Below, piece after piece: positions 1-64,000 of a stretch of DNA of 64,000 bases. Made by a program: the position numbers and the translations under genes. The notes below the pieces were generated by a model. The model saw nothing but the letters and a program-made list of their open reading frames with translations. It made no database searches and was not told the origin of the DNA. The stretch is from Styela clava (lineage: Eukaryota; Chordata; Ascidiacea; Stolidobranchia; Styelidae): NCBI RefSeq assembly GCF_964204865.1, contig NC_135252.1:7647383-7711382 (forward strand), given 5' to 3'. How positions within the stretch are numbered: position 1 is the first letter of the stretch; the number at the start of each line of letters is the position of its first letter.

Positions 1-1910
1 TCATCAAACACTTTTCTCTCTTGGTCATACATCAAAACTGTATGTTCATTAAACTTGGAATTATTTTGCAAATCCTAAAATGCCAAAAAATGATTTGACG
101 CCCTCTTGTGGATTATTTTCGGAATTTCGAAAAATTATCGTTTTTGAAAGGGTGATTTCTCAAAAACCGCCAATAAAGGCATCACTACGACACATTCGGA
201 GTAAAGCAGATACCTTATAGATATGATTTCATTATGTCAGAACAGTAGCAGCACGTTGTGACTTGGTCATATATAATACCAAACATAGCGTGTATTTAAA
301 CTTTTATAAACAATGCAGACGTAAGATATTTAAAAACGGTTTGGTATTTTAACTAAATTTTCCAGATAATTTATCAAACTTCTTTTTCTCTTGGACATAC
401 ATATATACTATTCGTTCATTAAACTTGGAATAAGTTGCGGAAAGTATAAAATACCAAAAAGCATTTTACGTCCTTTTGTGGATTATTTTCAAAATTTCAA
501 AAAATTATCGTTATTGAAATAGCGATTTCTCGAAAACCGCCAATAAAGGCAGCATTACGACACATTTGGAGAGATTTTTTAAAATATTTCTAATAAAATT
601 GAAAATATACGCTATGTTTGGAATTATATATGGCCAAGTCAAAACGTGCTGCTACTGTTCTGACTCATTAAAATCGAATCTATAAGGTATCTGCTTCTCT
701 CCAAATGTGTCGTAATGCTGCCTTTATTGGCGGTTTTCGAGAAATCGCTATTTCAATAACGATAATTTTTTGAAATTTTGAAAATAATCCACGAGAGGAC
801 GTAAAATGCTCTTTGGTATTTTATACTTTCCGCAACTTATTCCAAGTTTAATGAACGTATAGTATATATGTATGTCCAAAAGAAAAAGAAGTTTGATAAA
901 TTATCTAGGAAATTTATTTGAAATACCAAACCGTTTTTAAATATGTTACGTCTGCATTGTTTATAAAAGTTTGAATACACGCTATGTTTGGTATTATATA
1001 TGGCCAAGTCAAAACGTGCTGCTACTGTTCTGACATAATGAAATCAAATCTATAAGGTATCTGCTTTACTCCGAATGTGTCGTAGTGATGCCTTTATTGG
1101 CGGTTTTTGAGAAATCGCCCTTTCAAAAACGATAATTTTTCGAAATTCCGAAAAAGATCCACAAGAGGGCGTCAAATCATTTTTTGGCATTTTAAGATTT
1201 GCCACTTATTCCAAGTTTAATGAACGCACAGTTGTGATATATGGCCAAGAGAGAAAAGTATTTGATGAATTATCCAGTAAATTTGGTTGAAATACCAAAC
1301 CGTTTTTAAATATGTTACATCTACATAGTTAATAAAATTGAAAATTATATGCTATGTTTGTATCATATCATGTATATCATGTATTGCCAAGTTAAAACGT
1401 GCTGCTACTGTTCTGACATATTAAAATCGAATCTATAGGGTATCTGCTTTTTCTTCGAATGTGTCGTAGTGCTGCATTTATTGGCGGTTTTTGAGAAATC
1501 GCCCTTTCGAAAACGATAATTTTGTGAAATTTATCAAAGAATCCACAAGAGGGCGTAAATTTTTTTTCAGTATTTCAGACTTTACTCAACTTATTCTAAG
1601 TTTAATGAAGTGCATTATTGTTGTGTGACAAAGAGAAAAATATCTTCTTTGATGAACTATCCAGTAAATTTAGTTGAAATACAAAATCAGTTTCAAATTT
1701 GTTGTATAAACATTGTTTTAAAAATTGAAGAATATACGCTATTTTTAGTATTATATATGGTCAAGTCAAAACGTGCTGAGACTGTTCTGACATATTGAAA
1801 TCGAATCTTTGAGGTTTCTACTTTTCACCAATGGTGTTGCAATGCTGCCTTTATTGGAGGTTTTCATGAAACGACCATGTTACACGACGAAAATTCAGTC
1901 ATTTTCTAAA
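1..1910. repeat. ~370 bp repeat array with head-to-head inversion
   Basis: A motif containing ACGCTATGTTTGG and CAAAACGTGCTGCTACTG recurs on the plus strand near 600, 968, 1335 and 1720 (spacing about 366, 367 and 390 bp). The same sequence runs in reverse complement through 1-590, so 1-1270 is an imperfect palindrome centred near 635 (position 1 pairs with about 1268, and 376 with about 897). The last copy decays after about 1800. No open frame of note. It could be a satellite edge or a foldback transposon; the left end is cut by the window. Confidence 0.85.
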
Positions 1911-3912
1911 CATCTCTCAAAGAATTATAAAAAAAATTTGTGCACTGTAACAGTCGCTTTAGCTTGTTTACTATATATTAACAATACGAGGAGTGTAGTT
2001 AATGATTGTTTTGCTTTAATTGCTATTGTGAAACTAATCAAAATATACACTTTCTTATAAAAATCATTGGGAACATTTCATTTTACGCGTGGGTATTTTC
2101 TGCGATTCTGTCAGTCACAATTTCGTGTTTTGCTGCTAGCTTCACAGAGGTGTGAAGTGGTCAAAGTGTGGCAAAGCTCGTATTATAGTACGCCTGTGGC
2201 GGGCTGTGGGTTGAGTGTGGCAAAGCTCGTATTACAGTATTATAGTACGGTACCGTATCAATTGTGGAATGTGGTCAAATGCTAGTACTGTAGGTAAACT
2301 GTAGAATGTGTGTCAAATGCTAGTACTGTACAGACTGTAGGTAAACTGTACTGTTAGTACAGTAGCAGTTGGACTCGCCGGTGTGGCGCATCGTGCGTTT
2401 TTGATATTTTTAGTGCTCAAATGTTGGGAAAAATACATAAATATTCTCTAGAAAGCATTTTTATTTGTGTAAGTGGCTTATTTTGCTCATGTTGTGTGAA
2501 TACAAGTACAGTCTACAGACGAAATTGGAGTAACGTTAGCGAAGTTAGACTGTTGACTTATGCGGCTGTGTGCGTTTGAATTTTTGAACTTTATTGGTAT
2601 TAAATGTTTTGAATGAGCACCTTTAAATATATTAAAACCTTCATACATCACAGTAACACTTATACCGTATATTCATGAATGTGAGCTTAGTAGTCTAACA
2701 CGCCTACGGCAACAAGAGGCAGACAACTCACCAGTCGAGCAATCGCTCTGCGATGTCGATGCTCGAGAAAAAATTAAATAAATGAAATGTTTATTGTGGC
2801 ACCAATTTATGCTTTAGAAAGAATAAAAACCGACGTAAGGGCGTTTACGGCCTAAATAACACGCTGATGAAAACATGGGCGATTTTAGCAGAAGGCAATT
2901 GCACGCTTTTTCAGTTTTCACATTTCCGTGCGAGTACAAAAATAAAATAATTATCATTGTTCCCGCGGCACAAATTTGAGATTTAAAAAAAATAAACACC
3001 AATGTGAAGGGCGTTCACGGCATAAATAAGACATCGCGTTGATGAAAACGAACGTTGATTTTAGCAGGAGGCAATTGCACATGTTATCGGCAACTTTTTC
3101 ACTTTTCAAAAAATTCAAAAGGGTTTCGACCCTGAACACCCCCCCCCCTGGCTGCGCCACTGCTCTCTCATATCGGGATCGTTATGATGAGAAAACGAAA
3201 GAAATAGCTTGCTCGACTTCGTTTAATAGTTTGCGTGTTTTGGACGACTATCTGTATATTTTAGCGGTTTTTATTACGTCACTGTGACATAATTTTTAGA
3301 TGACGTAGTCAGGTGAAGGTTAGAAATGACATGTGACACCAGACCTGAAGATTGAATGTAAATCCTGTCCTATGTTGGAATTTCGAAAAAAATTTATTTA
3401 AAAAAATTGTTAAGGAATATGTACTTTCTGGCTTTTCGAGCTAGTTTTCTAACTAAACATTGAACCAATATCCACAAAAGTAATTCAATAAAATGTTAGA
3501 AGAGTTTAAAAATACAAAATTTATGTTTTCCTCACTTTCTCAAAACAGTTACCTATTTCAAGCGATGATTGATTTTTGTGTTGAAACCCTCATCTTGGTA
3601 TTTCTTGCAATTATGCGAAGCTTCAACACAATGTGTGCTTTAATTATATATCAGTACATATGCACTTGGCAGTAATTATTATCTCAATATGAATTGCGAT
3701 TGATAATCTTTTTAAAAATTGATTATGCTTCGACTTTGGACAATAGATGAAAATAAATTCGCTTTGTCTGTATTATTTTATAGCTTATTAGATTTTCCAT
3801 TGTGTTATTCGGTTTTTCCATTGTGTTATTCGGGTAGGCCTATATAGAAATCACCAGAAGTGTTTTGGTATCTTCAGATTTTTACTTGTATATCTTCTTT
3901 GAATGCTTTATA
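1911..3912. other. Gene-free stretch with small duplications
   Basis: No coding region supported. There is a diverged tandem duplication of about 165 bp (about 2809-2922 and 2975-3110; both copies share AGGCAATTGCAC). A C-tract followed by GGCTGCGCCACTG ends at 3162 and resembles the right end of the hAT family at 18145-20042 and 53454-53861; no left end was found. Short open frames here have no recognisable protein signal. The zinc-finger promoter and any 5' UTR should lie at the right edge, but no motif could be assigned. Confidence 0.5.
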
Positions 3913-6900
3913 ATGGCATCCAGGCGAAAAAAATCTCGGCCGACAAAAATAGCTGAATTTGAGCCATTGATTGATATTGAACAAAACAGTGTTGATCAAG
4001 CTTTTTTTGACCAAGAAGCTATAGAAGATGATCAAGCTGCTAGAATTAAAAGGTTTCTTGAAGAGGAATCTGAAGGTACGAGGCACAGGATTGGAGTTTA
4101 TAATCTAATTGGTCTTATTTCATTACATATGACAGTGCGACACAGTTCCCAATTCCAAGCATAACATCCATATTCAAAAACATCAACAATAATGATGAAT
4201 ACAAACCCCTCCTTTACAAGCCACTCTAGCGTGTACCTATTCCCGGAAAATCACAAACCAGTACTGCCTAAGGAACTAAACTAAACTTGGATTTCTTGGA
4301 AAAAAATAATCAGATTCATCGAAGATTTTACTATAGCATTCGGGAGTTTTTAACAAAAAAGAATCAACGGGAATAAATAATCGCCAAATGACAGTCGAGG
4401 CTCATCCCGTTTAATTTATATTATCATCGCAACCACGATGGTGCGTTTCTGATGTCATTTTAGGTCTAAATATTGTGACATCTTGAAATTAGAGAACTGT
4501 GTCCTATTGTATGAGCAGAGATATGTAGTTGCGTAAAATTTAAACTATTAAACCCCAAGTTATTCAAAAATTGATTCATTCTTCAGGCTCCTGGTTGTTT
4601 AAACTTTTTTGTTCAGTTCTCCACTTAATTAAACCAAATTTTGACCACAATAATTTTGGCATGTGCGCGCTTTCATCAATTTTCTGTTGAAAATGCTCAG
4701 TTAACATAACATTCTACCTATTTGTACTTGGCATGTGAATCGAAAAATAGTGAAGAACCTCGATATAGCCTTCCGATTACAAACAATAGGATTATTTTCA
4801 AATTAAACTAAGTCAATATAAAATTGACCTAATTTTCAAATCTCTTTGCTTTGGTAAACAAGTCACAATCAATCCTGTTTGAGATGCACAGTTCAATTTC
4901 TGCTAATATTGGTAACGGATGAGAAACCAAAATTTCTTCATGTATGTGTTGGATTTTCAAATTGCGATTAGGCAGTTATTTATTTGCAAAAGAGATCATC
5001 ATTCGAATACTGCAAAATATTTTATCCTCGAAAATATTTCTTATTGAATAGCATTTCTTAATTATAATTTTGGTAAAACCTTTTTTTACATTGTGAGGTC
5101 TTTATTTTTATGTCATCGCTCATTATTGTCGTTAATTCAAATATTGACATTGGAGTGAATATTAAAATTTAAAACAAATTTTTTCATTTTCAGATACACC
5201 TGAAAATAGTTTCGAACAAATTAAGCAATCACCTGTGAAGAAAATTCTTGGGAATCCTGATAAATCAACAGTGTCCTCTACGTTGGATATTGTTGAAGGT
5301 ACCATTCATTCTAATCATTAACCCTTGTACTTGAAGTATGAAGATATGTTTATTCAACAATTGTAATACAAAGCATGCCTAATTAGATTAATATGAATTT
5401 ATTTAAACTTCCATTTTATTCAAATATCTTTGATGACTTTAAGACATTTTACCACCAGTTTAACAATGTCTTGGTTCTCAAACTTTCATTTTTGACCCTT
5501 TCCAATGGTTCTCAACACTTGTGGCCTCATGCTCTTCTATATAAATACCTTTTTTTGTTTCAACCTGTTTACACTTACGGTAATATTTTATGCGGGATGT
5601 TTAATAACAAAAACTAACAAACGAAAGCGAAATAAATGTATTAATAAATACCAAAATCACAGTCAATTACCGCATGTCCTCACATATAAGCCGACCCCCT
5701 AAAAACGGCCATAAAACAGTGAATTTATAAAAAATTTGCATATAAGCCGACCCTGCAAATTGTATATCACTGTGAGAACTTAGTATGGTTCGAGATTTAG
5801 CTGTTGAAATTATTAAGTTGGCATAATGTCATTTCATTTAAGTACGATTATATTGCGCGTATACCCCGAATTTTTGGCACTGCCGTAGTATGTAAACCAA
5901 GATGGCGGACACCTGAACATAATATGTGTACCAGGTTAGGGTGAGGCCATAATTTGAATCCAATTTTCTTTATTTTAGTTCTATTACGAGTTCGGGGACT
6001 AGCCAAGTGACTCACGAAGTATTTGTACCTGAAATTATGGCCTAACCCTAACCTGGTCTGCCATCTTGGTTCACTTACTTGGGGAGTACCGAATTTTTTA
6101 TTGCGATCAAATTTATGTATGTATATATGCTGACCCTTTAGTTTGCCAACTTTTGTTTTAAGTTTTAAACTCAGCTTATACACAAGGATATACAGTTTTT
6201 TAAATTTGTGTATTTGTCGCGGAATGGTACCAAGTGAAGGGCTCTGCACGTCACTCCCAACAATCGCTTAGAATCCATTCTTTGATACAATGTTCCAGGC
6301 TTTTAATATTTGTGCACCGGTTTAAACCAATTTTTTATGGTGAAATAAAATGAAAATTGCAAATGCAATAGGCAGTGACGTAAATTTGTGAATTATTATT
6401 AAATCTATTCACAGTTCTTTGGCTGGTGTCTATTTTCTTGAAATCGAGACACGTCCCGCGTCCTTAGATTTCAAGAACCCTTCTCGTTCTCAGTATTCTT
6501 GCACTTGCCAAAAGAGCCGCCTTTTGCAAAGATTCCAATCTATTAGGCAAGTTCATATCTTCTAAATACCCTTCTAGCTTGTTTGATATTGCACCCAATG
6601 CTCCAACAACAACGGGTATAATTCTCGTCTTTACATTCCATATTTTTCCAATTTCTCTCCTTAAATCTTGATATTTTTCTAATTTTTCTTTTTCCTTTAA
6701 TAAAATACGATGATCGGCCGGAACTGCTATATCGATTATCAAGCATGTGTTTTCAGATGAATTTATTACTACAATATCAGGCCTTCTGTGGGTAATGATG
6801 TGGTCTGTTTGTATGTTAAAATCCCAAAGAATCTTAACGTATCATTGTTCTGTGATTTTTCTGGAGTGTGGTCGTACCAATTATACTCTTTGTCAAGGCC

Positions 6901-9900
6901 GTATAGTTTGCAGAGTTCCCAATGAACAATTCTTGCTAGATTATCATGTCGATTTTTGTATTCACTTTGCGCCAATTTTGAGCATTCATACAATATATGA
7001 AAAACTGTCTCATCTCTTGCATCACACATTCTACATTTTGCAGAAACTCCCCGCTTTTCAATTTTTGCTTAAATAACATTCGTTCTCAGAGCCTGTTCTT
7101 GAGCAGCTGTTATCAAACCTTCCGTTTCCTTCTTTGTGTATCCTTTCTTTAGCCAATTCCATGAGTCCTCAACCATTATATTTTCAGTTTCACGAAGGTA
7201 TTTCCCATGTAACGGTTTTTCTTTCCATCTTTCCATTCTTTTATTTATTTTCCTTTCTTTAAATACGTTTGAGTCTTCGTCGCCACGCAAAATACCCTCA
7301 CGATATACGGCTTTCGTCAAAATATCTCCACTATTTTTTGCATACTCTGTCATACTTTTCTTCTCTGATTGAACACAGTCTTCAACACTCATTAATCCAC
7401 GGCCCCCCATTTGCCTTGGCAAATACAATCTGTCAACATCACCTCTGGGATGAAGCATTCTGTACATTGTTAAAAGTTTTCTTGACTTACGATCGAGTTT
7501 TTCAAGATCGTTTTTTGACCAACCAATAAAAACAGCGCTGTATCTAATTACCGAAACTGCACGTATGTTAATAGCTTTGATAATGTTACCGCCATTTAAT
7601 TTCAATTTTAGAATTTGTTTTAATCGTTTTGTACATTCATTAATGATCAGTTTCTTCATTTGATTTTCGTTTATCGAATTTGATTCCAATATTCCAAGGT
7701 ATTTGTATCCATTGCTTTCCTCGAGCTGGCTCATGCTATTCCCATCTGATAAACAAATTCCCACACTGTCAATAATTTTTCCCTTTTCATACTTAATACT
7801 GCGCATTTATCTATTCCAAAATCCATTCCAATATCTCGACTGAAAATGTGTACAGTTTTCACTAAAGAGTCTATTTCTTTGTCGTTTTTTTCAAATAGTT
7901 TCAAATCGTCCATGTACAAGAGATGGTTCAGCCGCTTCTTTCCTTTTTCTATGCAGTATGATTGTATTGTTTTTCTCAAAACCATCGTCAGTGGAATCAT
8001 ACACAGAACAAAAAGAAGTGGAGAAAGAGTATCGCCCTGAAATATTCCCCTTTTAATTTGAATTTCTCCGTAATGTTTTCCGTTTGCTGTCAAATTGCGT
8101 TCTCCATGTTTCCATACTGTTTATGACTAGCTTTCTCAAGTTTTTAGCTATTGCAAACAAATCCAGGCATTTGGAAATCCATGAATGGGGAATCATATCG
8201 TGAATTAATATTATTATTATTATGAATTGTTGATGTGACAGTGCCTTTGGACAGTCCAGATCATTCAGAAATTCAAAATCATTCATTTTTTCTGAGAAAA
8301 TGGTTTATAATGTAATTATATACATATGACTTTAATAAATATAATACAAAGATAGGCAAAATTAGTTTGTGATTCCAAATACATCAACCCTATTCAAGAT
8401 AAACTTTGTTATGCAGTATTGTGCACCTTTTTTGCTGAGTAGTATTTAGTAGTGCTAGTAGCAAGTTCGACCTTACTTGACATTACTTGTAACTGATACA
8501 ACATGATTGTTACCAACAGGATATTAAAGTGTTTCTAGTGTTTCTGTCTATTGATCAATATTTTGTAGGGATGATTTTAAGTTTTGTTTTTTATTTTTAG
8601 CGGTTGAAGCTGTAACAAAACATTTCACAAATTCATATCCAAATGGAACAATTCCTGCCAATTTACGATTCCATCAGCTCACATCAGATGATGACACAAT
8701 AGACTATACCATACAAGGTATTGGGATTTACTATAAAATTTCATGGCTTTATATTAAATTTAATTAAAGTATGAATAATAACATCCTTCAACTAACCCAT
8801 ATCTGTAATAGTTTCATTAGAAAAGCTAAATCTTTGGCTTTAAATTTGAATCGACTTGCCTGTTTAGTGTCAAAGACACAACATGCTTGTATTTGATAAA
8901 TAGAAGACTTAATAGGAAATATGCATTTCAAAATAAACCATAATACCTTCTATAGATTGATTTATGTTCGATTGTATGTTTAGAAAACGTAAGAACTACC
9001 ATACGGTTAATGCCATAGAAAATATCCAACTATTTTTGATAAAGACTCAATATGCAAATCATTATCCCTGCAACAAATGAAATTGCAGCAGGGAACAAAA
9101 AAGTCATGCTCTGTTTTCTTGAAATTCAGTGAATTGTACACTGAAAAGTGTGAAAACGCTTATTCATCTACTTTTAGTGTAGGATATTCCTTGTGATTTT
9201 CATATGTCATAGAGGTGAGGTACTTAATGAAATTAAATAGTGAATTAAAAATTTTGCACTTGTTAGCTTAGAATAAAATTGTAGAAAATTTTTTTGTGTG
9301 TGAAATATGTTCTTGAAATCTATGAACTAATGAGATATTGCTTCATCGTGACTTGGTTCCAAGATCTTTCTCAGAAAACTATATTACCTGTATTTTCTAT
9401 TGATTAGTCGGTAATACCATACTTATTGGCTCAAACAAAACCAATTTTAATTTTAACAGCTCAATCACATGGGATGACAAATGGAACTGCCTTAAGGCAA
9501 CCTTTAAAAGGTTTAGGAATGAAGAAAACAGGTCAGCAGAAGAAGATTATTATTTTTTTAATACCTTGCCTCGGAAAGTGGTAATATAAGTGCAGTGATA
9601 ACAAATTTTAGAGTTTAATTTTATGATCAATGACATACTTTTCAGTTTTTATATATGACTTTGATTGCCAATAATCCTATTAATACATATCTTCCACATA
9701 TAAAAATTTTGTTAGCGAAGTTGTATTTGATTCTTTGGCCCCGGAACGTGGTTATATCAGTGCAGTAATGACATAGATGATGGTCTGTTTCTGTGATTAA
9801 TTACATACTTTTCGCTTTTTAATTTTTATATAGGACTCTGATTGCCAATAATCTAATTAATACATATCTTCTACAGTAAAATATTAATATACATATCAAA

Positions 9901-12900
9901 ATTTTCTATGTCAAATTTGAAATCATAATATCGCTGTAACTTTTAATTAGCATTTTCTGGATTTATATTTCTCAACAAACTGATTTCCAATCATAGTAAT
10001 TTCAAATTATGTTTTGAAATTACTACAGTATATTAGTTTATCTAAAGAGATGTGGAATATAATTATCATGATATATATTATTTTATAAGTCATCTGGTTT
10101 ACTTAGGTTTATATTCTTGTTTGTGCATTTTACATTTATGTCTAAAATACATATGGAATTCCCCGAAACCTTATATTGCGGAACCCCCTATTGTAAAACC
10201 ATCACGTTTTCAATGGTTCTTTTTTTAATAATGCTTGTGGGCATGTTTGTGTTGACTATTTTGAATGTGTCTTGCCCTCTTGAATATTTACAGATAAAAA
10301 TTATATGAGAATTAAAATAAGGCTTCTCAAATGGATTATATGAACCACCATTTTCATTTGATGCCTGCTGGATTGCCCATGTAATACACTTTATGTGTAT
10401 TCTCGCTGTATACTACAAGTACTGTTGATTGAATTATATTGACAAAAAGCATTAAAATTTGGATGTAAGAGACTTTGGGAAGAATTTAGAATAATTCGTT
10501 TCCAAAATTGTAATTATGCGTTTGACTGCTGATAGATCTCGTCAGGTTATAAATTATGAAATATAACCAAAGAATCGTAACTTTCACACAATATGAGATT
10601 CCATCTCTATTCAAAATGTAAATGATTTATTTACCAGCTGTTACATGAGCCCGAGTGCAGAAAATACGGAAATATTGAATTTCTATATTTTGCTTCCTAT
10701 TTTTATCAATTTCATTACAAAGAAATGTTATATAAACAGCAGAAAGTACCAGCACAAACGAATTACAATACCAACAATTTTATATCTTGTCCTACTTTTT
10801 GAATACGAAGTGAACCTACACCCTCATGTCATTTATACAATTCTTTAAGCATTTGGCCGGAATTTCCTGACATTGCAGTGTCCATATTTGCACTTTGACC
10901 TTTATGTCCATATAAGTTTGAGCCATTGCTCCCTTGTATTGTAATACTCTAATATTCATTCATCTCCTACTTCGTTCCAGGTGAATCAATGCAGAAACAT
11001 TCAACTCATTACAAGTACTTGTTGGCTTTATCTATGCCAGGTCAGTAGCTTTATTATTTTTACAAGTCCAAAAAACTTGTTAGTTTGACTTACTCATATT
11101 TCACGGATTTCATAGCAAAAGAGTAAATGTTGAGATTACAAAAAATGTTTATTCAAAAATAATACAAAAAATAGGTACTTTCACAGCCTGTTTCAGGTTG
11201 ATAATCTAATCATAGTTTCAAGCACTATTCACCAAAGAAATTCAAAGTTGATAAAGGAGATCAAAAATATAAAAAAAATTATCATTTTCTGAAATCAGCT
11301 TTTTCTATATCGCCCTCCTGCGTTTAAGCCCTTGATTTGTGAAGTACTTCTACTGCATCTTTTTCTGTTTGTCTTCACGCCACTATATTTATCAAATTGA
11401 AGCTGAGTGAAAAAATCAATTTTTGAATATTGATCAAATACATTGACCAAGTTTTCCGACAACCATAATTTTACCCGGGCCATAACGATTTTTTATATTC
11501 TTTTCACCACAGGTGGGAGTATGCAAATTTTAATCATGTTTAGTCTATATTGTGTGTTCGGTATAGAATTGCTATTTCGGGTTTTGTTGTAGAGAACTGT
11601 ACTCACCTAAATTATCCAAGTATTGATTTGATTCTAATTGTTGGCTTTTTATATATACTGTAAATGGGACCTATTTAAATACCAGCAAGTTCAATATCAG
11701 TCGAAATTAGTTAAGCGAAATCAACTGCTTTTTCGAATGTAATTAGGATTTATGTACAGCTGGCACTGCACTTCATACCGCTTATTGTCAATACAGGGTG
11801 ATTCTCCCTAAAATAGACCCCATGAATTTTTTATGTCTTTCTGGGTGATCCCCCCAAAAATAGACCATATAAATTTCTTATGTCTTTATTTAATAACAAT
11901 TTATCTACTGTTTGTGTGTGATTGTTACCGAAAGTAATCTAAGACGATTTGCACAAAAATTACGTACTCTCCATAATATTTTTCGAATGACCTTGCGTCT
12001 GTTTTTTGAGTCACCCTGTAAGACTTGTATGTATATGCTGATTTCCTCTGATTTTAGCTTGTACGTCAGTAGAATTTTTATGTGTACTTGGATACTTAGT
12101 GGGGCACAATGTGGAATTGTTTGTATTTCTTGCAACTGTGTGTATGTGGTCCGAATAATGCTGTAATAATTTGACAAGCTTTGTAAATAATTGTTCAATA
12201 GTATCTGTAATAAAAAAGTTGACAATAGTGTGGCATGCAAATAACTGTAGATAATATTTTGGCTAGCATATCTCTCGACTTTTGATCTAATCATTACTAT
12301 GTGATATTTTAAGGAGTGAAAAGAGGACCTGCAAAACGTAGTAGAGTGAGAGATGAGGTAATCTTACTATTTTGATAAATTTTTTTTTTGGACAAATTTT
12401 TTTAGGGGGCGTGAATATAATTAAAAATAAAAATATTTGTTAGATTTGATTTTGCCTGCCTTGTTTCGGATATGTACATTTCTTTATTATGTACAGTGTA
12501 GGTATTTATTTTTGAAGTGGGGTGCGAGACTTGACTTGAAGAATATTCCAGCTTTTTCATTCAATTTCACAACTTGCAAATATATAGTATTTTCTGCTTC
12601 AATTTGGCACAAATATTTGTCACAATTTGTGAATAACAAATTACAAAAACAAGGGAAATACAGATTTTGTCCCAATTCACACTGGAATTCCATTATTAAA
12701 TCGTTTGGCAACAATTCAAACCAGTAGCCTATATTCCTCAAAAACTGTTCTAAAAGTTTAGGATTTTTTGATATTTCGAGAAGGATTGTCAGCATCCAAT
12801 ACAGTATATGCTTTAAATTTGAATGCATTTTAGTTTTATTGGTGAGAACTTGAATGTATCGAGTATATTCTCTTCAGGACTGTCCAAGATACACATGTGA

Positions 12901-14899
12901 AACTTGCAAATATGTTACGAATCGTAGCGATCATTTTAAACGACATCAGATGACACATTCAGCTGATAAACCATTGAAATGCCACAAATGTAGTTATGGT
13001 ACTGGACGATCAGATCATTACAAGAGACATTTACAACGACACGGGATGAGCGAAAAGGTACAGATTTTACATTCTTAACATTTACCAAAATGTTGCTGCA
13101 TTTAGGTGATAAGTTAAATGGCTTCACAACTTTCATATTCTGAATAGAAACTTATGTAGTAGAATACTTATGAAAATATGCATCATAATCAAATGTTATT
13201 TTCTAAAATGTACACTCAAGGACTTTCAAAAATTAAGATAGCATTTGTTTTGGATGTCTTTGTATTTCACTCTTCAATTTTCACATGAATCTCAGCCATT
13301 CGGTTTTGGGGTGTCCCAAACTATTTGTTTTTATATTCAGGTTAATCTTGCATTTGCATTTGCACCATTGCTCTGAGTAAGCAGTGACTGATAAAAATTC
13401 TGTTTCCTGTTTCTTCATAACTTACTCATTTTTTATTTCATGTAATGTGATATTTGTGGGGTTTGGATTGAATCTAAAATCTTTGACCTTCTAACCATCA
13501 TCAACGTGTTAATCCTTTGATTTAAACATCGGATGAATTTAATTTGTTTAAAGGATATAATTGACTGTTGTGCACGTAATGGACTAAAGTTGAAAAATAT
13601 ACCATCGAATAATACAAACGTTAAAAGTGCAAATAAAACGACACAGGATAATAATACCAAGCCGCCTGCATTGGTGGTCAAAAAGGAACCTGTACCGGAG
13701 ATCAAATATATTCCAGAAAAGGTTTTTATTGTTTTGTTCTGTGAAATTTTATCTCTTTTGGGATCTTCATTTTTCTATACTTCATAAATCAGTTTGTCAC
13801 TCAATTGCATGTAACAATGACTATCATATTCTAGTTGTAGCTGTTTTGAATTTATTATACAATTTTTAAACCACATAAGCATTGTAGTTTAAGTTGCTGC
13901 AAAGCTGTGGCATTGGAGTGGTTCTATCTTATAACTAGTGGTAGGATTCAGGGGAATGTTCTTGTAAAGTCATGATAATCAATGAAACTGTTGATGTTTT
14001 TGATTTTTATATCGGATTTATGTAAAGTGTGTCATGTTAAGTTTACTTAGTGTCGTAACAGATATTTATAACATGTATCATGTTAGAATTCAAATCCAAA
14101 ATTTCATTCAAACTCTTCATCATCCTTATTTGATTTTCAGGTGACATTTCTTGATCCGGGGGCAACCCCTCCGAATACGATACTTGATGGGGGAGACGAA
14201 CTGTCATCTGATAGTAAAAGGTTTGAATGCTCGAAGTGTGAATATACAACAAACAAAAAAAGCCATTTTACTCGTCATCAACTCGGCCACACAAAAAATA
14301 CATTCACATCATGTGCAAAGTGCAATAAGTCTTTTAAAACAACATCGTATCTTCATAGACACAGATGCAAACCACAGCGTCGTTGTGCTCAATGTAAACA
14401 AATCTTCATAAATCATGAAGCTATGTTGTTACACACTGCTCAAGAACATCCTGATACCCCGCAGTTTGTTGTAACCAAAAATGAATTCTCTGAAACAGAA
14501 GCAGAGCTAGATTTGTGTGTATTAAACGGCACTTTTTCAGATCAAAATCAAATTGAATATGCGGTTAATGAAACTGAGGATAATACTGCTGATATGACCG
14601 AGCCAATGGATTTATCAAAATGCAAATCTGAAAAGCAAGATGAAAAAACTTTAATATTTGATGTTCAAGTCCCTAATCGTGAAAAACTGGACATGCCTAC
14701 TCAAAGCATTTCATCAGAAACCAAAATAACGGTTGTTGGTACTAGTCCGCTTGAAGATACAGTGCCTCACTATGTTCCTTTGCAAAAACAAACTGTTTCA
14801 ATGCAGAGCGATCTTACTGCCATGGGAAATTTTAGGTGCACTAAATGTAGTGCATGGTTTAATAAACTAAATGAATATTCAGCTCACCAGTGTATCTAA
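3913..14899 (+). CDS. C2H2 zinc-finger transcriptional repressor (NuRD/CtBP-type motifs)
   Basis: Nine coding exons: 3913-4075, 5194-5298, 8601-8717, 9460-9531, 10981-11040, 12314-12357, 12878-13057, 13554-13721, 14141-14899. All have GT/AG borders and keep frame, giving 555 residues. The start at 3913 is preferred over an in-frame ATG at 3865 because it places the basic motif SRRKKSRPTKI at the extreme N-terminus. That fits the RRKxxxPxxI signature by which FOG, SALL and BCL11 proteins bind RBBP4 in NuRD. Two classical fingers lie at about 192-214 and 220-242. A VKKEP SUMO-type site lies in the exon-8 linker. Fingers at about 331-353, 359-378 (C2HC) and 384-406 follow. PMDLS at 458-462 matches the CtBP-binding consensus PxDLS. 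A last C2H-C finger ends the protein. Inferred role: nuclear DNA-binding repressor. Orthology was not resolved; REST- or ZNF827-like relatives are possible. Confidence 0.85.
5640..6085. repeat. Foldback element and short repeats in zinc-finger intron 2
   Basis: From about 5889 to 6080 the sequence folds on itself: the left arm has ACCAAGATGGCGGAC and CCAGGTTAGGGTGAGGCC, and the right arm has their reverse complements with few mismatches. The core CCAAGATGG is shared with a second foldback at 38108-38213. Just upstream, CATATAAGCCGACC occurs twice (about 5683 and 5741), probably another repeat fragment. No coding potential. Confidence 0.65.
6420..8290 (-). mobile_element. Degenerate R4/Dong-like non-LTR retrotransposon
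   Basis: Read on the minus strand, the piece begins inside reverse transcriptase motif A (YDMIPHSWI). It continues through GIFQGDTLSPLL and the catalytic LLYMDDLKLF, then a thumb/linker, a CCHC-type cysteine cluster (CRMC...H...C), and a restriction-like endonuclease with RRPDIVV and LIIDIAVPADHR (PD-D/E-xK type). Domain order and motifs fit the R2/R4/Dong group with a C-terminal endonuclease. The frame is broken several times: near 8060 (start of the GKHYGEIQ segment), near 7800 in an A-run, near 7070 by a stop, and near 6800. The copy is therefore inactive and 5'-truncated. An ATT microsatellite lies at 8203-8222. It is antisense inside zinc-finger intron 2. Confidence 0.85.
9561..9875. repeat. 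Diverged tandem duplication in zinc-finger intron 4
   Basis: Two neighbouring copies of roughly 150 bp (about 9561-9700 and 9729-9875) share TGATTGCCAATAATC, ATTAATACATATCTTC and a GTGGT(A/T)ATAT(A/C)AGTGCAGT block in the same order. No coding signal; a local intronic duplication or repeated transposon fragment. Confidence 0.6.
11794..12018. mobile_element. Short Tc1/mariner-type MITE
   Basis: The 225 bp element has imperfect inverted ends CAGGGTGATTC (11794) and GAGTCACCCTG (ending 12018), each followed outward by TA, as expected for a Tc1/mariner-superfamily target duplication. Inside, a segment containing AAAATAGACC and TTTCTTATGTCTTT-like sequence is directly repeated near the left end. 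No transposase. It lies in the zinc-finger intron between 11041 and 12313. Confidence 0.6.
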
Positions 14900-16260
14900 C
14901 TATACTATTTTGTCTTGGAATTTCATCTCTGGTCTTTCAACTGTGTGCAAAGGAGGATGACGAAAATGTCACTATTAGGCGTCAAACGTTGATCATATTT
15001 TTTTAAATTGCTTCTCAAATCTGTCTGATCCATGTGAATTCAAGAGCTAGTGATGGGATTGAAAAAAGGTTCTTTTTTGTGGTCATCTAAAGTCTAAAAC
15101 AAGAATGGGACCGTACAAATCCCACCACTGGTCAGAGCTCCAACAGTATAAAAATTGAACTTTTTCATTTGCAAAAGTTTTGCTGCAGATTGAATTCTAA
15201 CTGATGGCATTGTATGCTTGTCTGGAAAGTGGTATATTGTATTACTGTGGGATACCTATGCTGTGTATAAGTATCTAATGAAGCTCCAGGACTGCCAAAT
15301 TTCTACCTCTAGAAACATATATATGTCTGAATTTATTTAAAAATAATAGTGCGTTTTAAGAAAGTTTATACAGTCTAGCATGAGGCTGACTGGATAACAT
15401 GCTACTTTTTGAGTACTTTTGATTGTTTTGACAATTGTGCCTTTATTAGTGTTATATTTGTTTTCATGTGATATGTGACTTATTTGTATCAAGACTGCAT
15501 GCTGAGCTGCTTACAGTGCCTTCATTTTGATTTGAGGCATTTTGTACTGGAAAAGATGGCGTTTTTTGCCCAGATTGTCTCTTGTCAAATATTTGTATAG
15601 TACTGGTTATTATTATAGTCTGTTGGTGCATGTTGCATTCTGATTATTTAAAAAAAAATTCGACTTTGCAGTATATAAGAGGAATCCACAATATACCAAA
15701 AAAAGAATGAGCTGAATAAGCTATTGAGAGTTCAAGTATAAACATAATGTATGTTTTTGTTAGAATTTGGAAATGCTTTTTTAATGAATATGGACAAAAT
15801 CAAATACCGATAATTCAAATCTAAATATAATTTGCCAAAGTTATTTTTGAGAAATGTTAAGTAAATGCTGTTTCAGAAATGGTGTGAAACATTTGCAATT
15901 GCATTCATTGTCTTGATGATACTGCAGTACGAGAGTACCTTGCAATGAGCTGTGGTGCAAAAAAAAAAGGCTCTGACGAAAATGTTTGACTCTTGATTTA
16001 GATTTTGATTACTGATACTTTATAGTGTTACAAAAAGGATGGGGGAATTCCATGCACTCTTTAAGACTTCTTATTATTAGACTCCACAACTCTTTTTCTG
16101 GCTAATTATTTCTCTCTTGTATGTATTGTTTTAATTTTGGAATTTACACCATGCAGTCACTGCTACAATTATGTATGATCTTATTATTTCAAGCAAACGC
16201 ATGTTATGGTTACTGTGATGGAAGTTTGCATCCACAATAAAATTTGCCAAAATTTGCAAT
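14900..16260 (+). other. Probable 3' UTR of the zinc-finger gene
   Basis: No coding sequence is supported after the stop at 14897-14899. AATAAA occurs at 16236-16241 and could end the transcript, giving a ~1.3 kb 3' UTR. A small inverted-end element (about 15049-15130) lies within it. Other signals are possible; transcript data are needed to choose. Confidence 0.4.
15049..15130. repeat. Small MITE-like inverted repeat
   Basis: The left end AGTGATGGGATTG and right end CAAATCCCACCACT are near inverse complements about 80 bp apart, flanked by similar AGAGCT words. These ends resemble hAT termini, but the target duplication is not clean. Confidence 0.4.
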
Positions 16261-16993
16261 ATGGTAATGTTTGATGCATCCATCTAATGATCAAATATAT
16301 CTGCATGAATATGAGGTCGTTGAGGTGACAATGTTGTGCTTGGTGCAACTTTATTCAGAGGAGTCCTAAGCATACCGCAGTATTTTTGAATCGCGTTCTG
16401 GGGTTCAAGCTATCTTATTGTATCTTGCCCCCGTGATTATGATTGGTTGGTCATTCCAAACATTGAATTTCTGTTATTTCACTGATCATTTCATTTAAAA
16501 CTTACGGAAAAAGACTTGTATCTCCAGCCACTGCAAGGGAGTCCGGCAACACAGAATATAGGCAGACCCTGTGGTTATTATTATCAACGTTAAATTCCTG
16601 ATCTTTTGGTTTAAACTTACAAAAAAAAACTGTATCTCCAAACAACGTTCTATGAGCTCTACGATAAGGTTCCGGTGCTCATATAAATAACTTTCAAATA
16701 TTCACTTCCACTGCAGAAGAAGGGGGAGGTTGACAAAATTTGCCCTGATAGGCAGAAAGCAGACTTGAACCCGGTAACAAAAATTTTGGCCCTTGGTTTG
16801 ACGCTACCGAGCAGTAGCTTCACAAAAGCGGACAATGCGTGAGAAACTTTTATATTTCAGACAAGTTAGTAACTAAAGTAAAACTAAACTCTTCATTTAT
16901 TCTAATGTTCTCTATCTTCCAACAGTATGAAGCAACCAGAGGTGGAATAACTTAACCACTAACTAAGATTTAACAATTCCATTCAATATATTG

Positions 16994-16999
16994 TTTATT
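16994..16999 (-). terminator. Candidate poly(A) signal of NOP53
   Basis: On the minus strand the hexamer AATAAA lies about 140 nt after the NOP53 stop codon, a usual spacing. It leaves about 750 bp between this site and the candidate poly(A) signal of the convergent zinc-finger gene. Confidence 0.55.
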
Positions 17000-17136
17000 C
17001 AACTTGAGCAATATCACAGACTATCAAATCAAGAAAATGACAGGGAACAGTAGTGACCCTATGAATCATACTTCCGATTGACAGTGAGACGAGTCTCATT
17101 ATTCTGGCAGAATATTTTAAACATAATCCCTTGGAT

Positions 17137-20100
17137 TCAGGCTTCAATCTCTCTCCATTGTCTCTTCTCTTGATACCTGATCTTGTACTTTCGTTTAGGA
17201 ATGTTTCTTTTACAACGAGGTTCAACGATTCCCCTGAACAAAATACAACAGGTTCATTTCAAATGTAATCCCATAAATGATAGTGATAAACTTTTTCCAG
17301 TTCTTAACAAGACCATTCGTGAAAGTGTTAATACTGGGTAAGGCAAATAACCTCCCACATTTTGAGTTCCTACTAGGGCAATGCTGTTACAGTTATTCAC
17401 CTGATTAAGCAATTTTAAGTTGTTAATTAACTGCCGTTTTATATTTAGCTATTTATAGATTTTTAAAAACAAGTTATTTATTACAACTTCAATGAAAATC
17501 ATTAATGTATAAATTTGGCTTGGACAGGTAACACATTTGATTTCTTTGCATGGTGATATGGGGGATCTGTACATTCGCCTACATTGTCTGTAGGGCTATC
17601 TCAGGGGTAAGGTGTATAAGCACCGACCAAGACCAACAACCATTGATGGACTGAAAGATGCTATTTACAAAACAAAGATTCCAATTCCACAGGAAGTGGG
17701 GACGGGCCATGTTGAAGACGTTGTTTTCGAAAGTAGTTTCCACAAAATGGCATTCAAATGCCTTGTTAAGTATGTAATAAAAATATAACGAAGGATATTC
17801 TTGTCTATTTTTGTCTCATCCTGTATCTCATAGGATTCATAAATAAAAAGGTAAAAAGGAATTATATAATTTTTCATATTAGTTAAAAAAGAAGTATAGT
17901 ATAATACCAGTGAATCTAACCCAGATGATGTAAAACCGGAATTTAGTCATTTAATATGAATTGATCAGTGTGTTTACATAAGAAGGATTTGGCAGAAGTG
18001 CATTGGCAGCACGACTAATGCATACATAGGTATTGATCGTTTCAGCGCATTCAGAAGTCTTTGACCCAGAATAGCAAAAATAAACATTTACTGACATGGA
18101 CATGAATTGCATTAACTAGTCTAAAACATGAAGTGTGGTGTAACCAGGGGCGCAGCCAGGGGGGAGGTTACATGGGTCGTAACCCCCCCCTTTGGAATTT
18201 TTTTTTTTTTTCAATAGTGTTACGTTTACTTGCAATAATTTTATTCTTTGCGTTATCACTTTCGCCCAGCGTCCTAATTTATTATTTATGTTTACGATTC
18301 GTTATCGCTGTTACGCGGCAGTGGATCTAGCTGCCAGCGGGGGGCTCACGGAAGTGACAATCTACACTAAACATTTTCAAATACAATTGTACTACCTTTC
18401 ACTTGACACAAATAGCAACGGACGTATCACACTATTGCCGTCAAAACTATTCCACAAGCGCGCTCTCGCCTCGCCACATTCAACGCATCCATACTTTTAA
18501 TCACATACGTTATCGTTGGTTATCGGCTTATCGCTAATTACGAATTTTAGTTATGTAGTGCATCTTTAACAAGCGATGGCACCAGGATCATAAGCAAATA
18601 ACAGACAAAATGAATTATTGGAAATGTATGGTTCATTAACAAAGGATTGCCAAATGTGGCAGCATCGGAAAAAGGTGTCATAAATAATATTCAATCTTCG
18701 AAAACAAAGCATTGCAAAATAATGTTCAATCTTCGAGTAAAAAGTATCGTAATATAATGTTCAATCTTCGGGAAATTTTTTTTTAAAGAATAATGTTCAA
18801 TCTTCGAGATTTTTGGGTAGCAAACTCGTCCAAGACTCGTTTGGAATCGTCTGTCTGCGAAAAGCAGTTACATGCGTTGTCTTCCAGATCTTTTCAATAA
18901 ACTGGTAACAATATGTTATTAAATTATAATTAAATTATTATAGTTAAATTATCGCTGAAAGTGAAGAAGGGCTATGCGCAGAATGCAGCTATCACGGGCG
19001 CGGGATTTCAAATTCGCGACGATTTCACTTTCAGTAATATAGGTCTCGATGCATTGCAATAAAAATTAGAATTTATTAACAGTTAATTGCAACAAGCAAG
19101 AGTTTTACATTGAAAGACGTTCCCAATCAGTAGGATACATGAGCTTGTTTTTAAATGATTTTAATCGTTTTATGAAGTTATAAATACGGGAACATCAAAT
19201 ATATTTATTTTGGAAATGGATTGATATTTCGTGACGCACTCAAAAATAGTTTATGAACCATTGGCATTTGGCAAATATCATTAATTTATGCTATTTCTTA
19301 ATGTTTCATGATTGCTAATATTTCATTCTATTCTTATTTTACATTTTTTGCGATATTTCAATTAAAATCATGACGATGGCATTTTATTTAACTGTTGACA
19401 ATGGGGTTTTAATCGGCGATTACTAAAAGGTTGAAATGGGACATGCCAAAACAAAATAAACGAATTGACGCCTGTCAAAGGGGGCAGGGTCTGGCGACAA
19501 ATAGCCACATGTGTCGGTGTTTCTCTATCATCGGCATTTTCGGCATCACTTTGAAACTCTAAAACGCAAGAACACCCCGCGGAGTGAAGACTTTCTTTCG
19601 CATAGGGAAATATTTGAATTACGATTGCTGAATAAGCGAAAAAAACAAATGCTTATTTTCTTGCTTGAAACAACGATAAACCAATTTAACCCGATGCCAA
19701 AAGTACAAGCATGCATTATTAACAAACTGGTAATAATATGTTGATAAATCGCCGCTAAAAGTAGAGAAGCGTTATGTGCAAATATCACAGGAATTTGAAT
19801 TTGCGACGAATTCACTTTCAGTAATATAGTTAACGGCGCATTGAAATGAAAAGTTGATTGATTTTTTTTGACCAAAGAGAATGGTCGGCGATTGCTGAAA
19901 GTAGGACATGCAAAGAAAGGCTAATGAGACACAGCGCCGCACATGTTGTTTTGCCATCATCGGAACATCTTTTTAAAGACCTATAAACGCGTTTTTATTT
20001 CACCGTAACCCCCCCCTTGAAAAAATCCTGGCTGCGCCCCTGGGTGTAACTGTATAATCTATTCATTGAGATGTGAATGTTGATTTAGAGTCATACTGTT

Positions 20101-23100
20101 ACTATAGCAGCAAGAAATCGATTGGTTGCATTTTTAATTAGTGGCAATGATGACAATTATGAAAGTAAAACTATCAACTTGTATTAAAATTACCTCTTCT
20201 GAAAACTTTTATAACGATCAGTCAGAACTCCAGATTCTGGTTTCAATTCCCGTAATGAACCTTTTATTTCATCGCTCAATTTCAACTCAATATCTTGTTC
20301 AGTAAATTTCACATTGGACAATGTCAGCTTAAAACAAAGAAGCATTATGTTTTATTCAGATAAAATCAGTCTTTATCACAATGCTGTGCTTGCCATTGAG
20401 TTTTTTTTTCCAGATATTAATATTTACTTATTTCAGAAAAAATTAGTCTAAATCTATTTTCAGCTAAATTTACCGAAGCGCTCCAATTCATTACAGTTAG
20501 TTTGAGGTAGCCATGTCAACAGTCCAAACATAACGTGGCCCCTGAAGCTAGGAGAATGAAAACCCGTCAACCTCAAAATTATTGGGCACTGCTGAAGTAG
20601 TGCATGGAGCATTATAGTAAAATATACAATTCTGAACATTCTTCACCCACCAGTCGAAGTTTCTTTTTACGCAACTCCCTCCGAGTTGCAAGTTTTCTTT
20701 CCTTAGCTCTTATTTCGGCGAGGAAAGTTTTCGTTCGAAAAACCTAAAACAAAGAATAATTTTACAATTCAATGAAAATTTTATTCATAATTAAAAAACA
20801 ACTGGTAAATTATATCGATGAAATATTATCCACTAAACCATAATACATCAAACATTTTGGACACGAAGACCCATAGGTTGTTTTTGTATATGATTTTAGT
20901 CGAGGTGAACATGTGCTTTTCTCTTCAACTATATTTCCAATCGTTTTTATATTTTCATCAAATAAATATAGAAGACAAACCTCATTTTCTCTCAGTTTTG
21001 CCCCCCAAACTTTTTCTTTTTGTCTTTTTTCCATTTTTTCTTTCTCCTCCATTTTTCTTTTTCTTCTTGTTTTTCGATCGTTAGCTCGAACTGGAGCGTT
21101 CGCCATAATACCTTCAGCAGTGGAACCATCAACAAAATCCTCATGGTCATCATTTGAACCAAATAAACCTTCTTGCATCTCTTTCTGATATGTATCAAGA
21201 TCAGGAAGTTGTTCATATGGAACATGGAGTGATCTTTGAACCTTTTCAGCAACTTTCAATTTGTTCAGCTCAACTTGATATGCCTGATGAAATATGTAAT
21301 TTCATTGATCAGAGTTTATTTGGTTATTTATATAGTATAACACAGTGGAATAAAGCAACAGTTTGTTACTCTCAACTATTCTCACACTAACATAGGTGAA
21401 TACTAGATGCTCAGTTCTAAATGAGCTTGAATAATCAATTGGTCAGTGATATAATTTATATGCTTAGTACTTAGTATTTAGGGCATTGTTCCCAACCTGA
21501 GCATTTGAATGAGTCCTCAACGAGCAATACCGTTTAGCAACGTTATGCAGTGGTATAGTAAATAGATCATGTAGGTAACTAAATCTTTTAGTGACGCGGG
21601 CCACCTTCAGATTTAGAAATTCATTGTTGGCACAAACGTTTTTACCGAACATCAGCATCAGTTAAGTTCAAATTTGATGAAATCGATTGCACGGCAAAGT
21701 ATTCGAACATTGAACTATTAGAATACCAGGTGACATGTGACTTGAACACGGCACATCACTTGCGCCTCGCTAAATCAAACTGTTAGATTGCACAACGCAC
21801 TTGTGGATTTCTGACAAAATCAAGAGTCTACATGCACCTTTCTCTCACAAGCAAACACGTTAAAAATGTGTGTTATATTTGCGTTGTTTTTTATTTATTT
21901 GTTTCCGTGGCTCAATGTATATATTGATTGAAATAAGTAAATTCTATCATATTTATTTCAACGGATACGCAGTAACGATTTATTTCAACGGATACGCAGT
22001 AACAACATTTCAGAAGTTTTATTTTGAATGAAAAATAACATAGACACGATAGAAAAATACAAACAGAAAAAAGCCAGCGAACTCCGGAGCCAGTCATAAA
22101 AAATATTGTTCATTTTACAATTTTACAATGGCGATAAGGTGAATCAAAGCCAACACGATATATACCGATATTAGTCAAAATGAAATTAATTTGGGCTGTA
22201 AATTCGTCGCCAGTGATCGCATAATATTTTTTGAGTTCGTCAGAACGAGCCATTCGAACGAACAATCACGAAACATACTTTAGCGGCGGAAATTTTCATT
22301 TCAAGACTGACTACGATAAAATGGAATCCATATATCTGTATCTCGCAAATAGAATATAAAACCTTTTCTCGCGTTTTTGAGCGACAAGGAATATAGGCTA
22401 CAGTATTTGTTCTGGGAGATGTCAATAGTAGCTCATATTCATGGGACACGTCGAGGATTAACTGACTTCGTTAAAAATCTGCTGTGTTTGGTTTTATTAC
22501 TTTTCACACAGAGTTCGGATTTAATTAACCTACCTTGAGTCCGCAAAGATTTACGCTAGTGAGAAAATAGTCCGCGAACAAAAAAGGTTGGGAATTGCTG
22601 ATTTAGGGTATTTTGGAATGCGTAAGCCCAATTAGAATAATTACCATTGTTTTTCTTGTGGCAAAAAAGTTTCGGTACTTGAACACCAATCCTGAACGAG
22701 TTATGTTCGACTACCGAGGTATCACTCTATATATATAGTAGAAGCGTGAAAAAACATAAAAACTTACCTGTGATAACAAACTTTGATGATCAGTATATGT
22801 TGGATTATAGGAAGCTCCAGGATGAGCAATTTCTACAGCTGGTACAGTTCTGTATTTATAACGCTGAAAAAAATAAAAGTACCGTATTAATTTTTTCGAT
22901 CGAGCAATCAATTAACAATTGCTGTTTTAACAAGAATGTGGATTTCTATTCAGTGAGGCATTGGAGATTTTAACAAATTTAAATGTCATTATTCCAATTA
23001 TAAAACTGTCTATGAATTGATGAAGAAATCAAAATGTAGCTGGAACAATGCCAACCACAAGTTAATAGCACTTTGAACACAATCTACCAAGAACATATAT

Positions 23101-24258
23101 ACATCATTATAATATATACATTTTTATATATGAACCATTAGTTTATGAAAGAAACTTGGTCATATTTTAAAACATTTTACACAATAAATTAATAGTCGCA
23201 CTTGATGTGCCAAAAGTAAAAGGCACATTAGGAAATTTAGTTTGGTTGATGGCCTAATCACGTAAGCTGTTTTGAGCCTAATAGTATACCTCAACATCAT
23301 TAGGTTTGTTTTCCAAATGTTTTGGTCGCTTTACTTGTCTTTCTCCAATTATGATATCTGTGTATTTTGCAATTTCTGTTTTTTTGTTTGCTATGTCATA
23401 CAAATCCAAGCTTTGGTTAGCCCATAAGTCGAACGGAGCATCCTGAAAAACATGAGTTATCGTACACATCTGAATAAAGTAATTAAATTCTTCTGAAATG
23501 CAAAACAGTTGAACACTGTTTCATAATATCACTAATTTAAATCAGCTTGCTGTTTTGTATCCTAGGCATACCTTTGTTACTTAAGGTTATTTGTGGAAAC
23601 ATATAGATTGGCAATCTCAATAACATATCCAATTTCCATGCCTTTGAACAGAGCACGGGACAAAACCACTCAATTTATAGTTCTATAAACTCATTAATGA
23701 ATGTAAAGTCCTATGAATCTGAAGTCACCCCAAATTGCCAATATACTTGTGAACTGTATAATAGGCCACAAGCTGCTAATGCAGATTCTCTTACCTTTCT
23801 AGGAAAGAAAAAAAACCACATGCATACATTACTTTTATAGTTAAAGTATATATGTTACTTACCTCGGAGAGTGGAACACCAGTTTTAGGAATTTTGTTTC
23901 TTCTCTCTAATTTTTTATCCAGTCTTTTTACTGCTCTTCTTTTTGATCTATTACTTGTTGTACTTGGAGGTTTAATAGCATTAGGATCCGGTACTAATGT
24001 CTCATCAACGTGCAGTCTTTTATCTCGTTTCAGAGAACGTTTTGATTTATTCTCTGTTTTAGCAGATTTATCAACGAAAAATAATTCGTCATCAGCTTTT
24101 TCGCTGACTAGTCCTCCAGTTCTCAATTCCAATCTCTCAATGTCAAGAGCTTTTTCAACATCAGAGATATCAATATTTTTTCTCCATGTTTTCTTCTTAT
24201 TTTTGTTTAGTCTCCGTTTTTTAGCCTTCTGGCTCATATTCTTTTCAAAATTTATCAT
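17137..24258 (-). CDS. NOP53: Ribosome biogenesis protein NOP53 (GLTSCR2/PICT1)
   Basis: Seven exons in transcription order: 24258-23863, 23442-23290, 22863-22768, 21283-20981, 20743-20651, 20327-20194, 17233-17137. They join in frame to 423 residues (human about 478). Features seen: a basic N-terminus; LFFVD at 59-63, which fits the arch-interaction motif by which Nop53 recruits the Mtr4 helicase of the exosome; DAPFDLWA at the start of exon 2; HPGASYNPTYTDHQSLL in exon 3, a signature of the family; a highly charged Arg/Lys/Glu helix in exons 4-5; and the conserved end RYKSFQKR...VEPR...KRKYKIRYQEKRQWREIEA. Known role: nucleolar 60S assembly and ITS2 processing. An alternative start seven codons downstream (24237, MSQKAKKRR) is equally plausible. 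Two hAT elements sit in its introns, one making the last intron about 2.96 kb. Confidence 0.93.
18145..20042. mobile_element. Non-autonomous hAT element (1.9 kb)
   Basis: Inverted ends CAGGGGCGCAGCCAGG and CCTGGCTGCGCCCCTG are flanked by a perfect 8-bp duplication GGTGTAAC (18137-18144 and 20043-20050), the hallmark of hAT. Poly-C/G tracts lie just inside both ends. Internally AATGTTCAATCTTCG is repeated about four times (about 18688-18810), and a segment ending CACTTTCAGTAATATAG occurs twice (about 18900-19040 and 19727-19830). No transposase frame. It lies in the last NOP53 intron. Confidence 0.9.
21484..22600. mobile_element. Non-autonomous hAT element (1.1 kb)
   Basis: The ends CATTGTTCCCAACC and GGTTGGGAATTGCTG are imperfect inverse complements, flanked by a perfect 8-bp duplication ATTTAGGG (21476-21483 and 22601-22608). 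Inside is a tandem pair of a 23-27 bp unit containing TTTCAACGGATACGCAGTAA (about 21956-22003). No transposase frame was seen. It lies in the NOP53 intron between exons 3 and 4. Confidence 0.88.
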
Positions 24259-24771
24259 GCTTTTGAATTTCTAATTTTATCTTTATAATATATAATTAGA
24301 CTGCAGAATACAATAATAAACATGGCTTGCACTTATAGTTCCCAACAAAACTGAACACATTTTATAAACCAGTAGTCTTGTCACCCAAATGAATTTCATT
24401 TGAAAAATATAAAGATGTCTCTGTTGATAAAAAAATGTTTGGGTTTAGGGCCACTCTACATTGCCCCTTGCTTACATTCACATTATTTTCAATCCGCGTA
24501 AATTGTTAGAATTAGATTAGAAAATGTGTAGAATAGCGATATCGATAATTCCCCTTTAGAATTCACTGATTACAGGCAGCAAAAAGCGTATGGTACCAAA
24601 GTATACAAAGACTTTCAAATAAAAACACTGCTGTTTCTGACACGAAAATCCAAAAAAAGAGAAATATAGGCACATAGTTTTTACAATTTGCACAAAATAC
24701 AGCAAATAAATTAAAATAATATCACCGTTCGACTACTGGAAGAAATCTCAATGACACAGATTACCATGAAT
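24259..24771. other. Intergenic NOP53 upstream region
   Basis: About 510 bp between the NOP53 start and the stop of the next APEH gene, both on the minus strand, so it must hold the NOP53 promoter and the APEH 3' end. TATCGATA at 24540-24547 resembles the DRE/DREF site of insect growth genes; that is only a sequence match. No TATA box is convincing. Confidence 0.35.
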
Positions 24772-26934
24772 TCACTTTTGAAGAGAATTTTGATATTTCA
24801 CAAACCATAGGACCATATTAACAAACCCATCACTTTCTGCTTCTACTCCATTTAAAATATGATGGTTGTTTTCATATTCAAGGACTTTACATGTTCCACC
24901 AAGAGCCCTATATTTCTTTGCCCACTGCTTTCCTTGTGAAGGTGGAACTCTCAAATCAGATTTTCCCAGCATAACTAAACAAGGAGCTTTAGCATTCATG
25001 ATGTGAGATATTGGTGACTTGCTCAGCATAGCCGCATAGGATTCTTTGCATGGAAGAGAAGTAAATTCAAACTGCTTCGAATCCACTTCCCATGGCACCC
25101 AGTCAGGTAAATCTGTTAATTCACTCATAGAAGCCAGATTGGTAACTGGATTTTTTACACACGCTGCAAAATAAAAATCAGGATATTGACTGATGAGTTG
25201 TAGAGTCAAGAATCCTCCATGAGACAATCCCTCAATAAACACTCTGTCAATATTAAGATCATTTTTCAACATTTTTGCAACCTGATGGACGTCGCTTACA
25301 TCTTGCATACCAATGTTTCCTGGCAATGAATCAATTGACGATTGTCCATAACCAATAGATCCCCTATAGTTTACTTGCACTACTGTGTATCCAAGCTTAC
25401 ACAATACAGCAATATCATGCACAAAAGCAGCTACATCTAGAGTGTGAGGTCCTCCATGGGGATTCACTATCAATGACTTTATTTTGGGCTTGGGAATAGA
25501 AATCCCATAAACAGGTTCATAGAGAATATACTCACACGGAACATTTGGAAATTTTGAATTTTCTAGTTCTGGTTTAAATGAGTGTACAGACCATGTAAGA
25601 CTTTCAATTCCCTTAGATGGCTGGTCTACTGTAGTCCAATTCATTTCCGCACCAGATATAAACTTAGCAATTTTTATCTCTGGAGGATTTGATGGCGTTG
25701 AGTAGCCAATCAGAATAAAGTCATCTCTCACATCCAGTATGGTAGAAAAACCAATTTTTGTCAATCTCATAACAGATCCACTAACAATATTAACGTCCAA
25801 AATGCAATAGTGAGATCTCCAAAAGCTGGAAAGAAACAAATGATGTCCATCAATACTCCAGCAATTACTGAGTAAATTAAGGAGATATAAACCAGGAAAA
25901 TCATCTTCAGAATTTGGAATAAATACAGTACCAACAATGACTTGATGGCTAGGTACTTTAATAACAGATAATTCATCATCTATCTTTGGTAAACAAAGTG
26001 AAGCAAGTTCAGTGCAGTGAAAGTGCGGGCCTCCTACTGGATTTTTCAAAAATACGATGAGATTATCTGTGGGGTGCAAACGAGGACTTCGAACAGAAAT
26101 ATCATTCGGAGTTAATTTGATGCAAACCTGCTGTTTTGTATTCAAAAGAAAAATGTGATTCTCACGAGTCGTGGTCCACAGAAGACCAAGCTTGTATGGA
26201 CCATGTAACCAACCAACAAAAATAATTGATTCGCAATCATGATGCCAGATAGCTTGTCCAGCTGAAATATCTTGAGGTATATTATCGGAGCAAACAACAA
26301 TCTCCTTTGTTGAAACATCAAACACACATATAGTTGGTCGGATGGCTTCAGTTAATTGCTCCCTCCAGCATTCCTCCCAAACATGTTTATTTCCATGATC
26401 AAATTGGTTATACTTACTGGATTTAAAATATGATTCAGATTTTGGTCTTTTAGTTTCTGCAATGTATAGAATTTTTTTATTGTCACTCGACCAATCTAAA
26501 CTTCCAAATTGTTCATCGCAATGGACAGGACCATGTTTTTCAGCTTCATTCAAATTAACGTTCACAATTTTTTTAAAGCTGTCCCATATTTCAATAATGT
26601 GCACTTTATTTTTATCGTCATCTGTAAACTCTCGAATAATGGCCTTCATTTTTCCACAAGATGTATACTTTACAAGAACTTCTTTGCTGGTAACATGTGT
26701 AGTGAAAGTGGAAGATTTTCCATGAACCTTTACTTCTAAACCCTTGACATCCACTCGAGACGACTTTCGAAATATAATATTTTCAGTTCTTTCAAGATCT
26801 TTCTGTTGCCAAATACTTTCAAGTATGTATCGATTAGAATTGTCAGTGGGCAATAGGGTTCCACTGATGACATTTGGGATGGAAGCAATCTCCCGATAAC
26901 TATCGACCACTTCTTCAATTGCCATATTTGCCAT
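24772..26934 (-). CDS. Acylaminoacyl-peptidase, intronless paralog A
   Basis: One uninterrupted 720-residue frame, close to the 732 residues of human APEH (family S9C). The N-terminal two thirds is the beta-propeller, with KHGPV...FGSLDWS, AGQAIWH and SPRLHP blocks. The C-terminal alpha/beta hydrolase has NPHGGPH (oxyanion loop), NYRGSIGYG and the nucleophile motif GLSHGG (Ser571). Asp660 in SDLRVPPSQG and His692 in the NNHH segment complete the triad. The nucleophile motif is GLSHGG, whereas B, C and human have GGSHGG. Known role: cytosolic removal of N-acylated residues from peptides. It is the most diverged of the three copies (very roughly half identical to B). No introns, unlike other genes here and unlike vertebrate APEH. 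The start is the first ATG; a second ATG lies three codons on. Confidence 0.92.
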   Translation of the reverse strand: MANMAIEEVVDSYREIASIPNVISGTLLPTDNSNRYILESIWQQKDLERTENIIFRKSSRVDVKGLEVKVHGKSSTFTTHVTSKEVLVKYTSCGKMKAIIREFTDDDKNKVHIIEIWDSFKKIVNVNLNEAEKHGPVHCDEQFGSLDWSSDNKKILYIAETKRPKSESYFKSSKYNQFDHGNKHVWEECWREQLTEAIRPTICVFDVSTKEIVVCSDNIPQDISAGQAIWHHDCESIIFVGWLHGPYKLGLLWTTTRENHIFLLNTKQQVCIKLTPNDISVRSPRLHPTDNLIVFLKNPVGGPHFHCTELASLCLPKIDDELSVIKVPSHQVIVGTVFIPNSEDDFPGLYLLNLLSNCWSIDGHHLFLSSFWRSHYCILDVNIVSGSVMRLTKIGFSTILDVRDDFILIGYSTPSNPPEIKIAKFISGAEMNWTTVDQPSKGIESLTWSVHSFKPELENSKFPNVPCEYILYEPVYGISIPKPKIKSLIVNPHGGPHTLDVAAFVHDIAVLCKLGYTVVQVNYRGSIGYGQSSIDSLPGNIGMQDVSDVHQVAKMLKNDLNIDRVFIEGLSHGGFLTLQLISQYPDFYFAACVKNPVTNLASMSELTDLPDWVPWEVDSKQFEFTSLPCKESYAAMLSKSPISHIMNAKAPCLVMLGKSDLRVPPSQGKQWAKKYRALGGTCKVLEYENNHHILNGVEAESDGFVNMVLWFVKYQNSLQK

Positions 26935-27580
26935 GATATTATGCTTTAAATAGACCTATAGATAAAAGACTTACGGTATAAGATAAAGGCTGAAATTGGA
27001 GCATTCCAGCTGAATTGATCCAAGTAGAAAAATCAAAAGTTTAACGAGATGTGCCAGGCCAGAGCATCTTTCGTCCGTGATTTCAATTTACACTTATTTC
27101 ATAGTGAATTGCCTTTGTACGAACAGAAATCAAATATATACTAAGTAATACCATTATAAAAAAAACTATCTATTCACTGAAATAACATAATTCTGATTAA
27201 CAATTACACTCTGGAGACGGTACAAAGACATAAAAATGATTGAATTGAAGCTTTTTGCAAAAAAAATTGTGTTTCTATCAGAATGCAAATGAATTCAATA
27301 TTCAAAATTAATATCAAAAATGAATATCTCTGATCAAAACAATACCAACTTTACAAACGTACCATCTACCATGTTGAAGTGGGACAGGATATTTGAACTG
27401 AAATATAATCACAATGTAAATTTTATAAAAAAAATATTATGAATTGAATCATAATCTGATAAATGAATAACTTGGAGCAAAGAACAAATTTATAATTTGG
27501 CGAAGAACGAATTCTGCATGACCATAATTGCAAAATTCACTAACTCTGAATAATAATAACACAAATAAAAAATAACTTAT
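26935..27580. other. APEH A-B intergenic spacer
   Basis: Between paralog A's start and paralog B's stop. From about 27025 to the B stop it is clearly similar to 30390-30947 downstream of paralog C (shared words such as CCAGAGCA, TGATTTCAATTTACA and TTTGGCGAAGAACGA). It is therefore part of the duplicated unit. No coding region. Confidence 0.6.
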
Positions 27581-29710
27581 TTAGTTTAAAGTATTTTGAT
27601 ATTTTTGAAACCACAATATTGTATTCACAAATCCATCTGCTTCAGCATCCACTTTGCTCAAAGGATGATTATTGTCTTTGTATAACAACACTTTACATTC
27701 CTTACCGAGAGCTCTGTATTTTTGCGCCCATCCTTTACCTTGTGAAGGTGGGACTCTCAGATCACAATCTCCAAGCATAAGTAATACAGGTGCTTTTGCT
27801 TTTTCTATGTGGAAAATGGGAGACATTCCCAGCAGAGCCGAGTATGAATCAGAACTTGGTAATGTCTTAAAATCAAACTCCTTCCCACGTTCACAATAAC
27901 ACCAATCTGGTATATCAGATAAATCAGACTTGGGAGCAAGGTTTACAGCAGGGTTTCGGACTACCGTAGCAGAATAAAAATCTGGAAATTGTGAAATTAA
28001 ATGCAATGATAGGAATCCCCCGTGTGATCCACCTGTCACGAAAACTCTAGTAGGGCCCAATTCATTTTTCAGTTTTTTCGACACTTGATGAACATCGCTG
28101 ACATCTTGTTTCCCAATTCTACCTGGGAGCGAGTACACACCATCATTACCAAAACCAACAGAACCTCTATAATTTATGTTAACAACAGTGAATCCAAGTT
28201 TGCACATGCCAACAATGCTGTTCATAAAACCAGCAGAACTGTTAGAATGTGGACCACCATGTGGAAATACCACCAATGCTCTGTTATTTGCCTTCGGTGT
28301 CATTGGCTGGTATAAAATATATTCAGTATCAACATCAGGATATTGTGAATTCTCCAATTCTGGCTTGAATGAATGAACAGACCATTTCATGTCATCAATT
28401 GGTTTACAAGGTTGCATGACAGTTGTCCAATTCATATCTTTATCTTTTTCAAATTTTGCAATTCTTAGTTCTGGAGGAATGGTTGGGGTAGAATGACTTA
28501 CAACAATGACATCATTCTTTACATCTAAGACAGATGTATTACCTGTATAAGTCAGTCGCTTCACTTGACTGCTCTTAAGATCTACAACCAAAGCAACAGT
28601 GTGAGATCTCCAGATACTTGCTAAGAAAATGTAACTGCAATCAATACTCCAACAATTACTTGGTAAATTCATAAAGTAAAGACCAGGAAAATCATTTTCA
28701 GAATTGGAAGACTTCACAAGATCGATGATGACATCCTGCTGTGCAAGTTCTTGAGAGTCGTCTTCCCATGATGGCAAACTTAGAGACATAAGTCTAGAAC
28801 ATTGCATGTGTGGCCCTCCTACACGATTTTCCACAAACACAATTGTATTGTCCTTAGGATGCAAACGTGGGGATCGAACAGATTGATTATCGTCAGACAA
28901 TGTCTTGCAAATCTTTTTATTTGTATGTAAGAAATACAAGGCACATTGACGAATAGGGCAATAACGAAGACCAAGTCTGTATGGTTGTTGCATCCATCCA
29001 ATAAATACAACAGATTCACAATCATGATGCCAAAAAGCCTGGCCCGCTGAGACATCCGAAGGAATAACATCAGAAAAAACTGTGATTTCTTTATTTGACA
29101 GATCAAGTATACATACAGTAGGTCTGTGAGCACCATCCATCTGTTCACCCCATGAATCGTACATGACATGCTCATTTCCAGACTCACAGTCGTCCTCTTT
29201 CTTGCTAGTTGACTTGAAAAAAGACTTTGTCTTGGGTTTCTTAGTTTCAGCAATGTATAAAATCTTCTTTCCATTTTTTGACCATTCTAGTGAACCAAAT
29301 TGATCATTACTGATCACGTCACCATGCTTATCAATATCCTTTAAATTGATATTCAAAATTTTCTTGAACTTGTCCCACACCTCTATGTATTGAACCTTCT
29401 TATTGTTCTTGTCCAATACTTCTCTAACTATGGCCTTCATGTTTCCGCAAGAAGAATATTTTACCAGGAGCTCTTTGGTCAACTCATTTGGAGGAAATTG
29501 AGTTACATCTTTGATAACATCACCGTCAATTTTGAAGCAACAAGACTTCACATATTTTATGTTTTCTTCTCTTTCAAGATCACGTTGCTGCCAGACACTC
29601 TCAAGACCATACTGAGAATCTCCATCTTGCCATATATTGCAACCCAAAATTGTTGGTATTGCAGCAATTTCTCTGTAAACATCCACAACTTTGTCGATTT
29701 TTATATCCAT
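27581..29710 (-). CDS. Acylaminoacyl-peptidase, intronless paralog B
   Basis: Single-exon 709-residue S9C prolyl-oligopeptidase-family enzyme. The propeller region runs to about residue 450. The hydrolase domain shows FPHGGPH, NYRGSVGFG and GGSHGG (Ser562), with Asp650 in GDCDLRVPPSQG and His682 in NNHPLSKV, all in the spacing of human APEH. The start ATG is followed by DIKIDKVVDVYREIAAIP, which aligns with the paralog starts. About 94% identical to paralog C by hand count (about 43 differences), many of them just before and inside the hydrolase domain near residues 588-632. Intronless. Expected to remove N-acyl amino acids from blocked peptides in the cytosol. Confidence 0.92.
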   Translation of the reverse strand: MDIKIDKVVDVYREIAAIPTILGCNIWQDGDSQYGLESVWQQRDLEREENIKYVKSCCFKIDGDVIKDVTQFPPNELTKELLVKYSSCGNMKAIVREVLDKNNKKVQYIEVWDKFKKILNINLKDIDKHGDVISNDQFGSLEWSKNGKKILYIAETKKPKTKSFFKSTSKKEDDCESGNEHVMYDSWGEQMDGAHRPTVCILDLSNKEITVFSDVIPSDVSAGQAFWHHDCESVVFIGWMQQPYRLGLRYCPIRQCALYFLHTNKKICKTLSDDNQSVRSPRLHPKDNTIVFVENRVGGPHMQCSRLMSLSLPSWEDDSQELAQQDVIIDLVKSSNSENDFPGLYFMNLPSNCWSIDCSYIFLASIWRSHTVALVVDLKSSQVKRLTYTGNTSVLDVKNDVIVVSHSTPTIPPELRIAKFEKDKDMNWTTVMQPCKPIDDMKWSVHSFKPELENSQYPDVDTEYILYQPMTPKANNRALVVFPHGGPHSNSSAGFMNSIVGMCKLGFTVVNINYRGSVGFGNDGVYSLPGRIGKQDVSDVHQVSKKLKNELGPTRVFVTGGSHGGFLSLHLISQFPDFYSATVVRNPAVNLAPKSDLSDIPDWCYCERGKEFDFKTLPSSDSYSALLGMSPIFHIEKAKAPVLLMLGDCDLRVPPSQGKGWAQKYRALGKECKVLLYKDNNHPLSKVDAEADGFVNTILWFQKYQNTLN

Positions 29711-30947
29711 CTTTTTTCTGTATTCAAGTATTTTAAAAAGTAGTCTGCACTCTTAGAAGCGAAATATCACATCAAATGCTATGACAGTATGCAGGTTTGA
29801 TAGTGAAATTAATGCAGATAATGAATATTATTGCCAAGAGTGTTCGCAAGATTTTATTTTACATCCACCTTCGGAGTTGTTTAAAAATAATAATTATTAA
29901 TTAATATCTGAATGTATAAATACATGCGTATTTGTTGGACATTTGGGCATAGTACAAGGTGTACTATGTTGGTGTTAAAGGTGTATGTTGCTACTGTAGT
30001 GAAGAAAAATGGTAACTAAATTTATAAACATTTGTGTATTTAGATTTTGTTATTTTTAAACAACTCCGAAGGGAAGATAAACAAAAAAAAAAAGTAACTC
30101 AAACCATATTGCAGTCGTAAAAGACAGCAGGTCAAGTCTGGGGCGAAAGTCTGTAATCCTGTCAGAGAGGTCATATTTGTATAGGCAAATACACTCGTAC
30201 AAGTAACGTTGTTCAAATTGTATTTTTGTGTAATGGTAACGTATCCAAATAAGCAAACTTGCTCCTGCACAGAATCAGTTACATACTGACATACGGTAAC
30301 AATCAAAAATAAAATCTATCTAACAGTACCGGTATGTATTTGTAACATAAATACGGTATACTACTAGGAATCACACATAGCCTATGTAATCAAAAAAATC
30401 AAAATTTAATGAGGTGTGCCAAGCCAGAGCAACTTTTGTCCATGATTTCAATTTACAACAGAAATCAAATAGATACCAATACCATTATGAAAAAAAAACT
30501 ACCGTACCTATTCACTGAAGTAACATAATTATGATTAACAATCACACTCTGGAGTACATAATTATGAAAATGATTGAATTGAAACTTTTTACAAAAACAT
30601 TTTGTATTTCTATCAGAAAAAAAAAAAATGAATTCAATATTCAAAATAAACAAATGCTGGTTAATATGAAAAATGGACATCTTTGATCAAAACAATACTT
30701 ACTTTACAAATTTATGTACCATATCGAAATTGGACTGGCTATTTAAACTGAAATTTTACCACAATCTAAATCAGCATTTTATAAAAGAAATTTATAAATT
30801 AGAACATAACCTGATGAATGAAAAAATTGCAACAAAGAACAAAATTATAATTTGGCGAAGAACGAAGTCTGCGTGACCATAATCACAAAATTCAATTACA
30901 GTACATTGTATAATACACAATAAAAATAGTAATTCTATTGAAGTGAT
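29711..30947. other. APEH B-C intergenic spacer
   Basis: 29711-30035 matches the upstream region of paralog C (33078-33264 plus 33603-33685) except for an insertion there. 30390-30947 matches the downstream region of paralog B. The 350 bp between is unique in the window. No coding region. Duplicated promoter sequence is expected just left of 29900. Confidence 0.55.
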
Positions 30948-33077
30948 TTAGTTTAAAGTGTTCTGATATTTTTGGAACCACAATATTGTATTCACAAATC
31001 CATCTGCTTCAGCATCCACTTTGCTCAAAGGATGATTGTTGTCTTTGTATAACAACACTTTACATTCCTTACCGAGAGCTCTGTATTTTTGTGCCCATCC
31101 TTTACCTTGTGAAGGTGGGACTCTCAGATCACAATCTCCAAGCATAAGTAATACAGGTGCTTTTGCTTTTTCAATGTGGAAAATGGGAGACATACCCAGC
31201 ATAGCGGAGTATGAATCTGTACTTGGCAATGTCTTGAAATGAAACTCTGTTCCACATTCACAATAACACCAATCTGGTATATCAGTTGAATCAGACATGA
31301 GAGCAAGGTTTACCACAGGATTTCTGACTACTGTAGCAGAATAAAAATCTGGAAATTGCGAAATTAAATGCAATGATAGGAATCCCCCATGTGATCCACC
31401 CGTTACAAAAACTCTAGTAGAGCCCAATTCTTCTTTCAGTTTTTTCGACACTTGATGAACATCGCTGACATCTTGTTTCCCGATTCTACCTGGAAGAGAG
31501 TAGACACCATCATTGCCGAAACCAAGAGAGCCTCTATAATTTATGTTAACAACAGTAAAGCCAAGTTTGCACATGCCAACAAAACTGTTCAGAAAACCAG
31601 CAGAATTGTTAGAATGCGGACCACCATGTGGAAATACCACCAATGCTCTGTTATTTGCCTTCGGTGTCATTGGCTGGTATAAAATATATTCAATATCAAC
31701 ATCAGGATATTGTGAATTCTCTAATTCCGGCTTGAATGAATGAACAGACCATTTCATGTCATCAATCGGTTTACAAGGTTGTATGACAGTTGTCCAATTC
31801 ATATCTTTATCTTTTTCAAATTTTGCAATTCTTAGTTCTGGAGGAATGGTTGGGGTAGAATGACTTACAACAATGACATCATTCTTTACATCTAAGACAG
31901 ATGTATTACCTGTAGAAGTCAGTCGCTTCACTTGACTGCTCTTAAGATCTACAACCAAAGCAACAGTGTGAGATCTCCAGATACTTGCTAAGAAAATATA
32001 ATTGCAATCAATACTCCAACAATTGCTTGGTAAATTCATAAAGTAAAGACCAGGAAAATCATTCTCAGACTTAGAAGACTTTACAAGATCGATGATGACC
32101 TTTTGCTGCGGAAGTACTTGAGAGTTGTCATCCCATGATGGCAAACTTAGAGACATAAGTCTAGAACATTGCATGTGTGGCCCTCCTACACGATTTTCCA
32201 CAAACACAATTGTATTGTCGTTTGGATGCAAACGTGGGGATCGAACAGATTGGTTATCGTCAGACAATATCTTGCAATTCTTTTTATCTGTATGTAAAAA
32301 ATACAGGGCACATTGACGAATAGGGCAATAACGAAGACCAAGTCTGTATGGTTTTTGCATCCATCCAATAAATACAACAGATTCACAATCATGATGCCAA
32401 AAAGCCTGGCCAGCTGAGACATCCGGAGGGATAACTTCGGAAAAAACTGTGATTTCTTTATTTGACAGATTAAGTATACATACAGTAGGTCTGTGAGCAC
32501 CATCCATCTGTTCGCCCCATGAATCGTACATGACATGCTCATTTCCAGGCTCACAGTCATCCTCTTTCCTGCTAGTTGATTTGAAAAAAGACTTTGTCTT
32601 AGGTTTCTTAGTTTCAGCAATGTATAAAATCTTCTTTCCATTTTTTGACCATTCTAGTGAACCAAATTGATCATTACTGATCACGTCACCATGCTTATCA
32701 ATATCCTTTAAATTAATATTCAAAATTTTTTTGAATTTGTCCCATACCTCTATGTATTGAACCTTCTTATTGTTCTTGTCCAATACTTCTCTAACTATGG
32801 CTTTCATATTTCCACAAGAAGAATATTTTACAAGAAGCTCTTTGGTCAACTCCTTTGGAGGAAATTGAGTGACATCTTTGATAATATCACCGTCAATTTT
32901 GAAGCAACAAGACTTAACATATTTTATGTTTTCTTCTCTTTCAAGATCACGTTGCTGCCAGACACTCTCAAGGCCATACTGCGAATCCTCATCTTTCCAT
33001 ATATTGCAACTCAAAATGGTTGGTATTGCAGCAATTTCTCTGTAAACATCCACAACTTTTTCCATTTTTATATCCAT
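30948..33077 (-). CDS. Acylaminoacyl-peptidase, intronless paralog C
   Basis: Single-exon, 709 residues, aligned end to end with paralog B without gaps. FPHGGPH, NYRGSLGFG, GGSHGG (Ser562), Asp650 and His682 are intact, so it should be catalytically competent. Differences from B concentrate in the substrate-side segment (for example NPVVNLALMSDSTD against NPAVNLAPKSDLSD) and in a propeller loop near residue 315. The pair arose by duplication of a ~3.3 kb unit that includes flanking DNA. Both frames remain open, which suggests selection or a recent origin. Confidence 0.92.
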   Translation of the reverse strand: MDIKMEKVVDVYREIAAIPTILSCNIWKDEDSQYGLESVWQQRDLEREENIKYVKSCCFKIDGDIIKDVTQFPPKELTKELLVKYSSCGNMKAIVREVLDKNNKKVQYIEVWDKFKKILNINLKDIDKHGDVISNDQFGSLEWSKNGKKILYIAETKKPKTKSFFKSTSRKEDDCEPGNEHVMYDSWGEQMDGAHRPTVCILNLSNKEITVFSEVIPPDVSAGQAFWHHDCESVVFIGWMQKPYRLGLRYCPIRQCALYFLHTDKKNCKILSDDNQSVRSPRLHPNDNTIVFVENRVGGPHMQCSRLMSLSLPSWDDNSQVLPQQKVIIDLVKSSKSENDFPGLYFMNLPSNCWSIDCNYIFLASIWRSHTVALVVDLKSSQVKRLTSTGNTSVLDVKNDVIVVSHSTPTIPPELRIAKFEKDKDMNWTTVIQPCKPIDDMKWSVHSFKPELENSQYPDVDIEYILYQPMTPKANNRALVVFPHGGPHSNNSAGFLNSFVGMCKLGFTVVNINYRGSLGFGNDGVYSLPGRIGKQDVSDVHQVSKKLKEELGSTRVFVTGGSHGGFLSLHLISQFPDFYSATVVRNPVVNLALMSDSTDIPDWCYCECGTEFHFKTLPSTDSYSAMLGMSPIFHIEKAKAPVLLMLGDCDLRVPPSQGKGWAQKYRALGKECKVLLYKDNNHPLSKVDAEADGFVNTILWFQKYQNTLN

Positions 33078-33264
33078 CTTTTTTCTGTATTCGTATCAGT
33101 ATTTTAAAAATATTATGAACTATTAAAAAAGAAATATCACATCGAGTTCTCTGATAGTGAAATTAATACAGATAATAAATATTATTGCCAAGGGTTTATT
33201 GCAAGATTTAACTTCACATCCACCTTGGGAGTTGCTTAAAAATAATATTTATTAATAACCGAAT

Positions 33265-33602
33265 TAGAGCTAAGATCTGAAGCCCAACCTGAAATTCGGG
33301 CTGGGCCTGAAACGTCAATCATTATGTTCGGGTCGGGCTTCTCTATCTTTGACTTTTTTTTCAAACGAGGCGTTTTGGCCACGAGAGACCATGGTATGCA
33401 AAAAAACGAAAGTTGCCTCATCAACATGACACATTTGCAATGACAATTCAAAGAACTCCTAAATAAAATATGAAATTTTGGGTTTGCTTCGGGCTCAGGC
33501 TTGCAAATCCAGTTAATTCAGTAATTAGTCGGGCTCGGGTCAGGTTTAAGGTACCCACGGGCCTGGGTCGAGCTGGAATTTTTGGACCCAATTTCACTTC
33601 TA
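33265..33602. mobile_element. hAT-like insertion with empty site in paralogous segment
   Basis: The element runs from TAGAGCTAAG to TTTCACTTCTA, is rich in CGGGCT-type words, and is flanked by AACCGAAT (33257-33264) and ATCTGAAT (33603-33610), an 8-bp duplication with two mismatches. The homologous spacer upstream of paralog B (about 29890-29925) reads straight through this point without the 338 bp, so it acts as the empty site. Confidence 0.72.
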
Positions 33603-34130
33603 ATCTGAATACTGAAATACATGCGGATTTGTAGTGAATAAATATGGTAACTAAATCTATAACTGTATAAACATTTGTCAGTTTTTGGGGGCTAGTTCAC
33701 TAAACACCGTCAAGTACTACTAGTTGGCATGGCATAGGTACCGGTAACAATTTTCGCATATGTCAGTATGACCTCATTAACCCCTACGGTACCGGTACCT
33801 ACAAACCTGACTACATCCTTTGACAACACCTTTAAATCTAACATCTGTCAGTCTGAACCTTACTCGTGGTTTTGCTCGCTTTCCTGATTTTGTAATCAGT
33901 TTTATTTCAACAATTTTGTTTTATCGGATTTTATGCTGACTATGGAGCCAAAATAAATACATAAAGGCAGATCAGCAGGTACCTACTATAAAAAAGTCCA
34001 CCCACGAATGGAAGCATGTGTTGCCTTACTGTGATGACGTCATGTTCCAGATACGATTCCTTGCGAAGTAAACATTCTCCCAAGCCTGTGCCGTGATATA
34101 AAATAAAGGTTGAGAACCACTGCCCTAGAT

Positions 34131-34808
34131 TAGGCTTGCACGTAAGTGACGTAATTGACAAAAATCAATTCCGTAATTACGGCCAAATCGATTACGTAAT
34201 GACCCCGTAATTGCGATATTTTTTTCACACATTTAAACCTATCATAACAACCAATTTAATCCACTTCTATTCCGAATGGGACATCGGAGTTTGGTTTTCA
34301 TATTCCCGGCAGTACTACACGCCGGCTACAGATGTTAAAGACAAATATCAAGAAGTGAATTCAAAATAATTTTATTCTGATTTTTATCTTTTGTATTAGC
34401 TTTGATTTTATAAGTTGATCTCTTACATTCTTTAGTCATTTCACCCGAAGAAGTTGAAACCAGGTGTGTTGACGTCCATCGGTCTCAACACAATTCTATT
34501 CTTTATCTACGGTTAATATGTACATTGGCCATCCTAGATAAGTTGGTAATAGGTTAGTAAATGACGCGTTATGCCTTCCCCATCTGCCTAACAAGAGAGA
34601 GAGAAACGGCTGCGAATACCGGAACTTAACTTCTTTTACTTATACTTTAATTTTTTACAATCGACGGAATTGACTGCTCTGAAGAGAGCTCGTTTCAATC
34701 GCGAAAGCGCTCGACCAACAATTACGACTTTACGTAATTCGTAACTTCCCTTCCGTAACTCGAAATAATTCCGTAATTCCGTAAATCCGTAAATTACGTG
34801 CAAGCCTA
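34131..34808. mobile_element. Non-autonomous hAT element
   Basis: Inverted ends TAGGCTTGCACGTAA and TTACGTGCAAGCCTA are perfect complements, flanked by a perfect 8-bp duplication CCCTAGAT (34123-34130 and 34809-34816). The inside near both ends is full of CCGTAATT words. No transposase. Just left, GGTTGAGAACCACTG at 34108-34122 looks like the right end of another hAT element whose left end was not found. Confidence 0.88.
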
Positions 34809-35097
34809 CCCTAGATGCTCTAATATTTGTGCGTCCGATATTACATGAAATAAATACGTGATTTTATTGTCAAGCAAGTTATTCCAATCTTTTATCTTAT
34901 CCCGGGATCATACGGCTCAATCCCGGGATATCCCCATAACCGAATTTCGAAAACTGGTCCCGAAATCCCAACCCTAAACAGAAGAGAGTGGGTCACAGAT
35001 ATTTAATCAACGTTAGTATCTATATAAGAAACTTCTTACACAAATCTTCTGTTGGTGTTGGTATAGTTTTCATTAGTGGTGGTAGCCTAAAAGTCTC

Positions 35098-35720
35098 ATT
35101 GCGCGCAGCGCATTAGGAGCAGCGCATTACGCACAGTGAGGCCGCATTAGGCGCAGCGCATTGGGCACAATGCGATATCGCATTAGGAGCAGCGCATTGC
35201 GCACAGTCAGGATTGACAATTCATCCATCCATTTTATCATTGTTTATGGAATCTATAATGACAAGCTAGACACGACTTTTAAAAAGTAGCAACAGTAATT
35301 CGACTTGAATTGGTACTCGAATTTGCTGGAACTCGGCTGATGATACGTTACTGTAATTTGCTCGTTGCGAACATCGCATTAGGAGCAGCGCATTGGGCAC
35401 AGTGAAGCCGCATTAGGCGCAGCGCATTGGGCACAATGCGAGATCGTATTAGGAGCAGCGCATTGGGCACAATGAAGCCGCATTAGGCGCAGCGCATTGG
35501 GTACAATGCGAGATCGCATTAGGAGCAGCGCATTGGGCACAATGCGTGGTGGCATTAGGAGCAGCGCATTGCGCACAGTGATGCCGCATTAAGAGCAGCG
35601 CATTGAGCACAGTGAAGACGTATTAGGAGCAGCGCATTGGACACAATATGCGGTCGCATTAAGAGCAGCGCATTAGGCACAGTGAGGCCGTATTAGCAGC
35701 AGCGCATTACGCACAGTCAG
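35098..35720. repeat. ~35 bp minisatellite in two blocks
   Basis: About ten units of 32-38 bp at 35373-35715, and about three at 35098-35205. Each is built around ATTAGGAGCAGCGCATTGG followed by GCACA(A/G)TG. Variants alternate between GGAGC and GGCGC. Both blocks end in CAGTCAGGATT and are followed by related ~150 bp flanks (GAATTTGCTGG(A/G)ACTCGG), so the array is a higher-order duplication. Unit length is uneven and there are no unique spacers, so it is not a CRISPR. Confidence 0.85.
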
Positions 35721-36157
35721 GATTTAGCATTATTTATGAAATCTATAAAGTCAAACTCGACTTTTAAATAGAATTCGACTTGACTTGGCAATCGAATTTG
35801 CTGGGACTCGGACCGGTGATATGTAGCCCCAATTTTATGGGGTATTCCATACATCCCATTCATCAAGGCTTTGAATAAGAAGTTACTAATACATCTGCTA
35901 TGCATTTCAGAAAAAAAGTTATGAGTGTTCCCATAAATATGTGCGATTAATTCACATGATGATATCAACTTTCCTTCATCCTGAATTGAATGCAATTATA
36001 TCGTTCTTAACCTCGATGTTTATGCGAAATAAAAACAACAGCAGTGGAAAATGATATTATGTTTAATTATACCACACACATAACACAAAGGAAAGAGATT
36101 TGAACTGTCATTTATTAATATTTTTTTCTAATCACTTATAGTCATAACATATTTTAA

Positions 36158-36702
36158 TTATTTGCTTATAGCTTTGAAGTTTATGCTCAGATGTCTCAGC
36201 TCTGGAAGGAGTTTCTTCTGATGATATTTTAATTGTTTGACCATACGGCGGGTTCTTTTTTGAAATTTAGGTCCATGTTCACTTCCACCTTCATGCACCA
36301 AAACCCCAGCTGCGTGAACCATTTCGTGTATTATTATTCCCAACCTTTTCTCCCTAGATTTGATAAAAACGATTGAGAAGTCTTTATATATCGAAACTTA
36401 TTTATCCGTTTCCTCTGGCTCATTTTTTGACGACTTCATGAAAATGTTTCGTAAAGCTTCGAAATGTATCCCTGTGGATTCGCAGTCGTCGCAAGTCCAT
36501 TTCGAATCTTCTTCGGGGTTTATTTCAGGAGGTTCTCTTAGACATTTTCTGTGAAACTAAGTTCCGCATGCCAGGCATTTATGCATTTTTCACCGTCGTC
36601 AGGCATACGGCAACCGCAAAACATGTCACAAAACCATGTAAATGTTGGGTTTTCAAATCCAATTCTCGATTCACAGCAATGTTGAAATAAAGCCTCCATC
36701 TA
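36158..36702 (-). pseudogene. Decayed PHD-finger plus SprT-like metalloprotease gene
   Basis: Minus strand. A frame from an ATG at about 36702 encodes WFCDMFCGCRMPDDGEK. After a frameshift near 36560 it continues KCLACGT(stop)FHRKCLREPP and WTCDDCE, which together read as a C4HC3 PHD-type zinc finger. A second stop near 36400 separates this from VSIYKDF and GIIIHEMVHAAGVLVHEG, then SEHGPKF: an HExxH zinc-protease motif with a downstream third His, as in SprT/Spartan/GCNA domains. It ends at 36158. One frameshift and two in-frame stops make it a fossil unless unseen introns remove them; I found no GT/AG solution. I do not know a named family with exactly this order. Confidence 0.65.
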
Positions 36703-36895
36703 ATGATTCTTGAAGCAATTGAGTGGAACATGGTGTATGTTTTGTTGATTGATCTGCCTTCCAGCGGGGTCTACTTCGTGACTCAAAATTACGGACAATG
36801 AATTTATACAATAAAACTGAGAATACATAACAAGTGAAAGTGATTATATCTGAGATACCTTGCCGACAATCCAACCTGAAATATAGGGTGTCCAT

Positions 36896-39459
36896 GAAGT
36901 TTTATCATTTTACCAATGGCTATTACATAGGTAGGTAATTAAGTGTAAATAAAAGTTGTTATTGTGCGCTCTGGAATATATTAGACGGCACCAACGACTA
37001 ACATGGACGCCACTTAACGAAAAAAAAAATAGCAAAATTACTAATGAGCATTAGTTAAGCTTCATTATCGGGTTTACCGTCACAATAATATACCCAGACA
37101 ATCATACCCTACTTTCAATATATTAAAAAATTCGAAACAGAAATTTAATAATTTTTCCGAAAAAATATCATATCGTCACGCTAATAACCAAATTTGCGTA
37201 AGTCATTTTTGGCGATTTTGAGTTTTTTTTTTGTAAAATAGGTATTTATGTTATGCTGCGCACCTGTCTGTTAACTCAGATTTTATTGTAAGAATTCCGA
37301 AACCTGAAAAAATGGAGAATTAGTATGACATGTACATTTGTGCAATTGTTTCGTCATAATGAATTATCATTGTTACCGCAGGACTATTGTGACGTCACAA
37401 AGGCAAAATAACCTCGGCGAAGTATTTTCGAGTTTTTGTATCTCGGATTCTAGCTTAGCGCGTATTAATTTGAATTTAAACTACAGTATAGGAAGACGTG
37501 CACTTGTGATATTCACTGTCCGAGTCCAATTCACCTTGGTTGGCTTTTATATTGGGTGCATTGCTGTTTTATTCTTTATATTTAATCTTAGTCTTATTTC
37601 GGTGGGTGTGCAGAGCGTGTTATATTGATGAAATATATATTTTTAAACATAAAAAATAATGTAATTGAAACTGATTAGCTATTTTGGGGATTAGACATTG
37701 TAGATACTGAGAATTACATTCGTTTTTGGAATGTTTAGTTTCCAGGACTGGTGCATATAGTAAAGTTGCAAAATTGCGTATGTCCCCAAGTCATTGACAC
37801 ATTTCTGACTAAGTCACAGTGCGTTAATTAACTGCTTCATACAAATTAACTCAAATCCGGCAACAATCAAAAAATTGAACCATGACAAATTATTGACTCT
37901 CAATGGCATAACAATATCATTAGGAAGTTTTTTATGTTTTTCTCAAAACTGCTAAATATGAGTTACGCAATTCGGTTATTAGCGTGACGATATTTAAAAA
38001 AAACGATTGGAAATGTTTATTGATAAATGGAAACTGGAAAAGAGCAATTTTGGAAAAAGTTTTATAGTTACTCATAGCCATAAACAATCAAAATTGTATA
38101 AGGCTTTGGGTACTCGTGAAGTGTGTGCACCAAGATGTCGCACAACCTGAACCCTAACCTTGTGCACAACCTGAGTTCAGGTTGTGCGCCATCTTGGTGC
38201 GCATACTTCAGGTCGTCAAGGCTTTGTTTAATGAAAGTTCCATAGATTGCCTTTTACCCCATTGAAACAACTCGAACAATTTAAGCCACATGTTTTGTGT
38301 TTCTAGCTATATTTTATCGGTGTACATCACCCACACATGAATATGCATTTAATGCTACATACCGTCAATATGATGATAAATATCATTATGATAAATACAG
38401 GAAAATCACAAAAACAACATATAAAATGATTTGATTTTAAAATAAACATTGCCGCAATCAGAAAATGGTTTGTTTTTAATTTTCTATAAGATTTGCGCTT
38501 GACCTATTCAGTTTGAAAAAGTATTCAGACATAAACTGGTACTTCCATAAACAGTTTAACAGTTACGTTTCCTTAATAATTTACATTGAATAATCAAAAT
38601 CTAATAAATACTGCCTCACTTCTGAAAATATACTCTGAAGTTCACAAATATGTTGAATCTTGTAACGCATTATCGCTTTTATATTTCTCTATTTTAATGT
38701 TGTTTCCACGATTTAAATTAATTTTGAACTCAATCTATATCTTCAATGATTATTCTGAACTGAATTATATGTGATTCGGAATCATGGGGCAAATTTAAGT
38801 CAGATGTGTTTTTCTAACGTTTCGTAGGAGCATAGCAAGAATTCTTTGAACAAACATACTTATGATAAAAAAGCAACCGCAAGTAAACATACACAGTGAG
38901 AATCGCGCCTGGTATGTTGAAGAATCAATGAAACTTTTGAATGCATCATTAACAGTGGGGAACTTGGATGATAAAGCTGATTGAAAAGTATCCAGCGGAT
39001 TTATATTGAGTAATTTATCACTGATCACATCACATTTTTTATCACTGATATGTTAGCAGTTTTTTTTATTTCATTCGTGCCTTGGCGGGTCACGAATAAA
39101 ACGCGGTAGATCACTTTGTTACCCGCGGGTCAGTGGTTCGCCATCTCTTCTTTGGGCCCAAAAAGTTTGATCGATTCTTGTGCTACTGATGTTCTAACAT
39201 TCGAACAAAAAAACTGTCGTGACTTCAGCTATTATTATTCGCGAATACGCGATCAAAGCAACTAGGGAGTGGACCAGTAGATGATAAAAACATCAATGTG
39301 CTAATCTCAAGTATGAGTAAATCTTTAACACGTAGTAGTTTTTCACTTTTGAACAAATCCGCAACACTATCTCTCCGACCCCTATCAAAAGACATGATAC
39401 TAAAGAACTGATTACACTTTGAATTTTTGCTATAATACCTTTTTGACCATGCATTCAAG
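36896..39459. other. Gene-free stretch
   Basis: No coding region supported. TATAGGGTGTCCATGAAG at 36885-36902 resembles one end of a mariner-type element without a partner. A foldback lies at 38108-38213. Otherwise AT-rich sequence with nothing recognised. Confidence 0.4.
38108..38213. repeat. ~105 bp palindromic foldback element
   Basis: Left arm GTGCACCAAGATGTCGCACA and right arm GTGCGCCATCTTGGTGCGCA are inverse copies, with CAACCTGA-type words mirrored inside. It shares the CCAAGATGG core with the foldback at 5889-6080. A single-stranded or transcribed copy would form a long hairpin. Confidence 0.7.
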
Positions 39460-41004
39460 CAGTGTTCCCTCTAAGAAAATTTTACACTGCGCAAATATTG
39501 TTTTTACTGAGCAAGACTGTTTTAAGGCTGAGCAGAATCCTAAATTATTTGCAACTTTTGTGAAATGTAGTAATAGTAGCTTATTATGTATTGTCGGAAT
39601 GCGAACAAAGCACAAGTTTAACAAAAATAGCTTCTCTTTGTTTTCGTGCCTTTCCAAGGTTTATACATTTTGACCATGTTTGTTGTGTTTATTGCTGAAT
39701 CAAGCGACAATCATCCAGACTACAATACTTGATGTACAATCTCGACATTTTTGTTGTTGAAATATCATTGCTTTCATCAAAATCAGAGTATGAAATTTTG
39801 CTTGTCTTATGCTCCGCATGATTTCCTCCCTGGCGACGAAGTCTAATTTATTAATTTGCGGGACAACAGCTTGGCACGTGGTGGAACACTATCTATGTGA
39901 GGCTTCATTTCACTTGACGGGGCTTTCAAAACTTCACTTTCTTCAGCGGTCGGTATTGCGGTGAAAAAGTTCGAACAACCTCCTCTTGCTTCCACGTTTC
40001 GCTTTTGAGTTAATACATCTAGTGCGTCAATGTGCTTTTTCTAATTTAAATGGCGTTTTTAATAGTCAACTTCTTATTCCCTCCCATGATTTTCCTTTTC
40101 CAAATCACTATCAGGTGCCACTTCCCGACAAACTTTGTGGATTATCACATTCCTTGACGTGGAATAGCAATAAATTTCGCAACGTTTAGCAGTTGTTTTA
40201 GCTTATGCATACCGGTATCAAGATTGCAAATTAGTGTCGAACACCTCACTGTTGTATTTAGCCATTCCACTTTAAAATTAATTCCCTTATTTTTAGCTTT
40301 ACTTCCTTGAATAAACATTTCACTCACACGTCAGAAAAAGAAAACTAGTATATTATTGGTTTTGGTTAATATGCTGAATATGTAAACGCTTAAAACTTTT
40401 TTTTAGTAATTTCTGGTGAAACATACTTACAACATTGCTATATAACATGGGTATCATTCAGTATAAGCTCATGGCCACGTGTGTACCAATCTAGAGATTT
40501 GAGAGCCGACAGTGCTAGCACTCGCTTAAACTCGGCCCTTCTTCAAATTCCAACTAGTTTAGCCTGACCATACGGCTACGAGCAACCAACAAATATCCTG
40601 TAACAAACAATGGGCACTAGCTTTGCAACATTTGATATCTATTCAAATTCTGAACCATCCCATATCTTCATCTGTTTGATTACACTACGGACAATAACAA
40701 GATTTTGCCGGGTCGACAACACGAAGTTCAGAGCGCGCGATGAAAATTTTGAAAACCGACCCACGCTGGCATACAGAAATCAAGGTATACGTGACAGACA
40801 CGTGTGTGACATCACAATGCCTAGTGTTAACCAGAATACTGTACGCGTGAAACATAAAACGAGCATTCTAGTTGAGCGTTAATATAAATGACATATGAGC
40901 CACGATTTAAAAACGAAATGTTGCAGCAACTGCGCGAGAATGAGATTTTACTGCGCAAATGTTCTGGTGGTACTGTGCAATTGCGCAGCTTAGAGGGAAC
41001 CTTG
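39460..41004. mobile_element. Non-autonomous hAT element (1.5 kb)
   Basis: The ends CAGTGTTCCCTCTAAG and CTTAGAGGGAACCTTG are inverse complements apart from one or two bases. Flanks are CATTCAAG (39452-39459) and CATCCAAG (41005-41012), an 8-bp duplication with one mismatch. TGCGCAA words lie inside both ends. No transposase frame recognised. It sits just beyond the 3' end of the hnRNP M-like gene. Confidence 0.85.
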
Positions 41005-41295
41005 CATCCAAGTGTTTATACAATATCGTATATTACTTTCTATTCTAGTTGATATCAAGAATCGTAACTTTGGCTTCCAGTCAAAAAAATTAGGACTTGA
41101 TCTCAAGAACCAACTCTAATATAGAGATTTTCACCACAAAAACACTGTGCCTTGTTTAAAAATTAAACCCCTAAAAGTACCCCACCTAACTTGAAGACCC
41201 CAGTCGTGGCACTTGCTACTAGAGAAAGGAAGCTTTACGAGATCGTTTCACAGTGCATGCATATTCTAGACATTTTTTAATAAAAAAACGAATCT

Positions 41296-41301
41296 TTTAT
41301 T
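41296..41301 (-). terminator. Candidate poly(A) signal of the hnRNP M-like gene
   Basis: Minus-strand AATAAA about 250 nt after the stop codon at 41551-41553. It lies between the last exon and the hAT element at 39460-41004. Confidence 0.4.
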
Positions 41302-41550
41302 TTAAATTTCTTACAGGTTATATATGCAAAGCATCGAGATGATACATTCCTTCCAACTTGTTCATTGCAACTTCTTTCCCGAAGCACAATACCTAAAACA
41401 ATTAAACACCTTATCTGGCATTGGATATTTTAAAGTGAATCATTCACCAACAAATTCCTCTAAATATTGTCCTCAAGAGTAGAGTGTCTATTAGTTGTTT
41501 GACAATCCAAACATAGTTTTCAACTGTCGAAAAATATGCATCTTTCAGCT

Positions 41551-44500
41551 TTATCGCCCTCGTCCATATTTGTCATCAGTTAATTGAACTTCAATTCTTC
41601 GACCATCAACTTCTGCACCATTAAAATGTCCTACAGCCAGAATTGCTTCTTCTGGTGTTTCATAATGAACAAATCCATATCCTTTAGAACGGCCATTATC
41701 GGTTTTAATGTCAGCAAATGTTACGTTTCCTGTCAGAAATAGAGGATTATGAAGGCGGGGTTACATTGCATCCTGCCCAGCATGTTTGGCGAATGAAATA
41801 TCGGAAAACATTTTCGAAATACAGAACACTCTCAAGTTGTAGAGTTAGTTGATCTAAAACAGGGGTTCCTAAACCGCGGCCCGCGGGTCGATTACGGCCC
41901 GTGTATCGATTTAAAATGGCCCGCCGGAGTTAAGTGAAAAAATTTAACGGTTAAACTTTAACCGTGAATAAATGCTAATACGTTTAACGCTTCATGTATT
42001 TAGATACCGCCAATGATCAGTTATTGAATCAATAATTATGATCAGCTGATGCGCGTATTTAAAAATTCAATGCTAAATTCATACAAAAGTCAAATAAACA
42101 TGTTTAAAAAAATGAATCTAATGAAAGTGAATCCACGGTGTTATCCAGTTATATTGTAGCCCACAAAATCACTAAAAAGAATCGCTCGTTTGTTGAAGTG
42201 GAATTTTTCCGCGAATGTATGCTGCAAGTTTTGGAAGTCATTTCTCCCGATTTAAGAAGTTAATTTTTCAGCATCAGTCTTTCTAACAACACAATTATGA
42301 ACCTTAACAAAACAAAACTTCGGTCCGGACTGCTTGACAGATAATCACTTGAATGCGTTGTTGCGAATATAATGTACTGAATTGGAGCCACGTAAAGAAC
42401 ATCTGCCCTAATTACACCTACAAAAATATATAATTGGTATATACAAAAATAAACAACCAAATCATGTTGGCATTTCGTTTTTTTATACTTATTTACATTG
42501 GGATGTTTTTTGTGCAACAAAACAAGCCATAAGTAGCCTCATTTATACGAAGCCGTATATTTCAGATGAGCAAGTAACTTCAATCAGTTATCATAACAAA
42601 CTGCGATGCTAGGTGTAATAATATCAAGCTTGCAGTCTATTTTAGTGCCTAATTTTTAAAATTTTCTCAGCCGTGGCGTCGAGCTCTTTTTGTCGCTCAC
42701 CTTTTCTGGCCCGCGAATATCCTTTAGCTTCGAAATTTGGCCCGCGGTCAATCAACTTTGGGAACCTCTGATCTAAAACAAGGGTTCCCAAAGTTGATGG
42801 ACCGCGGGCCAAATTTCGAAGCTGAAGGATATTCGCGGGCCAGAAAAGGCGTGACAGCACGGCAGGTGTTTCGGGCGCACTAAAGCGCCTGAGAAAATTG
42901 GCTACTTATGGCTTGTTTTGTTACACAAAAAAAATCCCAATGTATACATAAAAAAAACGAAATGCCAACATAATTTAGTTGTGTATTTTTGTATATACAT
43001 GTTATTAGGGTTGGCTCGAAATCAGATGCTCAAACGTGGCTCCAATTTATTACATTGTATTCGCAATAACACATTCAAGTGATTATCTGTCAGTCTGAAC
43101 ATAAGTTTTGATTTGTTAAGGCTCATAGTTGTGTTGTTAGAAAGACTGATGCTGGAAAATTTAATTTTTATATCAGGAGAAATGACTTCTAAAACGTGCA
43201 GCATACACTTGAGGAAAAATTCCTTTCAGCAAACGACAATTCTTTTTAGTGATGTTGTGGGCTACAATATAACTGGCCAATAACGTGGATCCAATTTCAT
43301 TCGACATTTTTTTGAACATGACTTTTGTATAAATTTAGCAATGAATTAAATTTTGAAATACGTGCGTAACTGACCATAATTTGAAGAATGCTTAGTCTCA
43401 TAATGGCACTTAATATTGAATTCCTTTACAACTGGAATATTTTGTTGGCAAGGATGACAAATCGTCTGATTCTTTTCAATAAAGAAATGAGAAGGCTGCC
43501 ATGTCTGTTTCCTGTGTCTAGTTTTCGTTTTTTTACATCTTTAAGCTTTCCTAATGTAGGGCTGATACCTAAAATAGTGCCATATGTAATCCTAATACCG
43601 GTACTTATAATTGAGATACCGGTATAATTGAATTGTTACGAATATACACAAGCTTAAATTGTGATAATGATGTAACAATTGGCGGTATCTAAAAAGCAAA
43701 AAGGTAAACTCATAATGTATTAAACATATTAGTATTTATTTAGTTAAATTTGGCGGGCCATTTCAAATCGTTAAGGCTCGCGGTTTGGGCACTCCTGATC
43801 TAGCAGTTGAATATTCATGAATACTGTTATTGTACAAAACCAATTAAAGTTTTGATGTTTAGGCTCATGTCTTTGTAGATATGCTAGTGCTCAAGTTTTT
43901 TTCAGGACGACCCCAAGCACAACTTTCAAGTGTCCAGTGTGACCCCAGGTCAATATATATATTTTTCATGAAACTTTAAGAGCTTCTTTCACTGGACTTT
44001 TGAGTTTAGTCATGTGGTGGTATTAAGTGAAATAAGCTAAAACCAAACAGTGATTTCACAATAAGCACGTACATTTTCTATAGCATGAGCATAGAGCAAT
44101 GCTGATGGGCCTGTTTTACAGTAAGTCATGGTGCAAACTGCTAAATTTAAATAGTTGTCAAATCTTAAGATGATTTGTACATCCATCCTCTACCATACCT
44201 CAGCGACCCCATGACCTGTTTGCGACCTTACCTACCCTACCTATAACTCCGACCCAATTTGGGGTCCCCTGTGCTAGTGTTTAACATTTTCATGCGTTGC
44301 CTCATGTGCTTAACATTTTTATGTGTTACCGTATGAAAGGTATAAAATTAGTTTTAGGAAAATCAATAGTGCCCAAATTTCAACCTCAGATAAGCTAAGA
44401 ATTAGGTCTGAAACATACCAACTCTAGAAAATATTTCTTTCAGCCTTTGCCATTGCAAACTGAATGGAAGATTTCTGATGAAAAGTGAGGTTTTTGGATC

Positions 44501-47500
44501 CCTATCACCACCTCTTCCATGATTGCTACTCCTTTTCAGTTCATTAGCTGAGCTCAAACTTCGATCCAGATCCCGTATTCTGCTGTCAACACGTGCTATG
44601 TCCCTGAACATTTACGTTAAGTTACAAAAATAGATACGGGTGAACATGCTGCCAGTCCATCCTTTATTTTATCAAAATAAGGATGGCGATAAGAGTAGGG
44701 TATCATTGAGCTAGACTGCTAGAGTAATCACCAAAAAATACCTGTTGTCTCAGTGGTAGTGACGAAAAATTTATCATCATGAAATGAAAATTTTCAGACT
44801 AAGAAATGCATCATAGACAACAGGATATGAGATAAAGCAAATGAAAGGATATTCACTAATGTTTGGAGAAGTATATGAAAAATGCCATTTCTTACATTTC
44901 TATTCGATCTCTATCTGTCATTTGTAATCCTGTCGATCGGCTACCATTACTGTATTGTTGATTTCCCAGTCTATTACTGCTGCTTGAAGAATTTCCTCTC
45001 ATGGAATCATAGACATTGGTACCTATTTATAAATATACATTAAGTACATGATGTACATGGTCAATACCTCAGTCAATTGGAACATATTAAGAAAGTACAA
45101 AACTTTTGTGTAAAGCATCCAAAATTACTAAACTTTTGCGTACAAGACAATCATACTCTAAATACACTTTTTTATTTTCGTGTATTAGTAATTGAAGAAT
45201 TTATCATCTATCGTTTCGGGTCACTCTGTATGATAGCACTGTCTAATTATTCCTAAGGTTGCCTAATAGACAGGTAATCCATAAGAATCTGATTAAGCAT
45301 TATAGATGGAAATGTATGATGAAAAAGGTGATATTTGTACACCTAAATATGAACATTCCAGGTAAGAAGATGCAGCACTCAACTTCATAACAAGCGCAAT
45401 CGAAAAAGTCCATTTTCACAGCAAATATTAGTACAGGGAGTCCTCGGGTTACGACGGTCGCGACTTACGCTGTTTCGAGGCTACGAACGCGCACTCCATA
45501 ACGATGTTTCGAGGTAACGAATGTATAAAAATATAAAAGATAACACTGTACTGTAATATCTAAGCCCTTAAACTGGATCATTGTGATCAAGAAAATCTGT
45601 GCTTTGGGCTCATTGGTTTTCGTCATTTACATCGTGAATGACGTAGTAGACAATTGCGACATATTACGATTATGAACGACTAATCACTAAGCTTCAGTCA
45701 CATGGTATACAGTTTCAGTGATACTGTACGGCGTACGCCATTTTGGTTGTTTAAGCCGGGTTTTCGTAACTTCTTTGATCGTTTTTTTTTTAACTTTTTG
45801 CCCTTTGTTATGGACTCAAAGCGTAAAACAGATGTTTCTGATACAGTACGATATGTATAGAGTAATTTATGTATTGTACAGTATAATGTTCCGACTTGCA
45901 CTAAAATTCGGGTTACACCGCTTCTCAAGAACGGAACAACGTCGTAAGTCGAGGACTCCCTGTATATCGTACTAATCAATTATTTATTTTATAAAAAAAT
46001 CTGGAATATTCAGCTATTGTCTATGATTCCAAGAAACTTACGTGAATGCTGTGGTAGTAAGCCAGAACTCATAAGACTTGTCAAGCTTGCAGCCAATGGT
46101 GACTGTTTAGAGTTCAAAGAAGAAAGTTTAAAACCGAGAGAGTCCTGAACAGGCGGTTGATTCATCGGCTTAAGAAGACCTGGTATTCCAGACAAGTTTC
46201 TTCCAGCTAAAAAGATTGGAAATCATAAACAGTGTTCACTTTCAGTATTGAAACTATGTATAGTACAGGTAATTTGATATTATTGTTATAACATTTAGAG
46301 TCTATGCTTCACATCAGGGGTGTGCAACCTTCAATAAAGGAGGGCCAGATACAAATAACTAGCTGAAACTGCAGGCCGCATCTTTACTTAACATAGGCTT
46401 TCTAATACTTGTGGACACAATCTTATGACATGCGTTGTTCGCTTCGGCTCAGGTATATATGCTTTGCACAAGTGATTGGAATTACTCGCACATACTAGAT
46501 TAAAACCTCATTTTGCGGGCCGCACACCATTGGGTTGCACATTTCTGCTTTTCATCATGAATCCCATAACAATATTGAAGGGTTCATGTCAAAATAATCA
46601 ATGACAATTGGGATTAAAAACGTTAAAATAAGAATTTGAAAAGTAGTCAATTTAGTAGAAATTTCAATAATAGTAGATTCAACTGATTTTTAAACATATA
46701 TTTTAAGTTATTAGTTTCTTTGATCCATCCTCTCATAATGCTTGTGTCTCTTCTTTAAGAATACACAATGTCAATTGTCGAAATTCACTGGCCTTTTAGA
46801 AATTACGCGTCAAAATCATAAAACGACAACTTGATGGCCATACAGACAATATATTTAAAAAAAATACATACAATTCAAACCACTTTCAAGGAGTTTTTTC
46901 TTAGCTGCCAACATTTCTAGTTCCACAATATCCAAGTTGCTTTGAGAAGGTGCTGTTAAACAATATCAATATAGATTACGACATCAAAATGAATTTTGCA
47001 TTTTTTAACTACGGCAGGTATATTTTAACTGTAGGAAACTATAATTGCAATAAGCAAAAGCCTACTGCAATAGTTATCACTTTTCCTATGGCAGTTGTGA
47101 AAATTACCGTAATTTTGAGATAGTCTCAGTCTAAAAGCAACTTGATAGATGGGTTTCTGTTGGAATTTTTCAAGATTTATGAAGAATTACTAATGATTTC
47201 ATCAAGATTTACCATATGTGAATCTGTAGCAATAGCTATTGATTAATTATTATTCTAAGGAAATACATTAGTTTAATGATTGTGGGATTTAATATGTCAA
47301 TGCATTTATTACACATGATATATATAGTTAGATGGGAATGAGTTGGAAAATTTGTAGACCTTCAGAAGTAAAAAGAAAAAAAAATAACTACCAGTGAGGG
47401 ATTCCAGTTGGGGAAATTCAGTGAAGCAAATTAAAATTTGTTGTCTCAGTGGTAGTGACGAAGATAATATCATGTTACAAAAGATATTCTTTTGTCATAC

Positions 47501-50500
47501 TACATAGGAATGCATCATTGACAACATATATTTTTAATGATACGCAATGGTTAAAAACACCAACCATTGAGACCGAGTGACTGTGCCGGTGTTACAAATA
47601 AAATTTTCAAACCTCTCAAAGGGTTATCTCCAGACGCTAAAGCATTTAAGTTGAGGGCTGGACCAAGGCCTTGTAAACCACTGGGCAGCTCCTTCTTGGA
47701 TGATCCAACACTTTCTCTATCCAATCTAACCACCATTGGCCTGTCATACAACTTTTGATCATTGAATAAGGCTGAATTAGGTTTGTTATTAAAGAAAATA
47801 CAAAAGTAGAGAGTACAAAAAAAATACAGCATCAAAAATATAAAAATGCTACCAATTTGCTGTTGAAAATAAAAATGTTGGAATAAATGTACGGAAAGGA
47901 TACAGATTGCTTGTAGTGCTTCAAGTGGAGTTTCATAAGTAATTGTTGCCATTCCTCGACTTGTGTTATCATGGTTCAGCTGCATATCAATTTTCACAAT
48001 AGTTCCAGCAAGTTTGAAAACTTCTTTCAGTTTCGAGTACGATACGCTATAATCGAGCTGAAAGAATTTTTTTCAGTTATTTCATGTAATTGTGCCTAAA
48101 CTGTGGAATTATAAATTCAGCAATCACCCATAAAAATTTCGACAAAGGTGTTCTCTGCATCTTGCAGAATCAGTATGTTGATAATCTGTAATTAAGGTAC
48201 CTTACCTCCAAAAGGTCACTTTAATATTACTGGTAGTGGTATATATTTATGAAATACGGTACTACAGTTTATATAGATATATATAGAGATGGGCAATTTA
48301 GAATAATAAATCCAGAAGGATCTGAATCTCAAAGTATTCAAATTCAAATCCAGACGGACTCATGAATTTTTATATTTCCTGCTTCTAATTTATTAATCAA
48401 AGACGAGTGTTTTCTTTCGCATCAAAATCTCTTTGTTCGATTATATTCGCATTTCCGTAAAGGCGGCAGACATCAAACACGGTAATCTCACCCCGCATAT
48501 TCAGAATAAGTAGGCGGTGATGAACACCTCACGGCGAAGACTCGTTATTACTTTCTAGTTAGCATATAATAATAAGTATTGATGTCGACGTACAACTTAC
48601 ATTGGCAACAAAAATAGTATCTGTGGGCTGATTTCCATGAGTAAGTTCTAATATCGTCTGATTAATATTTCTTCCAGAACTAAAAGAACCCATGGATTGC
48701 TGTCTATCATCCTGGTTAAAATGAGACTGTGGTTGTGGGCCATGTCCAGGCATGGGTGGAGGTAATGACATCAAAGACTGTATGTGGCCTGGTCTGTCAT
48801 GTGGACCTCTGCCCATTTGATTTTTATTTGCATCACGCCGCATAGATCTTTTCACAAGGTCACCAAAAGGATCCTAAGATAACAAAAAAACAAACATTTA
48901 GAGATGATTCCTAAAAATGCTAGAGGTAGTTAATTTTGTTTAGGAGACTAGGCTATAGAACTAACATTTCTATTATTTATAAACTACCTAATCTTTGATT
49001 GTAGCTACGGTATATGGTTAGTGTAGAAGTCAAATGAGGTTGTCTCAGTGGTAGTGACGAAACATATAATTACACCATTGTAGAGTTTCTTAACCCTTCT
49101 GCAATATCATGTAATACATCATCGACAACCAGCAAACTTTTCATTGAGAATCTAATCCAACATAGGCTTTCTACTAATGTTGAAGGCTCAATATATAAAT
49201 GATGCAACTGAGCAGTAAAGACTAAAGCATTCCTTCCTTATCCATTCTCATCAATCCAGTATTAAAAGGGATCGGATAGGTTAGATAATGATTAACGTAA
49301 ATACTAAATATGATATACCTCTTTCACGACTAATTTTCTATCGTTTAACATGTATCCATTCATTTTGTCAACGGCATCTCTCATCAATTCCTTTGTTTTA
49401 AATTCGACAATCCTGCATGAATACGAGTACAAGATTTTTATTCCTATTCAATTATTTATTCAAGTCAGGTACCACTTCCCTTGTAATCATTGAGTTAACG
49501 GATTTTGATGTGATCAAGGAAGCAATTGAATCAACGGCTAAAGTATACCCATTAAAAAAATGATCGGTATGAAAAACAAGAACAGCACAAAGTTCATTAG
49601 GGACCTGAAGCGCTACAATTTCAAGCCTTAAAAATCAGAAGTCGAAATGGTCAATCAATGGGTCAGTAAGAAATTCGAGCAAATTGATAAAGCTATATGA
49701 TAAAAACTGATGACGGTAATTTGGCTCCCGTACTTTGACTACAGTAGCAGAGGGAAAATCTGGCCTTCAACGACAATCAATGCTATAAGAAGGCAGTGCA
49801 AGTTGAAGTTTGTATTTATCTAGCTCCACACAAGAATAACCCAAAATCAAAATTAACTTTGGAATCACCAAAAAGCAAAACAGAACAAGATATTTATTAC
49901 GGTAGATAAACCAATCAACGTCAAAGTAGAGGTTGGGAAATACTGATGGAAAAAATACCCGACCAGGTCAGATAAGGTCAAACAATAGTTTCCAAGGCAT
50001 GAAAAATCTTGCTAAATATCAACTTTGTAGCAGCAGCAAAATCTGAATAGCCCACAATAAAGACGTGTTCTAAACTTGACACTGTGTAGTCTGAGTCTTC
50101 CATGATTCATTTCACCTTGACAATATCAAATCAACTAAACTTATTTTCTGTCAACAATGCAGTTGCTAATTCACATTGAATTTCTGTGCATGTGCTCTAA
50201 TTTGATATTCAGTGAATTACTTCACTTAAACAACCCAGACAGGATATACTCCAGGATGAAAATATTACGAAAAAATTATCTCTGACAAAGTTACTGACCA
50301 TCAGAGCAAAGTTTACAATCAGTATAGCAGTCAGCAGTGGAATAAAAGCAACAGAAACATCGCACAATGTCTCAAATATGGACTTACTCTCCATCCATTA
50401 CTTCTCATTGAAACTCGAAAGCAAATTTTTATCATAACATATCAATGTAACTTACCCATATCCCTGAAGAAATGAATGAATTTGAAGAATGAATTTGTAA

Positions 50501-52981
50501 GTTCATCAGCAATACAAGTTGAATCCAAACAATGTGAAACAATTCGAGAAAACAAAAATACCACAAAGTTAAATAAGGAATTCAGTGAATTTCTGAATTA
50601 TTACGCATGACATAGCGCTTGATATTTGGTGAGATCAACTCAAACAAGGAGTAAATCGAATACTTGAGTATGCTTCAATAATATCTTTACTTCGTAAATA
50701 AATTACTTCAATGAAATAAACAACATACAAACACAAAGGTAATTTCATAATCTAGCTTCTTTTGACATTATCAAGGAAGATATAAATGTAGTATTCTGAC
50801 TACAGAAACGGTATCCGAGATATACCATATGGGAGGTCAAGATAACATAGCCGAACAATCAGAAAAACAAAACTGTTTCTTGAGCATCGATTCAGCAGTA
50901 AATGATAATATTTCCATATCCTTTCGATATTTTCAAATTTGGAACACAACAAAAGTGGACACCTTTGGTAATATGATAAAAGTATAGTCAGGGACAATAT
51001 TGAAACCAATGCATATCTAATGGCAATCCGTTAATCCGTGGGGAAGGGGATGGTTAATTAAGAAACACCCATTAAAGATATCTTGTACACAATCTCATTG
51101 TCACAATTATTCGACCTAAGCAAACACGAATTTGGCAAGCAAACTTGTAAAATATTCTTCAAAGTCAAAAGTTTCTGAGTGGAAATATAAATCGATTAAT
51201 AAATTTCCAAGCCAAAATTATATGAAAAAATGAGAAAACAATTTCATTGCATTATAACGAAAGTAATTTCAATTTACAGGTGATTATGAGACTAACAAAG
51301 TGAAACAAGTTGTACCTAGTGTCTTTCACATTTAAGAGAAACACCAACAAATCAAATTGCGAGAAGCAAAAACCTTCCAATAAGCCTTGCTGTTCCAAGA
51401 GAGCAAATTAAAATATCAATAATCGTTAGAGACCAATTCAAATGTCGTGCAATATGACCAGCACTTTCAGTAAAACGAATTATGAAGATTACCAATCCTT
51501 CAACACCAGTTTTCTCTACAAGTTGAAATAATCGCTGTGACTATTTTGGAGGTCTTAATAACAAAATCTGATAACAAGCCAAAAAGCAATATTGAGACAT
51601 TGGCCTGTAACGCCTCTAACATGTGTCTGCTTGTAAAGTCAGCACTCTGCTACCTTTATTCAACAGTAAGAAATTTACTGACCTTCGAATTACCAGCTTC
51701 ATCATTCATCAGTTCGACATAAGTTACAGAATCTGTACCAACTGCAGACAGTAGAAACAAAAAACGATTGAAGGGCGATATACGAGGGTAAATAACAGCG
51801 TTATTTAATTGGGGGAGTGGGATCAACTTTTGAAACTCGGAAGGGGAATTTAGATTCACCAATGTCGGTGTGTTTTCACTGCTTTCAGCATTCTTTTTCC
51901 AATTAGCATCGTGCTTTGCTCATGGAGTTGGGGGATGTGCAGCCGTATGATACACTGATCTATTTCTCAACGCATATGCTACTCAATACATATACTTTTG
52001 TGTTACATTGCTGATACCTATTCTAAAGTTCGTCAATAGCTGCAGTAATGTGCAGCGACTTTTTAGATTAGTGTTTGCAAAGAATCGAAGATGACAGTTG
52101 GTAAGTAGGAATTTTTTAAAGTTTGAAAGTTGGTAAGTTTTAAGTATGGTATATTTCTAGAACATTGTAGAGCTGAAACAATGTAGAAAAAATGCATATT
52201 TTTAGAATTTTCTTTGTACAAAAGAGCATTCATTTTCAGATTTTCATGAGGGCAATTTGAACACACTCTCCCTAAAAAGTGAGAAGTATATAAAGAATAT
52301 GAGTACACTGGAATATAGTAATGTGCGAAACAATTTACAAACACCCTATGTATTGCAATGTCATGTTCCAAATCGATGCCATGAACAAAGTTTGTAATTT
52401 ATTCAACCAAACCAAGCACCTTAGAACTAAGACTGTGTGAGTCCGACCATGGAACATTATGGGGTGAATTTTATAAAACATCACCAGGGAAATTAGATGA
52501 CAGAACGACTAAATGGCAACTGTAATCAGACTAAAAAAATAAAGATTAATTACTTTGCTCTCGAAAAAGATCCTTGAGAATCTGCCATTTTTGATCATAT
52601 GGAATATTGCTCACAAATATTCGATTATATGGAGGATTTTTGTTTCCTCCAGGTCTGCTTCCAATAATATCTTCTCTTGAATATGGTGTTGGTCGAGATC
52701 TCTCTCTTTCGCGACGTCGTTCTGCATGTCTTGGACTTCCGTCGCTACAATAAAAAACATGGTTGCATAATAGTTGAAAAAAAAATTGAGTTTCAATATT
52801 TTGAAAGTTATGGTACCATAGTCATAATTAAGTTTATTTTTTCCCATTCCGTAAAAAATAACATACGAAATTACCAAAATACAAAACTGAAAACCATTAA
52901 ATTTGAAGATCAAATCGTTAGATTAGGTTACATACCGGTACTGAAGTGGAATGGATCAAACACTCACTTTCTGCCATCCAT
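41551..52981 (-). CDS. hnRNP M-like RNA-binding protein, three RRMs
   Basis: Thirteen coding exons in transcription order: 52981-52968, 52744-52554, 51741-51683, 50463-50456 (8 nt), 49412-49319, 48873-48601, 48057-47904, 47771-47613, 46952-46872, 46206-46042, 45022-44896, 44603-44419, 41729-41551. All are GT/AG and in frame, giving 562 residues. RRM1 (about 46-121) has RIFVSNIPYDQKW; RRM2 (about 207-281) has TIFVANLDYSVSY; RRM3 (about 480-555) has SLFIRNLPFSLQW and RSKGYGFVHY. These mirror vertebrate hnRNP M/MYEF2 in order and in the Leu-Pro-Phe-x-x-x-Trp phrase of RRM3. The long Met-Glu-Arg repeat region of human hnRNP M is absent; a Ser/Leu/Gly linker replaces it. Expected role: nuclear splicing regulation. 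Introns host three snoRNAs and several transposons. The start codon is the least certain point. Confidence 0.9.
41860..42770. mobile_element. hAT element with transposase remnant (copy 1)
   Basis: Left end CAGGGGTTCCTAAACC and right end TTTGGGAACCTCTG, flanked by a perfect 8-bp duplication ATCTAAAA (41852-41859 and 42771-42778). GGCCCGCGG tracts lie inside both ends. On the plus strand near 42150-42250 a frame reads AHKITKKNRSFVEVEFF and ECMLQVLEVISPD, then breaks. This resembles the N-terminal part of hAT transposases of the ZBED5/GTF2IRD2 type. It lies in the last intron of the hnRNP M-like gene. Confidence 0.85.
42779..43797. mobile_element. hAT element, inverted neighbour (copy 2)
   Basis: Begins CAAGGGTTCCCAAAG directly after the duplication of copy 1 and ends TTTGGGCACTCCTG. 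Flanks ATCTAAAA and ATCTAGCA share six of eight bases. Its interior matches copy 1 in reverse complement. The minus strand at about 43140-43210 encodes VLEVISPDIKIKF, parallel to the transposase fragment of copy 1. The two are therefore opposed copies of one family side by side. Confidence 0.78.
43890..44271. mobile_element. Probable degraded hAT insertion
   Basis: A perfect 8-bp repeat TGCTAGTG flanks it (43882-43889 and 44272-44279). The right end reads TTTGGGGTCCCCTG and the left has CAGGACGACCCCAAG about 15 bp in, so the inverted ends are weak. Same intron as the preceding two elements. Confidence 0.5.
44741..44824 (-). ncRNA. C/D box snoRNA, SNORD70-like, copy 1
   Basis: Minus strand, in the intron between hnRNP M-like exons 12 and 13. 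The ends CCTGTTGTCT and AGACAACAGG form a perfect terminal stem. In order: C box ATGATGC, D' CTGA, C' ATGATGA, D CTGA. The 16 nt ending one base before box D are complementary to 18S rRNA GGUAGUGACGAAAAAU. By the D+5 rule the target is the A of GGUAG, which by my count is human 18S A512, the site guided by SNORD70 in vertebrates. Conservation of the guide across three copies supports function. Confidence 0.88.
45434..45962. mobile_element. MITE with TA target duplication (pogo/Tc1-like)
   Basis: The ends CAGGGAGTCCTCGGGTTACG and CGTAAGTCGAGGACTCCCTG are inverse complements with two mismatches, flanked by TA on both sides (45432-45433 and 45963-45964). Second-order repeats of CGAGG(C/T)(T/A)ACGAA lie inside the left end. 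529 bp, no transposase. In an hnRNP M-like intron. Confidence 0.82.
46315..46547. mobile_element. Short hAT MITE
   Basis: CAGGGGTGTGCAACC at the left and GGTTGCACATTTCTG at the right are near inverse complements. GGCCGCA words lie inside. Flanks CTTCACAT and CTTTTCAT are an 8-bp duplication with two mismatches. 233 bp, in an hnRNP M-like intron. Confidence 0.72.
47440..47525 (-). ncRNA. C/D box snoRNA, SNORD70-like, copy 2
   Basis: Minus strand, in the intron between hnRNP M-like exons 8 and 9. Terminal stem GTTGTC/GACAAC, C box ATGATGC, box D CTGA. The guide before box D is complementary to 18S GGUAGUGACGAA (12 nt), the same target A as copy 1. The internal D' and C' boxes are poorly conserved. 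The middle differs from copy 1 while stem, C box and guide are kept. Confidence 0.85.
49038..49130 (-). ncRNA. C/D box snoRNA, SNORD70-like, copy 3
   Basis: Minus strand, in the intron between hnRNP M-like exons 5 and 6. Terminal stem GGTTGTC/GACAACC, C box GATGATGT, box D CTGA. The guide is complementary to 18S GGUAGUGACGAAA (13 nt). At 93 nt it is the longest copy, and its internal part is unrelated to the other two. Confidence 0.85.
49413..51682. other. Large introns flanking the microexon
   Basis: Apart from the 8-nt exon at 50456-50463, these 2.3 kb show no other supported feature; short open frames have no conserved protein signal. I looked for further C/D snoRNA patterns and found none convincing. 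Confidence 0.5.
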
Positions 52982-53453
52982 ATCCTTGTATTCGTAGTTT
53001 TGCAGAATGCAGCAGATACTAGACTATTTTAATTTGCCCTTTTCGGATAATTACGGTACTAGCACCCACCAGCAACTACTGGTAGTAAAAAGGCACTGGG
53101 ATAGATTACAAAGTCTTATTGATAGGGAGAGAGAACCTTTTTGGACTACCGATACTGGTAACTTATGTACCGTACCTATTAAATTTAAAAAGAAGGCAAA
53201 CAAACTAGTCAAATTCGCGGAAAACTACGATGTACGTGGATAAAATCAAGTCTGTACGGTAAACCACTTAGATCCCCAACCCGCGCGAACCCTGACTTCT
53301 CACAAACACTTGAGCGCTGAAATAGGGCAAGATATTCACGAAAAATATCTTTTTTGATGCTTTAAAATTTTATTTTGCCAATTGGCACTTACAAACTGTT
53401 CTACATGTTGATTCGAAATAATCTGATGTTTAAAAAGTACTGATGGTTGATTT

Positions 53454-53861
53454 CAGGCGCGCAGACAGGATTTTCAAAACGTGGTGTCAAAATAAAAAAT
53501 TCCCATTCCCGTATGAAACAGTCGCCGCGATAACGGGCTCGTTGAAAAAAAGCCGAGTTTTCAGCGTTATAATGATTTAAATATCCAATCAATGACAACT
53601 ACGAGAATTCAAAATGTCCTTCTATATTAATTTAATTGTGCCCAACATAACTCGCGGTTTCGTCTTCTTACGTCAAAATAAAAATATTACTCCTATACAA
53701 TGAAAATACCTGAAAGTTCAGTAGTAAATCAAAAATACATATTCATCGCTTCGAAATACACACGCAACAATTGTCGCGATTACGCCACTTGTTAAATATA
53801 AAAATGTGTGGTAAACTACCCGACCCCTAACACCCCCCCCCCCCCTCTAGCTGCGCCACTG
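53454..53861. mobile_element. Short hAT element of the GGCGCAG family
   Basis: Left end CAGGCGCGCAGACAGG and right end CTAGCTGCGCCACTG, with a C-tract inside the right end as in the 18145-20042 element. Flanks GTTGATTT (53446-53453) and GCTGATTT (53862-53869) match in seven of eight bases. 408 bp, no coding frame, upstream of the hnRNP M-like gene. Confidence 0.7.
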
Positions 53862-53869
53862 GCTGATTT

Positions 53870-56800
53870 TTCCCAGTCAAACCAAATCTCCTCCGGAGAC
53901 ACAGTCACCATCAACGACTAAAATAACGTGACCATAGAGTTATGTGATTTGTAATTAAATTTTGGAAAAACGCCTAGCAAAATCACCGTATTTATGTCCT
54001 ACGCCTGAAATCTTTGTGGGTGAAAAGTGGATGAGCGCGTTCAAAATCGTGAATTTTACGTCACATTCAAACATTTTGTTTATAACAAATGCATGCTGGA
54101 GTGCAGTATGTAAAATGTGCACAACAATTGAAATTTTAGCAGTCGCTCAAGTACTTTTCACTGAAGAGTAGAGTAGGACATATATTTAGGGTAAGACGGT
54201 AGGCTAGTTCTTGGATTTTCAGGCACGGTCGCAAACATTGACTCGTTTCCGTGGTGGTCCGCTATTCGTTGTCTTTACAGAATTTTGGTACAAAACGAAT
54301 AACGCGATACCGGCAGTCATTTTGTCTTCCGGGAACGCCAGTTTAGTTGCAGCAATCAAAAAATAGTTCAGAAAAATCAACAACATGCTGGGCCAGTTGA
54401 TTTTTTCGCACCGGTACCGGTACATTCCTCCTTTTGAATATTTCGCAACTCTTCATTCCTCTCACATTATGCATAAAAACTCTGCTAGTTGGTCATCCTG
54501 TAATGGACTACGCCTACGGTATTAGCCAGGAATACGCGCGACTTGCACTTTGCTTTTGGTACCCTGCGATCGGTATGTTAGTCGTTGCCTGCGATCCAGG
54601 ACTCGAGTCCGTGACGTCATAATGGGAACGCAAAATGTTGGGGCAGGTCGAGATATCTTCCCTGTCTACCACCAAAGTCCTCAATTTTGTTGTCATTCCT
54701 AGCATTGTAACGTCGCAGCCATTACCTAACGGCCTGAAAGTCATGAAAAACAGAATTTTGATATACGGTACTGTAAATGGTAGAGATTTGCTTCTTCAAT
54801 GTTGCACAGTTTCTAGCAGAAGTGTAAATGTAAACATTCGAAAAGTCACTCATTATTGACTTAGCATTCAAGTTAGCCAATAATTTTGCCTTGTGAAAAA
54901 TTTGTTTCTTTCTGCTTTAAAAGGGATCATTCCTATGGTGACAAAACTCCTGAAAGACATACATAAGTCCCCAATGCAGAAAACAGCAGAAAATATTAAA
55001 CGCTGAACATTTTATTTCATAGCTACTTTGTATACAATAAAAGTATGATGTTATTTTCCTGTAAAGATGTTTGAACAAGGTAAAAAATACTAATACAATA
55101 ATTGAGACAAATGGCACAGCTATGTGCTAGGAACCGGTGTCAAAAAAAACAGTCACTGTTAAACTTTAACACAAACTGTTAGTACTATGTCCAAAAATTA
55201 GATTTTCAGAAACTAAAATCAGTGTTTAGGAAATTCAATTATTGTTTGATCAAACAGAGTTGACTGAACAATGACCTATATAAACTTTTGTATCTATGCT
55301 TAGAACTCACTACTGAAAAATTTAATACTAGAAACCGATATGTATGTCAGATACTATTCATATATCTCTAACATCAACACAACATACGGAACACTGTTAA
55401 ATCAATGGGAAATTTTCAACAATGGCATAAGCAACAGACATACCACATCAGGCAATTCTGTTCCCAAGTTGGACTCAATCTTACTACTTGAAAATTATTA
55501 GAAAATAAGCAATGAATTATTAAGCTCCTCCAAAAGTAATCATAGCCATCAAGCACACAAAACAAACTTAAAAATCTCTGCATGGCCAGAATAAGATTTA
55601 TGTTGTGCATGATTAGAAATCCAGTCAACACAGCTGATGTAATTGTAATATAATTCCAAGGAATACATATGCAATTCAAAAATATCTCTCACAGAACATT
55701 TGACACGGTGCAATCTAGTGACTAAACTGGGAGTAGAAAAAGCAAAATTAACACAGGTATGATTCAGAAATTCTGACTGATTAGTGTCATAAAACGAACT
55801 GTCTGTCACACTGTTAGAAAGCACTTCGTATTTGTATATTCACTTAGATATAATATTACAAAGTTGATAACCACATTGCATGCTTGGGAAATTACTCAAA
55901 TCTAACACATATTTTACATTTCATTGATAAAAAACAGGTTATATCATATCACTTCCAACCTTTTTAATTATCGGTAGTCCAACAAAAATCAAAACAAGTC
56001 TGAACATAAATTTAGCAGTAACCTCAATCATTTGTAGAATTATGGTAAAACAAAAGTCTGTGCCACATGAAAGATATCCTGCACAGGGTTCAAATTAGGT
56101 AATTCCAATGTGAATGAATAGGTTTTAGCTTTACTGAATACAAGTTTTAGAGAGGACAGTTTGCATCAGAATTAACAAACAATCATGTCATAATTCCGAA
56201 TGATTAAATATGAAGCACGTTTAACTTATTTTTTTCATGGTTAATGCGTATTATTAAAGATTATCTTGAACAGTGTTGAAACAGACATGACAATGAACTT
56301 TGTTAATAATACATAGAATGATTTATTTTTCGAATTTCTACCAATGAAATTGGTCAGTTTTATTGGATCAAAATTTGAATAAAATCTGGTATAGATTACT
56401 ATTTATCTGCATTATAGATTAATTCTTATTCATTTGGACTGAAGCTTCTGGAGTAAATTTTGATTATGAACATCGCAAGTAGAAAGGCGTTAGTTGACAT
56501 ATTTTAATGCTTGTGGAGATTCGAGCCAAGTCAAACAAGAAACTATCGAAGTAAGTTTAATTTAATTTTCAAAAGTCGATCAGCTAGCTTCAAGTGGGAA
56601 AGAGACTGTTGTCTCAATTTCATGATTGACAATCATGAAAATTCAATATGTATACATAAAGAACCACCTTTTATTGTTTAAAAATACTCATTCTATATGA
56701 TTACTATTCTATGTATGTTAAATTTATTTTAATATATCGGACACACAGCAAAGTCCTATTCACCAAGCATACAATAATTAAATAGCATAAATAACATTGT

Positions 56801-57989
56801 ATGGCATTCGTACATAAAAAAATTAATTGAAATCAGAAGGTTAATAAAGACGTTGGTGATAATTGACACAAAGAACAAAGCAATGCTTCACAATCTCAAA
56901 AAAATGGTTTAACCAGGCCTTTGTTAAGATATGGAGAGGTTGAAGGTTTAGTTTGTGTTACAAAATGATTACATTTGAAAAAAGAAATGACTTTATATTT
57001 CATCTTGATTTACATGATTACAGAAGAAAAAAAATCGAACATATCCAAATAAATCATTTGGGCAGCTCAAATAAATGTGGCCTTAAATTACCTTTTAGCA
57101 GATCACGAGAATACAATACAACGAAAAGCTGTCATTCACTCAATTCAAATTTTGAGTGATATTATTGAAACTAAAGCAATCATAATCAGATCATGTTTAA
57201 TTTAAAATATACTTTGGTAAAAAAGAATGAAAGCATGGCACAATTACCCAATGACATATTAATCGCAAGGTAAAGTCGAAGACAAAAAATTATATAACAA
57301 AATATTTGAATCAACAGTTTTACTGTTTCATGAGTGGAATAGTGGAATTTTTGATGCACCATTCAGGACAAAAGACAATGATAAACGATTATTTATTACC
57401 AATTTCATTATTTCTTTCTAGACAGAAGTCAATTTTAATCTCCATATATATTCGTATTTGCAGAAATATGGCACCAACCATCATACTATGTTGATAAATC
57501 CTAACTGCGAAAATCCTTTCAATTATGCAAGCCACATCGGGAAGGAAGATAAACCAAAATCGAGGCAGATATCAAAATAAAAATATTTTCAAGGCCTTTA
57601 ACGACATGACAATACTTGAACACAAAATATGCATTTGAGAAAAATTGCATTTTGACTTACTTTTTAACACATTATTCAGGATTATTTTTCCAGTTAACCA
57701 AAAAATCGAATTCCTATATCATCCATGCTATATATTTCCATTAGAAAAATTTTGACAAATTCACATTACTAAACATCTAGAAAACACTTGGAGAATGGCA
57801 TATTATATTTTTGCCACCATCGATTAGTCATCTGGAGCAAGCACAAGGTAACACAATACCTGGTCTGGTACCAATCAAAAATCATTCTGCGGCGATATGT
57901 TAAGTCAATGTATTGACGGGAGAGGACGTCACACAGCTAATAATTACTTGTAGAAATCCAAAAAAATACTCGCCATGGTAGAGTTTATA
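53870..57989. other. Long gene-free stretch, partly M-Ras 3' flank
   Basis: No exon of either neighbouring gene was recognised, and no conserved protein in any frame. A CACCGGTACCGGTACA palindrome sits near 54409. The right part should include the M-Ras 3' UTR, since the stop codon is at 57990-57992, but I could not choose a poly(A) site. Confidence 0.4.
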
Positions 57990-60643
57990 TTAAACAAGTA
58001 CACAACATGATCCTCTGTTACCACCACTGGGCTTGCCAGGTTTTTTTGTAGGTGCACACTGCCGTCTGTAAAATAAGGTTCCCAAAACTTATTATACTTC
58101 AGGAAACAATGCTTTGAAATCTCACAGTGTGATGTATGAAAATGATAAAAAACGGTGATATTGGATTGCTTCAACATTTCTTAATGTCTACTGTAAGAAA
58201 AGCCTAAAAAAAAGTCCGAATAGAATATAAATAAACTTCACCCACCTTATTAATCGAACAACGTCTTGAAATCCTTTATCTACATTTTGCGGCGGATCCT
58301 TGGCACTCGTTTCGATATAAGGTATCTAAAAGTAGCAAGCAAGCTGCAAACAGTGGTTGATTCATGGAATATAATTGGCAGGATTTAATTGAAAGCAGGG
58401 TTAAAAAATTTCTAGTAGAAGCGGACAGTTGTTTTGTTTATGTGAATAGAGAATAAAATGATGAGGTATACAAACTTTAAATCTATCGGCCATATCTCTT
58501 CCTTGTTCTTCAGTTATGCTCCTTTGGTGAATTAGATCAACTTTATTCGCAACCAGAAGCATGGGAAAGGTTGTCCTAAAATATATGACCATTTTTCAAG
58601 GTGATGGTATCAGTTAAAAAATTGAGTTACTTAACTCTCTTGAGTTTCAAAATAATACTTTCCTTCAATAAGAAAATGAATGGTGTTTTAATATGGGAGC
58701 ATCCAAGATACAACGAAGTGCTTTATAGAATTTTCCATTCATCACAAATCTTGCAGGTTACAATTAGGGCTGTCCAAGCGAATCGAATATTCGAAATCGA
58801 ATCGCAAATTATTCGAAGTGCTTTTCGGCCAATTAACGAATCCCTAAAATTTGGTACAAAATGAGCCTCACAACCACCTTTGCAACACGTTTTTCACCGG
58901 GCAAGCAAAAACATGTTCCAATCGCTTTCTTTGCTGTAAAAAGGTCTCTCTCTCATATTGCCCGGTGACATGTAATTATCCATTTCATGCATGGTTTTAA
59001 ATGAAAAGTTATCGGTAACAATGATTTAAAGATGAGGTTTTTGAGAGAACACAAGAAGAAAAGAGCAAATTTTGTGTCAGCAAAAACGCCAGTTCTATAA
59101 ATAGAATCAATTTGTAGCTGTTGAGTCAGTAATCATAGGAATATGGTACTGGACTGAAACACGTTTTGGAGGTCCAATACCTTTTTTCAATAGAATTTGT
59201 AATTTCCTCTAATGGCAATACTTTGTTTCATCCATTTATTGCTATGACAAATAATTGCACTCTTGTGAGTTGATGGCTGTTGTACAGCAACAATATGGTC
59301 ATCAAATTATAATGTCATCAAACTAGCTCTGAATTTTTGAGTTCCCGAAATGCAATTTTGAATTTTATAGGCAACAGTTATATCTATATTAATAGTTGTT
59401 TATCATTTTACTGAAAAATAACACAAAGAATATCGGGTTAATAATACTAATGATAATAGGATTAAAATAGCAACTATGGGCATTAAAAGAATCTGTGCAA
59501 TTTCCAACTCTTAAAACTTGTTAGTTTTCGAAACCCTAATTTTTTGACCAGTTCAAGGAGGCTTGTAATCTCCTTTTATAAACACTGGAAACATAGGTAT
59601 GCAAAATATTTGCAATAATTTAGATATAGCTGCACATACGTTATCACAATATTGAAGAGGAAGTTTTTATTGTACATTAGTGACAAATTTAGGATTGCGC
59701 AATAATATTCGATTATTCTGTTCGATTCGACAAAAATGTTCGATTCGAATCAAAAAAATATTCGATTTTGGACAGCCCTAGTTACAATGACTCCTCTTGA
59801 AATAAAAGTATGCACGATTAAATGGGTAATGAAGATAAAAAAAATATGATAGAAAACAAAATATTTAAAATAAAAACAATATATTTTTTCAAATATGAAT
59901 AAAGAAAAGTTATGTGTATGAATGGAATTTTTTTACAAGCTCTTTTTTACATACTTATCTTTAACACGCAATATCAATTCATGAAACTGAGGAACATTCT
60001 CATAACTTGATTTATCTGTTACACTGTATACGATGAGAAATCCATCACCTGAAAAATATAAAAATGTTATGTGCTAAATTTGTCTAGATTCCTATTATAT
60101 TCACATTTTAGTATTCGACATTTAAATCTAGATAAAGAATATTGAATGTAATTTTGCCATATTTGAATGCCTTTTTGTCGTGAAAATCCAAGTAGGTGCC
60201 ATATAGTGCTTTTCTGAACCATTGGACATGAAAGATGAAATAACATACCCGTTCTCATATATTGTTCTCGCATCGCGCTGAATTCTTCTTGACCAGCTGT
60301 ATCTAACACTGTTTGAAAGTAAGTTATATTACAGGACATTAACAGCAGATTTCCAATTAATAGGAATAAGAAAATGCCTAAAAACACTTCAATGCAGTGA
60401 AGACCACATAAATTAACTTTATTAAAAAACTGAGAACAAAAACTGCTTACCATCCAGTATACACCATTGTCCATCGATGTCTGTATGTTGAATATAGGAA
60501 TCTTCAATTGTAGGATCATAATCTTCCACAAACATTTTTTGAAAAAATTGAATTGTCAATGCGCTTTTCCCTACACCACCATCTCCAACAACAACAAGTT
60601 TATATGTTGTTAAATTTTCATTGTGATTGGGAATGGTTGCCAT
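57990..60643 (-). CDS. MRAS: Ras-family small GTPase M-Ras
   Basis: Six exons in transcription order: 60643-60451, 60308-60249, 60048-59955, 58575-58476, 58325-58246, 58065-57990. Frame is kept, giving 200 residues (human 208). Seen: P-loop GDGGVGKS at 20-27, switch [10 protein letters not shown] at 42-50, DTAGQE at 67-72, NKVD at 126-129, ETSAK at 154-158, and prenylation box CVLV at 197-200 after another Cys. The N-terminal extension before the P-loop, [14 protein letters not shown] and the [11 protein letters not shown] phrase single out M-Ras from H/K/N-Ras and R-Ras. Known role: membrane GTPase upstream of RAF/SHOC2 signalling. The tail is shorter and less basic than in vertebrate M-Ras; Cys196 could be palmitoylated. 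A hAT element sits in the intron between exons 3 and 4. Confidence 0.95.
58765..59780. mobile_element. Non-autonomous hAT element in M-Ras intron
   Basis: Perfect inverted ends TAGGGCTGTCCAA and TTGGACAGCCCTA with a perfect 8-bp duplication GTTACAAT (58757-58764 and 59781-59788). Both subterminal regions are packed with TTCGAT/ATCGAA words, as often seen for transposase-binding repeats. 1,016 bp, no transposase frame. Confidence 0.92.
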
Positions 60644-61138
60644 TTTGATTTGTTTCAGTTGAATATCTTTATAAAATGTCCACTATTTGCAAATCTTTGT
60701 AGGTATTCTGCAAGCTGGGTCGACAGGTACGGTACTCAGCTGGTTCAATTTAAGTTGTCATGTTGATTTAGTAAACAATAGCTTATATTCTGAAAGTAAC
60801 AATATGATGGAGATTCATTGACCGTTTGGAATACTGTAATATAAAATATCGATCATCTTCCGGTAACTACGAAGCTAAACCAACAGTTCTATAAAGTTCT
60901 TAATGCAGTGATGTAAAACTTCATGATTATGAAATCTTATCAAATCAACGGCATTAAAAACATCTCTCGGTTTGATTAATAGTCAGTAAACATTTGTTGT
61001 CTAGGCACAGTCTGTCAAACAGTCAAAGTCAATTTCTGATCTGAACCCTCACGTAATATCTGGATTGCACGAGTAATCGGCAATAACTCTCATATAACCT
61101 TCTCTCAATAATTAAAGTCAAGTACCGTAAAATTTGTA
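60644..61138. other. M-Ras upstream region
   Basis: About 500 bp between the M-Ras start codon and a LINE copy. Presumably promoter and 5' UTR. No TATA box, initiator or additional exon could be assigned with confidence. Confidence 0.35.
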
Positions 61139-61150
61139 CCATCATAAATC

Positions 61151-61834
61151 TTTTTTTTTTTTTTTTTAAATGGATCCACAATGTGGATTATTCAATATGT
61201 AAATAATAAATAAATTAAATATAAATAAAGATATATTGTGTACCGCAAGTGAACAAACATATATATCAGTAATATCAAGATAATTCCATCAGATATAATA
61301 TTCCATATAATCCAGGGAGTTCCAATAATTCATTGTTGATTTCGTAATACAAATTACATAGTTTATTTTTATTTATTTAGCATGAAAAAACATAATTTTA
61401 TAATTATTCACAAGTTATTACAAATCATGGCAAGTTCTTTTATATAACAAAATTCCTTTCTCACTTTTTCTATATTTCTTCTCATTAAAAGTGAGTTCCT
61501 AATTTTCATAATAACATTATTTATGCTTGGGTTATGATTTTGAAATATTACAGCGTTACGCTCCAACCAAATTTTATATCTTGCTGTACAAAATAACAAT
61601 ATAATAGCATTACGTTGTATAATGGATAAATTTGTATAACAGTGGTCATTTAAGTCCAATAAAATGCAAGTTTTATAATTATTTTTTATCACACAGTTAC
61701 TCATTTTTAATGCCACAGAAAAGATATAATCATAGACATTCTGAGTAAGAACACAATTCCAAAACAAATGAGACACAAATTCAGAATCTTGTTTACATAA
61801 CACACAAATATCATCCCCAGAAATATGTTTTATT
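61151..61834 (-). mobile_element. 5'-truncated LINE copy with poly(A) and TSD
   Basis: Minus strand. An open frame (stop at 61408-61410) shows ICVLCKQDSEFVSHLFWNC, a Cys/His zinc-binding motif found at the C-terminus of many LINE reverse transcriptase proteins, then WLERN and a basic helix. A 17-nt poly(A) tail lies at 61151-61167. A 13-bp target duplication CCATCATAAATCT (plus strand) lies at 61139-61151 and 61835-61847, so both borders are defined. The frame stays open by chance past the 5' junction into host DNA. It looks young and intact apart from truncation. Confidence 0.8.
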
Positions 61835-62457
61835 CCATCATAAATCTGACCATCATAAATCTGACCCAAACCAAGCTGGCCGGCGACATTGTTCATTATA
61901 CCAGCTGAACAGCGATTCCACAAAAGTTGGAAAACGCCCGCTCTTGGTACGCAGGTGGCGCTCGTGAGCAACCAAAATAGGATTTTGTATATTTTACGTC
62001 AGAGAGAGCAACAATGTTTCATGTCATTGGAGAGAGCAAGTCGACTTATTCATATCAGTATATTGGTTTATTTCGACTCCACAATCAGCACCACAGAAGA
62101 TGAAATATTTGACAAAAATCAAATACATAAGAACTGAATATAGAATCAGGATAGAAAACAAACCTCAAAGTAAGGTTTAAAGCGTACGGAATTTGAGTTA
62201 GATGGTGCGGCAAATTTTTATTTTATTTAATTCGTTTGTATAGTTTTTTTTGTTTACTAGGTTACTAGGTAAGTAATTCAATACTTTTGAGTGAGTGAAC
62301 ACTTACCACTTTTTCTGACAACACCTTCCAAACCAAAATATGCACGTTTTAGTTTTCTGTAATCAGTTTTATTTATTGGACACGTTTAGTGGACATAACG
62401 ATCGTTTTGTTGTTATTGGACACGTAGTGGACATAACGATCGTTTCAATATTATTTG

Positions 62458-62481
62458 GTCTTGTTGTTGTTGTTGTTGTTC
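62458..62481 (+). repeat. (TTG)n microsatellite
   Basis: About eight TTG triplets directly before the first unit of the repeat family at 62478-64000. Confidence 0.8.
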
Positions 62482-64000
62482 TTTGACACTTTTTGGACAT
62501 CTAGTGGAAAATCTAAAAAACCGCTTTTCTCTTTCATTACTGGACCGATTGCTTCGAAATTTTTACTGGTTAGAGATGAAATTTTTCTTCAGAAGGCTAT
62601 TACTTTTATTTATTTCAAATATTTCTGTTAGCTCTGTGAGATTTGTTTTTGTTTGCTATGACGTCACCAAACGTTCTGCGGACGCATAGCCGACACTCCT
62701 CTTCTTTTTGATCACGTGCCATCGAACGTCGATGGTTCGTAACGAAGTCCTTACGGTACTTTGCTACGATTTTTTCCTTACGCTGTCTTACTACGGTACC
62801 GGTATTGTACCGTACAGTATTGCAATAATGTTGGTTTTCTTTTCTGCGGGGACGTTACCGTACCGCCTTAGCGAAAGTTGGAAGTCCTACTGTACTGCTT
62901 CGCTTGGTGTGAATATATTTGTAGACTGTAATCTGACGGTACGGTAAACCGTACTGTACTGCGAACAGACATGTCCATATATTTGGGCGTAGCTCTCTTG
63001 TGTTGTTCTTTGCTACTTTTTGGACACCTAGTGGAAATAATAAAAAACCGCTTTTCTCTTTGATCACTGGACCAATTGCTTTGAAATTTTTAGTGGTTAA
63101 AGATGAAATTTTTCTCCAGAAGGCTATTACTTTTATTTATTTCAAATATTTCTGTTAGCTCTGTGAGATTTGTTTTTGTTTGCTATGACGTCACCGAACG
63201 TTCTAAGAACATCGGACGCCATTTTGTGTCCTACTGTACTGCTTCGCTTGGTGTGAATATATTTGTAGACTGTGATTTGACGGTACGATATGTTAGTCGT
63301 TGGGTAAACCATATTGTACTGCGAACAGACGTGTCCAAATATTTGGGCGTAGTTCTCTTGTTTTGTTTATCAGCTGCTATGCTAATTATGGAGTCGAAAT
63401 AAACTTATACTTTTTCCAAAAATAAATGATACGTGTTCACATGACAGTCATTGGCGTTCACTCACCTAAAAGAGTTAAATTAAATCATACATATTCACAC
63501 GAACACAGCTGAATTGTTGAATGATAATGGTATGTTGGGAAAGTATCACCGCTAAAATGAAGCCATGTTATTATTTGAATATCTCACCGATGGCAAACAA
63601 GCGCAGCCTTGTTATTAGAGCCCATTTGGGATAATTTATGCTGAAGTCAATGCCATGTAAAAATCATTGTATTAAGTCGTAATTTAACTTTGTTGCTCTA
63701 ATTGTAATATGTACCGATTTGCATGTGAGCATATTTCTGGATCGCAAAATTTCATTTAAAAATTTCGGGTCGTTTAAACAAGAGAGCTGTGCCCAAATAT
63801 ATGGACCCGTCACAAGGTGTCGCTATTTTTTTTTATTATGACACATAAAAAACGAATCTCTTGAAATCCACAGACATTTTTGAAATGAGTAAAATTAATA
63901 GCCTTCTGGCAAAAAAATCAATCTTTAACCACTGAAAATTTCAAGGCAATTGGTCCAGTATTCGAAGAGAAAAGCGATTTTTTAAAAACGTGTCAAAGAA
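62478..64000. repeat. Direct and inverted copies of one repeat family
   Basis: A unit containing CCGCTTTTCTCTTT, AGAAGGCTATTACTTTTATT and GCTATGACGTCACC occurs at about 62483-62690 and again at about 63012-63215. Each is followed by TACTGTACTGCTTCGCTTGG and a TATTTGGGCGTAG block (62968-63000 and 63332-63365). A reverse-complement copy occupies about 63775-64000 and is cut by the window edge. The layout looks like a tandem pair plus an inverted copy of a transposon end; no protein was recognised. Confidence 0.75.

Follow-up and report, generated by a model that had tools for sequence, protein, structure and literature searches.

Known hosts of SNORD70 and of other multicopy snoRNAs

The closest described counterpart of the locus reported here is the vertebrate snoRNA HBII-234 (RF00575), which we take to be SNORD70 and which lies in NOP58. 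In the chicken gene, NOP5/58, HBII-234 occupies introns 3 and 6, and introns 8 and 9 hold HBII-95 (excerpts of PMC2653536). Overlapping guides have been described for G509, A512 and C517 of 18S rRNA (excerpts of PMC5612246). Human Am512 and Cm517 correspond to Am468 and Cm473 in plants, with no yeast entry for them in the excerpted part of PMC11542601.

The present locus shares with vertebrate SNORD70 the guide, the boxes, the terminal stem, the predicted 18S target and the intronic position. As in chicken, the snoRNA occupies more than one intron of a single host, with two copies there and three here. It differs in the host, which is hnRNP M-like instead of NOP58 (the host does not define the family), and in the interiors of the RNAs, one of which, c3, falls below the Rfam threshold. 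Three copies in three introns of one gene are also described in chicken for U14 (HSPA8 introns 5, 6 and 8) and HBII-108 (GNL3 introns 5, 7 and 9; both in excerpts of PMC2653536), where snoRNA and host are different ones. We describe an RNA of known kind in an apparently new host, and it is the host that makes the locus of interest. An hnRNP M-type host for SNORD70 was not found in an open-licence literature search of limited depth, and the excerpted texts of PMC11460701, PMC7518892 and PMC11028025 name hnRNP M as an RNA-binding protein and not as a snoRNA host.

Three introns of an hnRNP M-like gene contain SNORD70-like snoRNAs

The window, a stretch of 64,000 nt (C3:7647383-7711382), belongs to an assembly whose 379 contigs total 376,610,584 bases and which was searched as a whole. 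An initial annotation had reported a minus-strand C/D snoRNA in each of three introns belonging to a single gene. We modelled this gene by hand from GT-AG splice sites and an open frame, giving 12 exons on the minus strand between 41551 and 52744 (52744-52554, 51741-51683, 50463-50456, 49412-49319, 48873-48601, 48057-47904, 47771-47613, 46952-46872, 46206-46042, 45022-44896, 44603-44419 and 41729-41551). The model comprises 557 amino acids, counted in codons up to the stop, and covers no 5' end; an 8-nt microexon (50463-50456), predicted in the hand model only, keeps the first RRM in frame. The protein contains three RRM_1 stretches (Pfam). Among the best 60 of 85 PDB matches, the top match overall is a PABP chain (6r5k, 1.7e-32), and the best single-domain matches are RRMs of hnRNP M (2do0, 3.9e-23; 2dh9, 2.1e-17; 2dgv, 3e-17). 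The host thus appears to be hnRNP M-like (hnRNP M/MYEF2), a three-RRM protein of the splicing-factor type, as had been proposed.

The three copies lie on the same strand as the host, in modelled introns 10 (c1), 7 (c2) and 4 (c3). All three introns have GT-AG ends: 44604..44895 for c1 (292 nt, GTAAGA...GTTCAG), 46953..47612 for c2 (660 nt, GTTTGA...TAACAG) and 48874..49318 for c3 (445 nt, GTATAT...TCTTAG). The distances to the 5' and 3' splice sites are 71 and 137 nt for c1, 87 and 487 nt for c2, and 188 and 164 nt for c3.

The elements c1 (44741..44824, 84 nt), c2 (47440..47525, 86 nt) and c3 (49038..49130, 93 nt) each have a C box, a D box and a closing terminal stem in the order expected of box C/D snoRNAs. 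The C box reads AUGAUG and the D box CUGA in all copies, with the D box flush against the stem. Against the SNORD70 model (RF00575, gathering score 50 bits), c1 reached 59.9 bits (44738-44827, minus strand) and c2 56.5 bits (47434-47531, minus strand), and both are SNORD70 members by the Rfam threshold, with stem and guide (c1) or fold and guide (c2) in agreement. The third copy scored 36.2 bits (E 0.019, 49034-49135, in a 16-kb scan with all Rfam families) and is named SNORD70-like because this lies below gathering; we regard c3 as a diverged relative of c1 and c2, to which it is linked by an identical core in addition to its stem pairs and guide. The SNORD70-like identity given in the initial annotation holds at these two levels.

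The shared stem, C box and D box of that annotation are likewise borne out. A block of guide, D box and stem is identical across the copies (23 of 23 nt), and the terminal stem has nine pairs in c1 and seven each in c2 and c3, one of the seven in c2 lying beyond the annotated ends (47440..47525). In the seven common pairs all 21 cells pair; six are invariant and one, the outer pair, is changed on both sides (G-C in c3, U-A in c1 and c2). Such a two-sided change was matched in 182 of 500 shuffles, and it concerns a single pair, so this covariation is weak evidence when taken alone. Inspection by eye shows a canonical D' (CUGA) and C' (AUGAUGA) in c1; both look degenerate in c2 and c3, where folding predicts a hairpin between D' and C'. 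The fold z-scores were -3.19 (c1), -1.89 (c2) and -1.34 (c3).

Within the window these features exceed what chance would yield. TTCGTCACTACCACTGAGACAAC occurs three times, each time at one of the copies. A descriptor consisting of the C box, CTGA and at least seven stem pairs matched exactly c1, c2 and c3, whereas 100 dinucleotide shuffles averaged 0.12 matches and never exceeded one per sequence, and the 11-mer TCGTCACTACC occurs three times, against once in 100 shuffles combined. In a search of the window with a model built from the three copies and run without filters, c1-c3 scored 92.2-104.5 bits. A fourth copy was considered and rejected: the next of the 24 listed matches reached 19.5 bits (E 0.18) and contains no C box.

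The three guides are predicted to address one adenosine of 18S rRNA

Guide pairing was assessed on a contig (L001) that is labelled as a Rhodospirillales MAG and carries 937 nt from the start of a eukaryotic 18S rRNA (RF01960, 784.1 bits). On this 18S, which is not the species' own, the guides form 16 (c1), 12 (c2) and 13 (c3) continuous Watson-Crick pairs, the 12-16 nt foreseen earlier, whereas the best runs over 200 shuffles per copy were 9, 9 and 11 nt. All three place D+5 on A471 of the L001 18S, the A512 equivalent, as a SNORD70 guide does, and the next best D+5-anchored run there was 5 nt. If 509 is G and 517 is C, the first A of GGUAGUGAC alone qualifies as residue 512. The D+5 base would accordingly be the one described in human as Am512; the target named in the initial annotation agrees with this and fits the published G509, A512 and C517.

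No second guide was seen upstream of D', where D+5-anchored runs on the 937-nt part of the L001 18S did not exceed 6 nt. A collection of viral contigs with few animal sequences yielded no match to the guide/D stretch, and none to 18S or 28S rRNA; c2 was unmatched in a plasmid collection that also contains few animal sequences.

The SNORD70 guide and the NOP58 gene in the assembly

The 16-base motif TCGTCACTACCNCTGA, which joins the guide to the D box, has three exact matches in the assembly, namely c1, c2 and c3, and its reversed control has none. A looser pattern running from the C box to D around CACTACC matched 8 times, and its control 15 times. Only c1, c2 and c3 combine a stem of at least seven pairs with a guide longer than 7 nt; the other five matches, at four places, were rejected as further copies (stems of 0-5 pairs, guides of 7 nt). 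A search of the assembly with RF00575, in which 60 of 211572 candidates were scored, found c1 and c2 and did not list c3 at E <= 0.001, so diverged copies elsewhere may escape it. Judged by motif, the SNORD70 guide has no other home in this assembly than the hnRNP M-like gene, although a copy that has changed strongly could be missed.

Two places in the assembly match the NOP5NT domain. One, on contig C9, lies within one continuous frame of 547 codons from ATG to stop, whose product matches human NOP58 over residues 1-545 (7mq8_SB, 7.2e-202; best NOP56 chain, 1.3e-96). Searched against the assembly, this protein recovers its own gene once over the full length; the only other matches are four pieces on contig C10, over about 2.1 kb; the C10 gene is taken as NOP56 by elimination and on account of its NOP5NT match. 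The C9 gene is the only NOP58 gene found in the assembly. Since its frame is uninterrupted over 547 codons, the NOP58 coding region has no intron; an intron in the 5' UTR is possible. The spacing of the pieces on C10 resembles that of an intron-bearing gene.

The 9.8 kb around NOP58 contain no Rfam snoRNA above gathering, and CACTACC, and with it the SNORD70 motif, is absent from both strands of this region. The box descriptor matched once there, antisense within the NOP58 frame and without the SNORD70 guide. Around NOP56, there was no Rfam match above gathering, and CACTACC occurs once, without the longer guide. The vertebrate arrangement, in which NOP58 hosts SNORD70, thus contrasts with an uninterrupted NOP58 frame that lacks the motif.

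Predicted function of the three copies

Intronic box C/D snoRNAs come free once their intron has been spliced out, form a particle with SNU13, NOP56, NOP58 and fibrillarin, and guide methylation to the nucleotide opposite D+5. The locus is consistent with this mechanism in every sequence feature. Splicing of the hnRNP M-like pre-mRNA would free the introns, which would be trimmed to the snoRNP-protected core. The D-box guide of each RNA would then pair with GGUAGUGACGAA of 18S rRNA, and fibrillarin would methylate the A paired to the fifth nucleotide upstream of box D, the equivalent of human A512. The three RNAs would serve this one site redundantly and would apparently make up the genome's whole supply of the SNORD70 guide. 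We consider it highly probable that c1-c3 are SNORD70-type box C/D snoRNAs, encoded in introns, that act as redundant guides to one adenosine of 18S rRNA, inferring their expression, processing, methylation activity and redundancy, as well as their history, from the features described. Mammalian snoRNAs prefer a distance of about 70-80 nt to the 3' splice site; the distances of 137, 487 and 164 nt found here exceed that preference, which counts against this explanation. The known guide mechanism is left unchanged by the finding.

Three other readings of the copies were weighed. Only one or two of them might work as guides while c3, the weakest, decays, as its score below gathering and its degenerate-looking D' and C' (by eye, from the alignment) would allow. 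The C box, the D box, the 23-nt block and the terminal stem are nevertheless intact in all three, and most comparisons of flanks and interiors were no better than shuffles, unlike the core. That the core is identical while flanks and interiors are largely dissimilar suggests that selection may act on c1, c2 and c3 alike, as far as three sequences from one genome can indicate, and we consider decay of c3 unlikely. That the copies act chiefly in cis, by pairing with their own introns and influencing host splicing, has a precedent in SNORD2, which is reported to act in this way on its host EIF4A2 (excerpts of PMC10324135), and a splicing-factor-type host with copies in three of its introns would suit such a role. 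Yet in 12 pairing tests (three copies, two sides, two parts) 14 of 200 shuffles did as well as the best result, and this reading seems very improbable to us. Still less credible is an assignment to SNORD11 (HBII-95, RF01182), which also lies in NOP58 and has an overlapping 18S target stretch (excerpts of PMC5612246). Its model does match c1 and c2 weakly (24.5 and 24.9 bits), but these scores are far under its gathering score of 55 bits, and its target, G509, would call for a guide register three bases off that of c1-c3, which sets D+5 on an A.

Change of host and spread among introns

The initial annotation had further read the locus as a case of host switching. What stands plainly is that the host differs from vertebrate NOP58 and is, by motif, exclusive; because the motif was found nowhere else, NOP58 included, the switch itself is likely. 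A move of SNORD70 out of NOP58 is a good inference, made more probable by the combination of a motif exclusive to the hnRNP M-like gene and an uninterrupted NOP58 frame. In an attractive scenario, NOP58 would have lost its coding introns through replacement by a retrocopy or through intron loss, after which the copies in the hnRNP M-like gene would have been the sole source of the guide. The full proposal, that the entire A512 guide supply moved out of NOP58 into an hnRNP M-type gene and reached three of its introns in step with the loss of the NOP58 coding introns, we put forward tentatively, as somewhat less than an even chance. SNORD70 may instead never have been in NOP58 in the ancestors of this lineage, NOP58 having become its host in the vertebrate line only. 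With one genome the change is unpolarised, and snoRNAs are mobile among hosts that are broadly expressed genes (excerpts of PMC3511168). Nothing found here argues against that alternative, and we regard an absence of any switch in this lineage as falling just short of an even chance.

In either case the usual host is without coding introns while the guide persists as three copies elsewhere, and the mobility of snoRNAs among broadly expressed hosts, as presented in excerpts of PMC3511168, becomes directly testable in related genomes. If the move from NOP58 is true, one rRNA mark would have been tied to the expression of a splicing factor, and a guide RNA would have been forced to change its host once the old host had lost its introns.

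Several copies within one host are usual for C/D families. Human families reside mostly in one host and are thought to spread through recombination inside it (excerpts of PMC8178906), and chicken snoRNA paralogues likewise share one host with spread within it (excerpts of PMC2653536). The duplication from intron to intron that had been proposed for this locus would follow this usual route; the introns share little beyond the snoRNA unit, so that it can be called probable at most. Comparison of the introns with blastn returned the 23-24 nt guide/D block, a stretch of 18 nt that c1 and c2 share on the C-box side, and a few 10-mers. A recent segmental duplication was rejected on these grounds, and the duplication must be old or of the size of the unit; the copies probably spread by old duplication among the introns of the one host. 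In six tests of 60-nt flanks, the 3' flanks of c2 and c3 were similar (p 0.005) and the other five gave p >= 0.177; in the interiors, c1 and c2 were similar (p 0.007), as opposed to c1-c3 (p 0.397) and c2-c3 (p 0.27). The one flank test and the c1-c2 interior may be a hint of residual similarity.

The single NOP58 gene found in the Styela clava genome has an unbroken coding frame of 547 codons (positions 1498-3141, plus strand, of the surrounding locus L008; G000:C9:6833774-6835414), whereas the coding sequence of a related NOP56-like gene on contig C10 lies in pieces.

In our model of the hnRNP M-like host gene, we placed an apparent 8-nt microexon, GGATATGG, at 50463-50456 (minus strand), because the first RRM requires it to remain in frame. 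The last intron contains nested inverted repeats (41904-43773), amid which a hairpin (42729-42818) resembles Rfam mir-9261 (62.4 bits, under the gathering threshold of 86); together they look like a foldback element. The intron at 46041-45023 harbors a MITE-like element of about 530 bp (45432-45964) with 25-bp terminal inverted repeats beginning TACAGGGAGTCCTCG.

Elsewhere in the window, three acylaminoacyl-peptidase-like open frames, all of them with APEH_N and Peptidase_S9 domains, lie in tandem on the minus strand (24775-26955, 27584-29752 and 30951-33095; 727, 723 and 715 codons), apparently an intronless gene triplicated locally. Further minus-strand frames match Nop53 (20813-21301 and 23794-24270), SprT-like (36161-36397) and Ras (60425-60682).

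The contig used as 18S reference (L001, PIVK01000085.1) is labelled as a Rhodospirillales MAG, yet its positions 1-937 (minus strand) encode the 5' portion of an 18S rRNA from a eukaryote; the contig is a contaminant or wrongly labelled.
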